A stretch of 64,000 nt of DNA from assembly GCF_001580535.1 (NCBI RefSeq), contig NZ_LHZA01000156.1, forward strand, positions 1 to 64,000. Reading direction: 5' to 3'. Numbering within the stretch: the stretch's first letter is position 1; each line of letters starts with the position of its first letter. Under the pieces are notes generated by a model. That model had not been told where the DNA came from. It did not search any database and saw nothing but the letters and a program-made list of their open reading frames with translations. The position numbers and the translations under genes are program-made. Below, piece by piece: positions 1 to 64,000 of this stretch. The DNA is from Acetobacter cerevisiae. Lineage in GTDB: Bacteria; Pseudomonadota; Alphaproteobacteria; Acetobacterales; Acetobacteraceae.

Positions 1-82
1 AGAGAGGGATTCGAACCCTCGGTACGATTGCTCGCACAACGGTTTTCGAGACCGCCCCGTTCGACCGCTCCGGCACCTCTCC
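1..82 (-). tRNA. tRNA-Ser (anticodon CGA), 3' end cut by window edge
   Basis: On the minus strand the acceptor 5' strand GGAGAGG begins at 82. The anticodon loop CTCGAAA has anticodon CGA, which reads UCG serine codons. A long variable arm (TGCGA-GCAA-TCGTA) marks a class II tRNA, and the T arm is GAGGG-TTCGAAT-CCCTC. Only three bases of the 3' acceptor strand are inside the window; they pair with the 5' strand with a terminal G-U. The last acceptor bases, discriminator and CCA lie outside. Confidence 0.95.
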
Positions 83-91
83 GTTGGGCGG

Positions 92-120
92 CTTATAAGC
101 AGGGTTTTTATGGTGCGCAA
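92..120 (-). promoter_or_regulatory. Candidate promoter of tRNA-Ser
   Basis: Read on the minus strand, TTGCGC (120-115) is followed after exactly 17 bp by TATAAG (97-92). The mature tRNA 5' end lies 9 bp further on, so transcription would start at or just before it. This is consensus matching only. Confidence 0.5.
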
Positions 121-150
121 GCAGAGATCCCCGGCTTTAGCAAGTTCTTG

Positions 151-179
151 TTGACGAGCGGGGGAGACTCCCCGTAAAA
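151..179 (+). promoter_or_regulatory. Candidate promoter of rplU-rpmA
   Basis: TTGACG at 151-156 and GTAAAA at 174-179 are separated by 17 bp. A start near 186 would leave a leader of about 118 nt before rplU. The rest of this intergenic stretch shows no obvious ribosomal-protein binding structure by eye. Confidence 0.45.
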
Positions 180-303
180 AGCCGCACCACTCCACACAGA
201 TGGAGCCATGCCGCCAATGCGGCCAAGGAACAAAAAGCGACCAGACCCTTCGCCTGCGCCTGTGCCGCGGAAGGTCAAGAGATCGGAAAGAGAGACAGGT
301 TTT

Positions 304-618
304 ATGTTCGCAGTTATCCGCACCGGCGGCAAGCAGTATCGGGTTGAGCCCAACATGGTGCTCAAGGTTGAAAAGCTGGAAACCGAAGCTGGCGCTACCA
401 TCACCTTTGATGAAGTTCTTGCTGTAGGTGGCGAAGGCACCACCACCATTGGCGCCCCCACCGTTGCTGGCGCAAAGGTGACGGCAACCGTCATCGCTCA
501 GGACCGCCTCAAGAAGGTCATCATCTTCAAGAAGCGCCGCCGGCAGAACAGCCGCCGCAAGAATGGCCACCGCCAGCCGGTTACCGTTCTGCGCATCCAA
601 GAGATTAACGCCGCCTGA
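304..618 (+). CDS. rplU: 50S ribosomal protein L21
   Basis: A 104-residue protein starting [14 protein letters not shown], the standard L21 N-terminus, with the basic [13 protein letters not shown] segment and the closing ITVL-like strand typical of the family. L21 binds 23S rRNA in the large subunit. The frame stays open upstream to 208, but the L21 family begins at this Met and a purine-rich stretch (aaagagagacagg) precedes it, so 304 is the start. It is followed 43 bp later by rpmA, the usual pairing, and both probably share the promoter near 151-179. Confidence 0.97.
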
Positions 619-661
619 GCCCCATAGGGTTCGGCTGGTAAGACCAAGGAGGACTTAGGTC

Positions 662-931
662 ATGGCACAAAAAAAAGCAGGCGGTTCATCCCGTAACGGG
701 CGCGACAGCGCTGGACGCCGTCTTGGCGTCAAAAAATTTGGTGGCGAACAGGTTATCGCTGGCAACATCATCATCCGCCAGCGCGGCACGAAGATGAAGC
801 CGGGCGCTAACGTTGGTGTTGGTCGTGACCACACCATCTTCGCTCTGGTTGACGGCAGCGTGCGCTTTGAGCGTCGCGCCGAAGGCCGCGTGCACGTTTC
901 CGTGGACGCGCTGCCGGCAGCTGCTGAATAA
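662..931 (+). CDS. rpmA: 50S ribosomal protein L27
   Basis: An 89-residue L27 with the conserved N-terminal tail [20 protein letters not shown] that reaches toward the peptidyl-transferase centre, then the GVKKFGGE and IIRQRGTK motifs. There is no extra N-terminal extension of the kind cleaved in Firmicutes. A strong Shine-Dalgarno (aaggagg) lies about 10 bp upstream. It forms an operon with rplU and is followed by an intrinsic terminator before obgE. Confidence 0.98.
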
Positions 932-980
932 GTATTCGGCAAGCTCCACCACGCGTTTTTCCCGTGGCCGGAATGGCAAG

Positions 981-1010
981 GGGCCGGTCCTCACAGGATC
1001 GGCCCTTTTT
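981..1010 (+). terminator. Rho-independent terminator after rpmA
   Basis: GGGCCGGTCC (981-990) pairs with GGATCGGCCC (996-1005) across a 5-nt loop with one G-U pair, followed by five T. It separates rplU-rpmA from obgE, so obgE expression needs readthrough or its own start signal. Confidence 0.85.
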
Positions 1011-1026
1011 CATGTTCAGGCGTTGA

Positions 1027-2052
<1,026 letters not shown>

Positions 2053-2099
2053 GCCTGCAAGCCCCTCCGGGGGCCACGACATAGAATGGATTGTTTTCC

Positions 2100-3230
2100 A
2101 TGACCGGACGCCCCACCAGCCCCTCCCTTTCTTCCGCCCGTCGGCTTGTTATCAAGATCGGCAGCGCGCTGGTGGTGGACCCGGATAAAGCTGCCCCACG
2201 ACAGGCCTGGCTGGCCAGTGTGGCGGAAGACATCGCCCAGCTGCGGCGGCAGGGCACGGACGTGACCGTGGTCTCATCAGGGGCCATTGCACTGGCCCGC
2301 CATACGCTGGGGCTAACAAACGGCGTACTTCGCCTACCGGAGAAACAGGCTGCTGCTGCCGTAGGCCAGATCCGTCTGGCTCAGGCATGGAGCAATGCTC
2401 TTTCCGAACAGGGCCTCACGGCCGCTCAGCTGTTGCTGACACCAGAAGATACCGAAGACCGCCAGCGTTACCTGAACGCCCGTGCCACGCTGGATACCCT
2501 GTTGGGGCTGGGCTGTGTGCCGGTCATTAACGAGAACGACACCATCGCCACAGCCGAAATCCGCTTTGGGGATAATGACCGCCTCGCCGCGCGTGTTGCC
2601 CAGATGACGGATGCGGATCAGCTCGTTCTGCTTTCCGATATTGACGGGCTCTACACCGCAGACCCACGCACAAATCCGGATGCTCAGCACCTGCCGGTGA
2701 TTGAGACTCTAACCCCGGAAATTGAAGCCATGGGGGGCGAACCGCCTCCCGGCTATTCTTCCGGCGGCATGCGCACCAAACTTCTGGCTGCGGGCATCGC
2801 CACGCGCTCCGGCTGCGCTATGGCCATCGCACTTGGCAAACAGAACCACCCGCTGCGCGCCCTGCTAGACGGCGCGCGCTGCTCATGGTTCCTGCCGCAA
2901 GCCTGCGCGCAGACAGCCCGCAAACAGTGGATTGCCGGAAGCCTGACCCCTGCGGGTGAAATCATGATTGATGACGGGGCAGCCGACGCCCTGCGTCATG
3001 GTGGCTCCCTACTGCCCGCCGGTGTGCTGGGCGTCAAAGGGGAATTTACGCAGGGCGATCTGGTTGTGGTGGTGGATAATGGCGGCCGCGTTCTGGCGCG
3101 TGGCCTGTCCGCTTATGATGCCGATGATGCCCGCCAGATTGCCGGACATCGCTCCACAGAACTTCACGATATTCTGGGCTGGCAGGGACGAGACGAGATC
3201 ATCCATCGCGATGACCTCGTGATGGCCTGA
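2100..3230 (+). CDS. proB: Glutamate 5-kinase
   Basis: A 376-residue glutamate 5-kinase, the first step of proline synthesis. The amino-acid-kinase domain has VIKIGSALV near the N-terminus, VSSGAIALA, NENDTIA and FGDNDRLAA. A C-terminal PUA domain fills about residues 280-370, giving the usual two-domain length. The frame can begin at TTG 2091, but ATG 2100 has a better placed purine stretch (tgga, 9 bp upstream) and is preferred. It follows obgE by 47 bp. proA, often next in line, is not here; the next gene is convergent. Confidence 0.95.
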   Translation: MTGRPTSPSLSSARRLVIKIGSALVVDPDKAAPRQAWLASVAEDIAQLRRQGTDVTVVSSGAIALARHTLGLTNGVLRLPEKQAAAAVGQIRLAQAWSNALSEQGLTAAQLLLTPEDTEDRQRYLNARATLDTLLGLGCVPVINENDTIATAEIRFGDNDRLAARVAQMTDADQLVLLSDIDGLYTADPRTNPDAQHLPVIETLTPEIEAMGGEPPPGYSSGGMRTKLLAAGIATRSGCAMAIALGKQNHPLRALLDGARCSWFLPQACAQTARKQWIAGSLTPAGEIMIDDGAADALRHGGSLLPAGVLGVKGEFTQGDLVVVVDNGGRVLARGLSAYDADDARQIAGHRSTELHDILGWQGRDEIIHRDDLVMA

Positions 3231-3254
3231 GGGAGCGGACATCCCCTCCGGTTG

Positions 3255-3920
3255 TTAGAAATCAGCAGGCTTGCGGGACGGCCAGTTCAGCACAGGCTCA
3301 GCCCGTCCTGTGTCTTCATCATAAGACCGATTAACTCGCGGTTCTGCGGGCTGCTCGGCGTTCCGTAAAAAATCAGGACGATAAGGCGGCTGGTCGGCAT
3401 CTGGCGCACGGTAACGGCGCATGGCATCCGCCAGCGGCTCTTTGCGCCCGGACGCATCTTTCTGCGGCTCATGCCAGGGCATGACACGGCGGGTCGCACC
3501 ATCCCGCGGCTCCGGCTCCAGATTAGGGGCCGGTGGAGCCTCCCGGCGCGGTTCATACGCATCGGAAACCTTGGGGGTGCGCAGAGGCGTCAGCACAGGG
3601 GCTGACAGAATGGGAGAGGGTCGGGTTGGCTCCGGCGGACGAATTTCTTCCACCTGCACACCGTCCGGCACGGACGGACGACTCAGCGCCTCATCCCCTA
3701 CCGGACGCGTAGCCTGCCCCTGCCCTGCCGCCAGACGCATGGCCAGAGCCCGCACCTCGGCCTGCATTTCCTGAATTTGCAGCTCCAGCTCCGCCAGACG
3801 GCCTTTTACGCCAAAGACAGCAAAAGGCATCATCAGAAACGCCAGCCCGAAGACGATAACAACCGCTATCACCAACAGCTGCGCCCAGAGCGGCATCCAG
3901 TCTGGAAACACCACAGACAT
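3255..3920 (-). CDS. Membrane-anchored coiled-coil protein of unknown function
   Basis: I do not recognise a named family. The 221-residue protein has one strong membrane segment at about 11-37 (LWAQLLVIAVVIVFG), followed directly by a short heptad-like coiled coil at about 38-65 (LAELELQIQEMQAEVRALAM), then a Pro/Arg-rich, probably disordered tail. Topology is likely a membrane anchor with a soluble tail. Two adjacent ATG codons (3923 and 3920) exist; aggaa is better spaced for the second. It is convergent with proB and lies 85 bp downstream of gapR on the same strand, so the two may be cotranscribed. Confidence 0.7.
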   Translation of the reverse strand: MSVVFPDWMPLWAQLLVIAVVIVFGLAFLMMPFAVFGVKGRLAELELQIQEMQAEVRALAMRLAAGQGQATRPVGDEALSRPSVPDGVQVEEIRPPEPTRPSPILSAPVLTPLRTPKVSDAYEPRREAPPAPNLEPEPRDGATRRVMPWHEPQKDASGRKEPLADAMRRYRAPDADQPPYRPDFLRNAEQPAEPRVNRSYDEDTGRAEPVLNWPSRKPADF

Positions 3921-4005
3921 CATTTCCTACAGACCCCACATGTCAGGATTCCATGCCGTGCCAGCGGCCTCCCTTGCGGTAACCCGCTGCCCGGCACGGT
4001 CTTCA

Positions 4006-4278
4006 TTACATTCCAAGGGCGCGACGATAGATATCAAGCAGGGTTTCCTGCTCTTCCACTTCACTCGGCTCCTGCTTGCGCAGACGGATGATCTGCCGAA
4101 TGACTTTGACATCAAACCCGGCGGACTTGGCTTCGGTAAAGATATCCTTGATATCGCCGGCAAGTGCTTTGCGTTCTTCTTCCAGACGCTCGACCCGCTC
4201 GATGATGCTTCTCAGCCGATCGGCGGCAATGCCACCCACAGCGGCATCGTCACCACCGGAAAATCCTTCGGTATCCAT
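4006..4278 (-). CDS. gapR: GapR-family nucleoid-associated protein (DUF2312)
   Basis: A 90-residue protein with the DUF2312/UPF0335 signature: IAADRLRSIIERVERLEEER, then GDIKDIFTEAKSAGFDVKVI and a closing helix ending in RRALGM. In Caulobacter this family is GapR, which binds AT-rich overtwisted DNA and supports replication and topoisomerase action. The frame is open further upstream to 4392, but homology begins near MDTEGFSGGDD, so ATG 4278 is the start. It is divergent from zwf. On the minus strand TTGACC with GATAAG 15 bp downstream (within 4346-4394) is a weak promoter candidate. Confidence 0.92.
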   Translation of the reverse strand: MDTEGFSGGDDAAVGGIAADRLRSIIERVERLEEERKALAGDIKDIFTEAKSAGFDVKVIRQIIRLRKQEPSEVEEQETLLDIYRRALGM

Positions 4279-4533
4279 GCTCCAGTTCCCCCGTTTACAG
4301 ACCGTGTTCAGGGCCTGACTGCGGCAGGCCTTTCGCCCGCCACGCCCGAACACCAAAGGCGCGGGCTTATCGCGAGCCGCCCGCGCGGTCAATTACCTTG
4401 ACAGCCAGAAGCCTTATGGACAAACCCTCTGCCACAACGCTTTCCCGACTGCCCCGTTCTCAAAGCACACTCAGGGGGAAGAAAGTCTTTGTTTGGGGCT
4501 TTTCAAGGGCACCCACGATCTTGCGGGAGTACT

Positions 4534-6012
4534 ATGGCCATGGCGCATATTAATCGGATTGACCCTTTCGATTTCATTATTTTCGGCGCCACGGGCGATC
4601 TGACAATGCGCAAGCTGCTGCCTGCATTTTTGCGGCGGTTCCATGCGCAGGATTTTCAGGAAGATGCCCGCATCATCTGTGTGGCACGCTCCGCCCATTC
4701 CCCGGATCAGTACCGCGAACAGGTGCGCAAGGCCCTCAGCGAATTTGCCCCGGCTGCTGCACGGGATGCGGACACGCTGAACAAATTTCTTGCCCTGGTG
4801 CAGTATGTTGCTCTGGATGCCACCAAAGAAGGCAGCGACTGGAGCGGGCTGGAAGAACATCTGAATGACCCGCAACGCACGCGAGTCTTCTATCTGGCCA
4901 CCAGCCCTGCCTTGTATGCTCCACTCTGCGCCGCCCTTGCGGATCATTCCCTGATTACGCCCGTTACGCGCGTGGTGCTGGAAAAGCCCATTGGCGTCAG
5001 CATGGAAACAGCAGCGGAAATCAATGACGGTGTTGGCCGCTTCTTCCCGGAAGAGTCGATCTACCGCATTGACCATTATCTGGGGAAGGAAGGGGTTCAG
5101 AACATTCTGGCCCTGCGGTTTGCCAACCCGGCGCTGGAAAAGCTCTGGTCTTCCGATGCGATTGCCCATGTGCAGATTACGGCGGCTGAGACAGTCGGCG
5201 TCGGCAAGCGCGGCCCCTATTATGACGAATCCGGGGCGCTGCGTGACATGGTGCAGAACCATCTGCTGCAGGTGCTGTGCATGGTGGCAATGGATGCCCC
5301 GGCCTCGCTCCAGGCGGATGACCTGCGGAACGAAAAGCTCAAGGTTCTGAACGCCCTTCGCCCGATGACGCCCGATATGGTCCGCCACAACGTCATCCGC
5401 GGGCAGTACACTGCTGGCCGTATCGATGGGCAGGACGTGCCGAGCTACGCCGAGGATCTGGGGCAGGACCGCGCCAGTAATACAGAAACCTTTGTGGCCA
5501 TCCGCACAAAAATCCGCTCCGCGCGCTGGGGTAACACCCCGTTCTATCTGCGCACGGGCAAACGGCTTGCCGCCAAGACGACGGAAATCGTGCTGCAATT
5601 CCGTCCGCAGATGTGGCCCATTTTCACCAACACGCCCTCACCGGGGCGGCTGGTGATTCGCATTGCACCGGACGAAGGGCTCTCACTGGTTCTGGCCACC
5701 AAGGACCCCAGTGCAGGCGGTTTCCGGGTGCGGAATGGGGTTCTTGATATGTCGTATGAAAACCAGTTCACCATCGAATATCACGATTCCTACGAGCGCC
5801 TGCTTCTGGATGCCGTACGCGGCAATCCGGCTCTGTTCATCCGCCGGGATGAAGTGGAAGCCTCCTGGCGCTGGATTGAACCGATTCTGGACTCCTGGCG
5901 CCATGCTCTCTCGCCGCTGGAACCCTACCCTGCCGGCAGCTGGGGCCCTGCTTCAACCCGCGCCCTGCTGGCGCGTGACGGTGCCCTCTGGCACGAAGAT
6001 ATGCTGACATGA
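4534..6012 (+). CDS. zwf: Glucose-6-phosphate 1-dehydrogenase
   Basis: A 492-residue glucose-6-phosphate dehydrogenase, the entry to the oxidative pentose phosphate pathway, which carries much sugar flux in acetic acid bacteria (established knowledge). The nucleotide-binding motif GATGDLT is at residues 18-24, EKPIG at 150-154, and the substrate motif RIDHYLGKE at 178-186 with the catalytic His near 181. Start ATG 4534 has gggag 5 bp upstream; an in-frame ATG at 4540 is possible. The stop overlaps the next gene by four bases. Confidence 0.97.
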   Translation: MAMAHINRIDPFDFIIFGATGDLTMRKLLPAFLRRFHAQDFQEDARIICVARSAHSPDQYREQVRKALSEFAPAAARDADTLNKFLALVQYVALDATKEGSDWSGLEEHLNDPQRTRVFYLATSPALYAPLCAALADHSLITPVTRVVLEKPIGVSMETAAEINDGVGRFFPEESIYRIDHYLGKEGVQNILALRFANPALEKLWSSDAIAHVQITAAETVGVGKRGPYYDESGALRDMVQNHLLQVLCMVAMDAPASLQADDLRNEKLKVLNALRPMTPDMVRHNVIRGQYTAGRIDGQDVPSYAEDLGQDRASNTETFVAIRTKIRSARWGNTPFYLRTGKRLAAKTTEIVLQFRPQMWPIFTNTPSPGRLVIRIAPDEGLSLVLATKDPSAGGFRVRNGVLDMSYENQFTIEYHDSYERLLLDAVRGNPALFIRRDEVEASWRWIEPILDSWRHALSPLEPYPAGSWGPASTRALLARDGALWHEDMLT

Positions 6013-6464
6013 ACTCAAACTCTTCCAAACCCTCCCCCTTGTCCCAGCGCGGCCCCTTCCGCAAACGGACGTTGCGCCAGCATGTTCTGCGCCGTCTGGC
6101 ACTGGTCGTGCCTATTTCGGTGCTGATGATTGTGCTGGCTAAGACGGGGGTTATCGACACCCTGACGGATCGCTACACCTTCCGGCCGGAAAGCTGGTTT
6201 GATGATACCGCTCTAGTGCGCCACCTGCGCGTAGTGGTGACACATAACGGCATGACGAACATCAAGCCGGATTGCCTGCTGTTTGTGGTGAATGGGAATG
6301 ACCCGCCAACGGGCTCCCGCATTGACGTGATGCAGAAAACATCAGGCTCCTGCCCCGGCCCCAAAGGCGAACTGCCAAAGCTGTTCACCATGCGCATTGA
6401 CCGGATGAACCACGTCATCATGTCAGATCAGGGCTCCCCCACGCAGTTCCACCCGATGCCCTAA
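6009..6464 (+). CDS. Single-pass membrane protein coupled to zwf, unknown function
   Basis: A 151-residue protein with a basic N-terminus (FRKRTLRQHVLRR), one membrane segment at about 31-49 (LALVVPISVLMIVLA) and a C-terminal domain that would face the periplasm and has two Cys (near residues 88 and 115). No family is recognised. The ATG overlaps the zwf stop as ATGA, so translation is coupled to zwf. Its TAA stop shares bases with the TAG stop of the convergent esterase gene. Confidence 0.75.
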   Translation: MNSNSSKPSPLSQRGPFRKRTLRQHVLRRLALVVPISVLMIVLAKTGVIDTLTDRYTFRPESWFDDTALVRHLRVVVTHNGMTNIKPDCLLFVVNGNDPPTGSRIDVMQKTSGSCPGPKGELPKLFTMRIDRMNHVIMSDQGSPTQFHPMP

Positions 6465-7498
6465 GGGCCTTCTGAGGCAAAGGCTTTCCGCAAGGCGCGC
6501 CCACCAAACCGGAGCGCGGCCTTGCCCTGGGGCATGAGGGCATAAAAATTCAGGAAGCCGTGCACCGCACCGCGATAGCATTTATACTGCACTGGCACGC
6601 CCGCCTGCCGTAGCGCCTGCGCGTAGGCCACGCCTTCATCCCGCATCGGGTCACATTCCGCCGTGACAATCACGGCAGGTGTCAGGCCGGACAGATTGGG
6701 ATTGAGGCCGGGCACAAAGCGCGGGGCAACCCAGTCTTCCTCCCGCGCGATATACTGATCCCCGTACCACTGCATGGACGCACGAGAGAGGAAATACCCC
6801 TCTGCATACAGATCATGCGACGGAAAAACCTGCGCGCCATACAAGGATGGATAATACAGCAGTTGTAACGCCGGGACTGGCCCTTTCCCCGCCGCGCCAT
6901 CCTGCGCCAGAACGGCAGCCAGATTCCCCCCGGCACTATCCCCCGCCACAGCAACCTTGCCGCCCCAGAAGCGGGCGGACACACCAGCCAGCCAGCGCAG
7001 GGCCGCCTGACTGTCATCCGCCGCAGCGGGATAAGGATGTTCCGGGGCCAGCCGATAATCCGGCAACAGCACCGCCGCACCGGACACCCGTGCGAGACGA
7101 CAGCACATGCCGTGATGCGAATTCAGCCCGCAATGCACAAACCCGCCACCGTGCAGATACAGCACAGCGCCCCTCACCCGCCCATAAGGCAGATAAAGCC
7201 GAGCCTGCATGGGGCCAGTTGCACCGGGCACGGAAATGGTCAGAACTTTCCTGATCCCCAGCGCAGAAAGACGGGTTGGGAAAGACGGCGTATCCATCGC
7301 CTTGCGGAGCACGGCCAGAAATTCTGCCCGCTCTGCGCCTTCATCCCGGAGAGTCTTTGCCACGGGCTGAAATTTTTGGGACGGTCCGGCTTTGCTACGC
7401 GCCCCCTGCCAGCGGATCCACCCCAACAGAATGCGGGAGTAGAAATTGGGACGAGCGGGAATACCCTGAGCGGTCTCAGGCTCTGCAGAAACTCTCAT
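6461..7498 (-). CDS. HSL-family alpha/beta hydrolase (carboxylesterase)
   Basis: A 345-residue alpha/beta hydrolase of the hormone-sensitive-lipase type. It has the oxyanion motif HGGG at 116-119, nucleophile GDSAG with Ser188, Asp283 in ECDPMRDEG and His313 in AVHGF, a complete triad. No signal peptide is evident, so it is probably a cytoplasmic short-chain esterase; the substrate is unknown. The frame remains open back to 7936, but that would run through rnpB. Homology supports a start near ATG 7498, with 7516 and 7546 as alternatives. Confidence 0.88.
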   Translation of the reverse strand: MRVSAEPETAQGIPARPNFYSRILLGWIRWQGARSKAGPSQKFQPVAKTLRDEGAERAEFLAVLRKAMDTPSFPTRLSALGIRKVLTISVPGATGPMQARLYLPYGRVRGAVLYLHGGGFVHCGLNSHHGMCCRLARVSGAAVLLPDYRLAPEHPYPAAADDSQAALRWLAGVSARFWGGKVAVAGDSAGGNLAAVLAQDGAAGKGPVPALQLLYYPSLYGAQVFPSHDLYAEGYFLSRASMQWYGDQYIAREEDWVAPRFVPGLNPNLSGLTPAVIVTAECDPMRDEGVAYAQALRQAGVPVQYKCYRGAVHGFLNFYALMPQGKAALRFGGRALRKAFASEGP

Positions 7499-7555
7499 GA
7501 CACCAGCATACTGCATTCTTGCGCCATGCCGAGACGATTCCGTCATGCTTGCCCC

Positions 7556-7584
7556 TTGACCTGCTGTGCCGCCCGACGCAGGGT
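7556..7584 (+). promoter_or_regulatory. Candidate rnpB promoter
   Basis: TTGACC at 7556-7561 and CAGGGT at 7579-7584 have a 17-bp spacer and end 7 bp before the predicted RNase P RNA 5' end at 7592. The -10 is a poor match; position is the main support. Confidence 0.4.
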
Positions 7585-7591
7585 GGCGCCG

Positions 7592-8001
<410 letters not shown>

Positions 8002-8201
8002 CATTTTCTGTTTCTGCCTCATTTCATTACGCCGGGCACGGTGTTCTGCCGATATCTGCGCATATATGCAGAACATTTGAAGAACATGACGTGGCAAAGT
8101 TTTGTTGGTCTCTATTTTACCATTGCTTTCACGGCATCAAACAGTTCTGCGCAACTACTTCATAAATGGCGGTTTTCTGCTGTTTTTTCTGCCTTTTTAA
8201 T

Positions 8202-8230
8202 TTGCGTCCCATAAAATCCCATGCTATCCC
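8202..8230 (+). promoter_or_regulatory. Candidate dcw-cluster promoter (Pmra)
   Basis: TTGCGT at 8202-8207 and TATCCC at 8225-8230 with a 17-bp spacer. The three MraZ-type repeats lie across it from -35 to -10. Transcription would begin near 8237, giving a leader of about 80 nt to the GTG of mraZ. Confidence 0.45.
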
Positions 8231-8231
8231 A
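8207..8231 (-). promoter_or_regulatory. MraZ operator: three TGGGA direct repeats
   Basis: TCCCA occurs at 8207-8211, 8217-8221 and 8227-8231, that is TGGGA three times on the minus strand with exact 5-bp gaps. TGGGN-N5-TGGGN-N5-TGGGN is the site bound by MraZ upstream of mraZ in E. coli (established knowledge). Here it coincides with the predicted promoter, consistent with autorepression of the whole dcw operon. Confidence 0.82.
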
Positions 8232-8317
8232 CATTACACCATGAAAGTGGTGGAGGCGGCTTCGTTCCCCGCTGTTCTGCGAACGGAAAGGCCTGAATCA
8301 GAAGGACATCGTCTTAC

Positions 8318-8800
8318 GTGAGTGTGTTTCTCGGCACGCATGAGAATCGGTTTGACGCGAAAGGTCGCGTTTCGATTCCTGCCGGTTTCCGCACTGTTCT
8401 GAAGGCGCAGCATACGGAAGGCGATTCACTGGTGATCCTGCGACCATCCCATACAATGCCCTGCATTGAAGCGTGGCCTGCCGGAGCCTTCTCACGCCTG
8501 ACCCAGCCGCTGGACCGTCTGGATATGTTTTCTGATGAGCATGATGACCTTGCCGCCGCCCTGTACGCGGATGCCTACCCGCTTGATCCGGACCGTGAAG
8601 GTCGCATCATTATTCCCGATTTTTTGCGTGAGCATGCAGGCATTACGGAAAGCACGACCGTTGCCTTTATGGGCGTAGGCCGCACCTTTCAGATATGGGA
8701 ACCCGAGGCCGCCCGCCAGCGCCGCGCCGAAGCCCGTCAGCGGTCCCGCCGCATCAGCATCCCCGCTGCGCGTGATGGACAGGAAGGAGGGTCTGCATGA
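8318..8800 (+). CDS. mraZ: Transcriptional regulator MraZ
   Basis: A 160-residue MraZ, the DNA-binding regulator that opens dcw clusters. Two AbrB-like halves each carry the DxxxR motif: DAKGR in [16 protein letters not shown], and DREGR in [15 protein letters not shown]. It starts at GTG 8318 with agaagga upstream; no ATG fits the family N-terminus [11 protein letters not shown] basic, Arg-rich tail closes the protein. Its stop overlaps rsmH as ATGA. The repeats at 8207-8231 are its likely operator. Confidence 0.95.
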
Positions 8801-9828
8801 ATGCCCTGACCACCTCCTCCTCTCTGCATCCGACCTCCGGCGCACCTGCTCCGGGCCATGTGCCCGTGATGCTGGCCGAAGTGCTGGAAAGCCTGAAACC
8901 TGCTGATGGCGATGCCATTCTCGACTGCACCTTTGGCGGCGGCGGTTATACATCCGCCATTCTGAAAAGTGCTGACTGTGCCGTATGGGCTATCGACCGG
9001 GACCCGGACGCCATTGCACGCGGACAGGCCATGGCCGCCAGCTTTACCAACGCAGAAGGCCAGTCCCGCCTGCATATGCTGCATGGTGGGTTTGGCAGCA
9101 TGACGGACCTGACAGAAGCAGCCGATGCCCCGGCTTTTGACGGCATTGTGCTGGATCTGGGCGTGTCCTCCTTCCAGCTGGATGAAGCCGAGCGTGGTTT
9201 TTCCTTCCGCATGGATGGGCCGCTGGATATGCGCATGGCAAAAAGTGGCCCCTCTGCTGCGGATATCGTGAATAAGGCGCCGGAAAGCGAACTGGCTGAC
9301 ATTTTCCACTTTTATGGTGAAGAGCGCCACGCCCGCCGCGTGGCCCGCGCCATTGTGGCCGACCGTGTGGAAACGCCGTTTGAAACAACCGCGCAACTGG
9401 CCGGGCTGATCCGCCGCGTGGTGCCGTCTGACCGTTCAGGCATTGATGCCGCAACCCGTTCCTTTCAGGGCCTGCGCATTGCCGTTAATGACGAGCTTGG
9501 CGAGATTGAGCGCGGCCTGACGCAGGCGCTTGATCTGCTGGCCCCCGGTGGCCGTCTGGTTGTGGTCTCCTTCCATTCTCTGGAAGACCGCATCGCCAAA
9601 CGGGTGATGGGTGCTGCAACTGGCAAAACCACAAGTTTTTCACGCTATGACCCGCGTGCAGCATTGACGAAGGGGGATGAAGCCGCCTTTATCGCGCTCA
9701 CCGGGAGGCCCCTCCGTCCAGGTGACGCTGAATGCGCCGCCAACCCGCGTGCCCGCAGTGCCCGCCTCCGCGCTGTGGAAAAACGCTCGACCGATGTTTC
9801 CTCCTTCGGCAAAGGATTGATCCCATGA
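8797..9828 (+). CDS. rsmH: 16S rRNA (cytosine-1402-N4)-methyltransferase
   Basis: A 343-residue RsmH (MraW), which N4-methylates C1402 of 16S rRNA using SAM. HVPVM is at 21-25 and the SAM site [16 protein letters not shown] starts at 41, followed by [15 protein letters not shown] and the C-terminal VSFHSLEDR motif. Its Shine-Dalgarno aaggaggg lies inside the end of mraZ, and both ends overlap neighbours by four bases. It is the standard second dcw gene. Confidence 0.97.
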
Positions 9829-10832
9829 TCCCCCGGCCCTTTACCTGCTGCTGCGCTGTCCTGGCCATTGCCTCGGGATTTTTCCTTTATACGAAGAAGC
9901 ATCAGACCACGCTTCTGGATCAGCAGATTTCCAAAATCGTGTCTGATACAGAGCGTGTGCGCTCCCAGACAGCCATGCTGCGTACGGAATGGGCCCTGGA
10001 AAACCAGCCGGAACGGCTAACCCGTCTGGCGGAACATCATCTGGTGGGCCTCCACACCATGGACCCCGCACAGTTTGTTCGTATGGCGGATCTTTCTGCC
10101 CGCCTGCCCGCACCGACAGTCAAGATCCCGGCTGAAGATCCGCGCGCTGGCATGACAGCCGCAACACTGGCCTCTGCTCAGCCGACCGCGCCTGTGGCGG
10201 CAGCGCATCCGGCTGTTGTCGCAGTTGCCGATGCCAAGCTGGCACGCCCTGCTCCGCATCATGACCGTAGTGTGGAAGGCGACGAAGCTCAGACACCTCG
10301 CGCTGCTATGACCGTTGCAGAAGAAACACCGGCACGCACGGCTCCGGTTATCCGTCCTGTTGCGCATCATGACCGCGCACCGCGTCCGGCTCTGGATGAT
10401 GCGGACGATGCTGCGGTCCGCACGGCACAGCTCACCGCGCCCGCTCCGGCAGCCCGGCCTGTGGCTCCGCGCCGCGCTGCAACGCAGCTGGCGGATGCCG
10501 CTCGCGTCAACCCGCCTGTAACCCGCACGCCTGTCACTGTCGCCAGTGCCGCAGATGCACCGCAGCCTGTACGCCACGCGCAGACTGCTCCGGTCCCAAC
10601 CCGCGTTGCGGCTGTCACCCCCAAACCCAGCGTGACGGACAGCGACAGCGATTCTCAGGTCCGGCATCCGCTGCCTGTCACGGTGGCAAGCTGGCATGCA
10701 ACCCGGCAGCATCGGGCTGCAACGCCCTCCGCAGGCTATGTTGAAGCACGGGCAACGTCCTCTTACAGCAGTGGCTCTTTGCTGAGCCACAGCAGTGATG
10801 CGTTGCCAGCCCCGGTCCCGATGACCAACTAA
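9825..10832 (+). CDS. ftsL: FtsL-like divisome protein with long Ala/Pro-rich tail
   Basis: Position between rsmH and ftsI, an N-terminal membrane segment at about 8-22 and a following coiled coil ([30 protein letters not shown]) identify FtsL, which bridges FtsQ/FtsB to FtsI/FtsW in the periplasm. Family proteins are usually near 100-130 residues; this one has 335. Residues from about 96 on are low-complexity Ala/Pro/Thr/Arg sequence with repeated HHDR, probably disordered and periplasmic. ATG 9825 overlaps the rsmH stop; the upstream open frame is rsmH shadow. Confidence 0.85.
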
Positions 10833-10864
10833 TTTTCCAGACGATAAGGTGACTTCAACCCGAT

Positions 10865-12901
10865 ATGGCCGTTCCGCCGCACGATTATGATACCCCACCC
10901 CCCGTGACGCGCACTGTGCGTGTTACGGGTGAGGATCTTCGTGCGCGTGCCCATCGGGACCAGATGCATGTCAGATTGCTGGGGGTTGCAGGCGGATTTT
11001 GCCTGCTTTTTGCTGTTGTTGCCGTCAAACTGTCCATCGCGACAGTTCTGCACCCCATGGCACCGGAAAAGCGGCAAATTGCCTCTCAGGTTCCGGAAAT
11101 TCCCAAAATCGACCCGAAAGGCAGTCTGGCCGGAGACTTCTCTCTCCCGCAGGTGCATCGGGCATCCATTGTGGACCGCAATGGTCAGACGCTCGCGCTG
11201 TCTTTGCCGGTTGCGCAGGTGTACGCCAACCCGCAGGAACTGATTGATCCGCAGGACGTCACCAAAAAACTGAAAACCGTCCTGAAAGATCTGGACGAGG
11301 AAGAGACAACCCGCAGGCTCTCCCTGCCCAAACAGTTTGTGTATATCGCCCGTAATATTACGCCCCAGCAGGAACTGGCCATTAACAGCATGGGCATTCC
11401 GGGGATCTATTTTGAGGCCGGTGAACGCCGCCACTATCCGCTGGGCCACATGGCCGCGCAGATTATGGGCACCGTGGATATTGATGACCACGGCGTTGCC
11501 GGCGTTGAGCGTTATTTTGACAAGCGCCTGATGAGCGACCATCGCCCACTGCGGCTTTCACTGGACGTACGCGTTCAGTCCGTGGTGCGGGATGAACTCG
11601 CCAATGCCATGAGCACCTTCCAGGCCATTGGGGCCTGCGCCATTGTGATGGATGTGCGCACGGGTGAAATCATCGCCATGGTCAGCCTGCCTGATTATGA
11701 CGTGAACGAGTTTTCGCACGCCACGAATGATGCCCGTTTTAACCGCGCCGTCACCGGCCTGTATGAACCTGGCTCAACCTTCAAGCTGCAAACGGCTGCC
11801 ATGGGGCTGGAGACCGGCACCATTCACATCTGGGATCGTTTTTCCTCCACGCCGATCCATATTGGTCGCTTCACCATTTCGGATATGAAGAACGACCATT
11901 TCGCACCGTGGATGACCCTGCCGGAAGTGATGGCGTTTTCCTCCAACCCGGCAGCCGCTCATATCGCGCTGGATGTAGGTGGCACGCGGCAGGCGCAATG
12001 GTTCCGCGATATGGGCTTTTTTGCCCCCGTGCCGATTGAACTACCAGAAGCCGCCCGTCCGCTGGTGCCGCATCAGTGGGGCATTTCCACCACCATGACG
12101 GTCGGGTTCGGGCACGGTATGGCCGAACCACCGCTGGCCATTGTGCGCGGCACGGCGGCCACGGTGAATGGCGGCATTCTTGTCACCCCTACCCTCTTGG
12201 AAAAGGAAGAAGGTCCTGCCCCCACGCAGGAAGCTGCGCTTTCTCAGGGGGTACAGAACGCCGCACTGGAACAGGCGGAAGCTGACACCGGCATGGATCA
12301 AACCACCGTCGGGAGTGACGGTCTGGCTGTGCCGCAGGGCCAGCGGGTTATTTCTGAAAAGAATTCTGCTCTCCTGCGCCGCCTGCTGCGTCTGGACGTC
12401 ACCGGCGGCACGGGCCGTACGGCAGAATCACCCGGCTATTTTGTCGGTGGGAAAACCGGCACGGCAGAAAAAATCGGTCCGCATGGCGGCTACCTGAAAC
12501 ACGTCAACATCTCGGCCTTTACCGGTATTTTCCCGATGAACGCGCCGCGCTACGCCGTATATGTCATGCTGGACAGCCCCAAGCCTACACCGCAGACCCA
12601 TGGCTGGACCACGGCTGGCTGGAACGCGGCCCCGACCGTTTCCAAAATTGTCTCGCGCATTGGGCCAATGCTGCAAATCTTCCCCGATACGGCACACGCA
12701 GCCCAGATTGACGCCAGCATGGCGCTGCCTATGCACCCGGCGGTGCCGCGTGGCGTGCGCCCACTTGGCCCGGGTAATGACCCCGGAGACCCGCGCAAAG
12801 CCGAAGCTGAACACCGCGCTGCCAAGGCTGCGGAACAAAAAGAACGCGCAGCCCAGAAAGCTGCTCTGAAAAAACAGGCTCAGGAGGTGATGGACGAATG
12901 A
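10865..12901 (+). CDS. ftsI: Septal peptidoglycan transpeptidase (PBP3)
   Basis: A 678-residue class B penicillin-binding protein that cross-links septal peptidoglycan with FtsW. One membrane anchor lies at about 38-58, the dimerisation domain follows, then the transpeptidase with active-site STFK (Ser304-Lys307), SSN (359-361) and KTG (530-532). A Glu/Gln-rich insert at about 446-490 sits between TPTLL and GQRVIS, where relatives are short. A highly charged Ala/Lys/Glu tail (about 636-678) follows the enzyme domain. It starts 32 bp after ftsL, one of the few gaps in the cluster. Confidence 0.96.
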   Translation: MAVPPHDYDTPPPVTRTVRVTGEDLRARAHRDQMHVRLLGVAGGFCLLFAVVAVKLSIATVLHPMAPEKRQIASQVPEIPKIDPKGSLAGDFSLPQVHRASIVDRNGQTLALSLPVAQVYANPQELIDPQDVTKKLKTVLKDLDEEETTRRLSLPKQFVYIARNITPQQELAINSMGIPGIYFEAGERRHYPLGHMAAQIMGTVDIDDHGVAGVERYFDKRLMSDHRPLRLSLDVRVQSVVRDELANAMSTFQAIGACAIVMDVRTGEIIAMVSLPDYDVNEFSHATNDARFNRAVTGLYEPGSTFKLQTAAMGLETGTIHIWDRFSSTPIHIGRFTISDMKNDHFAPWMTLPEVMAFSSNPAAAHIALDVGGTRQAQWFRDMGFFAPVPIELPEAARPLVPHQWGISTTMTVGFGHGMAEPPLAIVRGTAATVNGGILVTPTLLEKEEGPAPTQEAALSQGVQNAALEQAEADTGMDQTTVGSDGLAVPQGQRVISEKNSALLRRLLRLDVTGGTGRTAESPGYFVGGKTGTAEKIGPHGGYLKHVNISAFTGIFPMNAPRYAVYVMLDSPKPTPQTHGWTTAGWNAAPTVSKIVSRIGPMLQIFPDTAHAAQIDASMALPMHPAVPRGVRPLGPGNDPGDPRKAEAEHRAAKAAEQKERAAQKAALKKQAQEVMDE

Positions 12902-14406
12902 CCACACGCCTTTCCACCCTTCTCAAGACGATGAGCCTTACGGCGACCGGAACGCAGCATGATCCGGTCATTACCGCCATCACGCCGGACAGCCGTGCCG
13001 TCAAACCCGGCACCCTGTTTGCCGCCCTGCCCGGCGTTAAGGTCGATGGGCGGGCTTTTATCTCGGCTGCTGTGCAGAATGGGGCTGCTGCTGTACTGGC
13101 ACCAACCGGTACGGTGTGGCCAGCGGATACGGCACCCTGTCCGCTGGTGCTGGCAGACAACCCGCGCCATGTTCTGGCTGTTCTGGCCACAGCACTAGCT
13201 GGGCGTCAGCCGGAGTGCCTCGTGGCCATTACCGGCACCAACGGTAAAACCAGCACCACGGATTTCCTCCGCCAGATTTGGGCCTTGCAGGGGCTAAAAG
13301 CTGCTGGCGTGGGCACACTCGGTCTGACCGGTGTGAACGGTCTGGGCATTACCATGCCGTCGCTCACCACGCCGGACCCGGTGGCGCTGGCCAACGGTCT
13401 GGCAGCCCTTGCGCAGGCCGGGGTTAAGCATGTGGCGCTGGAAGCCTCCTCCCACGGGCTGGAACAGGGGCGGCTGGACGGCCTGCATCTGTCCGCTGCC
13501 GGGTTTACTAATCTGACGCGCGACCATTTGGACTATCACGGCACAGTGGACGCCTACCGCGAAGCCAAGCTGAAACTGTTTGAGACGGTGCTGCCCGAAG
13601 GTGGTCTGGCTGTTGCCAATGCGGACATGGATACCCAGACGCTGGCAGAGCTTCGCGCAATTGCCACGAGGCGCAAGCTTACTCTGCGGCTAACCGGCGA
13701 GAACGGCACCACGCTGCGCCTGCTGCGCCACACACCTTTACCCTCCGGGCAGGAGCTGGAACTGGACGTTTGCGGCCAGCGGCAAATTGTTACGCTTGGC
13801 CTGCCGGGACGTTTCCAGACTGACAATGCCTTGCTGGCCGCTGCTCTTGCTGCGCCGGATGAAGCCTCTCTGCCCGCCATTATCGCTCTGCTGCCGCAGT
13901 TGCAGGGTGTGCGTGGACGTATGGAGCGCGCAGTGGTTTTGCCAAATGGGGCCAGTGCCTATGTGGATTATGCCCACACGCCGGATGCCCTTGCACGCCT
14001 GCTGGTCTCTCTGCGGCCGCACGCTCGGGGCAAATTGATTGTGGTGTTTGGCGCGGGCGGTGACCGTGACCGGGGCAAACGCCCGCTCATGGCGCAGGAA
14101 GCCGCACGCGGGGCAGATATCGCCATTATTACGGATGATAATCCCCGCACGGAAAACGCCGCCGCCATCCGCGCGGAAGTCCGCACCGGCGCGCCGGACG
14201 CACTGGAAATTGGCGGACGCAGACAGGCCATTGCTGAGGCTCTGACCATGCTCGGCCCGGATGATGTGCTGGTTGTGGCTGGCAAAGGGCATGAGCAAGG
14301 GCAGATTATTGGCACGGAAGTCCATCCGTTTGATGATGCCGCCGTGCTGCGCGAACTGGCCGGTGTTCAGACCAGCGACACCTCAAAACAGGCAAACCCG
14401 GCATGA
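12898..14406 (+). CDS. murE: UDP-MurNAc-tripeptide synthetase (meso-DAP adding)
   Basis: A 502-residue Mur ligase that adds the third stem-peptide residue to UDP-MurNAc-L-Ala-D-Glu. The ATP site GTNGKT is at 113-118. The DNPR motif at 414-417 (TDDNPRTENA) is the recognised marker of meso-diaminopimelate specificity, expected for a Gram-negative. It overlaps ftsI and murF by ATGA at both ends. Confidence 0.97.
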   Translation: MTTRLSTLLKTMSLTATGTQHDPVITAITPDSRAVKPGTLFAALPGVKVDGRAFISAAVQNGAAAVLAPTGTVWPADTAPCPLVLADNPRHVLAVLATALAGRQPECLVAITGTNGKTSTTDFLRQIWALQGLKAAGVGTLGLTGVNGLGITMPSLTTPDPVALANGLAALAQAGVKHVALEASSHGLEQGRLDGLHLSAAGFTNLTRDHLDYHGTVDAYREAKLKLFETVLPEGGLAVANADMDTQTLAELRAIATRRKLTLRLTGENGTTLRLLRHTPLPSGQELELDVCGQRQIVTLGLPGRFQTDNALLAAALAAPDEASLPAIIALLPQLQGVRGRMERAVVLPNGASAYVDYAHTPDALARLLVSLRPHARGKLIVVFGAGGDRDRGKRPLMAQEAARGADIAIITDDNPRTENAAAIRAEVRTGAPDALEIGGRRQAIAEALTMLGPDDVLVVAGKGHEQGQIIGTEVHPFDDAAVLRELAGVQTSDTSKQANPA

Positions 14407-15788
14407 CGGCTCTCTGGACACGTGACGAACTGGAAGCTGCCACCGGTGGCAGGTTTGCAGGCCCTTGCACGCCGGTTGTGACTGGCATTTCCATTGACAC
14501 CCGGACGCTGGCTCCCGGTGATCTGTTTGTCGCTCTGAAAGGCGACAACAGCGACGGGCATGCGCATATCGCCATCGCTCTGGATAAAGGGGCAGCCGCG
14601 GTGCTGGTGCATGACACCGCCGGATGCACGGACCCACGCCTGCTCGTGGTGACGGACACCATGGCTGGCCTTCAGGCTCTGGCCCGTGCCGCACGGGCGC
14701 GCTTTACCGGCAAGATGGTGGCAGTTACCGGCAGTGTTGGCAAAACCACCACCAAGGAAATGCTGCGGCTGTGCCTCGGAGCCCTCGGCCCTACCCATGC
14801 GGCAGAAGCCTCCTACAATAACCACTGGGGTGTTCCACTCACACTGGCGCGGATGCCGCGTAATGCAGCGTTTTGCATCAGTGAAATTGGCATGAACCAT
14901 CCGGGGGAAATCCTGCCGCTGGCCAGCATGGTGCGCCCGGATATTGCCGTCATCACCACCATTGGCTCTGCCCATCTGGGCTATATGGGCAGCGTGGACG
15001 CCATAGCGCAGGAAAAGGCGGAGCTGATTACCGCCCTGCCAACCGGCGGCGTGGCCATTGTGCCAGATGATGCTCTGGGCCAATCCTTTTTTGCCGCAGC
15101 GGCCCGGCAGGCCAATACCACCCTGTGGCATACCGGCCTGAAGCGCGACAGCTTTGTGCATCTGTCCGGCCTGAAGGCCTTGGAAGGCGGTAGCCAGTTT
15201 ACCGCCCATGCCGGCAGCCGCTCTGTGCCGGTTACGCTCCACGCACCGGGCACGCATCTGGCCCGCAACGCGCTGACGGCGCTGGCCGTGTGTGCGGCTC
15301 TGGGTGGGGATCTGAGCAAAGCGGCTCAGGCTCTCACCAGTTTCCGCCCCGGCAAAGGGCGCGGTGCGCTAGCGCAGATTGCCGGCGGGGACGTGACCCT
15401 GCTGGATGAAAGCTATAATGCCTCCTCCGCCTCCATCCGTGCGGCGCTGGATGTGCTTCGTCATCTCCCGGCCACACGCCGCATTGCCGTTCTGGGCGAT
15501 ATGCGTGAACTGGGCGATTTTTCCCTCTCCGAGCATCAGGCGCTGGCTCAACCCACCGCCGACTGTGCCGACCTTGTTTTCTGTTGCGGACCCCACATGA
15601 AATCCCTTTTTGATGCCCTGCCCAAAACGGCGCAGGGTGCCTGGGCGCAAGACGCCGCCACTCTGGCTCCTCTGGTTTGCGCGGCTCTGCGCAAGGGGGA
15701 CGCCGTTCTGGTGAAAGGCAGTCTGGGGAGCCGCATGCGGGATGTGATTACGGCTCTGAACAGCCTGAGCGCCGTGGAGCCTGCCTGA
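14403..15788 (+). CDS. murF: UDP-MurNAc-tripeptide:D-Ala-D-Ala ligase
   Basis: A 461-residue MurF, which joins D-Ala-D-Ala to the tripeptide to complete the UDP-MurNAc pentapeptide in the cytoplasm. The P-loop TGSVGKTT is at 109-116; SYNNHWGVPL, EIGMNHPGEI and DESYNASSASIRAAL are family motifs. The D-Ala-D-Ala is made by ddl further along the same cluster. The start overlaps murE; the stop shares one base with the mraY start (TGATG). Confidence 0.97.
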   Translation: MTALWTRDELEAATGGRFAGPCTPVVTGISIDTRTLAPGDLFVALKGDNSDGHAHIAIALDKGAAAVLVHDTAGCTDPRLLVVTDTMAGLQALARAARARFTGKMVAVTGSVGKTTTKEMLRLCLGALGPTHAAEASYNNHWGVPLTLARMPRNAAFCISEIGMNHPGEILPLASMVRPDIAVITTIGSAHLGYMGSVDAIAQEKAELITALPTGGVAIVPDDALGQSFFAAAARQANTTLWHTGLKRDSFVHLSGLKALEGGSQFTAHAGSRSVPVTLHAPGTHLARNALTALAVCAALGGDLSKAAQALTSFRPGKGRGALAQIAGGDVTLLDESYNASSASIRAALDVLRHLPATRRIAVLGDMRELGDFSLSEHQALAQPTADCADLVFCCGPHMKSLFDALPKTAQGAWAQDAATLAPLVCAALRKGDAVLVKGSLGSRMRDVITALNSLSAVEPA

Positions 15789-16882
15789 TGTTGTATTTTC
15801 TGGTCTCTCACCCGCTGACAGACGCGCATATTCCGCTGCTCAATCTGCTCCGCTACATCACGTTCCGGGCCGGAGCAGCCTGCTTTACAGCACTGGCCAT
15901 CAGCCTGATGCTGGGCCGCCCGCTGATTGCCATGCTGCGGCGTATTCAGCGCGGCGGTCAGCCGATCCGCGCCCTCGGCCCGGAGCGGCACCTGCTGGAA
16001 AAAACCGGCACCCCCACCATGGGCGGTGTGCTGATCCTGATTGCCCTGTTCGGCTCAACCCTGCTGTGGGGTGACCTTGAAAACGGCTTTGTGTGGGCCG
16101 TCATGCTCACCACACTGGCGTTTGGCGCTGTGGGCTTTGCGGATGATTATCGCAAGCTGGCCCGCCGCAATACAGATGGCGTCTCCAAACGGATGCGGCT
16201 GGGGTGTGAGTTTTCGGCGTCGCTGCTGTGCGGCTGGTTCCTGCAAAGCCTGATGCCGGATGACCTGACCAACCAGCTCGCCTTCCCCTTTGTGAAAGAC
16301 CTGCTGCTGCCGCTGGGGTTTGCCTACCCCATCTTCGCCATGATCACCATTACCGGCTTCGGCAACGCCGTAAACTTTACGGACGGGCTGGATGGTCTGG
16401 CCATTGTGCCCGTGGTCATTGCCGCTCTGGTGTTTGCCATCCTGTCCTACATTGTCGGCAACCATGTGTTTGCGGATTATCTGCAGGTCCATGCTGTGCC
16501 GGGGACCGGGGAACTGGCGGTTTTCTGCGCTGCACTCGTGGGGGCTGGCCTCGGCTTCCTGTGGTTTAACGCCCCTCCGGCTTCCGTCTTCATGGGCGAT
16601 ACCGGCTCTCTTTCTCTGGGTGGTGCGCTGGGTGCTCTGGCTGTGGCCATCAAGCACGAGCTGGTCCTGTGCATTGTTGGCGGCCTGTTTGTGGTGGAAA
16701 CGCTCTCCGTCGTTATTCAGGTGTTCTGGTACAAGCGCACCGGGCGGCGTGTGTTCCTGATGGCCCCGATCCATCATCATTTTGAAAAGAAGGGCTGGGC
16801 CGAGCCTAAAATTGTCATCCGGTTCTGGATTGTTTCCGTCATTCTGGGGATGTGTGGTCTGGCCACGCTGAAATTGAGATGA
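15788..16882 (+). CDS. mraY: Phospho-MurNAc-pentapeptide transferase
   Basis: A 364-residue integral membrane enzyme that moves phospho-MurNAc-pentapeptide to undecaprenyl phosphate, making lipid I. About ten membrane helices alternate with the cytoplasmic motifs FADDYRKL, NFTDGLDGL and the histidine-rich PIHHHFE. ATG 15788 overlaps the murF stop as TGATG and gives the usual family length; upstream open sequence belongs to murF in another frame. Confidence 0.97.
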   Translation: MLYFLVSHPLTDAHIPLLNLLRYITFRAGAACFTALAISLMLGRPLIAMLRRIQRGGQPIRALGPERHLLEKTGTPTMGGVLILIALFGSTLLWGDLENGFVWAVMLTTLAFGAVGFADDYRKLARRNTDGVSKRMRLGCEFSASLLCGWFLQSLMPDDLTNQLAFPFVKDLLLPLGFAYPIFAMITITGFGNAVNFTDGLDGLAIVPVVIAALVFAILSYIVGNHVFADYLQVHAVPGTGELAVFCAALVGAGLGFLWFNAPPASVFMGDTGSLSLGGALGALAVAIKHELVLCIVGGLFVVETLSVVIQVFWYKRTGRRVFLMAPIHHHFEKKGWAEPKIVIRFWIVSVILGMCGLATLKLR

Positions 16883-18294
16883 GCAATTTTCCCGCCACTC
16901 TTTTTACCGGCCAGCATTTTGCTGTGCTGGGGCTGGGCCGGAACGGTCTGCCCGCCGTGTGTGCCCTCGCACAAAGCGGGGCTACAGTTCAGGCGTGGGA
17001 TGATGGCGAGGCTGCCCGTGCAGCGCTCGCCAAAGCTGTAACAGCCCTCCCGCAAAACGCTGCCGCCCGGATTACCTGCGCGCCGATCAAGAGCCTGACT
17101 GGCGCCGATGGTCTCGTCCTCTCCCCCGGTATTCCGCATATGCTACCCAAACCGCATCCCGTCGCCATCATGGCGCAGGAGGCTGGCGTGCCGATCCTGT
17201 CCGATGCGGAACTGCTTTACCGCGCGGTCCGCAAGGCAGGCAGCAAGGCGCGGTTTGCGGGCATTACCGGCACCAATGGCAAATCGACTACCACCACGCT
17301 TCTGGCCCATATTCTGGCTGAAGCCGGTGTGCCGGTTGCCGCTGGCGGGAACCTTGGCCCCGCCGCGTTAGCACTCCCTCTCCTGCCGGATAATGGTGTG
17401 TATGTGCTGGAAATGTCCTCCTACATGCTGGAACGGCTGGACACGCTGCATTTTGACGTGGCCTGCCTGCTGAACCTCACCCCGGACCATCTGGACCGCC
17501 ACGCAGGCATGGAAGGCTATGCCAGCGCCAAAACCCGCGTCTTTACCCACCAGACCGCGCAGGATCTGGCAGTGATTGGCGTGGATGATGACTACTGCCG
17601 TGACATTGCCAAAACCCTTCAGGCTGGCCCCGCGCAGTGCGTGACTATTTCCGGCGCTAACCCGGACTGTGATGTCTATGGGCAGGCCAACGCCATCTGG
17701 CAGGCAGGCGCGTGCCTTGCGCACCTTGGCCCCTCTCTGCCTGGCAGCCATAACGCGGAAAACGCTGCCACCGCCTGTGCCATGGCGCGCTTTCTGGGCG
17801 TGGCGGACGCCGCACTCGCTGCGGCTGTTCTCTCCTTCCCCGGCCTGCCGCACCGCCAGAAACTCGTGGCAGAGCAGGACGGCGTGGCCTTTATTGATGA
17901 CAGTAAAGCCACCAATGCCGATGCCTCCGCGCGTGCCCTGGGCTGTTATGATCGGCTGATCTGGATTGCTGGCGGAATGGCCAAAGAGGGTGGCATTGCC
18001 TCGCTCACGCCCTATTTCCCACGCATTGTCCATGCGTTCCTCATCGGGCGGGATGCCGCACAACTGGCGGAAACGCTGGCAGCGCACGGCGTGGCGTTCA
18101 CACTTTCCGGCACGCTGGAAAACGCTGTACCCGCAGCCTATGACGCAGCACGGAGCACGGGTACGCCCGTCGTGCTGCTGTCCCCCGCCTGCGCCAGTTT
18201 TGACCAGTTTTCCGGGTTTGAAGCCCGTGGGCTGCGCTTTCTGGAACTGGCCCGCGCGGTGACGGAACAGCCGCAAACAGGAAAGGCCGACTGA
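16879..18294 (+). CDS. murD: UDP-MurNAc-L-Ala:D-Glu ligase
   Basis: A 471-residue Mur ligase that adds D-glutamate to UDP-MurNAc-L-Ala. The N-terminal domain has AVLGLGRNGLPA; the ATP site GTNGKS is at 131-136; LNLTPDHLDRH and DDSKATNADA follow. The start overlaps the mraY stop by ATGA and the stop is shared with ftsW by TGATG. Confidence 0.97.
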   Translation: MSNFPATLFTGQHFAVLGLGRNGLPAVCALAQSGATVQAWDDGEAARAALAKAVTALPQNAAARITCAPIKSLTGADGLVLSPGIPHMLPKPHPVAIMAQEAGVPILSDAELLYRAVRKAGSKARFAGITGTNGKSTTTTLLAHILAEAGVPVAAGGNLGPAALALPLLPDNGVYVLEMSSYMLERLDTLHFDVACLLNLTPDHLDRHAGMEGYASAKTRVFTHQTAQDLAVIGVDDDYCRDIAKTLQAGPAQCVTISGANPDCDVYGQANAIWQAGACLAHLGPSLPGSHNAENAATACAMARFLGVADAALAAAVLSFPGLPHRQKLVAEQDGVAFIDDSKATNADASARALGCYDRLIWIAGGMAKEGGIASLTPYFPRIVHAFLIGRDAAQLAETLAAHGVAFTLSGTLENAVPAAYDAARSTGTPVVLLSPACASFDQFSGFEARGLRFLELARAVTEQPQTGKAD

Positions 18295-19457
18295 TGGCAG
18301 GCTCCCGCATTGATGACTCCCGGTTTGGGCGCTGGTGGCGCAATGTGGACCGGACGACGCTTATCTGCGCGTTCATCCTGATCGGCTTTGGCTATATCCT
18401 GATGCTGGCCGCAAGCCCGGCGGTTGCGGTGCGTATTGGCGCATCCCGCAACATGTTCATTTTCAAACAGGTGATGTTCCTTACAATCGCGGGTCTGATT
18501 GTGGTGAGTGTCTCCATGCTCTCCCGCAAGACAGTGCTCAGGCTTTCCCTTGTGGGGGGCGCGCTGATGCTGGGGGCAACGGCCCTCACGCTGGTGCATG
18601 GGATTGAAATCAAAGGCGCGCGGCGGTGGATTGCCCTGCCGCTCATGTCGCTCCAGCCCTCGGAATTCCTCAAGCCCTGCTTTGCCGTGGTGACCGGCTG
18701 GCTGCTCACGCAGCGCCGCGTTTCCCGCTATTTTCCGGGTATGCTGCTGGCCTTCGCGCTATTTGGCGTCATTCTGATGCTGCTGAAATCCCAGCCCGAT
18801 ATCGGGATGCTCACAGTCATCACCACAGTGTTCATGACCCAGCTTTTTGTGGACGGGCTGAACCTGATTCTGGTGGGGTTGGGCGTTGGCGTCATGATTG
18901 GCGCAGGCATTGCCGCCTTCTTCCTGTTCCCGCATGTGCGCTCCCGCGTGGAGCGCTTCCTGCATCCCAACGTGGGCGACCATTACCAGATTGATACAGC
19001 ACTCCGCGCCTTCGGCAATGGCGGCCTGACGGGCCGTGGCCCCGGTGAAGGCCGCGTGAAGGATCTGCTGCCCGATGCCCATGCGGACTTTGTGTTTGCT
19101 GTGGCCGGGGAAGAATATGGTCTGATTGTCTGCATGCTCATCATCTGCGTGTTCGGCGTGATTGTGGTGCGCACCCTGCTTCGGCTGATTCGGGAAGATG
19201 ACCCGTTCATCGTCATTTCCACCACCGGACTGGTGACGGGCTTTGGCTTGCAGGCCTTTGTAAATATGGCGTCCTCCTTGCATCTCATCCCCACCAAGGG
19301 CATGACGCTGCCTTTCATTTCCTATGGCGGCTCTTCCGCTATGTCCGTGGCATTGGCCGTGGGCATGGTGCTGGCTCTCACACGGCATCAGCCGGGTGAA
19401 CGGTTGCCACGCAGCGGAGGCTTCATGACCACTTTCAGACAATGGCGGCCCGTATGA
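18294..19457 (+). CDS. ftsW: Septal peptidoglycan glycosyltransferase (SEDS)
   Basis: A 387-residue SEDS-family polytopic membrane protein that polymerises septal glycan from lipid II as partner of FtsI. About ten membrane segments are visible, with the SEDS motifs ARRWIALPLMSLQPSEFLKP, LTGRGPGEGRVKDLLP and DAHADFVFAVAGEE. The cytoplasmic C-terminus is short and basic. It sits between murD and murG, as in most dcw clusters. Confidence 0.97.
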   Translation: MAGSRIDDSRFGRWWRNVDRTTLICAFILIGFGYILMLAASPAVAVRIGASRNMFIFKQVMFLTIAGLIVVSVSMLSRKTVLRLSLVGGALMLGATALTLVHGIEIKGARRWIALPLMSLQPSEFLKPCFAVVTGWLLTQRRVSRYFPGMLLAFALFGVILMLLKSQPDIGMLTVITTVFMTQLFVDGLNLILVGLGVGVMIGAGIAAFFLFPHVRSRVERFLHPNVGDHYQIDTALRAFGNGGLTGRGPGEGRVKDLLPDAHADFVFAVAGEEYGLIVCMLIICVFGVIVVRTLLRLIREDDPFIVISTTGLVTGFGLQAFVNMASSLHLIPTKGMTLPFISYGGSSAMSVALAVGMVLALTRHQPGERLPRSGGFMTTFRQWRPV

Positions 19458-20602
19458 CCCAACGCACTATCGTCATTGCCGCAGGCGGCACCGGCGGACA
19501 TTTCTTTCCGGCTGAAGCTCTGGCCGATGCTCTGGCTGAACGTGGCCACCGGCTGGTTTTGATGACCGATGCCCGCGCCGGTGCGCGCACGGCAGGCGTC
19601 TTCTCACGCGGGCCGCAATATGTGCTGCCGGGTGCGGGTGTCGCTGGCCGTGGCCCGATGCGTGCTTTCAAGGCAGGCCTCACCCTGCTGAGCAGCGCAT
19701 GGAAGGCCCGCTCCATTCTGCGCAGCGTCCAGCCAGACGCCGTAGTCGGGTTTGGCGGTTATCCCTCCGTGCCGCCCCTGCTTGGCGCGCGCCTGCTGGG
19801 CCGTAAACATCCGGCCCTGATTATTCATGAAGGCAATGCCGTTCTGGGCAAGGCCAACGCTGTGTTGTCCCGCTTTGCGGATGTCATTGCCACGTCTTTT
19901 CCCTCCGTCGCCAAACTGCCAATTGGTGCGCGCACGGCCTTTACCGGCATGCCGGTCCGCCCGACTATTGCCGCACTGGCGGGTAAAGGCTGGACCATGC
20001 CCGATCAGACCATCAACCTGCTGGTCTGGGGTGGCTCGCTGGGTGCCAGCGTGTTTGCAAAAGTGGTGCCCTCCGCCCTTGGCAAGCTGCCCGAAGAGCT
20101 GCGTGCCCGCCTGCACGTTACGCAGCAGGCTCGGAAAGATGATGTGGAAGCCACGCGCAAGGCCTATGCCGATATGGGCATTACTGCCCGCGTGGAACCG
20201 TTCCTGAATGATGTGCCTGCCCTGTTGCAGAGCGCGCATCTGGTGATTGGCCGGGCTGGTGGCTCCTCCGTTGCGGAGATTACCACCGCTGGCCGTCCCT
20301 CCATTCTGGTTCCCCTGCCCATTGCCGCGAGCGATGAGCAGACCGAAAACGCCCGCGCCATCACCACAGCGGGCGCCGGCTGGATGATCCGCCAGCCGGA
20401 CTTTACCGCCGCCACACTGGCTGACCGCCTGAATGACCTCCTTACGGCCCCGGAAGAGCTGGCGCGCGCAGCGGCCGCCGCAGCCTCACTCGCCCGCCCG
20501 GATGCCGCCACCCGCCTGGCCGATGTTGTAGAAGAATGCTTGCACCTTTCCCCCTCGCCCGCCTATCCGACACCTCCCAGCCAGACGGAGTTCAGCGCAT
20601 GA
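19454..20602 (+). CDS. murG: Lipid II synthase (UDP-GlcNAc transferase)
   Basis: A 382-residue MurG, a peripheral membrane GT-B enzyme that adds GlcNAc to lipid [11 protein letters not shown] is at 11-20, [12 protein letters not shown] and [11 protein letters not shown] follow, and the C-terminal donor-site motif is [12 protein letters not shown]. An in-frame ATG exists at 19442, but ATG 19454 forms the ATGA overlap with ftsW seen throughout this operon and begins at the family N-terminus. Confidence 0.97.
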
Positions 20603-22029
20603 GAGCCCTGCCCCTTTCCATCGGAACCATTCATTTTGTCGGGATTGGTGGCATCGGCATGTCCGGCATTGCCGAGGTGCTGTCCATGCTGGGCTATTCC
20701 GTGCAGGGGTCGGACATTGCTGAAAACGCCAATGTCAAACGGCTGCGCGCTGCGGGTATTCCCATCAGCATTGGTCACGCTGCGGAAAATCTGGGGGAAG
20801 CTCAGGTTGTCGTCATCTCCACGGCTGTCAGCCGGGACAACCCGGAAGTGGTCGCCGCCCGTAGCCGTCTGATCCCGGTGGTGCGGCGTGCGGAAATGCT
20901 GGCCGAATTGATGCGCCTGCGCTGGTCCGTCGCGGTTGGCGGCACGCACGGCAAAACCACCACCACCAGCCTGATTGCGGCTGTGCTGGAAGCCGCGCGG
21001 CTGGACCCCACCGTGATTAACGGCGGCATTATTGAGGCCTACGGCACCAACACCCGCATGGGCAAAGGCGACTGGATGGTCGCAGAAGCAGATGAGAGCG
21101 ATGGCTCCTTCCTGCGTCTGCCCTCCGTGATTTCCGTTGTGACCAACATGGACCCGGAACATCTGGACCACTGGGGTTCCGCCGAGGCCATGGAAGCAGC
21201 GTATGACCAGTTTGTCTCCAACGTGCCGTTCTATGGCTTTGCCGTACTGTGCATTGACCACCCCGCCGTGCAGCAGATGATCCCCCGCATGTCCGACCAC
21301 CGGATTGTCACCTACGGGTTCTCCCCGCAGGCTGACGTACGCGCTGAAAAGCTGATTACCGACAAGATGGGGGCGACGTTTGAAGTCACCCTGACCGACC
21401 GTTCCACCCGCCGCACCCGCAAGGCCGGACCGTTCCGTCTGCCCATGCTGGGTTCCCATAACGTGCAGAACGCGCTGGCTGCCATTGCCGTGGCGACCGA
21501 GATGGATATCAGCGATGATGTCATCCGCTCCGGTCTGGCCGCCTTCCGGGGGGTGAAGCGCCGCTTTACCCGCACCGGTGAATGCAACGGCGTGACGGTG
21601 ATTGATGATTACGGCCATCACCCCGTAGAAATTGCTGCCGTGCTGAAAGCTGCGCGACAGGCCGGAGCCAATAACGTAATTGCGGTCATGCAGCCGCACC
21701 GTTATTCGCGCCTGAAAATGCTGTTCCCTGATTTCTGCACCTGCATGAACGATGCCGATACCGTCATTGTTTCCGACGTCTATGCCGCAGGCGAACAGCC
21801 GGACCCGGAAATGAGCCGCGACAAGCTGATTGAAGGCCTGCGTGAACGCGGCCACCGCTCCGTGGTGCCGCTCTCCAGCCCCGACCATCTGGCGGAAATG
21901 ATCAACGCCATCGCCAAACCGGGTGATTATGTTGTCTGTCTGGGTGCAGGCACCATTACCAACTGGGCGCAGGCTCTGCCGGAACAGCTTAAGGCGCTGC
22001 ACGCAGCCGATGGCGGGCGCGCAGCATGA
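20599..22029 (+). CDS. murC: UDP-MurNAc:L-alanine ligase
   Basis: A 476-residue MurC that adds the first stem-peptide residue, L-Ala. The N-terminal motif [15 protein letters not shown] is followed by ATP site GTHGKT at 115-120, [11 protein letters not shown] and [13 protein letters not shown] 20599 overlaps the murG stop; the frame is open upstream but that sequence is the end of murG. Confidence 0.97.
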
Positions 22030-22973
22030 GCCTGTCTTCCGCCTCCATGACGGATCTGGTGCAGCAGGCATTTGCCCAAACCCGTGGCCGCCTGATCCCG
22101 CAGGCCCCGCTTGGCCCGCGCACATGGTTCCGCGTGGGCGGGGCAGCGGAATGGCTGTATCAGCCTGCGGATGCGGAAGATCTTGCGTCAGTCATGCAGC
22201 GCCTCTCTCCCGAACTCCCCGTCACCGCACTGGGCGCCTGCTCTAACGTGATTATCCGCGATGGCGGGCTGGATGGCATTGTCATCCGTCTGGCACGTGG
22301 GTTCTCCGACATCACGGTGGAAGAGGACGGACTGGTGGTCGGCAGCGCCTGTCTGGATGCCACCGTGGCCGAGTATGCCGCACAGGCCGGTCTGGCCGGT
22401 CTGGAATTTCTGGCGGGAATTCCCGGCTCCATCGGCGGGGCCGTGCGGATGAACGCCGGGGCCTATGGGTCCGACATCGCCACCGTGCTGGACTGGGCAG
22501 AAATCATCACGCGCGATGGCAGTCTGATACGGCTGGATGCTGGCGCACTGAAGTTTGGTTATCGGCGCTCCGGCCTGCCGGAAGGGGCTCTGGTTATCCG
22601 CGCCCGCCTGCGTGGCACGCCGGACAAACAGGCGGATATTTCCGCCCGCATTGCGGAAATCCGCGCAGCGCGTGAACTCTCCCAGCCAGTGCGGGCCAGA
22701 ACCGGCGGGTCCACCTTCCGCAACCCGGACCCGGATATTTCCCTCCATAAGGCCTGGAAACTGATTGATGCCGCTGGCTGCCGTGGTCTGAAGCGCGGGG
22801 ATGCGCAGGTGAGCGAGAAGCACTGCAACTTCCTGATCAATCTCGGTCAGGCCACCGCCGCCGACCTTGAAGGTCTGGGCGATGAGGTGCGGCATCGCGT
22901 CGCGCAGCAGTCTGGCGTTCAGCTGCATTGGGAAATCAAACGCATCGGCAAGGCAGAAGGATCCTCCGCATGA
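22026..22973 (+). CDS. murB: UDP-N-acetylenolpyruvoylglucosamine reductase
   Basis: A 315-residue FAD enzyme that reduces UDP-GlcNAc-enolpyruvate to UDP-MurNAc. The FAD domain shows [21 protein letters not shown] and [21 protein letters not shown]; the catalytic Ser lies in GGSTFRNP and the C-terminal motif is [11 protein letters not shown]. It overlaps murC and ddl by ATGA at both ends. murA is not in the window. Confidence 0.96.
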
Positions 22974-23911
22974 GCAACAGCAAACGGATTACCGTTCTGA
23001 TGGGCGGGATTTCTTCTGAACGTGAGGTTAGCCTCGCCTCCGGCAAAGGTGTCGTCGAAGCGCTGCGCAGCCTTGGCCATACCGTCAGCACGCTGGACCC
23101 CGGGGCCGATCTGGCGGCACTCGTCACCACACTGACCGAACAGAAGCCCGATGTGGTCTTCAACGCCCTGCACGGACGGTATGGCGAAGATGGCTGTATT
23201 CAGGGTGTGCTGAACTGGATTGGCGTGCCTTACACCCACTCCGGCGTGCGCGCTTCCGCCACAGCCATGGACAAGGCCGCAGCCCGCGCTGTCTTCCTTT
23301 CCGCCGGGCTGCCGGTGGCCGAAGGCAAGCTGGTTGCCATTGAGGATCTGGCTAAAGCTGACCCCCTGCCCACACCGTATGTGGTCAAACCGGTGAGCGA
23401 AGGTTCTTCCGTCGGGGTTTCTATTGTCCGGTCCGGCTCCAATACGCGGCAGGAAATTGTCGAAAACTGGCGCTATGGCCCGCATGCGCTGGTGGAAGCC
23501 TTTATTCCCGGCAAGGAAATTACGATTGGTGTGCTGGGGGACCGCGCCCTGACTGTGACAGACATCACCCCCGCGCCCGGCGGCGGCCATGATTTCTATG
23601 ATTATGACGCCAAATACACCAGCGGCGGCTCCAGCCATGTTCTGCCTGCGGCCATTGATGACGCCGTGAGCAAACAGGCCTGCGCAATTGCCGTTGCAGC
23701 GCATCAGGCGCTTGGCTGCTCCGGTGCCTCCCGCTCGGATTTCCGGCTGGATGATACCGGCCCCGGTCCGGCCCGGCTTGTGCTGCTGGAAGTCAACACC
23801 CAGCCGGGGATGACGGCCACCTCTTTGCTGCCGGAACAGGCCGCCTATTGCGGCATCAGCTATCCGGAACTGTGCGGCTGGCTGGTTGAGCAGGCAGCCT
23901 GTCCACAATGA
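22970..23911 (+). CDS. ddl: D-alanine--D-alanine ligase
   Basis: A 313-residue ATP-grasp ligase that makes D-Ala-D-Ala for MurF. The N-terminal motif reads VLMGGISSEREVSL; YVVKPVSEGSSVGV binds ATP and LEVNTQPGMTATSL carries metal and substrate residues. ATG 22970 overlaps the murB stop and matches the family N-terminus. Its stop overlaps ftsQ. Confidence 0.96.
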   Translation: MSNSKRITVLMGGISSEREVSLASGKGVVEALRSLGHTVSTLDPGADLAALVTTLTEQKPDVVFNALHGRYGEDGCIQGVLNWIGVPYTHSGVRASATAMDKAAARAVFLSAGLPVAEGKLVAIEDLAKADPLPTPYVVKPVSEGSSVGVSIVRSGSNTRQEIVENWRYGPHALVEAFIPGKEITIGVLGDRALTVTDITPAPGGGHDFYDYDAKYTSGGSSHVLPAAIDDAVSKQACAIAVAAHQALGCSGASRSDFRLDDTGPGPARLVLLEVNTQPGMTATSLLPEQAAYCGISYPELCGWLVEQAACPQ

Positions 23912-24810
23912 GAATCCCCTCTTCCCCTTCTGATCGTCCGTCACGCTTCGGGCTGTTTGCCCGACGGCAGAAGCGGCTGATCCGCCCCTTGCTTGGCGTG
24001 CTGTTTCTGGCGGCGCTGGGGGGAGGAGGCTACCTGTATCTCCAGCAACCCGGCGCGCAGGAACGTCTGGCCCCGCTGCGGGAGAAGGTTCTGAGCGCTG
24101 CCCCACTGCGCATCACCAAAATTCAGGTGCAGGGCGCGCAGCTCACCAGCGATTCCGCCATTCACAAAGCACTTGGCGTATCCGTCGGCGAGCCGGTGCT
24201 GAATTTCAGCGTCTCCGACGCACGGGACCGCCTGAACGCCCTGCCCTTTGTGGATCATGTCACTGTTGAGCGGCATCTTTCGGGCGAAATTGACGTCACT
24301 ATTACAGAGCGTCCGCCCTTTGCCGTCTGGCAGCATCAGGGGCACTTTGAACTCATCGACCGGCAGGGCAAACGCGTGCCGGATCAGGGCATGACCGGCA
24401 AGGATGCCGAAGCCTTTACCAAGCTACCTCTGGTAGTCGGTGATGGCGCGAATGACGCCGCCTCTGCCCTGATTGATGCGCTGACGCAGGAACCCTCCGT
24501 GCGCGAGCATGTCACGGCTGCCGTACGGGTCAGCGACCGCCGCTGGAACCTGACCTTGCGGGATGGTGCGACGGTCTTTCTGCCAGAAGGCGAGGAAGTT
24601 CCGGCCATTCACCGGCTGGCCAAGCTGGATGCCTCCACGCATCTGCTGGACCGGCCTGTGGTGCTGATTGATATGCGTCTGCCCGACCGTCTGACCATTC
24701 GGGAGCGCCCCCCGCAGCCCGCTCCGGCCCCCTCCGGCACAGATGCCGCACCGCCTCCATCACAGCCCGGCAGCACGTCCCCCGCTGGCCGGCAGGGAAG
24801 TCCTGCATGA
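23908..24810 (+). CDS. ftsQ: Cell division protein FtsQ
   Basis: A 300-residue bitopic divisome protein. A basic cytoplasmic N-terminus (FARRQKRLIR) precedes a membrane segment at about 26-46; a POTRA domain starts near LRITKIQVQGAQ and is followed by the FtsQ beta domain. It recruits FtsL/FtsB in the periplasm. The last 30 residues are Pro/Ser/Ala-rich and probably disordered. It overlaps ddl and ftsA by ATGA. Confidence 0.94.
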   Translation: MRIPSSPSDRPSRFGLFARRQKRLIRPLLGVLFLAALGGGGYLYLQQPGAQERLAPLREKVLSAAPLRITKIQVQGAQLTSDSAIHKALGVSVGEPVLNFSVSDARDRLNALPFVDHVTVERHLSGEIDVTITERPPFAVWQHQGHFELIDRQGKRVPDQGMTGKDAEAFTKLPLVVGDGANDAASALIDALTQEPSVREHVTAAVRVSDRRWNLTLRDGATVFLPEGEEVPAIHRLAKLDASTHLLDRPVVLIDMRLPDRLTIRERPPQPAPAPSGTDAAPPPSQPGSTSPAGRQGSPA

Positions 24811-26243
24811 CGAACCGCACGCGCCCGTCCTTCTCGCTCAATTCCGCTGCGCAGTCCCGCCTGCGCAAGAAGGCCAGCACGACATCCGCCTCCTCCAGCC
24901 TGCGGATGAGCGGGGATGACACCATTCTGCCGCTGCCCCCTTCCGAAACCAACAAGCGTCCACGCACCTGGCGGAATGGTTATTCCGCCGTGCTGGATAT
25001 TGGCTCCACCAAAATCACCTGCCTGATTGGCAAGGGAGAGCCGAACGGCAGTCTGAAAGTCATCGGCTGCGGCTGGCGGCGCTCCGCCGGCGTGCGGAAC
25101 GGCGCCATTACAGACCTGCAGGCAGCAGAAGCCGCCATTCGCGCCACCGTCGGGCAGGCGGAACTGATGGCCGAACGGACGATTGACCGGGTGGTGGTCA
25201 ACCTCTCCTGCGGGCATCCAGCCAGCCGGTTGTTCAACGTGCGCTGGCCGGTTGGCGGGCGTGTGGTGACGGAAGCTGATATTCGCCGCGTCGTCACGGA
25301 AGGCCGTGTTCAGGCCACAGTAGAAGGGCGGGATGTGGTGCACACCCTCCCGATTGATTTCACTGTGGATGATACGGAAGGCGTGGCCGACCCGCGCGGC
25401 CATCTGTGTGACACCCTGAAAGCGCGGCTGCATATTATTGATGCCGCCTCTACCGCGTTGCTTAATCTTGAAACCGTCCTGAGCCGAGCCGAACTCAAGA
25501 TGGAAGCGCTGGTGTCTTCTCCCCTCGCCTCTGGCCTGTCCGTGCTGGATGCGGATGAGCGGGAGTTGGGTACTACAGTTGTGGAGATGGGTGGCGGCAC
25601 AACGTCACTCGCCGTGTTTGGAGAAGGACAGATTCTCCATACTGCTCAGATCAGCGTCGGCGGCCTGCATGTCACGCGTGATATTGCGCGGGGCCTGAGC
25701 ACATCTTTAGAAAATGCAGAACGGCTCAAGACAGTTTACGGCAGTGCCGATCTGTCTTCGGATGTCGAAGATGAAATTCTGACCGTTGAGCTTCTGGGCA
25801 ATGACGTTCCTCATTTTGAACAGATTTCCCGCGCACAACTTGGCCGTATCATCCGCCCCCGCATGGAAGAAACGCTGGAGCTGGTGCGTGAAAAACTGGA
25901 TGGTGCGGGGCTGGGCAATGCCGCCAGTGGCCGCATTGTGCTGACAGGCGGTGCCTCTTTGCTGGACGGCATGCGTCCGCTGGCAGAACGTATTCTGGGG
26001 GCCTCGGCATCCAAAGGACGCAATGGCGGGCCGGCCTTTACACGGTCCGTGCGGCTTGGACGACCCAAGCATATTCTGGGTCTTCCGGAAAACACGGCTG
26101 CCGCCGCGGGGTTTGCTACAGCGGCTGGCCTGCTCTCCTGGGCAGCCAGTGCAGAGCGCCCCTTCGGCGATGTCGAGTTCCGCGAAGCACCGCCCTCAGG
26201 CATGTTACAAAGACTCGTCGCTTTTATTCGTGACAGAGTTTGA
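24807..26243 (+). CDS. ftsA: Cell division protein FtsA
   Basis: A 478-residue actin-like ATPase that tethers FtsZ to the membrane. The phosphate-binding motif DIGSTK is at 64-69, VEMGGGTTSLAVF is the second phosphate loop and VLTGGASLLDG the adenosine motif. The C-terminal amphipathic helix GMLQRLVAFIRDRV is the membrane anchor. About 60 residues, Ser/Arg/Lys-rich, precede the domain; most FtsA proteins begin near the DIGSTK strand. Met34 (ATG 24906) is an alternative start, but ATG 24807 overlaps ftsQ in the operon pattern. Confidence 0.95.
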   Translation: MTNRTRPSFSLNSAAQSRLRKKASTTSASSSLRMSGDDTILPLPPSETNKRPRTWRNGYSAVLDIGSTKITCLIGKGEPNGSLKVIGCGWRRSAGVRNGAITDLQAAEAAIRATVGQAELMAERTIDRVVVNLSCGHPASRLFNVRWPVGGRVVTEADIRRVVTEGRVQATVEGRDVVHTLPIDFTVDDTEGVADPRGHLCDTLKARLHIIDAASTALLNLETVLSRAELKMEALVSSPLASGLSVLDADERELGTTVVEMGGGTTSLAVFGEGQILHTAQISVGGLHVTRDIARGLSTSLENAERLKTVYGSADLSSDVEDEILTVELLGNDVPHFEQISRAQLGRIIRPRMEETLELVREKLDGAGLGNAASGRIVLTGGASLLDGMRPLAERILGASASKGRNGGPAFTRSVRLGRPKHILGLPENTAAAAGFATAAGLLSWAASAERPFGDVEFREAPPSGMLQRLVAFIRDRV

Positions 26244-26268
26244 TATACTTAGAGAAATATTGATAACT
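26240..26268 (+). promoter_or_regulatory. Candidate internal ftsZ promoter
   Basis: The 84-bp ftsA-ftsZ gap is one of the few in the cluster and is AT-rich. TTGATA at 26240-26245 and ATAACT at 26263-26268 are 17 bp apart. An extra ftsZ promoter would allow FtsZ to be made in excess over FtsA. Confidence 0.35.
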
Positions 26269-26327
26269 TCGCTCTAGCATCCATCTGAAGACTTCGTTAG
26301 TTTGCCGCAGCTGCCCGGGAGAGCCAC

Positions 26328-27884
26328 ATGACACTGAACCTGACCGTTCCACCTCAGACACATGCTGATTTTTCACCGAGAATTACGGTTTTCGGTGTTG
26401 GGGGCGGCGGCACGAACGCAGTTGACAACATGATTGCGTCCAGCCTTCAGGGTGTGGAATTTGTTGTTGCCAACACGGATGCACAGAGCCTTGCCAAGAG
26501 CCGTGCAGACCGCCGCGTGCAGCTTGGCCCGCACCTTACCCACGGTCTGGGTGCTGGCGCAAAACCGGAAGTTGGCCGTGGTGCAGCGGAAGAAGCAGCA
26601 GACGAGCTGGCCCGGTATCTGGATGGCTGCCACATGGTGTTCATCACCACCGGCATGGGCGGCGGCACCGGCACCGGGGCAGCACCCGTTATTGCCCGCA
26701 TGGCGCGTGAGCGGAATATTCTGACGGTTGGCGTTGTCAGCAAGCCGTTTGATTACGAAGGCAAACGCCGCGCCCGCATTGCGGAAGAAGGCATCAAGGA
26801 ACTGCAGCAGTACGTTGACACGCTGATTGTGATTCCTAACCAGAACCTGTTCCGCGTGGCCAGCGAGCGTACAACTCTGCGTGAAGCCTACAAGATGGCT
26901 GACCATGTGCTCTACATGGGCGTGCGTGGCGTGACCGATCTGATGATGGCCCCCGGTTACATCAACCTCGACTTTGCCGATATCCGCAGCGTTATGGCGG
27001 AAATGGGCAAGGCCATGATGGGCACGGGCGAAGGCGAAGGTGAAAACCGCGCTGTTGAAGCCGCCGAGGCCGCCATTGCCAACCCGCTGCTGGAAGACAC
27101 CTGCATGTCCGGCGCGCAGGGCCTGCTGGTCAACGTGACCGGCGGTGAAGACATGACGTTCTTTGAAGTGGACGAAGCCTGTAACCGTATCCGCCGTGAA
27201 GTGGCGGAAGACGCGAACATGATCTTCGGCTCCATTATTGATGAGAACATGAACGGCAAGATCCGCGTGTCCGTTGTGGCAACGGGGATTGACATCGGCA
27301 CGCAGGCAAATGACCGCCCGCATCTGGTCGCGGTGGATGGTGAAGCACAGGCTGAACAGCAGACACTGGCAACTGGCACGGGTCCGTCCGTCATGGCCAA
27401 TCCGGCACAGCCCACCTCCACCATGCAGCAGCCTGCCGCGCCGCGTATGGATGCCGGCATGCAGCAGCCCCGTCCTGCCGCAGCGCCTGCTCCGCAGTCT
27501 TATCAGCCGCAGCAGGGTGGGCAGCATGTCTCGCCGCCGCCCGCACACAGCGTGCCCGGCCAGATCAACACGGCTCCGGCAGCACAGGCTCCGGCGCAGG
27601 CTCAGCCGCAGCGTCCGGCAGCCTCCCCGCGGGCCGGCCTGTTTACGGAAGCCCCGCGCTCTCCGTATCTGCCGGAATCCAGCCAGCCGTCCTCACGCAG
27701 CCTGTTTGGCCGCGTAACCGGCGCTTTCCGTCGCGCTGGCGGTGCTGAAGAACAGCGGAGCGAACCGGCTATTGAACCGCAGCGTCCGATGGTCAGCCCG
27801 GCTGGTCAGCAGGGTGCAAGCGTGCGCCCGGCTGATACAGATGATGCTGGGCTTGAAATCCCGACCTTCCTGCGCCGCCAGTAA
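26328..27884 (+). CDS. ftsZ: Cell division GTPase FtsZ
   Basis: A 518-residue tubulin-like GTPase that forms the Z ring. The GTP-binding tubulin signature GGGTGTG is at 111-117. The globular core ends near residue 330, then a long Gln/Pro/Ala-rich linker of about 170 residues leads to the conserved C-terminal peptide [10 protein letters not shown] that binds FtsA. Long linkers are typical of alphaproteobacteria. Shine-Dalgarno gggaga lies about 8 bp upstream. A strong terminator follows. Confidence 0.98.
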
Positions 27885-27901
27885 AAAAGCGCAGTTTTCT
27901 G

Positions 27902-27935
27902 CCGCGCTGCTCGTCCCGGGCAGCGCGGTTTTTTT
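27902..27935 (+). terminator. Rho-independent terminator of the dcw cluster
   Basis: CCGCGCTGC (27902-27910) pairs perfectly with GCAGCGCGG (27920-27928), followed by seven T. It closes the mraZ-ftsZ unit, so lpxC needs its own promoter; TTGACT at 27958-27963 is a possible -35 element with no clear -10. Confidence 0.93.
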
Positions 27936-28035
27936 ATGTAATAGACGGCAATAATGATTGACTCGCCAGAACAGCAGGCGGGCTTTAGCGTTAACCTGCA
28001 CGTCTTTTAAACCGCGCCGGAAAGAAGCCAGAGCC

Positions 28036-29016
28036 ATGGACAGTCTGCTTATGGAACCCACGAACCGCTCCGCCACGCTGGAGCCCGTTTCTGGCCCTGC
28101 CCAGCCCTCTGCAAAACATCTGCCTGCGGTCCAGCACACCCTGCATCACGCCATTTCCTGCGTGGGCACGGGTTTGCACACAGGGGCGCGTATTACGCTC
28201 ACCCTTCAGCCTGCCCCTGCTGGACATGGCGTTGTGTTCAAACGCTCGGATCTGAACGCAGCTCTTCTGCCTGCACGATTCGATTATGTGGTCGACACGC
28301 GCCTCAGCACGGTTCTGGGGGATGTGACCAACCCGGCCAACCGGATTGCCACCATCGAACATCTGATGGCCGCCCTGAATGGCTGCGGGATTGATAATGT
28401 TCTGGTGCTGGTCGATGGGCCGGAAATTCCGGTATTTGATGGTTCTGCTGCGGATTTTGTCTTTCTGATGGACTGCGCTGGCCGCGTGGCGCAGGAAGCG
28501 GTGCGGCACCGGATTGATGTGTTGCGCCCCGTGCGGGTTGAACAGGGTGATGCGTTTGTTGAGCTCAGCCCGGCCCCTGTCCAGAACCTGCATCTGGACC
28601 TGAGCATCGATTTCCCGGCGGAAGCTATCGGCAAGCAGACCTTCTCCACCGAGTTGACTCCCGCCACCTTCCGGCAGGATCTGGCGCGCAACCGCACCTT
28701 CACGCTGCGGCAGGAAATTGAAGCCCTGCATAAAGCCGGTCTGGCCCGTGGTGGTTCGCTGGATAACGCTATTGTTGTGGATGGCCCCGAAATTCTGAAC
28801 CCCTCCGGCCTGCGCTGCCCGGATGAGTTTATCCGCCATAAAGTGATGGATGCGGTGGGGGATCTGTATCTGGCTGGTGCTCCTCTGCGCGCCCGTTTTA
28901 CCGGCCACCGCTCAGGCCATTGTCTGAACAACAAGGTGCTGCGCGCCCTGTTTGCAGACCCGGCTGCCTGGCGCTATGTGCCTGCCCATGCGAGCTTTTC
29001 TCTCGCTGCGGCGTAA
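28036..29016 (+). CDS. lpxC: UDP-3-O-acyl-GlcNAc deacetylase
   Basis: A 326-residue zinc enzyme, the committed step of lipid A synthesis. The domain begins at QHTLHHAISCVGTGLHTG; zinc ligands are His109 in EHLMAAL and the His/Asp of HKVMDAVGDL near the end. It has about 30 residues before the domain that most LpxC proteins lack. ATG 28036 has ggaaagaag upstream; an upstream open frame from 27958 shows no homology. In many alphaproteobacteria lpxC directly follows ftsZ and precedes bamD, as here. Confidence 0.96.
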   Translation: MDSLLMEPTNRSATLEPVSGPAQPSAKHLPAVQHTLHHAISCVGTGLHTGARITLTLQPAPAGHGVVFKRSDLNAALLPARFDYVVDTRLSTVLGDVTNPANRIATIEHLMAALNGCGIDNVLVLVDGPEIPVFDGSAADFVFLMDCAGRVAQEAVRHRIDVLRPVRVEQGDAFVELSPAPVQNLHLDLSIDFPAEAIGKQTFSTELTPATFRQDLARNRTFTLRQEIEALHKAGLARGGSLDNAIVVDGPEILNPSGLRCPDEFIRHKVMDAVGDLYLAGAPLRARFTGHRSGHCLNNKVLRALFADPAAWRYVPAHASFSLAAA

Positions 29017-29074
29017 GATGCATTTCCCCAAAATACAAAGAGCGTCTTCATTCTCTTTTCTTGAGCGCCATGCG

Positions 29075-29083
29075 TGCTATAAG
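29075..29083 (+). promoter_or_regulatory. Candidate extended -10 promoter of bamD
   Basis: TGCTATAAG is an extended -10 element (TGN then TATAAG at 29078-29083) about 25 bp before the bamD ATG. No matching -35 is visible, which extended -10 promoters do not strictly need. Confidence 0.4.
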
Positions 29084-29107
29084 ACACGTTCAATTTGAAG
29101 AGCCGGA

Positions 29108-30097
29108 ATGTCTGTGAGCCTCATTAATTCTCTTTCCGTTCGCTGCCGCATACGCCGCCTGGCTTCGGCTGGTCTGCTTTTGGGCTTGTCCGGGTGCAGC
29201 CTGTTTGGCGGAGGGAAACCCGCTCCGGCTCCTAAACTGGCATCACCGGAAACCCTGTATAATAACGGGATTGATGCTCTGCGGACCCAGCGCTACACGC
29301 TGGCCTCTGCCGAGTTTGAGGTGTTGCAGCAGAATTACCCCTATTCCGGCTACATTGCGAATGCCCAGCTGATGGAAGGGTATTCCTACTACCTTAAAGG
29401 GAAATACCCTGAAGCCGTGCAGCAGCTGAACCGCTTTATTGGCCTGCACCCCACCAGTGCCGACGCAGCCTATGCCTATTACCTGCGCGCTCTGTGCTTT
29501 TATGAACAGATTGCAGACGTCAAGCGTGACCAGCAAGGCACTGTGGAAGCCATGGATGCGCTGGAAGAGGTCATCACCCGCTTCCCACAGTCTCAATATG
29601 CCCGTGATGCTCAGCTGAAAATTGACCTGTGCCGTGACCATCTGGCCGGTAAGGAAATGCTGGTTGGCCGTTACTACCAGCAGGAACGCAATTACGAAGC
29701 CGCGATCAACCGCTACCAGCGCGTGATTCAGGATTTCCAGACAACCAACCATGTGCCGGAAGCGCTTGAACGCATGGTCGAAGTCTATCTGGACCTCGGC
29801 CTGACAGATCAGGCCCGTAAGTCCGGCATCGTGCTGGGTTACAACTATCCGGGCAGCAAATGGTATCGGTACGCCTATAGCAACCTGAAGCGTTACAAGC
29901 TGCTCAGCAGCAACTTCCCCATCCCGGGTAAAGTGATTAACGCGCAGCCCAAGCCGCCTGCTGAAACAACGCAGCCGCCCACGGCAGCCGGAACTGCACC
30001 GGCTCCTGCGGCCATGGATATCAAGGCCGCACCGGTTCAGCCTGTTAAGAAACAGCGTATTGAACCGCAAGTCGATCAGGCGCCGGTCCTGCGTTAA
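29108..30097 (+). CDS. bamD: Outer-membrane assembly lipoprotein BamD
   Basis: A 329-residue lipoprotein. The signal peptide ends in the lipobox LSGC with Cys30, so it is lipidated and held at the outer membrane. TPR-like repeats (LYNNGIDALRTQRYTLASAEF, YYLKGKYPEAVQQLNRF and later) form the BamD scaffold that binds BamA in the outer-membrane protein insertion machine. The last 60 residues are Pro/Ala-rich and go beyond the usual domain. It is followed by a terminator and recN, a common alphaproteobacterial order. Confidence 0.94.
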   Translation: MSVSLINSLSVRCRIRRLASAGLLLGLSGCSLFGGGKPAPAPKLASPETLYNNGIDALRTQRYTLASAEFEVLQQNYPYSGYIANAQLMEGYSYYLKGKYPEAVQQLNRFIGLHPTSADAAYAYYLRALCFYEQIADVKRDQQGTVEAMDALEEVITRFPQSQYARDAQLKIDLCRDHLAGKEMLVGRYYQQERNYEAAINRYQRVIQDFQTTNHVPEALERMVEVYLDLGLTDQARKSGIVLGYNYPGSKWYRYAYSNLKRYKLLSSNFPIPGKVINAQPKPPAETTQPPTAAGTAPAPAAMDIKAAPVQPVKKQRIEPQVDQAPVLR

Positions 30098-30123
30098 GCA
30101 GAGCGGAATGAGACAAAAACCAG

Positions 30124-30166
30124 ACCCACGCCGGAGCCACAGCCTCCGCGTGGGTTTGTTGTTTTT
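30124..30166 (+). terminator. Rho-independent terminator after bamD
   Basis: ACCCACGC (30124-30131) pairs with GCGTGGGT (30148-30155); an inner GGAG/CTCC extends the stem past one bulged base. A T-rich run (TTGTTGTTTTT) follows. It separates bamD from recN. Confidence 0.85.
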
Positions 30167-30171
30167 ATAGG

Positions 30172-30200
30172 CAGACAAAGCGGCGGATGAAGGCTATAAG
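30172..30200 (+). promoter_or_regulatory. recN: Candidate recN promoter
   Basis: CAGACA at 30172-30177 and TATAAG at 30195-30200 with a 17-bp spacer. Transcription would begin near 30207, on top of the LexA-type box. Confidence 0.45.
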
Positions 30201-30206
30201 CCGCAA

Positions 30207-30221
30207 GAACGTATAGTGAAC
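30207..30221 (+). promoter_or_regulatory. LexA (SOS) box upstream of recN
   Basis: GAAC (30207-30210), seven bases, GAAC (30218-30221). This is the reverse complement of GTTC-N7-GTTC, the LexA recognition site of alphaproteobacteria (established knowledge). It overlaps the predicted transcription start and lies 24 bp before the ATG of recN, a classic SOS gene. Confidence 0.82.
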
Positions 30222-30244
30222 AGTCTTTCAGACCGGACATCATC

Positions 30245-34058
<3,814 letters not shown>

Positions 34059-34252
34059 CATGCCAAAAAGAGTCGTTGCCCGGACAAAAAATCTGCGCCA
34101 TGCTAGCAGGTAGCGAAGGGGTGGAATTCGTCGTCCAAAATAAAAATAAAATTTCGACCGCAGACCTGCCTGTTTTCCCGTTAGTTCCCCCTCCCCCTCT
34201 CGTACGGGGTAAATAAGGCTTCTGCGTTCGCAACAACAAAGTGAACGGCAAC

Positions 34253-36922
34253 ATGACCAAGTGGATCTACAGTTTCGGCGCAGGCCAGAACGACGGCAAC
34301 GCCGGAATGCGCAATCTCCTCGGCGGTAAAGGCGCGAACCTTGCCGAAATGTCCAACATCGGCCTGCCGGTGCCGCCCGGATTTACCATCACCACTGAAG
34401 TCTGCTCCGCCTTTTATGAAAATGGCCGTAAGTATCCGGATGACCTGAAGGCGCAGCTGGATGACGCCATGGCCCGCGTGGAAAAGGCGATGGGCCTGCG
34501 CTTTGGTGATGCGGACGCACCGCTGCTGGTGTCCGTGCGCTCGGGCGCCCGTGTTTCCATGCCCGGCATGATGGACACGGTGCTGAACCTCGGCCTGAAC
34601 GACCAGACGGTTGAAGGGCTCGCACGCTCTTCCGGCGATTCCCGCTTCGCGTGGGACAGCTACCGCCGCTTTATCCAGATGTACGGCTCAGTCGTGCTCG
34701 GTGTCTCTCATCATCGCTTTGAAGATCTGCTTGAACAGACCAAGCGTGAACTCGGCAAGCATGATGACACCCAGCTGACAGCCGAAGAATGGCAGATGGT
34801 CCTCAAGGGCTATAAGGACATCGTGCTGAATGAAACCGGCACACCCTTCCCCGAAGACCCGCAGGACCAGCTCTGGGGCGCGATTGGCGCCGTGTTTGGC
34901 TCCTGGATGAACCCGCGCGCCAACACCTACCGCAAGCTGCACGATATTCCGGCCAGCTGGGGCACGGCTGTTAACGTGCAGTCCATGGTGTTCGGCAATA
35001 TGGGTGAAGACTGCGCCACCGGCGTCTGCTTCACGCGTGATCCGTCCACGGGTGAAAACGTGTTCTACGGCGAATATCTGATCAACGCGCAGGGCGAAGA
35101 CGTGGTGGCCGGTATCCGCACCCCGCAGCCCATGGCGGCTGAACGCGCAACGCCTGACCAGAACCCGATGGAAAAGGCTCTGCCGGAAGCCTATCAGGAA
35201 ATGCTGAAGGTGCGTGACCTGCTGGAACGCCACTACAAAGACATGCAGGACATCGAGTTCACCGTGCAGAGCAATACGCTCTACCTGTTGCAGACCCGCT
35301 CCGGGAAGCGCACGGCCGCCGCAGCGCTGCGCATTGCCATCGACATGGCGCAGGAAGGCCTGATTACCAAGGAAGACGCAATCTCCCGCGTGCCGCCTGC
35401 GTCTCTGGACCAGCTCCTGCATCCGGTTCTGGACCCCAAGGCTGAGCGCAAGCAGCTTGCTCGTGGCCTGCCGGCCTCCCCCGGTGCAGCCACAGGCGTG
35501 ATCGCGTTCTCCGCAGAAGATGTGGAAGACCGCGCCAGCAAGGGCGAGGACGTCATTCTGGTCCGTATCGAAACGTCGCCGGAAGACGTACACGGCATGC
35601 ACGCCGCCCGCGGTGTGCTGACCACCCGTGGCGGCATGACCTCTCACGCTGCCGTTGTGGCGCGTGGCATGGGTCGTGTTTGCGTCGCGGGTGCTGGCAG
35701 CATCATGGTAGATTACAAAGCACAGACCCTGACCGTAAACGGCCACACGCTTAAAGCGGGTGACTGGCTGACGCTGGATGGCGGCACGGGTGCCGTCTAT
35801 CTGGGCCGCGTGCCGACCATTCCGCCCACGCTCTCTGGTGACTTCTCCACCCTGATGGGCTGGGCTGACTCCGTGCGTCGTCTGGGCGAGCGCGCCAATG
35901 CGGAAACGCCGGAAGATGCCGAAACGGCCCGCCGCTTTGGTGCGGAAGGCATTGGCCTGTGCCGCACGGAGCACATGTTCTTCGGCCCGGACCGTATCGG
36001 TCATGTCCGCCAGATGATCATGACGGAAGAAAAAGACGCCCGCGCCAAAGCGATCGGTGCGCTACTGCCGTTCCAGCGGGACGACTTTGCCGCTCTGTTC
36101 CGTATCATGGCCGGGCTGCCCGTCACCATCCGTCTGCTGGACCCGCCGCTGCATGAGTTCCTGCCGCATGGAGAAGCGGAACTGAAAGACGTTGCGAAGG
36201 CTCTGGGTCAGGATGTGGAAGCTCTGCGCGCGCGTCGCTCAGCGCTTTCCGAATCCAACCCGATGCTGGGGCATCGTGGCTGCCGTCTGGGCATCAGCTA
36301 CCCGGAAATCTACGCCATGCAGGTGCGGGCCATTACGGAAGCCGCTCTGGCCGTCTCCAAGGAAACCGGCAAGGCAGTGATCCCGGAAATCATGATCCCG
36401 CTTGTTGGCACCAAAGCCGAGCTGGATCTGGTCCGTAAAGCTAGCGAAGCCGTGATTGCGTCCGTTCTGAAAGAACAGAACGCAACGCTCGACTATCACA
36501 TTGGCACCATGATCGAGCTGCCGCGTGCAGCCATCACGGCAGACAAGATTGCGGAAAGCGCCGACTTCTTCTCCTTCGGCACCAATGATCTGACGCAGAC
36601 GACACTCGGCCTCTCCCGTGATGATGCCGGGTCCTTCCTGCCTGAATATGTGGAAAAAGGGCTGCTCCCGCAGGACCCCTTCATCTCCATTGATCAGGAA
36701 GGCGTTGGCGCTCTGGTGCGCATGGGCGTTGAAAAAGGCCGTGCCACCAAGCCGGATATCAAGCTGGGCATCTGCGGGGAACATGGTGGTGACCCGCTCT
36801 CCATCTCGTTCTTTGAATCCGTTGGGCTGGACTACGTCTCCTGCTCTCCCTTCCGAGTACCCGTCGCGCGGCTGGCGAGCGCACAGGCCGCTCTGGCTGC
36901 GCGTAAAGCTGTCAAAGCCTGA
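34253..36922 (+). CDS. ppdK: Pyruvate, phosphate dikinase
   Basis: An 889-residue PPDK that interconverts pyruvate and phosphoenolpyruvate with ATP and phosphate. The N-terminal ATP-grasp domain begins KWIYSFGAG, the swivelling phosphohistidine domain has GGMTSHAAVVARGM, and the C-terminal PEP domain ends with the active-site Cys in GICGEHGGDP. A GTG at 34241 is in frame, but ATG 34253 matches the family N-terminus. The 194 bp upstream contain no gene; an AT stretch at 34139-34153 and a C-rich run are visible but no clear promoter. The gene 60 bp downstream encodes its likely regulator. Confidence 0.97.
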   Translation: MTKWIYSFGAGQNDGNAGMRNLLGGKGANLAEMSNIGLPVPPGFTITTEVCSAFYENGRKYPDDLKAQLDDAMARVEKAMGLRFGDADAPLLVSVRSGARVSMPGMMDTVLNLGLNDQTVEGLARSSGDSRFAWDSYRRFIQMYGSVVLGVSHHRFEDLLEQTKRELGKHDDTQLTAEEWQMVLKGYKDIVLNETGTPFPEDPQDQLWGAIGAVFGSWMNPRANTYRKLHDIPASWGTAVNVQSMVFGNMGEDCATGVCFTRDPSTGENVFYGEYLINAQGEDVVAGIRTPQPMAAERATPDQNPMEKALPEAYQEMLKVRDLLERHYKDMQDIEFTVQSNTLYLLQTRSGKRTAAAALRIAIDMAQEGLITKEDAISRVPPASLDQLLHPVLDPKAERKQLARGLPASPGAATGVIAFSAEDVEDRASKGEDVILVRIETSPEDVHGMHAARGVLTTRGGMTSHAAVVARGMGRVCVAGAGSIMVDYKAQTLTVNGHTLKAGDWLTLDGGTGAVYLGRVPTIPPTLSGDFSTLMGWADSVRRLGERANAETPEDAETARRFGAEGIGLCRTEHMFFGPDRIGHVRQMIMTEEKDARAKAIGALLPFQRDDFAALFRIMAGLPVTIRLLDPPLHEFLPHGEAELKDVAKALGQDVEALRARRSALSESNPMLGHRGCRLGISYPEIYAMQVRAITEAALAVSKETGKAVIPEIMIPLVGTKAELDLVRKASEAVIASVLKEQNATLDYHIGTMIELPRAAITADKIAESADFFSFGTNDLTQTTLGLSRDDAGSFLPEYVEKGLLPQDPFISIDQEGVGALVRMGVEKGRATKPDIKLGICGEHGGDPLSISFFESVGLDYVSCSPFRVPVARLASAQAALAARKAVKA

Positions 36923-36933
36923 ACAACAAAAGC

Positions 36934-36963
36934 GTGGCTGCCTCCTTCACAGGGGGCAGCCAC
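36934..36963 (+). other. Strong hairpin between ppdK and its regulator gene
   Basis: GTGGCTGCCTCC (36934-36945) pairs with GGGGGCAGCCAC (36952-36963) over a 6-nt loop, a 12-bp stem with one G-U. No T run follows, so it is more likely an RNA-processing or partial-termination element than a full intrinsic terminator. It could keep regulator levels below those of the enzyme. Confidence 0.6.
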
Positions 36964-36981
36964 GGCCTTGTGTGACCAGAC

Positions 36982-37809
36982 ATGCAGCAAAATACCATAA
37001 CCCTTCATCTTGTTTCTGAAGCCACTGGCCAGACGCTGGATGCTGTCGCACGGGCCTGTATTGCCCAGTTTCCCAACACCGATGTCCGGCTGCGCCACTG
37101 GAACCTGATCCGCTCGCGCCTCCAGCTCCGCCGCGTTCTGCGCCATATCGCGCTGGACCGTGGACCGGTCATGTCTTCCCTGACGGACCCGGCCTTGCAG
37201 GACGATATGGAAGCCGGTTGCGCCAGTCTTCAGGTGCGCCTGCTGGACGTACTGGATAATGCCGTGACGTTCCTGACTGAAGAAACGGGCGAGACCGCCA
37301 CCCGGCATCCCGGCGGCCAGTATATTATGGACGAGAATTATTATCAGCGGATTGAGGCCATGCATTATGTGCTGGCCCATGATGACGGGCAGGAAACAGA
37401 TGACCTGAACGACGCTGATCTGGTGCTGGTTGGGGTCTCGCGTGTTTCCAAAACGCCAACCTGTTTCTATCTGGCCAACCGCGGCATCAAAGCCGCCAAT
37501 ATCCCCCTGGTCATGGGCATTGAGCCACCGCCAGCTCTGTTCAAGCTGAAATGTCCGGTCATTGGTCTGACGATCGACCCGGAAACGCTGATCGAAATCC
37601 GCCGGACCCGTCTTTCCCAGATGATGCCGAACAGCCGCCACATCGAGCCCTCAGCGGACTACGCGTATATCGATCTGGAAAAAGTGCAGGAAGAACTGCG
37701 CTGGGCCCGCCGCCTGTGCCGGCACCATAACTGGCCGGTTATTGACGTGACCCGACGCTCTATTGAGGAGACGTCAGCCTCCATTCTGGATCTGACGACG
37801 CCTCAATAA
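36982..37809 (+). CDS. PPDK regulatory protein (kinase/pyrophosphorylase, DUF299)
   Basis: A 275-residue member of the bifunctional regulator family that inactivates pyruvate dikinase or PEP synthase by ADP-dependent threonine phosphorylation and reactivates it by phosphorolysis. The N-terminus LHLVSEATGQTLDAVARA and the P-loop GVSRVSKT at 151-158 are family features; relatives usually have GVSRTSKT. Its place directly behind ppdK points to PPDK, not PEP synthase, as target. No Shine-Dalgarno is strong; the hairpin at 36934-36963 separates the two genes. Confidence 0.9.
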   Translation: MQQNTITLHLVSEATGQTLDAVARACIAQFPNTDVRLRHWNLIRSRLQLRRVLRHIALDRGPVMSSLTDPALQDDMEAGCASLQVRLLDVLDNAVTFLTEETGETATRHPGGQYIMDENYYQRIEAMHYVLAHDDGQETDDLNDADLVLVGVSRVSKTPTCFYLANRGIKAANIPLVMGIEPPPALFKLKCPVIGLTIDPETLIEIRRTRLSQMMPNSRHIEPSADYAYIDLEKVQEELRWARRLCRHHNWPVIDVTRRSIEETSASILDLTTPQ

Positions 37810-37814
37810 GCTGT

Positions 37815-38192
37815 TCAGTCTTCCAGTTCGGACGCTTCCAGTCGCTGCACGCGAATGGCCTGCCCCTGTGCATTGTAATAAATAATGCTGCTGCCCCGGC
37901 GTTCGGCATAGCCATCAGGCTTGCCGTCCTGAGTCCAGAACAGCAGGCGGTTAGCGTCAGCCTGTTCCTGCACCTTGTCCCCTGCCGGGCGGTAACGGAA
38001 CTTGCTGAAATCCTTATGCGCACGTGGTAGCGGCGGCTTGGCGGCCAGATGGTGCATATCCGGGCCTTTATGGCCTTCTTCACCGCCGTCATCGTCATCA
38101 TCCGCCAGAGCGGGAGAGACTGTCAGCACTGGCAAAGCAACAGTCCACAGACCAGCAAACAGAACACACCCTTTACGGAACCACTGTGCCAT
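37815..38192 (-). CDS. Small secreted protein of unknown function
   Basis: A 125-residue protein with a signal peptide (FRKGCVLFAGLWTVALPVLTVSPALA, cleavage after about residue 30). The mature part opens with an acidic patch ADDDDDGGEEG and a His-containing segment, then a compact YRPAGDK...LLFWTQDGKPDGYAERRG region that looks like a small beta fold. No family is recognised. Start ATG 38192 has gggaggt about 10 bp upstream; an upstream in-frame start at 38216 would spoil the signal peptide. It is convergent with the PPDK regulator, 5 bp away. Confidence 0.7.
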   Translation of the reverse strand: MAQWFRKGCVLFAGLWTVALPVLTVSPALADDDDDGGEEGHKGPDMHHLAAKPPLPRAHKDFSKFRYRPAGDKVQEQADANRLLFWTQDGKPDGYAERRGSSIIYYNAQGQAIRVQRLEASELED

Positions 38193-38310
38193 AGCGCGTT
38201 GACCTCCCGCGTCCAAACTGCCTCAAACCTGCCGATCTTTGCCCGGTTTTAAGCCAGTGCGCAATGCAGGAGCGCCATAGCACATAACCGCCCGGAGGCG
38301 ATTCCGCAGA

Positions 38311-38847
38311 TCAGTCGCTCTCTTTTGCTGCCAGCTTCTGGAAAATGGCTTCAAGCTCAGGATCTGCAAAGCGCCCGACTTCCCGGAACGCAATAGCCTC
38401 TTCCACTTCCGGCTCATGCCGCAGGCGCTGTTCCAGCAGCTTCATCACACCCTCCGCCGTGTTGCCCTCGGCATAGAGAATGAAGGGCATATCAAACCGT
38501 TCATGATACGACTTGTTCAGGGAACGGAACTGCGCAAATTCTTCAGGCGACAATTGATCCAGCCCCGCAGGCGCGGTTGTGCCGGAGATAATCTGCTCAC
38601 GCGGAGAGGCCACCGCCACCACACTGTCCAGCCCCGGATAAGACCGCAGAACCCGCAGGCGTGCTTCTTCCGGTGCGCCACGCACCATAGCCATCATCGT
38701 GCTTTTCAGGCCCGAATAGTCTGAAAACGGCCGGCATTCATAGGCTTCTTCCGCTGCCCAGGGGGCGTCTTTGAAAACAGACCCGAATGTCGCAACAAAC
38801 TCAGAGCGGCTCATGGCGTTGATCACGCGCATCACGGACTCGTTCAT
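38311..38847 (-). CDS. UraD-like protein (OHCU decarboxylase family) lacking the catalytic His
   Basis: A 178-residue protein of the OHCU decarboxylase fold, which in urate breakdown makes S-allantoin. SPREQ (81-85) matches the family SxxEQ, and LNKSYHERFDMPFILYAEG matches the conserved LNxaYxxrFgfPFI block. The motif that should read HPDL, holding the catalytic His, is YPGL here with Tyr at 70. No other urate gene is nearby. It may have another role or be inactive. ATG 38847 has ggagac 8 bp upstream. It is divergent from the YigZ gene. Confidence 0.75.
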   Translation of the reverse strand: MNESVMRVINAMSRSEFVATFGSVFKDAPWAAEEAYECRPFSDYSGLKSTMMAMVRGAPEEARLRVLRSYPGLDSVVAVASPREQIISGTTAPAGLDQLSPEEFAQFRSLNKSYHERFDMPFILYAEGNTAEGVMKLLEQRLRHEPEVEEAIAFREVGRFADPELEAIFQKLAAKESD

Positions 38848-39092
38848 ACAGATATGTCTCCGTTTCAGTCCTGCTCTGGCAGGTCTGGCATATTCCATTC
38901 TTCCCCATCCGGTGCAGACCCGGCCTGAAGCAGTCCCTACCAAGATGGGAGGCTAAGGGAGAACAAACAACGCCTGCCAGCACCTATCGTTCATGCACAG
39001 CATGCACGACGCGACATATGCCCTTTAAATGCCTGATTTTTCGCCTGCACGGGCCTTGTCGGCCCTCTGGCTGGCCCTTTATCATGCGCGCC

Positions 39093-39695
39093 ATGACGGA
39101 AACACTCACCGGCCCGTACACCTTGGAACGGGAGATCAAAAAAAGCCGGTTTGTGGCCAATGCTGCACCTGTGCACACTATTGAAGATGCAAACGCGTTT
39201 ATTTCAGCCATTATCGCAGCAGAACCGGACGCCACTCACCATTGCTGGGCCTGGCAGGTTGGGCCGCATTGCCGCTGCCATGATGCCGGTGAGCCCTCCG
39301 GCACGGCGGGGCGTCCTATTTTACAGATGATTACGGCGCAAAAGCTGGATCTTGTCGCCATCGTCGTCACGCGCTGGTTTGGCGGGGTCAAGCTTGGCGC
39401 GGGCGGCCTTGTGCGCGCCTATGGCGGCACAGCAGCCGAATGTTTGCGGGAAGCCCCGAAAGAAGAGCTGATTGAGCGTATCCGGCTCAGTTTTCATTGC
39501 CCGTTTTCGCTTCTGTCCCTCATGCAGGCCCGCATGCAGGACTGGACGGGAACAGAGAGCGCACCCCCTGAATTTGACAGCACGGGTGCACAGATTGTGC
39601 TCACCCTGCCTGCGGAACAGCAGGAGATGATCACACATCGCATTCAGGATTTAACCAGTGGCCAGACCACAGTGGCCGTCGTGGAGGAGGACTAG
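39093..39695 (+). CDS. YigZ/IMPACT family protein (UPF0029)
   Basis: A 200-residue member of the YigZ/IMPACT family, proteins of uncertain function with a ribosomal S5-like fold. Diagnostic segments are REIKKSRFVA near the start, HHCWAWQVG, DAGEPSGTAGRPIL and TRWFGGVKLGAGGLVRAYG. The C-terminal domain (about 130-200) is the EF-G domain V-like part. ATG 39093 matches the family N-terminus; in-frame starts at 39018 and 39084 lie in sequence without homology. The 245 bp to the divergent UraD-like gene hold a CATGCAC direct repeat (38992, 39001) but no clear promoter. Confidence 0.88.
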   Translation: MTETLTGPYTLEREIKKSRFVANAAPVHTIEDANAFISAIIAAEPDATHHCWAWQVGPHCRCHDAGEPSGTAGRPILQMITAQKLDLVAIVVTRWFGGVKLGAGGLVRAYGGTAAECLREAPKEELIERIRLSFHCPFSLLSLMQARMQDWTGTESAPPEFDSTGAQIVLTLPAEQQEMITHRIQDLTSGQTTVAVVEED

Positions 39696-39743
39696 AAGCC
39701 TCGCCCGCACTTCTATGCAGGCAGGCTTCACGCCGTAACCGGA

Positions 39744-40136
39744 TTAGCGGGGCGTAACCCAGCCGTTCCCGGTGGAATCCCCGAGCTGGCCAGAGCCATA
39801 AGGGCCACTGCTTTCATACGCAGAGCCATAGCGGGACAGGTCAGAACCCGTCACGGCATCACGATGCACTTTTGCCAGATGGTCAGGGTCAGCGCCGTGA
39901 TTGAATTCCATGGACGGCGCATCCTGATAGCCCGGCGGCAGGCTACGGTGACCATGCACAGTCTTTTTTTCGGCAGATTTCTTGCCGGACTGAGAAGACG
40001 CATCATCCCCGAAGGAAATGTTGTCATCAGGCGTCAGTGCCGGGTCAGCATGAGCAGCGGACAGGCCCGTCGCCAGACTGAAACCAAGGCAAAGCCCGGT
40101 GAGCAGAAGTAAAGATGGTTTACGCAGCTGCGCCAT
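39744..40136 (-). CDS. Small secreted protein of unknown function
   Basis: A 130-residue protein with a clear signal peptide (LRKPSLLLLTGLCLGFSLATGLSAAHA, cleavage before DPALTP). The mature part is polar, Gly/Ser/Asp-rich and low in hydrophobic residues, so probably disordered. No Cys is left after cleavage and no family is recognised. It is convergent with the YigZ gene and divergent from the DAHP synthase region. Confidence 0.65.
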   Translation of the reverse strand: MAQLRKPSLLLLTGLCLGFSLATGLSAAHADPALTPDDNISFGDDASSQSGKKSAEKKTVHGHRSLPPGYQDAPSMEFNHGADPDHLAKVHRDAVTGSDLSRYGSAYESSGPYGSGQLGDSTGNGWVTPR

Positions 40137-40375
40137 TGCGCGTCACCCCGCGAAAGAAATGAACCATAACCTGCACTCAGAGACACTGGCGCGGGCGACA
40201 AGTTCTCAGTATCGCACCAACCCGCGAAAAAATCCAATCAGCTTTCATCACATCCTGTTCTGCGGCCCACCGCCTGCCAGACCAGAGCTATCATGCTGGA
40301 AACATTGGAAGTCTGCCGTTCCGGTTCACTCCCGAAACAGCCATACGCCAGCCACACGGGCGCCATTCCCCATAC

Positions 40376-40389
40376 GCAATACGTATTGC
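40376..40389. promoter_or_regulatory. 14-bp perfect palindrome, putative operator
   Basis: GCAATACGTATTGC is a perfect inverted repeat. Its half-site CGTATTGC occurs again at 40431-40438, 49 bp downstream, inside the predicted DAHP synthase -35 region. Palindrome plus second half-site suggests binding by an unidentified dimeric regulator. Confidence 0.55.
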
Positions 40390-40427
40390 AGTCATTAAAG
40401 AACGATCCCATTTTCCCTTAAGAAAAT

Positions 40428-40456
40428 TTGCGTATTGCGGCGGTTTTAGACATAAA
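40428..40456 (+). promoter_or_regulatory. Candidate DAHP synthase promoter
   Basis: TTGCGT at 40428-40433 and CATAAA at 40451-40456 with a 17-bp spacer. The repeated half-site CGTATTGC (40431-40438) overlaps the -35. The leader to ATG 40552 would be about 90 nt. Confidence 0.45.
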
Positions 40457-40551
40457 GGCACCCCTTCACGCTTACTGAACGTGTAAGGCCCTTCCTTTTT
40501 CCATCAGGCCTTCCCTTTTTTATCTCCAGTATGAACAGACAGGATCGACCC

Positions 40552-41931
40552 ATGAGTGCCTCGCTCAACCAGCCCCACCCGACGTCTAAAGCCTGGATGC
40601 CGGATAGCTGGCGGTCGTTTCCAGTCCGGCAGATGCCCACCTATCCGGATCAGGACGCCGTCAAGACGGTCGAAGGCCGCCTGAGTTCCTACCCGCCGCT
40701 GGTATTTGCTGGTGAAGTACGTCGCCTGCGTGCGCAGCTTGCAAAAGCCGCCAAGGGTGAAGCCTTTGTTTTGCAGGGCGGTGCCTGTGCGGAAAGCTTT
40801 GGTGAGTTCAAAGCCGATGTGGTGCGCGACACCTTCCGCGTTCTGCTGCAGATGGCGGTTGTGCTGACCTTTGGTGCCAAAGTGCCGGTCATCAAGCTGG
40901 GCCGTATGGCTGGCCAGTTTGCCAAGCCGCGCTCCTCCGACACGGAAAAGCAGGGTGATGTGACGCTCCCGTCCTACCGTGGCGACATCATCAACGGGCC
41001 GGAATTCACGGCTGAAGCCCGCATCCCGGACCCGCTGCGTATGGAAACCGGGTACTTCCAGTCCACCGGCATCCAGAACCTGCTGCGCGCCTTCTCTCGT
41101 GGGGGCTATGCCAACCTGCATGAAGTGCATCGTTGGAATCTGGGCTTTGTGGAACGCTCTCCGCTGGCAGACCGCTACCGCGTGATGGCCGAACGGATTG
41201 GCGAAACCCTCTCCTTCATGCAGGCCTGCGGGATTGACGCAGCCTCCGCCCCGCAGGTGGATGAGACGGAATTCTACACCTCGCATGAAGCCCTGCTGCT
41301 GCCATATGAGCAGGCGCTCACCCGCATCGATTCCACATCTGGCGAATGGTATGACTGCTCCGCACATTTTGTGTGGATTGGTGACCGCACCCGCCAGCCG
41401 GACGGCGCGCATGTGGAATTCCTGCGTGGCGTGCGCAACCCCATCGGCATCAAGGTTGGCCCCACCACCACCATTGACGATCTGGAACAGCTTCTGGAAA
41501 TCCTGAACCCGCAGGATGAAGCCGGGCGCATTACTCTGATCTCCCGCATGGGCGCTGAAAAGCTGGGCAACCACCTGCCGCAGATGATGCGCGCTGTGAA
41601 AGGCACGGGCCGCACCGTGACCTGGCTGACAGACCCGATGCACGGCAACACCATCTCCACCTCCCACAAGGTGAAGACGCGCTCTTTTGATGCCATCATG
41701 AAGGAAATCAAAGGCTTCTTTGATGTCAGCAAGGCTGAAGGCGTGCATGCCGGTGGCGTGCATCTGGAAATGACGGGCCAGAACGTGACGGAATGCGTGG
41801 GTGGTGCAAACTGCCTGACGGAAGATGACCTGGGCAGCCGCTACGAGACCTTCTGTGACCCGCGCCTGAATGCGGAACAGTCTCTGGAAATCGCTTTCCT
41901 GCTGGCGGAAGAGTTGACAGGCAAACGCTAA
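40552..41931 (+). CDS. Class II 3-deoxy-7-phosphoheptulonate (DAHP) synthase
   Basis: A 459-residue class II DAHP synthase (plant/mycobacterial type), the first step of the shikimate pathway: PEP plus erythrose 4-phosphate. [77 protein letters not shown] and [18 protein letters not shown] are the family blocks, with metal and PEP residues. Start ATG 40552 has aggat 7 bp upstream; ATG 40531 is an alternative. No chorismate mutase domain is fused. The upstream palindrome is its likely control site. Confidence 0.95.
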
Positions 41932-41946
41932 AATCTGACTGACTGG

Positions 41947-41960
41947 TCTGTGATCACAGA
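41947..41960. promoter_or_regulatory. 14-bp perfect palindrome before the pncB-like gene
   Basis: TCTGTGATCACAGA is a perfect inverted repeat in the 106-bp gap between the DAHP synthase and the nicotinate phosphoribosyltransferase-like gene. It has no room for a hairpin loop, so a protein-binding site is more likely than an RNA structure. TTGACA at 41914-41919 lies 28 bp upstream without a good -10. Confidence 0.45.
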
Positions 41961-42037
41961 ACCGGGGGGTGTCTTTACCGCGCCCCTCGGACAGACCATC
42001 ATCCGTGCACCAAAAACCGGAACGGAGCGCTGAGAGT

Positions 42038-43240
42038 ATGACGCATTCCCCCCAGGGCACGGATGCGCCCGGCCTGACAACGGCTTACACATCGGCCCCG
42101 CTGCCCGACGCGACCATTCATGCGCGGACGGATTCCTACTTCAATCGCACGCGGGAAATTGTCTCCCATTTTGGCGATTGTCAGGTGACGTATGCTTTCT
42201 TCATCCGCCGTCCGGTCATTTCCGCACCGGGGCTGATGCTGGAATGGCTGAAAAACGTCATGGCGGAACGCAACAGCCCCTATTCGGTTGATCTGGTCCA
42301 CCCGGAAGGTGACTGGGTTGGCGCGGGGGAACCGCTGGTCTATATCACCGGCTCCTTCACCCATCTGGCAGACCTCGAAACGCTGCTGCTGCAAAAACTC
42401 GGCAGCCCGTGCGTTGCAGCCCATCGGGCTTATCAGATTGCTATTTCCTTACCCCAGACCAGATTTCTGGCCATGGATGCCCGCCACTGTGCCGGGTTCG
42501 AGATGCAGGAACTCATGGCTTATGCCGCTTCCGTTGGTGGCCGTGCCGCACAGCGCGACGGCGCGACGGGCTTTGTTGGTACCGCGAATGACGCCGTAGC
42601 CCCCTTTTTCGGCACCAGAGACGGCGCAGGCACCATGCCTCACGCCCTGATTGGCTATGCAGGCTCGACTGTTCGTGCAGCGGAAATGTTCCACGAGATG
42701 TATCCCGACGCGACGCTGGTCGTGCTGGTGGACTATTTCGGGCAGGAAATTACGGATGCACTGGCCGTCTGCCGTCGCTTCCCGCACCTTGCGGCAGAAG
42801 GGCGTCTGGCCATGCGGCTGGACACCCACGGCGGCCGCTTTCTGGAAGGACTAAACCCGCAACTCTCGTACGCCGTGCTGGACCGGCACGCACCGGAGTC
42901 GTTGCGCCGCTACCGCTCAGATTCCGAACTCCGTTATCTGATTGGCACCGGCGTCTCCGCTGCTGCCGTCTGGCGGATGCGGGATGCGCTGGATGAGGCG
43001 GGCTTCCCGCAGGTGAAGATCATCGCGTCTTCTGGCTTTGGCGTGACCAAATGCGCCTGTATGGCGGATGCGCGGGCACCCATTGATATTGTCGGCACCG
43101 GATCTTTCATCCCTGACCGATGGAACGAAACCTACGCCACAGCCGATATTGTCTCCTATAACGGCGTGGAACGCGTAAAAATCGGGCGTGAGTTTCTGCT
43201 CCCGTCCGCACAGAAGACACAGAAAGGCAAAGAGGCATGA
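42038..43240 (+). CDS. Nicotinate phosphoribosyltransferase-like protein
   Basis: A 400-residue protein of the nicotinate/quinolinate phosphoribosyltransferase fold, predicted to make nicotinate mononucleotide from nicotinate and PRPP. ATIHARTDSYFNRTREIV and FFIRRP form the N-terminal domain; the barrel has FGTRDGAGTMPHALIGYAGS, VLVDYFGQE and MRLDTHGGRFLEGLN. It differs from the best-known PncB, so the exact substrate is inferred. The nicotinamidase gene nearby (pncA, 45073) would supply nicotinate, which supports the call. ATG 42038 fits the family start. Its stop overlaps the next gene. Confidence 0.82.
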   Translation: MTHSPQGTDAPGLTTAYTSAPLPDATIHARTDSYFNRTREIVSHFGDCQVTYAFFIRRPVISAPGLMLEWLKNVMAERNSPYSVDLVHPEGDWVGAGEPLVYITGSFTHLADLETLLLQKLGSPCVAAHRAYQIAISLPQTRFLAMDARHCAGFEMQELMAYAASVGGRAAQRDGATGFVGTANDAVAPFFGTRDGAGTMPHALIGYAGSTVRAAEMFHEMYPDATLVVLVDYFGQEITDALAVCRRFPHLAAEGRLAMRLDTHGGRFLEGLNPQLSYAVLDRHAPESLRRYRSDSELRYLIGTGVSAAAVWRMRDALDEAGFPQVKIIASSGFGVTKCACMADARAPIDIVGTGSFIPDRWNETYATADIVSYNGVERVKIGREFLLPSAQKTQKGKEA

Positions 43241-43644
43241 CGGACACCCCCTCCCCCGAGGACAAAACGTGGCGCGTGCGCATTCTGGATCTGTCCGGCG
43301 GTGCGGAAGATAATATTTCTGAAGAAGTCGGCGGCTTTCATGATCTGGCCCACGCTAACGCCTTTGCCCGCACCTATGTGCGGGACAGCGTGGAGCGGTG
43401 CCGTATGCCCGGTTCCTCCGCCAAGGATGTGCTGACAGCCTGGATGAGCTTTGGGGAAGACGCCCTTGTGATTGATGCCGGAGACAGTGGCTGGTCTTCC
43501 GCCAACGAACTGGATGACTTTGCCGCCACCCGCGCCACACCCATGGAACGCGACTGGCGCGCTCTGGACCCCCGCCGTCTGGTGGAAGATGAAGACGCCG
43601 ACGAGGACCTGCCCGGCGAGCCGGAAGAGCCTTCTTTCCACTAA
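43237..43644 (+). CDS. Small acidic protein coupled to the pncB-like gene
   Basis: A 135-residue protein of unknown function. Residues about 10-75 read like a small alpha/beta domain (WRVRILDLSGGAEDNISEEVGGFHDLAHANAFARTYV is its start); the C-terminal 30 residues are strongly acidic (VEDEDADEDLPGEPEEP) and probably disordered. There is no signal peptide or membrane segment. Its ATG overlaps the upstream stop as ATGA, so it is translationally coupled to the phosphoribosyltransferase and may assist it. Confidence 0.75.
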   Translation: MTDTPSPEDKTWRVRILDLSGGAEDNISEEVGGFHDLAHANAFARTYVRDSVERCRMPGSSAKDVLTAWMSFGEDALVIDAGDSGWSSANELDDFAATRATPMERDWRALDPRRLVEDEDADEDLPGEPEEPSFH

Positions 43645-43704
43645 ACCCATTCTACACTCTGGCGGAGGCTGGTATTTCGCCTCTGCCCACGGCATAGAGA
43701 CCCC

Positions 43705-45036
43705 ATGAAGCTTCGTTTTGCGCCCAGCCCCACCGGCATGCTGCATGTCGGCAATGCCCGTCTTGCTCTTGCTAATGCTCTGTTTGCCCGCCGCCACGGC
43801 GGCAGCTTTCAGCTCCGTATTGATGATACGGACACCGAGCGGTCCCGCGAGAGCCACGTTGAGGCCATCCGCACGGATCTGACGTGGATGGGCATTACGT
43901 GGGATGAAACCTTCCGCCAGACCGAGCGGCTGGACCGCTACGCGCAGGCTATCAAGAAGCTGAAGGCCTCTGGCCGCCTCTATCCCTGCTTTGAAAGCGA
44001 ATATGAACTCGCCGCCAAGCGGGAAACGCAGATCCGCCAACGCCGCGCCCCCGTCTATGACCGCGCCATGCTCAAGCTGACGCCAGAGCAGCGTGCCTCC
44101 GCAGAAGCCAACGGCAAGGTGCCTTACTGGCGCTTCAAACTGTCCGATACGGTTGTCCGCTGGCGCGATCTGGTGATGGGTGACTGTCAGGTCAAACTGC
44201 CATCCGTGTCCGACCCGGTTCTGGTCCGCACCGATGGCACCGTGCTCTACACGCTGGCCTCTGTGGTGGATGATCTGGAAACAGACGTCACGCACATTAT
44301 CCGTGGTGAAGACCATGTGACCAACACCGGCGTGCAGCTTGATATTGCAGAAGCCCTCGGTGCCCGCCCCGACCATTTCCGCTTTGCCCATCTGCCGCTG
44401 CTGCTGGATGAAAACGGCGGCAAGCTCTCCAAACGCTTTGATGCGCTCTCTCTGCGCACCCTCCGGCAGGATGGCATTGAAGCCGAAGCGCTGATTTCTT
44501 ATCTGGCCCGCCTCGGCAGCTCGGATGATCCGGTTCTGCTGCCGTTTGCCGAGCAGGCTGCGGTGTACGATATTTCTCACATCTCCCGCTCTGCTGCGCG
44601 CTTTGACACGCACCAGATGCTGGGGCTGAACCACAAGCTGCTGGGCCAGCTTCCGTTTGACGCCGTGAAGGACCGTCTGCCGGAAGGTGCGACCGAAGCC
44701 TTCTGGCTGGCCATACGGGGCAATCTCGATCTGCTGTCCGAAGCGCGCCTGTGGCACACCGTGACCGATGGCACGCTGATCCCGCCCGTGCAGGAAGACG
44801 AACAGGACTTCCTGAAGCAGGCAGCTGACCTGCTGCCTGCGGAACCGTGGGACACCACAACATGGAAAGCCTGGACGACCGCTCTGCGTGAGCAGACAGG
44901 CCGTTCCGGCAAAGCTCTGTTCCGCCCGCTTCGTCTGGCTCTGACGGGTGAGGAACATGGCCCGGAACTCAGCGATCTGCTGCCTCTGATTGGCCGCGCC
45001 CGCGCGCTCTCCCGTCTGGTTCCCGGAAACGCCTGA
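43705..45036 (+). CDS. gltX: Glutamyl-tRNA synthetase (short form)
   Basis: A 443-residue class I synthetase that charges tRNA with glutamate. RFAPSPTGMLHVGN carries the HIGH-type motif as HVGN (14-17), IDDTDTERS binds glutamate and KLSKR is at 240-244. Many alphaproteobacteria carry two GluRS enzymes, one of which charges tRNA-Gln for GatCAB transamidation (established knowledge); which one this is cannot be told by eye. It lies 60 bp after the small acidic protein and before pncA, all on the same strand. Confidence 0.93.
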   Translation: MKLRFAPSPTGMLHVGNARLALANALFARRHGGSFQLRIDDTDTERSRESHVEAIRTDLTWMGITWDETFRQTERLDRYAQAIKKLKASGRLYPCFESEYELAAKRETQIRQRRAPVYDRAMLKLTPEQRASAEANGKVPYWRFKLSDTVVRWRDLVMGDCQVKLPSVSDPVLVRTDGTVLYTLASVVDDLETDVTHIIRGEDHVTNTGVQLDIAEALGARPDHFRFAHLPLLLDENGGKLSKRFDALSLRTLRQDGIEAEALISYLARLGSSDDPVLLPFAEQAAVYDISHISRSAARFDTHQMLGLNHKLLGQLPFDAVKDRLPEGATEAFWLAIRGNLDLLSEARLWHTVTDGTLIPPVQEDEQDFLKQAADLLPAEPWDTTTWKAWTTALREQTGRSGKALFRPLRLALTGEEHGPELSDLLPLIGRARALSRLVPGNA

Positions 45037-45072
45037 AGCCTACCAAGGCTCCTGCAGAAGAGGATGTGTCCC

Positions 45073-45714
45073 ATGACATCAGGCTCCCACCCTCTTCTGC
45101 ATACATCCGCACCCGATTCGACGAGCCTGATACCCAGCCCGTCGGATGCGCTGCTGATTATTGATGTGCAGAATGATTTTCTGCCCGGCGGCGCGCTCGC
45201 CGTGCCTGAAGGCGATGCCATTCTGCCCGTTATCCGAAAGCTGCTCCGGCTCCCTTTTGGCCTGATTGTCACCTCGCAGGACTGGCACCCGGCGCAGCAC
45301 ATCTCTTTTAAAACAGCGACCCCGGCTGGCAAATGGCCGCCCCATTGCATCGCACACACGCAGGGTGCCGCACTGGCAGCCGACCTGACCTTCCCCGCCA
45401 ACACACTGGCTGTTTTCAAAGGCACGCAAGCCGATCAGGACAGTTACTCCGCGTTTGGCGGGAGAGACGCGCAGGGAACATCACTAGCCACCCTGTTACA
45501 GCATCACGGCATTGCCCGGGTTTTTGTGTGCGGACTGGCGCTTGATTACTGCGTGCAGGCTTCCGCGCTTGATGCCCGCACAGCAGGCTTTCAGACTGTG
45601 GTCATTACAGACGCCTGCCGGGGCATTGCTTCAGACCTCACGCCAATTCTCGTCAGGCTGCAAGACGCTGGCGTAATGCTGTGTTCTTCCGCCCCCCTCA
45701 TGCCTCGCCTCTAA
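45073..45714 (+). CDS. pncA: Nicotinamidase
   Basis: A 213-residue isochorismatase-fold nicotinamidase that hydrolyses nicotinamide to nicotinate. The catalytic triad is Asp31 (IDVQNDF), Lys116 (VFKGTQ) and Cys160 (LDYCVQAS); metal ligands are Asp70, His72 and His76 in DWHPAQH. ATG 45073 has agga 8 bp upstream; ATG 45064 lies too close to that site. Together with the pncB-like gene it forms a salvage route from nicotinamide to nicotinate mononucleotide. Confidence 0.94.
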   Translation: MTSGSHPLLHTSAPDSTSLIPSPSDALLIIDVQNDFLPGGALAVPEGDAILPVIRKLLRLPFGLIVTSQDWHPAQHISFKTATPAGKWPPHCIAHTQGAALAADLTFPANTLAVFKGTQADQDSYSAFGGRDAQGTSLATLLQHHGIARVFVCGLALDYCVQASALDARTAGFQTVVITDACRGIASDLTPILVRLQDAGVMLCSSAPLMPRL

Positions 45715-45921
45715 CGGCTGCCTTTCTGGCTCCCACACGGCACAGCTGGAATACGGCGTGCTCCCGCCTGACACGAAGCGTATGCCCAGCTCCTGGCCGC
45801 CAGCTCCCTCGCACTTTCCAGATTAAACACTTTCCAGCTTTCGGGCCGTGACAGCCTCTGGAACATCAGGCACTCTTTCATCAGTTTTGATCAAATCAGT
45901 GTTCGACAGTCCGGAAACCCT

Positions 45922-47202
45922 ATGTTGCCGCCTCTCTCCCGCCGCTCTTTTGGTCTTGGCCTGACCAGCCTGCTGGCCGCCCCACGCCTTGCTCAGGCGT
46001 CCACGCCCATCATGACTTCTGATGTGCCGCCCCCTACGCTGGAGGTCCTGAAGTGGGCTCCCGCCACACGGGCTGCCCTGCAAAGTGTGATGGACGCACA
46101 CGGCCACTATTCCGAAGGGTATGATGCCAACCCGCGCCCCTATGCGGCGTTTGACTGGGACGAGACCGCCATTGTCGGCAACGTGCAGGAAACCCTGTTC
46201 CACTTCATGCTGGAGCATTTCAGCTTTCTGCTGCCTGCCGAGCAGTTCCGGCACCTTCTGCATGTAGGCGGCTCAGACCATCCTCTCCCTGCTCCGTTTA
46301 AAAATCTCGCTGGTCAGCCCGTTATTTTTTCCGAGCTGATACAGGACATTTTGGAAGACTACCGTGCCCTTGCCGCGCATTACGGCCATATGCCGCACCC
46401 GCTGCCGCGTGAAGAACTGGCGGATGATCCAGCCCTGCAGGCCTTCCGGGCGAGAATGGCGCTGTATCATCAGGCCCTGCGCGCCACACATGGAGAGGAA
46501 GTGGCCCAGCGCGGGCTGATCCGCCTGCTGGCAGGCCAGACCGTGCAGGATGTTGTCGCCCTTACCCGCGCCGCGAATGAGAGCGCGCTTGGCCAGTCCA
46601 TTGAGCGCGTCACGTGGAAAAGCCCGGCCACTCGCCCCGGCAGAACCGGCCCGCTCAGCGTGACCATCACGCAGGCCCTCCGCCTGACACCGGAAATGGC
46701 GGACCTGTTCCAGATTTTGCAGGAACAGGGCATCGACCCGATTATCTGCACATCTTCATTGGAAGAAAGCGTCGCCATTTTCGCAACGTCAGCTGAATAT
46801 GGCTACAATTTACGCCGCGAGCATATTTTTGGCGCGCGCCTCACCCAGCATAAAAAGCTGTATGGCGCGACTGAGGAAGCGAATTACCCGTTCCCATTCG
46901 GGGTTGGCAAAACCACAATCCTTCGCACCCATCTGGCCCACCGCAAACAGCCGCCGCTGATTATTTTTGCAGGGGAAGACAGTTCAGGCCACCTGCTCTC
47001 AGCCTTTCCAGAAACGCGGCTGTGTTGCCTGATCAATCGCAAACAGACGGCGGACATGCAGCCCTTCCTGCAAGAAGCCGTTAAACAGCGCGGCACTGCA
47101 ACCCCGCGCCTTGTGCTACAAGGGCGCGATGAAAACACCGGGGAATGGCGCCCGGATGAAGCCAGTATCTTTCTGGGGGAAACCAGCCCCAGCCTGCCTT
47201 AA
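45922..47202 (+). CDS. Exported HAD-family phosphatase, likely Tat substrate
   Basis: A 426-residue HAD hydrolase. The N-terminus SRRSFGLGLTSLLAAPRLAQA has a twin-arginine-type signal, so the enzyme probably acts in the periplasm. Motif I is FDWDET (77-82) with nucleophile Asp78 and Asp80; CTSS is a motif II candidate, HKKLYG may supply the lysine and FAGEDSSGH is motif IV. It resembles phosphorylcholine-phosphatase-like proteins, but the substrate is not certain. The 207 bp upstream contain no gene; TTTGATCAAA is at 45886-45895. Confidence 0.78.
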   Translation: MLPPLSRRSFGLGLTSLLAAPRLAQASTPIMTSDVPPPTLEVLKWAPATRAALQSVMDAHGHYSEGYDANPRPYAAFDWDETAIVGNVQETLFHFMLEHFSFLLPAEQFRHLLHVGGSDHPLPAPFKNLAGQPVIFSELIQDILEDYRALAAHYGHMPHPLPREELADDPALQAFRARMALYHQALRATHGEEVAQRGLIRLLAGQTVQDVVALTRAANESALGQSIERVTWKSPATRPGRTGPLSVTITQALRLTPEMADLFQILQEQGIDPIICTSSLEESVAIFATSAEYGYNLRREHIFGARLTQHKKLYGATEEANYPFPFGVGKTTILRTHLAHRKQPPLIIFAGEDSSGHLLSAFPETRLCCLINRKQTADMQPFLQEAVKQRGTATPRLVLQGRDENTGEWRPDEASIFLGETSPSLP

Positions 47203-47211
47203 GGCATAGAA

Positions 47212-47247
47212 AAAGGGCCTGCCGGATTAACCGACAGGCCCTTTTTT
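47212..47247. terminator. Bidirectional terminator between HAD gene and ilvC
   Basis: AAAGGGCCTGCCGG pairs with CCGACAGGCCCTTT with one mismatch. The plus side runs into TTTTTTT and the minus side into a T run (complement of the A-rich 5' flank), so it can serve both convergent genes. Confidence 0.93.
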
Positions 47248-47275
47248 TGAAGCAAACCAAAAGCTGGCTGTCTTC

Positions 47276-48313
<1,038 letters not shown>

Positions 48314-48351
48314 TTATTCTGTCAGAGCGCGGACGCTCTGCTCTTTCACCT

Positions 48352-48870
48352 TCAGAGGGACTGAATCGTCTGGGGGCCGCGGCAGATTGCGGCGACTCCG
48401 GTACGGGAGACCTCAACTAGCCCAAGCGGACGCATCAGCTCGATGAAACTGTCAAGTTTATCGGTAGACCCCGTCAGCTCGAACACGAAGGACGAGGCCG
48501 TTGTATCCACCGCCCGCGCCCGGAACGCCTGCGCAATGCGCAGCGCCTCGGTACGGGGTTCGCCAGAGGAGACGACTTTGATCATCGCCATCTCACGCGC
48601 AACATGCGGGCCATCTGCCGTCAGATCCGCCACGCGGGAGACCGGCACCAGCCGTTCCACCTGCGCCTTGATCTGCCGGATATCGGCCGGGGTGCCGGTG
48701 GTCACAATGTTCACACGGGACTGCTTACCATGCTCGTCCACCGGAGCCACCGTCAGGCTGCGGATATTGTAACCACGGCCGGAGAACAGGCCGACAATAC
48801 GGGCGAGTGCCCCGCTTTCATTATCGACCAGAAGAGAGATGACCGCAGAGCCGGGAGCTTCCTGCTGCAT
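48352..48870 (-). CDS. ilvN: Acetolactate synthase regulatory subunit
   Basis: A 172-residue small subunit with an N-terminal ACT domain (ISLLVDNESGALARIVGLFSGRGYNI), which binds branched-chain amino acids for feedback inhibition, and the ACT-like C-terminal half typical of the full-length form. ATG 48870 has cagga 8-9 bp upstream; an in-frame start at 48915 has no homology support. It lies 70 bp after ilvB and 50 bp before ilvC. Confidence 0.97.
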   Translation of the reverse strand: MQQEAPGSAVISLLVDNESGALARIVGLFSGRGYNIRSLTVAPVDEHGKQSRVNIVTTGTPADIRQIKAQVERLVPVSRVADLTADGPHVAREMAMIKVVSSGEPRTEALRIAQAFRARAVDTTASSFVFELTGSTDKLDSFIELMRPLGLVEVSRTGVAAICRGPQTIQSL

Positions 48871-48940
48871 TGAAAAATTTCCTGAAAACACGCCAGAACA
48901 AGCCGTGCGTTTCACACGGCGAAGAAGGAAAGAGAGGCAA

Positions 48941-50755
48941 TCAGACGAGCATCATGCCCTCACGCGTGACCTTCGCCCCGCGTTCTTCCTGGTCCGGACC
49001 AAGGATCATCTCATTATGCGCCGCACCGGACGGGATCATGGGGAAGCAGTTTTCCCCTTCCGTCACGCACAGATCCACAACCACCGGACCATCATGCTCC
49101 AGAGCAGCACGAATGGTGTCATCCAGCTCTTCCATCCGCGTGGCCCGCAGGCCTTTGGCATGGAAGCTTTCTGCCAGCTTCACAAAATCTGGCAGGGCAT
49201 CACTATAGCTTTCGGAATAGCGAGACCCGTGCAGCAGTTCCTGCCACTGGCGCACCATGCCCATATAGTGGTTGTTGATAATGAACAGCTTAACCGGCAG
49301 GCGATACTGCGCGATGGTCCCCAGTTCCTGAATATTCATCAGGGTGGACGCCTCACCGGCAATATCCAGCACCAGCGCCTCCGGGTGTGCAATCTGCGCG
49401 CCAACAGCTGCGGGCAGGCCGTAGCCCATGGTGCCGAGACCACCGGACGTCAGCCAGCGGTTCGGGTCATCAAACCGGAAGAACTGGGCCGCCCACATCT
49501 GATGCTGGCCAACTTCGGTGGAGACATATGTGTCCCGGCCCGTCTCACGCGCCAGTTCATAAATCCGCTGGATGGCCTGCTGCGGCTTGATGACAGCATC
49601 CGGGGCCTGATCCTGCGAGAACCGCAGGCAGTCCAGCGCACGCCATGCTTCAATCTGCTCCCACCATGCGGCGAGATCGGCCTGATGGGCGTAAACGGGT
49701 TCTTTTTCCCACTCTTCGATCATCATTTCGATAATCCGCCCGGCATCGCCCACAATCGGCTGATCGACAGGAATGATCTTGTTGATCTGGGACGCATCAA
49801 TATCAGCATGGATCTTGAAGGAATCCGGGGAGAACGCATCCACCCGGCCCGTCACGCGGTCATCAAACCGGCTGCCCAGAGCAATCAGCACGTCACAACC
49901 ATGAGTAGCCAGATTGGCCTCATACATGCCGTGCATGCCCAGCATGCCCAGATACTGCTTATCGCTCCCCGGATAGGCCCCAAAACCCATCAGCGTGGAG
50001 GTGATGGGGAAACCCGTCAGCTTCACCAGCTTACGCAGGTTTTCACAGGCCTTCGGGCCAGCGTTGATCACGCCACCACCTGTATAAAACAGCGGACGAC
50101 GCGCCTTTTTCATAGCAGCTACGGCACGTTTCACGGCGTCACGGTCCGGCTCAGCCGTGCCTTTGGCAACGCGCATTGGCGTCTGGCTGGCTTCAACATA
50201 CGGGGCATCACCCACCGTAATGTTCTTGGGCAAATCAATCAGCACGGGGCCGGGGCGGCCAGAGCGGGCAATCGTAAACGCTTCATGCACCGCAGGAGCC
50301 AGATCTTCCGGTCGGCGCACCAGATAATTGTATTTCGTCACCGGGCGGGTAATGCCCGTAGTGTCGGCTTCCTGAAACGCATCATTGCCGATCAGGGAAG
50401 AGGGCACCTGCCCGGAGAGGCAAACCAGCGGAATGGAGTCCATCAGGGCGTCCAGCAGGCCGGTCACCGCATTGGTGGCACCGGGGCCACTGGTCACCAG
50501 CACAACGCCCACCTTGCCGGTAGAGCGGGCATAGGCTTCCGCTGCATGCACGGCGGCCTGCTCATGCCGCACCAGCACGTGGCGAATACGGTTCTGTTTG
50601 AACAGGGCGTCATAAATCGGCAGCACTGCGCCGCCGGGATAGCCGAAAATAACTTCCACACCCTGCTCATCTAGCGCGCGCATAAGCACTTCCGCGCCCG
50701 GAAGGGTCTGCGGTTTCTGTGCATCGGGTGCTGAAGAGGCGGTTTGCGGTGTCAT
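48941..50755 (-). CDS. ilvB: Acetolactate synthase catalytic subunit
   Basis: A 604-residue ThDP- and FAD-dependent enzyme that condenses two pyruvates, or pyruvate and 2-oxobutyrate. Catalytic Glu65 lies in VRHEQAAVHAAEAYAR; the FAD region is central; the ThDP motif near the C-terminus reads AGEASTLMNIQELGT then NNHYMGM, so the usual GDG is GEA. ATG 50755 with aggat just upstream is preferred over 50770 and 50812. It starts 38 bp after miaA, too short for an attenuator leader. Confidence 0.96.
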   Translation of the reverse strand: MTPQTASSAPDAQKPQTLPGAEVLMRALDEQGVEVIFGYPGGAVLPIYDALFKQNRIRHVLVRHEQAAVHAAEAYARSTGKVGVVLVTSGPGATNAVTGLLDALMDSIPLVCLSGQVPSSLIGNDAFQEADTTGITRPVTKYNYLVRRPEDLAPAVHEAFTIARSGRPGPVLIDLPKNITVGDAPYVEASQTPMRVAKGTAEPDRDAVKRAVAAMKKARRPLFYTGGGVINAGPKACENLRKLVKLTGFPITSTLMGFGAYPGSDKQYLGMLGMHGMYEANLATHGCDVLIALGSRFDDRVTGRVDAFSPDSFKIHADIDASQINKIIPVDQPIVGDAGRIIEMMIEEWEKEPVYAHQADLAAWWEQIEAWRALDCLRFSQDQAPDAVIKPQQAIQRIYELARETGRDTYVSTEVGQHQMWAAQFFRFDDPNRWLTSGGLGTMGYGLPAAVGAQIAHPEALVLDIAGEASTLMNIQELGTIAQYRLPVKLFIINNHYMGMVRQWQELLHGSRYSESYSDALPDFVKLAESFHAKGLRATRMEELDDTIRAALEHDGPVVVDLCVTEGENCFPMIPSGAAHNEMILGPDQEERGAKVTREGMMLV

Positions 50756-50793
50756 CTTATCCTGTTCTCCCATGGAGGGGCTGGGCCGCATCT

Positions 50794-51795
50794 TTAGGGA
50801 ACCTGTTGGCAACCGTCAATCCCGGAAAGAATAAAAGAAATAATTTCGTGCCGTTTTCTTTCCGAAAATTTCTCAAAATCCGGCATACACATATCAAGAT
50901 CGTATGTGAAACCAGATTGCGTCAGGGCATGATGCGCAAACCACGTCGCCTGACGCCGCGTATAACGGCCAGTTGCAAGGGTCGCGAGGCGGATCGCCTC
51001 CTCTTCCGACATCTCTCCGCGCAACATGGCCGCAAGTTCCGGCACGCCATGCGCCCGCATGACTGGCAGGGCTGGGTCCAGTTTTTGTAATAACAAAGAA
51101 CGCACTTCTTCCACCGCGCCATGCTGCATCATGGCTTCAAACCGCAGAGCGATTCTCGCACGCAGGTCTGGCCGGGGCGGCAACAGACGCAGGGCAATAA
51201 ACCGACACGGCGCAGGTGGCAGCCCCGGCTGAGCCTGCCACCATGCCAGACTCCGACCCGTCCCCCGCCAGACCTCCCACGCACGGGAGACACGCTGCGA
51301 ATCAACCGGCTGCAAGCGGGCTGCCATCTGCGGGTCCACCTCCGCCAGCCGGGCATGCAGAGCAGGCGCACCTTCTTCCGCGACTAATGCGCGGGCTTCC
51401 GTCCGGGCGGCTTCCCCACAATCGGGGATTTCCGCCAGCCCATCAGTCAAAGCGCGCATATACATCCCCGTGCCACCGCACAGAATAGGCAGGCGACCCG
51501 CAGCCCATGCCTCTTCCATGGCGGCAAGCGCCTGCGTGCGCCACCAGGCCACGCTGCCTTTTTCCGCTGCGGGGAGAACACCATAGAGGCGATGCGGCAC
51601 TGCCTGCTCATCCGCCGCGCTCGGGCGGGCCGTGAGCACATGCAGGTCTTTGTACACCTGCATGGAATCCGCATTGATAATGGTGCCGCCGAGTTCCTTC
51701 GCCACCGCAAGTGCGAGAGCAGATTTACCCGAACAGGTCGGTCCGGCAATGATCAGGGCCGGGGGTTGGGTTGTCTGGTCTTCCGCTTGCTTCAT
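50794..51795 (-). CDS. miaA: tRNA dimethylallyltransferase
   Basis: A 333-residue MiaA, which adds a dimethylallyl group to A37 of tRNAs that read U-starting codons. The P-loop GPTCSGKS is at 18-25, NADSMQVYKDL and GGTGMYMRALTDG follow, and RRQATWF is the C-terminal tRNA-binding part. ATG 51795 has agga about 9 bp upstream; the upstream open frame to 51858 overlaps the serB start region and lacks homology. It heads the minus-strand block with ilvB-ilvN-ilvC, only 30 bp from the divergent serB. Confidence 0.96.
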   Translation of the reverse strand: MKQAEDQTTQPPALIIAGPTCSGKSALALAVAKELGGTIINADSMQVYKDLHVLTARPSAADEQAVPHRLYGVLPAAEKGSVAWWRTQALAAMEEAWAAGRLPILCGGTGMYMRALTDGLAEIPDCGEAARTEARALVAEEGAPALHARLAEVDPQMAARLQPVDSQRVSRAWEVWRGTGRSLAWWQAQPGLPPAPCRFIALRLLPPRPDLRARIALRFEAMMQHGAVEEVRSLLLQKLDPALPVMRAHGVPELAAMLRGEMSEEEAIRLATLATGRYTRRQATWFAHHALTQSGFTYDLDMCMPDFEKFSERKRHEIISFILSGIDGCQQVP

Positions 51796-51825
51796 GCGGG
51801 CATTCCTGTCACACACCGATCTGAA

Positions 51826-52719
51826 ATGATGAGCTTTGTTCTGACACTTGTCGCACAACGCGACGCCACCACCCTTGATAACGCCACCATCGCCCTCGCG
51901 CGGGATGCGCTGGATGGCGCACGGGACATAACCGTTCTCTCACCCGAAGAAGCGGTTGATATCCCCTGCCCCACCACAGCAGCAGAGCGCCTGCCTGCCC
52001 TGCATGCTGCACTGGAAGGCCGGGCGATTGATGCGGTCCTGACACATCAGGCCAGCCGACGCAAACGCCTGCTGGTGTCGGACATGGACAGCACGATCGT
52101 GGCGAATGAAACGCTGGATGATCTGGCTGCCCACGCGGGCATTGGTGAGAAAATTGCCGCCATTACCACCCGCTCCATGAATGGTGAGCTGGATTTTGCC
52201 ACAGCCCTGCGCGAACGCGTGGCCTTGCTGAAAGGCTTTCCATCGGCCCTGCTGGAAAAGGCGTGGAAAGATGTCACGCTGAACGAGGGTGCTAAAGAAA
52301 TGGTGCAGACCATGCACGCGCACGGGGCGCATACAGCCCTTGTGTCCGGCGGCTTCACCTTCTTCACGTCCCGCGTGGCAGGTCTGTGCGGCTTTGATGA
52401 AGACCACGCCAATACGCTGATTGTGGATGAGGCTCAGGGTCTTCTGACGGGTGAAACCGGACACCCGGTTCTCGGGCCGGATACCAAGCTGGCTCTACTG
52501 GAACGTCTGGCCGCTGAGCATGCCATCCCGCTCGTGGAAACACTGGCGATTGGGGATGGGGCGAATGATCTGCCTATGCTGAAAAAGGCCGGTCGGGGGC
52601 TGGCCTTCCATGCCAAGCCGGTTGTGCGCAAAGCTGTGGCTGCACAGATCAACCAGACATCACTCAGGACAGCCCTGTTCGTACAAGGCTACCCTGTCTC
52701 GGCTTTTTCAGGCACATAA
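51826..52719 (+). CDS. serB: Phosphoserine phosphatase
   Basis: A 297-residue HAD phosphatase, the last step of serine synthesis. A poorly conserved N-terminal domain (about 1-75) replaces the ACT region of other SerB proteins. The HAD domain has DMDST with nucleophile Asp86 and Asp88, VSGGFTFFT as motif II and GDGANDLPML as motif IV. ATG 51826 or 51829 starts the family N-terminus; there is no strong Shine-Dalgarno. The open frame upstream lies opposite miaA and is not coding. Confidence 0.95.
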   Translation: MMSFVLTLVAQRDATTLDNATIALARDALDGARDITVLSPEEAVDIPCPTTAAERLPALHAALEGRAIDAVLTHQASRRKRLLVSDMDSTIVANETLDDLAAHAGIGEKIAAITTRSMNGELDFATALRERVALLKGFPSALLEKAWKDVTLNEGAKEMVQTMHAHGAHTALVSGGFTFFTSRVAGLCGFDEDHANTLIVDEAQGLLTGETGHPVLGPDTKLALLERLAAEHAIPLVETLAIGDGANDLPMLKKAGRGLAFHAKPVVRKAVAAQINQTSLRTALFVQGYPVSAFSGT

Positions 52720-52755
52720 GACGAAGACTTAGGCCCGGAGGGAGGAAACCACACC

Positions 52756-52950
52756 ATGCAGCTTGACCCGCGTGATTTTTCTTCCTTCCCCATTGCCCGC
52801 ACCATTTTGGTGATCGTCGGCTGTGGCCTGCTAATCTACTGCTTTCAGTATTATCTAATCCTGCCGCCAGACTCTCCCGAGCATGTCATGCGCCATGTGG
52901 CCGCCCTGATTGTCGGGACACTTATTCTGCTCGGCACAATCTGGGTCTAA
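52756..52950 (+). CDS. Small two-helix membrane protein, unknown function
   Basis: A 64-residue protein with two membrane segments (about 14-33, ARTILVIVGCGLLIYCFQYY, and 45-63, HVAALIVGTLILLGTIW) joined by a short loop. A very strong Shine-Dalgarno (ggagggagg, 7 bp upstream) supports real expression. No family is named. It follows serB by 36 bp and may be cotranscribed; a hairpin lies after it. Confidence 0.72.
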   Translation: MQLDPRDFSSFPIARTILVIVGCGLLIYCFQYYLILPPDSPEHVMRHVAALIVGTLILLGTIWV

Positions 52951-52955
52951 AAAAA

Positions 52956-53002
52956 CGGCCCTGAACACTCAGCCAGAAAATTCTGTGCTGGCATTCGGGC
53001 CG
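52956..53002 (+). terminator. Terminator-like hairpin after the small membrane protein
   Basis: CGGCCC-T-GAA (52956-52965) pairs with TTCGGGCCG (52994-53002), enclosing a second stem GCCAG/CTGGC. A pyrimidine-rich run (cttctttc) follows. It lies between convergent genes. Confidence 0.6.
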
Positions 53003-53046
53003 CTTCTTTCATCTCGACGCAACAGGCAGGTTTCCCTGCCTCAGTG

Positions 53047-53403
53047 TCAGGATTTCTTCACGAACTCAGATTTCAGGTTCATGGCCCCGATGCCGGGGAT
53101 CTTGCAGGCAATGTCATGCCCGTCTCCGCCATCTGCCAGACGGATGCCTTTAACCTTCGTGCCGCCTTTGACCACCAGAGAAGATCCTTTGACCTTCAGA
53201 TCCTTGATCACGGTCACAGTATCCCCATCCGCCAGCACATTGCCGTTGGCATCGCGGATTTCCGCTGTGCCTTCTGCGCCATCAGCCTCGGCGGCCTGAT
53301 CCTGCTGGCTCCATTCATGCCCGCATTCCGGGCAGATCCACAATGCGCCATCCTGATACGCATAGGCGGAACCGCATTTGGGGCACTTAACGTCACTATC
53401 CAT
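53047..53403 (-). CDS. YjdM/PhnA-type zinc-ribbon protein
   Basis: A 118-residue protein with an N-terminal zinc ribbon (Cys7, Cys10, Cys24, Cys27: CPKCG and CPECG) followed by the PhnA/YjdM domain with [28 protein letters not shown] and [21 protein letters not shown]. Despite the old phosphonate name its function is not established. Starts at TTG 53409, ATG 53406 and ATG 53403 are possible; gagg is best spaced for 53403. Confidence 0.9.
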
Positions 53404-53490
53404 CATCAACCTCGTTGTTATGGAGTGTCCTAAAGCACGGATCCTGCGCCTCTCCTACCCCTGACGGGCCCGGACGCGTGGCTTAGCGTG

Positions 53491-53748
53491 TTACTGTTTG
53501 TCTGACGTGCGGCCTGTCCACAGCCAGAGTGCGAGCGGCGGCACAAAGAAATACAGAGCAACCGCTACAATCAGCAGCCGCAGTTCAAACAGCAAATCCG
53601 TATGCAAAATGCTGCGGCAGAAAATATTGGCCAGCCCCAGCATCAGGACGACGCAGGCAAACCCGCCCAGATTGGCCAGAAAAGACCGCCCGGCATTAAT
53701 CTGCACAAGGGTTCTGAACACCACGCCACCCGGTTGCTGCTTGTTCAT
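53491..53748 (-). CDS. Small membrane protein of unknown function
   Basis: An 85-residue protein with two hydrophobic segments at about 24-46 (LANLGGFACVVLMLGLANIF) and 55-77 (LRLLIVAVALYFFVPPLALWLW), and short charged ends. No family is recognised. A Shine-Dalgarno-like aaagg lies before the ATG. It lies between the YjdM-type gene and the ELM1-like gene on the same strand. Confidence 0.65.
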   Translation of the reverse strand: MNKQQPGGVVFRTLVQINAGRSFLANLGGFACVVLMLGLANIFCRSILHTDLLFELRLLIVAVALYFFVPPLALWLWTGRTSDKQ

Positions 53749-53833
53749 GGCTTTTCCTTTTGGTTCTGCTTTGTGTGTTTCTCTTAAGCGCCTGCCGTCG
53801 GGAAGTCACTGACCGATCTGGGAAACGCTGCCC

Positions 53834-54844
53834 CTAGAAACCCAGTCGCCGATGCATTTCCGCCACCAGTTCCGGCGTATCATCCAGCGGGGTGACAACC
53901 CATGGTACCAGACCTTGCGCGGATACATCATCATCCAGCATCCGGATGCGCCCCGCTGCTTCCAGTCCTTGCAGGAAGCGGGTAATCCGCCGGGAGCGGC
54001 CCGGCAGAGGGAACACAAACACGCTGGCCGGCCCGGCCACAGCTTCGGACACCATGGAGACACTATCCATGGTCACCACAAGGCTGTCCGCACAGGCCAC
54101 CAGCCCCCTATAAGGATTGTCTCCCTCGCCATTCCAGACCGTGCCCCCTGCGCCTTCCACCAGGTCCGTCAACACCCGCAAGGCGTCCGGGTCCGTCCGG
54201 CGGGAGGGCGTGACAATCAGGCTTCCGCCCTGCTGCCTTACAGCCTGCGCCAGCAGTGCCCCCAGCTTATGAGCTTCCGGCACGCCAAACTTAAACCGCC
54301 CGTTGGAGCCACCCACCAGCCCGGCAATCAGTGGGCGCGGGAGACCAGCAAAACGCGGCATCCACTCTTGCCGCGCCTGTGCCAGTACCTCCGGTGTCAG
54401 GCCATGCAGAGCCGTGCGGCCCAGCAGCACATTGGGGCCGGAAATTTCGTCATGCTCACACGCCACAATCAGATCAAACCGCTCCAGAGACTGGCGCGGA
54501 TTTTGCACCTGCACCACAGGGCAGCCCGGCGCACGCAAAGCTGCACCAATCGCGCCGCCTTTGCCGCCAATGCTGATCACCACATTCGCCTGCGCCAGTC
54601 CCGGTATAGCTCCAAACGACGCGCCGGAGGCTGTGCGAAGAAAAGGACGCGCCAGGACTGGCGGACCGGCGAGCATCAGACGTGCCAGACGACCGGGGCT
54701 GACAGCCTGAAAGCAGCTTTCCCACCCGGCCCGGCTTGCCAGCCCCAGAGCCTGAGAGCGCATCCCGGCAAAATCTTCCCCCACCACCAGAGCGGAGACA
54801 GGGTTTGAACCCGGCACCTTTCCGGCATATACGTCTTCAGCCAT
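53834..54844 (-). CDS. ELM1-family protein (DUF1022), GT-B-like fold
   Basis: A 336-residue member of the ELM1 family, named for a plant mitochondrial fission factor and widespread in alphaproteobacteria, where its role is unknown. It has the family segments VISIGGKGGAIGAALRA, PLIAGLVGGSNGRFKFG and CADSLVVTMDSVSMVSEA, which look like GT-B nucleotide-sugar-binding loops (SVSMVSEA resembles the donor-site Glu motif). No signal peptide or membrane segment is seen. It is divergent from the helicase and lies close to two glycosyltransferase genes. Confidence 0.85.
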   Translation of the reverse strand: MAEDVYAGKVPGSNPVSALVVGEDFAGMRSQALGLASRAGWESCFQAVSPGRLARLMLAGPPVLARPFLRTASGASFGAIPGLAQANVVISIGGKGGAIGAALRAPGCPVVQVQNPRQSLERFDLIVACEHDEISGPNVLLGRTALHGLTPEVLAQARQEWMPRFAGLPRPLIAGLVGGSNGRFKFGVPEAHKLGALLAQAVRQQGGSLIVTPSRRTDPDALRVLTDLVEGAGGTVWNGEGDNPYRGLVACADSLVVTMDSVSMVSEAVAGPASVFVFPLPGRSRRITRFLQGLEAAGRIRMLDDDVSAQGLVPWVVTPLDDTPELVAEMHRRLGF

Positions 54845-54899
54845 CAGGCTCCCCTGCTTTTTTTCGTTTCAAACCCGGTCAGGACGGATACCACACAGC

Positions 54900-56129
54900 A
54901 TGTCCAACAGCTTTGAGGCAATGGGCCTTCTGCCGTCTTTGTGCACATGGGCCGCACAAGCAGGCATGGAAGAGCCCACGCCTATCCAGCAAGCCGCCAT
55001 TCCCGCAGCCCTTGCGCAGAAAGATATTCTGGCCATTGCCCCAACGGGCACGGGCAAGACCGCCGCCTATGCCCTGCCGATGCTGCAACAGCTTCTGGAA
55101 AGCAAACGCGCGCAAGATGTGCTGGTACTGGTGCCCACGCGAGAGCTGGCCTTGCAGACAGCCCGTGTGTTCCGCACCTGTCTGGGTCAAAAAGCCGACA
55201 ATTCCCGCCAGAAAGCAGGCACCGTTGCCGTCGTGCCGCTTTATGGTGGCGCAGACAGAGCGCATCAGGCCGAGCGCCTGCTGCATGACGGCCCGCGTGT
55301 ACTAATTGCCACCCCCGGCCGCCTGCTGGATTTTGCCGATGGCGGGGAAATTATGCTCGCCTCCTGTACCCGCGTGGTGATGGATGAAGGCGACCGCCTG
55401 TTCTCCCCCGAGTTTTTTGAAGAAAGTGCGGCGATTGTCAGCCAGCTGCCGCCTGTCCGGCAGACGCTGTTTTTCTCCGCAACGTTGCCAGCAGCCCTCA
55501 AACAGACTGTGCAGCAACTGCTGCGGCGGCCAGAAGAAATCCACATTACCCGTGCGGCAGAAAAGCGCGGTCCCATTCGTCAGGGCGCACTCTTTATAGA
55601 GCCTGCACAAAAAACCGGTTTCCTGCGGCAGTTCTTCATGCGGGACCGCACCAACCGGGCAATTGTTTTCGTCAAAACCAAAGCCGAAGCGGATCAGTTG
55701 GCCGCAACGCTCAAAAAAGCGCGCGTTCAGGCTGCCCCGCTGCATGCCGATCTCTCTCAGGCTCAGCGCAACGCAACAGTGGCCAGCTTTGCAGCCGGCA
55801 AAATTCTGGTGCTGGTAGCGACCGACATTGCCGCCCGCGGGCTGGACCTGCCCTCCGTGAAAAACGTGGTGAATTATGATCCACCAGATCAGCCGGAGGC
55901 CTACCTGCACCGTATCGGCCGCACAGGCCGTGGCGGCCAGACCGGTTCGGCTCTGACGCTGTGCGCGGCAGCCGAGCGTAAAAAGCTGCGTCAGATTGAA
56001 CTGGGCGCATCCGTCCGCCTGCGTATTCTCTCGCAGGAACAGGCTCTGCCGGACGCTGCGGAACCTAAACAGGCATCCGGAACGCCACGCGGCGGAAAAC
56101 CCGCTCCTCGTCGCACATCCGGCACTTGA
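54900..56129 (+). CDS. DEAD-box-type RNA helicase with DEGD motif
   Basis: A 409-residue RhlE-like helicase. The Q motif (FEAMGL...PTPIQ) comes first, then motif I APTGTGKT (47-54), PTRELA, TPGRLLDF, motif II DEGD (162-165) in place of DEAD, SAT (193-195), VATDIAARGLD and HRIGRTGR. Every other motif is intact, so it is probably an active ATPase with an altered Walker B. The C-terminal tail is short and basic. It likely remodels RNA or ribosomes; the target is unknown. Confidence 0.93.
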   Translation: MSNSFEAMGLLPSLCTWAAQAGMEEPTPIQQAAIPAALAQKDILAIAPTGTGKTAAYALPMLQQLLESKRAQDVLVLVPTRELALQTARVFRTCLGQKADNSRQKAGTVAVVPLYGGADRAHQAERLLHDGPRVLIATPGRLLDFADGGEIMLASCTRVVMDEGDRLFSPEFFEESAAIVSQLPPVRQTLFFSATLPAALKQTVQQLLRRPEEIHITRAAEKRGPIRQGALFIEPAQKTGFLRQFFMRDRTNRAIVFVKTKAEADQLAATLKKARVQAAPLHADLSQAQRNATVASFAAGKILVLVATDIAARGLDLPSVKNVVNYDPPDQPEAYLHRIGRTGRGGQTGSALTLCAAAERKKLRQIELGASVRLRILSQEQALPDAAEPKQASGTPRGGKPAPRRTSGT

Positions 56130-56183
56130 ACGCAGGCCCAAAACAGTGGACCATAATCTCATGATTTGCACGAAGAGCGCCCG

Positions 56184-58076
56184 ATGAGCACACGTCAGAC
56201 TGGCCTAGGCCCGGTTCATATTTATGTCTGCCATCATGCTGCGGGCATTACTTTTGAAGATGAGGTGTTTCGCCCTATTCAGGTGGGCCGGGCGCTGGCC
56301 AACACGCACCTGCCCATCCGCGGGGACGATACGGGTGACACGATTTCCAGCAAAAACCGGGAATATTGTGAACTGACAGCCCTGTACTGGGCGTGGAAGA
56401 ATGACCCGGATGCCGCATGGATCGGCTTTATGCATTATCGGCGGTTTCTGGATTTTGCGTGCACAGGCCTCAAGACCGACCAGTTTGGCTGCATTACCCT
56501 GCAGGACATGACGCCTCAGACGCTGAAGCAGATGGGCCTGAACGCCGCCACCGTCCGCAAGACGATTGAAAACACGCCCAACGCCTGCGCCATTCTCCCG
56601 GAGAAGTGGTCCGTGCGGAATGTCGGCTTTACGTCGTTCTACCAGCATTATGTGGAAGCCGATTACCACTTCGCGCATGATCTGGCCCTGACCCGCGCCG
56701 TGATTGCCGACCTGTACCCGGATGATCTCCCCGCGTTTGATACGGTCATGGCGGCGGATGAGGGCTACTTCACCAATGTCTTTGTCTTCCGGCGGGACCT
56801 GTTTGACACCTATTGTACGTGGCTGTTCGCCATTCTCTCAGAAGTGGAAAATAGGGCCGACCTGACCAATTACTCCGCACAGGCGCGCCGGATTTATGGC
56901 TATCTGGGCGAGCGGCTGTTCAATGTGTTCATGGCCTCCCCGCATGTGCCCAAAGAGGGCGTGATTGAACGCGCACGCTGCTTCTTTGAAAACACAAAAA
57001 CCGGCAAGGAGGTCATCCTCCCCAAAAGCCCGCCGGCCCCGGCGGCAAACGCCGTTACCATTGTCACCGCTGCGGATGAAAATTTTGTTCCGCATCTGGC
57101 CGCGTTGCTGGAATCCATCAAGGCCTCCTTCAACCGGGACCATTTTCTGGAACTGGTTGTGCTGGATGGGGGTATTCCGCCCCTTAAGCGCAATCTTCTC
57201 AAACGGCAGTTCCATATCGACCTGCCCGCCAGCAAAGGCAGCCTGACCTTTCTGGATTGCCAGCATATGTATCGCGGCATCAGCACGCATATGCATTTCT
57301 CGCCGGCCACGTTTTACCGGCTCTCGCTGGGGCAGCTTCTCCAGCACCATCCGCGCGCCCTCTATATTGATTGCGACACCATTGTTCTGGCCGACCTGTG
57401 CCGCCTGTGGGACACACCGCTGAATGGGGCAGTGATTGCGGCAACACCGGACCTGATCATGAAGAATTTCGTGAATGCAGGTATCCGCTCCATGGAAGAA
57501 ACCGGCGCACTCCCCGCCAGCCGCTATCTGAGCGAATATCTGGGGCTGCAGGGCCGGGGCGATGCCTATTTTCAGGCCGGTGTCATCCTGTTTGATCTTG
57601 ATGCCTTCCGGGCCGCCAATATTTCCAATGCCGCCATCAGGGATCTGAGCAACCGGCGCTACTGGTTCCTTGATCAGGATATTCTGAACAAATATCTGAT
57701 CGGCAAAGTTAAAATGCTGGATACGTCATGGAACTGTGTAAACAGCATCCGCGAGATCTTCCCGCATCTGAATGCCGACTGGCGCGCCAAGGTTCTGGAA
57801 GACCTCAAAGACCCGAAAATTGTGCATTATGCCGGGTATGAAGCCAAACCCTGGAACAACCGCAACGCGCCGCTGAGCTTCTTCTACTGGTTCTTCCTGC
57901 GGAAAACCTTCTGGTATGAAGCCATTTTCCATGGCGGCACGGCCCCCGGGGATGAACCGGCTCCCTTCCGGCACAGCCTGTTGCGCCGGGTGCTAACGCG
58001 CGGCTGGCATCTCCTGCCGCGCCCCCTGCGCAGACCTTTGTCCGGGGTTGCGTCACGCATCAAGCAAGCGTTGTAA
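56184..58076 (+). CDS. Two-domain glycosyltransferase: DUF4422 plus GT8
   Basis: A 630-residue fusion. Residues about 10-265 are a DUF4422 domain (IYVCHHAAG, YCELTALYWAWKN, IGFMHYRRFL), itself a predicted glycosyltransferase. Residues about 289-560 are a GT8 domain with VTIVTAADENFVPHLAALLES, the DxD metal motif in YIDCDTIV (Asp396, Asp398), AYFQAGVILFDLDAFR and KIVHYAG with the late His. Two transfer reactions in one polypeptide are likely. TTG 56166 is in frame, but ATG 56184 has gaagag 6 bp upstream. It lies 8 bp before a GT2 gene. Confidence 0.88.
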   Translation: MSTRQTGLGPVHIYVCHHAAGITFEDEVFRPIQVGRALANTHLPIRGDDTGDTISSKNREYCELTALYWAWKNDPDAAWIGFMHYRRFLDFACTGLKTDQFGCITLQDMTPQTLKQMGLNAATVRKTIENTPNACAILPEKWSVRNVGFTSFYQHYVEADYHFAHDLALTRAVIADLYPDDLPAFDTVMAADEGYFTNVFVFRRDLFDTYCTWLFAILSEVENRADLTNYSAQARRIYGYLGERLFNVFMASPHVPKEGVIERARCFFENTKTGKEVILPKSPPAPAANAVTIVTAADENFVPHLAALLESIKASFNRDHFLELVVLDGGIPPLKRNLLKRQFHIDLPASKGSLTFLDCQHMYRGISTHMHFSPATFYRLSLGQLLQHHPRALYIDCDTIVLADLCRLWDTPLNGAVIAATPDLIMKNFVNAGIRSMEETGALPASRYLSEYLGLQGRGDAYFQAGVILFDLDAFRAANISNAAIRDLSNRRYWFLDQDILNKYLIGKVKMLDTSWNCVNSIREIFPHLNADWRAKVLEDLKDPKIVHYAGYEAKPWNNRNAPLSFFYWFFLRKTFWYEAIFHGGTAPGDEPAPFRHSLLRRVLTRGWHLLPRPLRRPLSGVASRIKQAL

Positions 58077-58084
58077 GGCCCGAT

Positions 58085-59062
58085 ATGCCTCATCAACCTG
58101 CGCCATCAGCCGGACAAAATTTATGCAAGGTGACAGCCGTCATTGTCACCTGCAACCGGCTGCCCATACTGAAAACAGTTCTGGAGCACACGCTCGCACA
58201 GAATTTTTCAGCCGTGGTGGTGGTCAATAACGCCAGTCAGGATGGCACGCGGGACTGGCTGGAAACCCAGACGGACCCGCGCCTGCATTGCGTGCATGAA
58301 ACCGTAAACAGCGGTGGTGCAGGCGGATTTGCACGCGGCATGGACTATGCCGCCCGCCAGACAGACTGTGACTGGCTTGTCTGTTTTGATGATGACGCCT
58401 GGCCGCAGCCTGACGCACTCAGAATCTTTCAGTCCCTGCCCTTGCCCCCCAGTGTGGGGGGAGTAGCGGCTGCGGTCTATTTCCCCAACGGGACTGTGTG
58501 CGACATGAATCGCCCCGGTCTGAACCCGTTTGCCAGTATTGGGAAATTTTGCAGCCTTCTGAAAAGCCGCAGACGTACCTTTGCCATAGATCCAGCCGCC
58601 TACCAGCAGACCAAACCTTTGCCAGTCGATTATGCATCCTTTGTGGGCTTTTTTGTGCGTGCCGCTCTGGTGCGTGGCCCGCTGGGATTGCCGCAGAAAG
58701 ACCTGTTCATCTATGCGGATGATATTCTCTACGCATGGAAGTTACGCAGTCTCGGCCTGAAAATTTTGTTTATACCGGCCATCCGGTTTTCTCATGACTG
58801 CAAGACCACGGTCAGCTTTGCGCGCAACCGGTGGAAAATCTACTACATCGTCAGAAACCGAATTCTTTTTTACAAGAAAATTGCCGGATGGCTCTTCCTG
58901 CCGTTTACCCCGCTGCTGCTGCTCAGCACGCTGAAGCTTTACTGGAAAAACCGGACAACTCCACGTATCCGCTCCCTGATGCTCGCTGGCCTGCGGGACG
59001 GTTTGCGCAATGATACCAGCCGCGCACATACCAACATTGTGACCCTTGCCGACGAGTCCTGA
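58085..59062 (+). CDS. GT2 glycosyltransferase
   Basis: A 325-residue GT-A enzyme. VTAVIVTCNRLPILKTVLE opens the nucleotide-sugar domain, VVVNNASQDGT follows, NSGGAGGFARGMDYA resembles rhamnosyl- and galactofuranosyltransferases, and the metal motif is FDDDAWP (Asp102-104). A hydrophobic C-terminal segment (IAGWLFLPFTPLLLLSTLKLYW) suggests membrane association. With the upstream fusion it probably decorates a cell-surface polysaccharide; acceptor and sugar cannot be told. Confidence 0.88.
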   Translation: MPHQPAPSAGQNLCKVTAVIVTCNRLPILKTVLEHTLAQNFSAVVVVNNASQDGTRDWLETQTDPRLHCVHETVNSGGAGGFARGMDYAARQTDCDWLVCFDDDAWPQPDALRIFQSLPLPPSVGGVAAAVYFPNGTVCDMNRPGLNPFASIGKFCSLLKSRRRTFAIDPAAYQQTKPLPVDYASFVGFFVRAALVRGPLGLPQKDLFIYADDILYAWKLRSLGLKILFIPAIRFSHDCKTTVSFARNRWKIYYIVRNRILFYKKIAGWLFLPFTPLLLLSTLKLYWKNRTTPRIRSLMLAGLRDGLRNDTSRAHTNIVTLADES

Positions 59063-59185
59063 GACAGATGGGATTGCAGCATGAGCCAAGGGGGATAATA
59101 CTTCCTCCGCCATGCTGTGTCTTACCCCCTCATCTGGCGAAAACGCCCTCCTGATTTTCGGCTGCATAACAGGCTGGGTTTCGTC

Positions 59186-60226
59186 ATGAGTTGTGCGTCC
59201 CGCCGCCAGAGCACGCAACAGGGACGCATCCGTCTTCGTACCCTCTCAGAAACACTCCCCCCGCCGCAGCTTCCCCTGCCGCACTTTGATATCACCCTCC
59301 CGCCGCCGGACCTCAGCCCGTGGCAGGACGGGAATTGCGGTATTCCCGGCGCCTATCATTTTGAAGCCACACATCCCGGCCCGCACGTCGCGATAACAGC
59401 GCTCATGCACGGCAATGAATATGCCGGGGCATATGCTCTAGACCATTTACTTACTCACGCTGTTCGTCCGGAACGGGGCCGACTCACTCTGATTTTTCTG
59501 AATCTGGACGCCTATGCGCGGTTTGACCCGTGTCGTCCTACCCTGTCCCGCTTTATTGATGAGGACATGAACCGGCTTTGGCAGCCAGACCTCATTGCCT
59601 CGGCACATACATCGCATGAAATGGACCGTGTGCGCGCCGTAGTGCCAATCCTCAACACGGTTGATGCGCTGCTGGATCTGCATTCCATGCTGTGGCCAGC
59701 TGACCCACTTTTTTTGAGCAACATGACAGAAAAAAGCCGCGTGCTGGCCTCAGCACTTTCGGCTTTTCAAACCCCTCCGCCGCTGGTGGTGCAGGATAGC
59801 GGGCATGAGGATGGTCCCCGGCTGATTGATTACGTGCGCTTTGCCTCCAACCGCACAACCGCCAAAGCCTGCCTGCTGGAAGCTGGCCAGCACTGGCAAC
59901 CCGCAGCCGCCACGCTAGCCTTGAGCGTCTGTCAAACTTTTCTGGAACAGATGGGCACCGTCTCGCCAAGTGGCAGCACCAACAGCACGGCTAGCCGCCA
60001 GAAGGTGCGGCATGTCACGGTGACAGATAACGTACAGGCTCTCACGCCCCGTTTTGTGTTTGTCAAAACGTTTCGCAGTGGCGACATTATTAAAAAAGCA
60101 GGAACTTTACTGGCATTTGACGGGTCTGAAGAAATCAGAACCCCTTATGATAACTGCCTGCTGGTCATGCCCAACCTCAGGCCGATGCGCGGGCATACCG
60201 CAGTGCGGCTGGCCCGCTATACCTGA
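59186..60226 (+). CDS. AstE/AspA-type zinc hydrolase (M14 family)
   Basis: A 346-residue succinylglutamate desuccinylase/aspartoacylase-family protein. Zinc ligands are His75 and Glu78 in MHGNEYAG and His166 in DLHSM; DEDMNRLW matches the family DLNR substrate segment and EAGQHW supplies the catalytic Glu. It probably hydrolyses an N-acyl amino acid or similar amide, substrate unknown. No signal peptide is convincing. ATG 59186 is chosen; GTG 59117 in frame would add an unsupported N-terminus. It is not part of an arginine-degradation operon here. Confidence 0.82.
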   Translation: MSCASRRQSTQQGRIRLRTLSETLPPPQLPLPHFDITLPPPDLSPWQDGNCGIPGAYHFEATHPGPHVAITALMHGNEYAGAYALDHLLTHAVRPERGRLTLIFLNLDAYARFDPCRPTLSRFIDEDMNRLWQPDLIASAHTSHEMDRVRAVVPILNTVDALLDLHSMLWPADPLFLSNMTEKSRVLASALSAFQTPPPLVVQDSGHEDGPRLIDYVRFASNRTTAKACLLEAGQHWQPAAATLALSVCQTFLEQMGTVSPSGSTNSTASRQKVRHVTVTDNVQALTPRFVFVKTFRSGDIIKKAGTLLAFDGSEEIRTPYDNCLLVMPNLRPMRGHTAVRLARYT

Positions 60227-60232
60227 AGAACC

Positions 60233-60262
60233 CTGAGGCCGGGGCCGAAACCCCCGCCTCAG
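60233..60262. terminator. Hairpin between convergent hydrolase and glyA genes
   Basis: CTGAGGCCGGGG pairs with CCCCCGCCTCAG with one C-C mismatch and a 6-nt loop. It lies in the 47-bp gap between the two stops. There is no T run on either side, so it is a weak or factor-assisted terminator. Confidence 0.6.
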
Positions 60263-60273
60263 AATTCCAGAGT

Positions 60274-61563
60274 TTAGCGGTTATAGATCGGGAAGCGGGC
60301 GCAGAGTTCACGCACGCGCTCATGCACGGCGTTTTCAACTGCGGCATCACCTTCCCCGCCGGAAGCGGCGAGAGCGGTCAGCACTTCGTCAATCATCTCG
60401 CCAATCTGGCGGAATTCCGCTTCACGGAAGCCACGGGCCGTTGCTGCCGGGCTGCCCAGACGCACACCGGAGGTGATGGCAGGTTTTTCCGGGTCAAACG
60501 GGATGGCGTTCTTGTTGGCGGTAATGCCTGCGCGTTCCAGAGCGTGCTCTGCAGCTTTACCGGTCACTTTCTTGGGCCGCAGATCAACCAGCAACAGGTG
60601 CGAATCCGTTCCACCCGTCACAATATCAAACCCGCGTTCCACCAGAACTTCGGCCAGAACATTGGCGTTCTTCTGGACGGCTTTCTGGTATTCCTTGAAT
60701 TCCGGCTCAAGCGCTTCACCAAAGGCCACGGCCTTACCGGCGATCACATGCATCAGCGGGCCACCCTGCAGACCCGGGAAGACAGCGGAATTGATCTTCT
60801 TGGCCAGCGCTTCATCGTTGGTCAGGATCAGACCACCACGCGGGCCACGCAGAGTTTTATGCGTGGTGGAGGTCACCACATGCGCATGCTCAAGCGGGTT
60901 CGGATACAGGCCAGCGGCCACCAGACCAGCAAAATGCGCCATATCGACCATCAGGAACGCGCCAACTTCATCCGCAATACGACGGAAGCGGGCAAAGTCG
61001 ATGATGCGCGGATACGCAGACCCACCAGCCACGATCAGGGTCGGTTTGGTCTCGCGCGCCAGACGCTCCATTTCCTCGTAGTCCAGCAGGCCGTCATCTT
61101 TGCGCACGCCATACTGGACAGCGTTGAACCACTTGCCGGAATAGTTCGGGGCAGCACCGTGCGTCAGATGGCCACCAGCTGCCAGGCTCATGCCCAGAAT
61201 GGTGTCGCCCGGTTTGGACAGCGCCATGAAGGCGGCCTGATTGGCATTGGCACCGGAGTGCGGCTGCACGTTGGCAAAGCCTGCGCCAAACAGGGTTTTA
61301 ACGCGCTCAATGGCCAGAACTTCGATCTTATCGACCTCAGAGCACCCGCCATAATAACGGCGGCCGGGATAGCCCTCCGCATATTTGTTGGTCATTACGC
61401 TGCCCTGAGCCTGCAACACGGCTTCAGACACCATGTTTTCGCTGGCAATCAGTTCAATGCCGTCCTGCTGCCGCTTCAGCTCACTGGCGAGCGCTGCTGC
61501 AACATCCGGATCCGTCTTTGTAACCGGCGCATGAAAAAAACGATCCAGATCCGTCTGGCTCAT
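60274..61563 (-). CDS. glyA: Serine hydroxymethyltransferase
   Basis: A 429-residue PLP enzyme that makes glycine and 5,10-methylene-THF from serine. [26 protein letters not shown], the PLP lysine in [13 protein letters not shown] and [10 protein letters not shown] are clear. Length is normal. aggag lies about 6 bp before ATG 61563. It faces the AstE/AspA-type gene and is divergent from the permease. The 180-bp upstream gap holds a short AGAGA/TCTCT repeat near 61654-61675; I see no glycine riboswitch. Confidence 0.97.
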
Positions 61564-61743
61564 CAGGAGCTCCTCATTTCATCTCGTTCAACCGGTCTGT
61601 GCACTGTCCTGTAAGTGCCAGGCCGTTCGTTACGTTTAAAACACATCTTGCTAAGAGAGATACTCTAGCCTCTCTATGGGACGAAGACCACCAATTGCTC
61701 TATACGTCGTTTTCTTCACGGTCGAGACAGGAGAGAAAAGTCT

Positions 61744-63201
61744 ATGACGCAAAGGCCTGCATCTTCCGCAGCGTCATTCATTACGCGCTGCATGCCTTTG
61801 GATAAGCTGGAATCCTCGCAAGGCCTCAAGCGTGTTCTTGGTCCGGGCAGCCTTGTTGCCCTTGGCGTGGGGGCTACCATTGGCGCTGGCCTTTTCTCTC
61901 TGACAGGCATTGCCGCGTCTGAAAATGCCGGACCGGCCGTTATCCTCTCATTCCTGATTGCGGCCATAGCCTGCGGATTCGCAGGGCTGTGCTACAGTGA
62001 ACTCGCCAGCATGATCCCCATTGCCGGCAGCGCCTACACCTACGCCTACGTCACGCTGGGTGAGCTGATGGCGTGGATTATCGGCTGGGATCTGGTTCTG
62101 GAATACGCAGTGGGTGCCGCTACGGTAGCGGTCAGCTGGTCACGCTATGTGGTCTCGTTGCTGGATTCGTGGGGCCTTGTGCTCCCTCCACGCCTGACAG
62201 CCTCCCCTTTTGAGACCGTGCAGATGCCAGACGGCAGCCTGACAGTCGGGCTGATGAACTTGCCCGCCGTCTTCATCATCGGGCTGGTCTCCATGATCCT
62301 CATCCGCGGCATCTCCCAGTCTGCCAAGGTCAATGCCGTCATCGTCGTCATCAAGCTGCTGGTGATTGCTGCCTTTATCGGGTTTGGCATTTCCTACATC
62401 CATCCGGCCAACTACCACCCCTTCATCCCGCCGAATGACGGCACGTTCGGCCATTATGGCTGGTCCGGCATCATGCGGGCCGCGGGCACAATCTTCTTCG
62501 CCTATGTCGGGTTTGATGCGGTTTCCACCACAGCGCAGGAAACCAAGAATCCGGCGCGGGATATGCCCATCGGCATTCTGGGCAGCCTGCTGGTCTGCTC
62601 GCTGGCCTATATCGCGTTCTCCTTCGTCATGACCGGTCTGGTCAATTACAAGGACATGCTGGGTGATGCCGCCCCGGTTGCCACCGCCATTAACCGCACG
62701 CCCTACCACTGGCTGCAACTGGCAGTAAAAATCGGCATTATCTGCGGCTTTACCTCTGTGCTCATGGGCATGCTGCTGGGCCAGAGCCGGGTGTTTTTTG
62801 CGATGTCACGAGACGGCCTGCTGCCGCCCATGTTCAGCCGCACGCATCCGAAGTTCCAGACGCCTTGGCTGTCCAACATCTTCTTCATGATCATCACCTG
62901 CCTGCTCAGCGCCTTTCTGCCCATTTCCGACCTTGGGCATATGACGTCCATCGGCACTCTGCTGGCCTTTGTGCTGGTCTGTGCGGGCGTGATGGTGCTG
63001 CGCCGCAAATCTCCGGATGCTCCCCGCGCCTTCCGCGTACCGGGCGGGGATCTCATCCCTGTGCTGGGCATTCTCAGCTGCTCCGCCGTCATGATCTCAC
63101 TGGACAAGCTGACATGGATCCGGCTGGTCGTGTGGCTGGCCATCGGCATGGCCATCTATCTGGGTTACGGGCGCTATCGCAGCGTTCTTGCGCGGTCCTG
63201 A
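61744..63201 (+). CDS. APC-family amino acid permease
   Basis: A 485-residue inner-membrane transporter with about twelve to fourteen hydrophobic helices. GVGATIGAGLFSLTG is the APC helix-1 unwound motif, and GFAGLCYSELASMIPIAGSAYTYAYVTLGE and FFAYVGFDAVSTTAQETKNPARDMP are hallmarks of the cationic-amino-acid/YfnA branch. Substrate is probably an amino acid but not identified. aggaga lies 9 bp upstream. ATG 61792 is a possible shorter start. A hairpin follows. Confidence 0.92.
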   Translation: MTQRPASSAASFITRCMPLDKLESSQGLKRVLGPGSLVALGVGATIGAGLFSLTGIAASENAGPAVILSFLIAAIACGFAGLCYSELASMIPIAGSAYTYAYVTLGELMAWIIGWDLVLEYAVGAATVAVSWSRYVVSLLDSWGLVLPPRLTASPFETVQMPDGSLTVGLMNLPAVFIIGLVSMILIRGISQSAKVNAVIVVIKLLVIAAFIGFGISYIHPANYHPFIPPNDGTFGHYGWSGIMRAAGTIFFAYVGFDAVSTTAQETKNPARDMPIGILGSLLVCSLAYIAFSFVMTGLVNYKDMLGDAAPVATAINRTPYHWLQLAVKIGIICGFTSVLMGMLLGQSRVFFAMSRDGLLPPMFSRTHPKFQTPWLSNIFFMIITCLLSAFLPISDLGHMTSIGTLLAFVLVCAGVMVLRRKSPDAPRAFRVPGGDLIPVLGILSCSAVMISLDKLTWIRLVVWLAIGMAIYLGYGRYRSVLARS

Positions 63202-63227
63202 CTCCCGCGCGCATGGGGTTGCATAAC

Positions 63228-63256
63228 GCGGGAAGCGGCGCATACTCGCTTCCCGC
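63228..63256 (+). terminator. Hairpin after the permease gene
   Basis: GCGGGAAGCG (63228-63237) pairs perfectly with CGCTTCCCGC (63247-63256) over a 9-nt loop. Only TGTT follows, so termination strength is uncertain. It separates the permease from hemB. Confidence 0.6.
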
Positions 63257-63343
63257 TGTTCACCCCCGTCGGGTTTCTGCCTGATCTGGCCTCGCATTGC
63301 CCGGCCCATCAGGCCCGCCCGACACGCAATGGAGATCCCGCCC

Positions 63344-64000
63344 ATGCTGGCTGGTCGCTTCCCTCAGGCCCGCCCTCGCCGTAACCGGTTTGATGATTTC
63401 ACGCGCAGACTGGTCGCTGAATCCTCTCTGGGCATCAATAATCTGATCTGGCCGATTTTCTTCATGGAGGGTACCAACTCCGTGACAGATGTGGCCTCCA
63501 TGCCCGGCGTGCAACGCGTCACGCTGGACCGGCTGGCCACCCATGTTGAACCTGCCGCCAAACTGGGTATTCCTGCACTGGCCCTGTTCCCCATCACACC
63601 GCCTGAAGCCCGGAATGAAACAGGCTCCGAAGCCCTGAACCCGGACAACCTGATGTGCCGGGCCGCGCGCCTTCTGAAAAAAGAATTCCCCAATGTGGGT
63701 CTGATTGGCGACGTGGCGCTGGACCCCTACACCAGCCATGGTCATGACGGCATTATCCGGAATGGCTATGTGGTGAATGATGAGTCCGTCACCATTCTCG
63801 CTCAGCAGGCTGTTAATCAGGCTGCTGCCGGGGTGGATATCCTTGCTCCGTCCGACATGATGGACGGACGCATTGGCAGCTTCCGCACGGAACTGGACAA
63901 GAACGGGTTTGTTGATACCCGCATCATGTCCTATGCCGCCAAATATGCCAGCGCCTTCTACGGTCCGTTCCGTGATGCTCTGGGCTCCGGGGGGCTCCTG
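63344..64000 (+). CDS. hemB: Delta-aminolevulinic acid dehydratase, 3' end beyond window
   Basis: The first 219 codons of porphobilinogen synthase, the second step of tetrapyrrole synthesis; the reading frame is open to the window end. NNLIWPIFFMEGTN, PALALFPITPP, NLMCRAARLLKK, GLIGDVALDPYTSHGHDGI and the DILAPSDMMDGRI block with SYAAKYASAFYGPFRDA match HemB. The metal-binding Cys cluster of zinc-type enzymes is not present at DVALDPYTSHGH, as in other alphaproteobacteria that use magnesium. ATG 63344 has ggaga 8 bp upstream; ATG 63329 is an alternative. Confidence 0.96.
   Translation, partial: MLAGRFPQARPRRNRFDDFTRRLVAESSLGINNLIWPIFFMEGTNSVTDVASMPGVQRVTLDRLATHVEPAAKLGIPALALFPITPPEARNETGSEALNPDNLMCRAARLLKKEFPNVGLIGDVALDPYTSHGHDGIIRNGYVVNDESVTILAQQAVNQAAAGVDILAPSDMMDGRIGSFRTELDKNGFVDTRIMSYAAKYASAFYGPFRDALGSGGLL

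Follow-up and report, generated by a model that had tools for sequence, protein, structure and literature searches.

A probable MraZ operator lies inverted within the promoter of the division and wall gene cluster in most Alphaproteobacteria examined

Three TCCCA repeats upstream of mraZ in Acetobacter cerevisiae are very probably, judging from sequence comparison, a MraZ binding site that is conserved across Alphaproteobacteria. The window in which we studied them is a 64,000-nucleotide stretch of the genome (NCBI RefSeq assembly GCF_001580535.1, contig NZ_LHZA01000156.1, positions 1 to 64,000). We hold with confidence that the repeats form a MraZ operator at the promoter of the division and wall gene (dcw) cluster, where MraZ would repress its own gene and the genes behind it. 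MraZ heads such a cluster in many bacteria, and the array would be ordinary as a MraZ operator; what appears notable is that, across most of the class, it is inverted and fused with the promoter. If this reading is right, most Alphaproteobacteria carry a MraZ switch with an inverted operator inside the promoter. A literature search, mainly of titles and abstracts and of open papers, found no binding or expression study of an alphaproteobacterial MraZ and no report of this operator arrangement, on which a remark in Eraso 2014 is possible.

Results

TCCCA repeats overlap the predicted mraZ promoter

Direct inspection of the window placed the three repeats exactly where the original prediction had put them, overlying the promoter that it had read as TTGCGT, a 17-bp gap, and TATCCC (Table 1). 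The exact triple is found nowhere else in the window or in the 3,085,002-base (3.09-Mb) genome, where the next-best sites in a whole-genome scan carry two mismatches. When up to two mismatches were allowed, the triple matched the window twice, the second match being the same array offset by one repeat. Shuffled windows gave 0.20 such matches on average, and two of 100 shuffles likewise gave two. Thus, the array by itself is only moderately unlikely, and the case is carried by its conservation.

Table 1. Features of the mraZ promoter region and dcw cluster in the window
Feature	Coordinates	Strand	Basis
rnpB, RNase P RNA; upstream neighbor, outside the operator	7592..8005	+	RF00010, 322 bits
-35 box TTGCGT	8202..8207	+	Window sequence; 17 bp to TATCCC
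Repeat 1, TCCCA (minus-strand TGGGA)	8207..8211	-	CCCA 0.92-0.98 per base in 90 Acetobacteraceae loci; position outside the alignment core
Repeat 2, TCCCA, in the -35/-10 spacer	8217..8221	-	CCCAT 0.98-1.00 in 90 loci; figure inflated by alignment on the core
-10 box TATCCC, lacking T at -7; extended TG at 8222-8223	8225..8230	+	Window sequence and conservation
Repeat 3, TCCCA; TCCC forms the final four -10 bases	8227..8231	-	TATCCCA 0.93-1.00 in 90 loci; within the alignment core
Predicted transcription start, giving an 81-nt leader	8237	+	Inferred by counting 7 nt past the -10 box, as for the 171-nt S. meliloti leader
Weak in-phase fourth repeat CACCA, at the predicted start site	8237..8241	-	Window sequence
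mraZ, GTG start; D-x-K-G-R in first half, D-x-x-G-R in second half	8318..8800	+	NF001477 and PF02381
Remainder of dcw: rsmH, ftsL, ftsI, murE, murF, mraY, murD, ftsW, murG, murC, murB, ddl, ftsQ, ftsA, ftsZ	8797..27884	+	Profile matches and gene order; names ftsI, murF, murD and murC partly assigned from gene order
ftsZ	26328..27884	+	

The gene behind the repeats encodes a recognizable MraZ, which scores 220 bits against NF001477 (cut-off, 162), matches PF02381 over two stretches, and carries a D-x-x-G-R loop in each half (D13-R17 and D92-R96). Solved MraZ chains are on record as 1n0e, 9sx6, 9qlg, and 9qlr. The dcw order from mraZ to ftsZ is intact in the window; its genes overlap or lie at most 32 bases apart as far as ftsA, and an 84-base gap precedes ftsZ.

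A generic sigma-70 scan of the window called no promoter at the repeats; the scan requires the last T of the -10 box, which TATCCC lacks. The -7 T is likewise reported missing from more than 60% of the sigma-70 promoters analyzed in four species of Alphaproteobacteria (PMC8407463).

The array and its 10-bp pitch are conserved across the class

Of 200 Acetobacteraceae genomes, 183 proved to have mraZ in a protein search; from these we took 90 loci (30 selected by program, 60 by hand). The rest of the class was represented by 107 loci, consisting of 93 of the 94 non-family genomes with mraZ (G346, where a contig ends, was omitted) and 14 new ones. Class and family labels of the compared genomes were assigned through named neighbors, and the counts below are not independent, as the compared sequences are related.

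The original prediction had staked the operator on conservation of the 10-bp repeats across Acetobacteraceae, and the alignment bore it out. Three exact CCCA repeats at 10-bp pitch were present within 350 nt upstream of mraZ at 80 of the 90 family loci and at 68 of the 107 other class loci. Arrays matching at least 11 of the 12 bases were found at 86/90 and 90/107 loci, leaving four and 17 loci, respectively, below that level. Shuffled sequences never contained an exact array (0/900 for the family and 0/1,070 for the other class loci; 0/1,970 in total) and reached at least 11/12 in 1/900 and 7/1,070 cases. The pitch was specific: exact CCCA arrays spaced 10 bp apart occurred at 148 of 197 loci, and none of the 197 had one at any pitch of 6-9 or 11-15 bp. 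At least four exact in-phase CCCA repeats were found at 45/90 Acetobacteraceae and 41/107 other class loci.

To score conservation per base, we aligned the loci on CCCATG.TATCCCA, a choice that by itself makes this core score high (0.93-1.00 in the family, N excluded). Outside the core, the CCCA of repeat 1 was conserved in the family at the level given in Table 1 and the fourth-position CCCA at 0.66-0.87 per base; the five bases preceding repeat 2 reached only 0.44-0.58. Conservation also extends between repeats 2 and 3, where the consensus TGNTA is consistent with an extended -10 box.

Array presence follows mraZ presence, with exceptions

PF02381 matched in 96 of 114 class genomes. The exact core, CCCATGNTATCCCA, was present in 56 of these 96 and in one of the 18 without a match (Fisher p 4e-5, relatedness ignored). 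In one of the 56, G323, mraZ is present and the exact core sits elsewhere, inside an unrelated frame. The single genome among the 18 is G270, an assembly of 390 contigs whose core is not near any mraZ that we could see. A second set comprised 23 genomes that lack a PF02381 match, 12 shared with the 18; none contains the exact core, and all have rsmH. Within the genus, a TCCC[AG] triple with at most one mismatch was found somewhere in the genome in 47 of 49 genomes; the only two without it, G235 and G236, also have no PF02381 match.

Examining the 900 nt before rsmH in 22 genomes without PF02381, we found three arrays of at least 11/12, and only two of these, in G366 and G289, are in the CCCA orientation. 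Just upstream of rsmH, G289 has a CCCA array (11/12) together with a diverged MraZ-like frame containing both D-x-x-G-R loops. The third genome, G264, likewise has a diverged MraZ-like frame with both loops just upstream of rsmH, accompanied by a TGGG array (11/12) in the orientation found in E. coli. The PF02381 profile missed both frames and thus undercounts mraZ. In G366, a perfect CCCA array (12/12) lies 236 nt before rsmH, where TTGACG is present, CCCATTGACGCCCAGCTATTCCCATG is followed by a TATTTT -10 sequence, and no MraZ-like frame was seen. We guess that this array may be what is left of an operator after loss of mraZ, its -10 repeat having since decayed. The link between the array and mraZ is therefore strong, yet not clean.

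In G255, G323, and G349, additional exact cores away from mraZ fall within open frames and appear to be chance occurrences. A single mraZ in G267 is preceded by two exact CCCATGNTATCCCA cores separated by 250 bp; the more distant core lies between the neighboring 358-aa frame and the operator. In G272, CCCA repeats 9-10 bp apart (locus L461, 1236-1278) precede a divergent frame that by eye looks NUDIX-like, about 0.55 kb away from mraZ; they are possibly a second MraZ target in that lineage.

A mapped start supports TATCCC as the -10 box

TTGAC lies 17 or 18 bp upstream of TATCCC at 66 of 90 family loci; in the rest of the class, this holds for 60 of the 101 loci whose core is recognizable. 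Among 31 core-bearing loci of the genus (two genomes counted twice), the -35 sequence is TTTGCG, as in the window, at 16, of the TTTGACG type at nine, and something else at six.

Counting 7 nt from TATCCC, we predicted an mraZ leader of 171 nt in Sinorhizobium meliloti 4H41. Transcript data from S. meliloti place the mraZ start at 170 nt (PMC5089854), and this agreement supports TATCCC as the -10 box. Since the S. meliloti authors called the role of this start site in mraZ expression speculative (PMC5089854) and a secondary mraZ start has been reported in at least one agrobacterium (PMC10469942), the predicted promoter may not be the sole mraZ promoter in every species. For R. sphaeroides, where the mraZ start is reported at 268 nt (PMC5089854), the comparison was with four loci of a family that we guess to be Rhodobacteraceae; their weak cores (10-11/13) predict leaders of 260, 266, 302, and 306 nt, and an Rfam search of four loci of this family found no known leader RNA. 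In Caulobacter crescentus, the leader is reported to be at most 70 nt (PMC5089854).

We also scanned named genomes with the pattern TTGACN{1,3}CCCAN6CCCATGNTATCCCA, which matched at least 120 stretches. Among the 120 matches listed, mraZ follows in 115, and the other five stretches end within 210 bases. The nearest to the window among these pattern-selected loci is that of Acetobacter sicerae, at 70% identity. All but one of 80 titles among the matches listed are Alphaproteobacteria or unresolved Proteobacteria. The exception is a metagenome-assembled genome titled Nitrosomonas sp. (L339), which has the alphaproteobacterial promoter pattern with mraZ behind it; this contig is probably misbinned. 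If the operator reading is right, this short pattern would mark a likely dcw promoter and start site in genomes that have no start-site maps.

The array is reversed relative to E. coli and most arrays of other classes

The operator of the E. coli mraZ promoter is the one that Eraso 2014 reportedly described. It shares with the window three TGGG repeats at 10-bp pitch upstream of an mraZ that heads the dcw cluster. In E. coli, however, TGGG is on the coding strand (12/12) and starts 8 bp after TAAACT, whereas in the window the array is on the opposite strand and lies over and between the -35 and -10 boxes. The original prediction had extended the E. coli control to this lineage; the operator itself stands, and the arrangement does not, as orientation, position, and half-site all differ.

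These differences hold for most of the class loci examined. There, TGGG runs against transcription, and the array takes up the -35/-10 spacer and provides most of the -10 box. Coding-strand TGGG of at least 11/12 was found at none of the 90 Acetobacteraceae loci and at one of the 107 other class loci, with G264 as a further exception. In 32 loci from other classes of the phylum (29 program-selected and three hand-selected, from 52), TGGG reached 11/12 in 16 and CCCA in none. Twenty-six other-class arrays, E. coli included, scored at least 10/12; a -10 box was recognized at 20 of them, and the array starts 9 bp past it in nine of these 20, the remaining distances being spread from 2 to 19 bp. 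In most Alphaproteobacteria examined, the putative operator is reversed compared to Gamma- and Betaproteobacteria-type genomes and is positioned farther upstream. There is also a difference in the half-site: in the window's class, A precedes TGGG at 0.68-0.75 and follows it at 0.70-0.71, whereas in other classes G precedes TGG at 0.90.

Sites described elsewhere show parts of this arrangement. In Burkholderia cenocepacia, MraZ shifts a promoter fragment containing GTG repeats at 10-bp pitch (PMC7761207). This site, PmraBc, resembles the window in its pitch (7-nt repeats with 3-nt spacers); unlike the window array, it is described as being located past the -10 box, where it overlaps the start site (PMC7761207). 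The Mollicutes site AAAGTG[T/G] also consists of direct repeats in the mraZ promoter, but with a GTG half-site where the window has ATGGGA (Fisunov 2016, cited in PMC8475190), and in Mycoplasma genitalium these repeats are reported to be the sole MraZ site (PMC8475190). We also found a coding-strand GTGG array (10/12) in Listeria and a weak array (8/12) in Legionella adelaidensis. In Nonomuraea gerenzanensis, repeats extend by eye from TTGACG through the spacer to TATGGT and so lie within the promoter, as in the window; in contrast to the window, they read GTGG on the coding strand, and the array reaches only 10/12. The Nonomuraea upstream DNA also contains an additional, more distant CCCA stretch at 10/12. 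Since the Nonomuraea array also spans the -35/-10 spacer, location within the promoter is not unique to Alphaproteobacteria; it is orientation that sets them apart.

Discussion

Repression by promoter occlusion is the most likely outcome

The conservation of the repeats, their 10-bp pitch, their co-occurrence with mraZ, and the S. meliloti start all support the proposal, made in the original prediction, of a MraZ operator over the dcw promoter. MraZ would bind at least three TGGGA half-sites, spaced by one helical turn along the same face of the DNA; in Mollicutes, the protein is reported to form a toroidal octamer (quoted in PMC7761207). Because the repeats occupy the spacer and repeat 3 makes up most of the -10 box, MraZ and sigma-70 RNA polymerase would be mutually exclusive at this DNA. 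Occlusion of the promoter would then lead to autorepression of mraZ and to repression of the downstream division and wall genes. Binding, competition with polymerase, autoregulation, repression, and a reach as far as ftsZ are what we infer from these sequence patterns, and we consider repression of the entire mraZ-ftsZ unit through blocking of RNA polymerase the most likely outcome. MraZ repression has been reported in E. coli and M. genitalium (PMC8475190).

MraZ might instead bind here and chiefly activate, or its effect might end before ftsZ. Overexpression of MraZ in Mycoplasma gallisepticum was reportedly accompanied by raised FtsZ (PMC8475190), and repression in E. coli was reported for the first 11 genes, mraZ to murC (PMC7761207). 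Set against these reports, a site across the -35 to -10 region predicts occlusion, and loss of MraZ is said to have raised the downstream genes in M. genitalium (PMC8475190). We regard activation, or an effect of shorter reach, as unlikely.

A second possibility is that the CCCAT repeats are core-promoter sequence recognized by a sigma factor and RNA polymerase and are not read by MraZ. In its favor, the -35 and -10 boxes each share bases with a repeat, TGNTAT is a motif of the extended -10 kind, and in G366, where no mraZ was found, an exact CCCA triple and TTGACG persist. These requirements do not account for the CCCA that is also conserved between the boxes and, at the level given above for the fourth position, 10 bp further downstream. 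Nor do they account for its rarity before rsmH in genomes without PF02381, where an array of at least 11/12 occurs in only two of 22, one of which (G289) has a MraZ-like frame. G264, G366, and the Nonomuraea array raise the chances of this explanation slightly; even so, we find it very unlikely.

The array could also belong to another cell-cycle or envelope regulator of the CtrA or NtrX type, and co-regulation with such a protein is possible as well. NtrX is reported to bind upstream of mraZ in R. sphaeroides (PMC7240162), and a CtrA motif is listed for S. meliloti mraZ (PMC3616915). However, a search of the 3.5-kb locus for GCAn9TGC, the sequence proposed for NtrX, gave one match, within the mraZ coding region, against an expectation of 2.56 for the locus, and the presence of the array follows the presence of mraZ. 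Ownership by a regulator of this kind is highly improbable. Chance repetition, which two of 100 window shuffles had equaled at two mismatches, is refuted by the conservation and the 10-bp pitch.

A proposed origin of the inverted operator

Under the reading of the array as a MraZ operator, we tentatively propose that early in Alphaproteobacteria the operator was inverted, moved about 30 bp upstream, and became fused with the core promoter. A relaxed need for T at -7 would have allowed TATCCC, and the GTGG half-site would have become ATGGGA alongside a change to a basic residue in the protein. Our belief in this history falls somewhat short of even, reduced by G264, a member of the same class with an array in the E. 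coli orientation, by G366, and by the Nonomuraea spacer array.

The basic residue emerged from comparison of MraZ proteins (60 family rows, including some genomes twice, 105 rows from the rest of the class, and 33 others). The first loop of these proteins is near-invariant at D, K, and R, and the second at D, G, and R. Two positions ahead of the first D-x-K-G-R loop, R or K stands in 0.92-0.95 of proteins from the window's class; in the others this position is N, S, or T in 0.93. Our guess is that this R/K residue may read the changed base of the half-site. If the operator is as proposed, the locus would make it possible to test, base by base, how a repressor and a sigma factor use the same DNA and how an operator can be reversed while its protein is kept.

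Similar arrays away from mraZ

Four TCCC[ACGT] repeats at 10-bp pitch also occur at ten places that are not at mraZ. One is in the window's own genome (L091; G000:C77, 6087-6125), and nine (L122-L130) are in seven genomes of the genus. A gene for an S24-type phage repressor lies near six of the ten (L091, L122, L125, L126, L128, and L129), and these arrays look like a separate mobile-element site. We set aside the possibility that MraZ has a larger regulon in the window's genome, as the exact triple is unique and the C77 array, four TCCC[AG] repeats, falls in the set associated with S24 repressors. In L132, from position 2179, and also in L131, TCCC[AG]-type repeats lie by what appears by eye to be a tRNA 3′ end, adjacent to an integrase with an arm-DNA-binding domain; these repeats are probably integrase arm sites.
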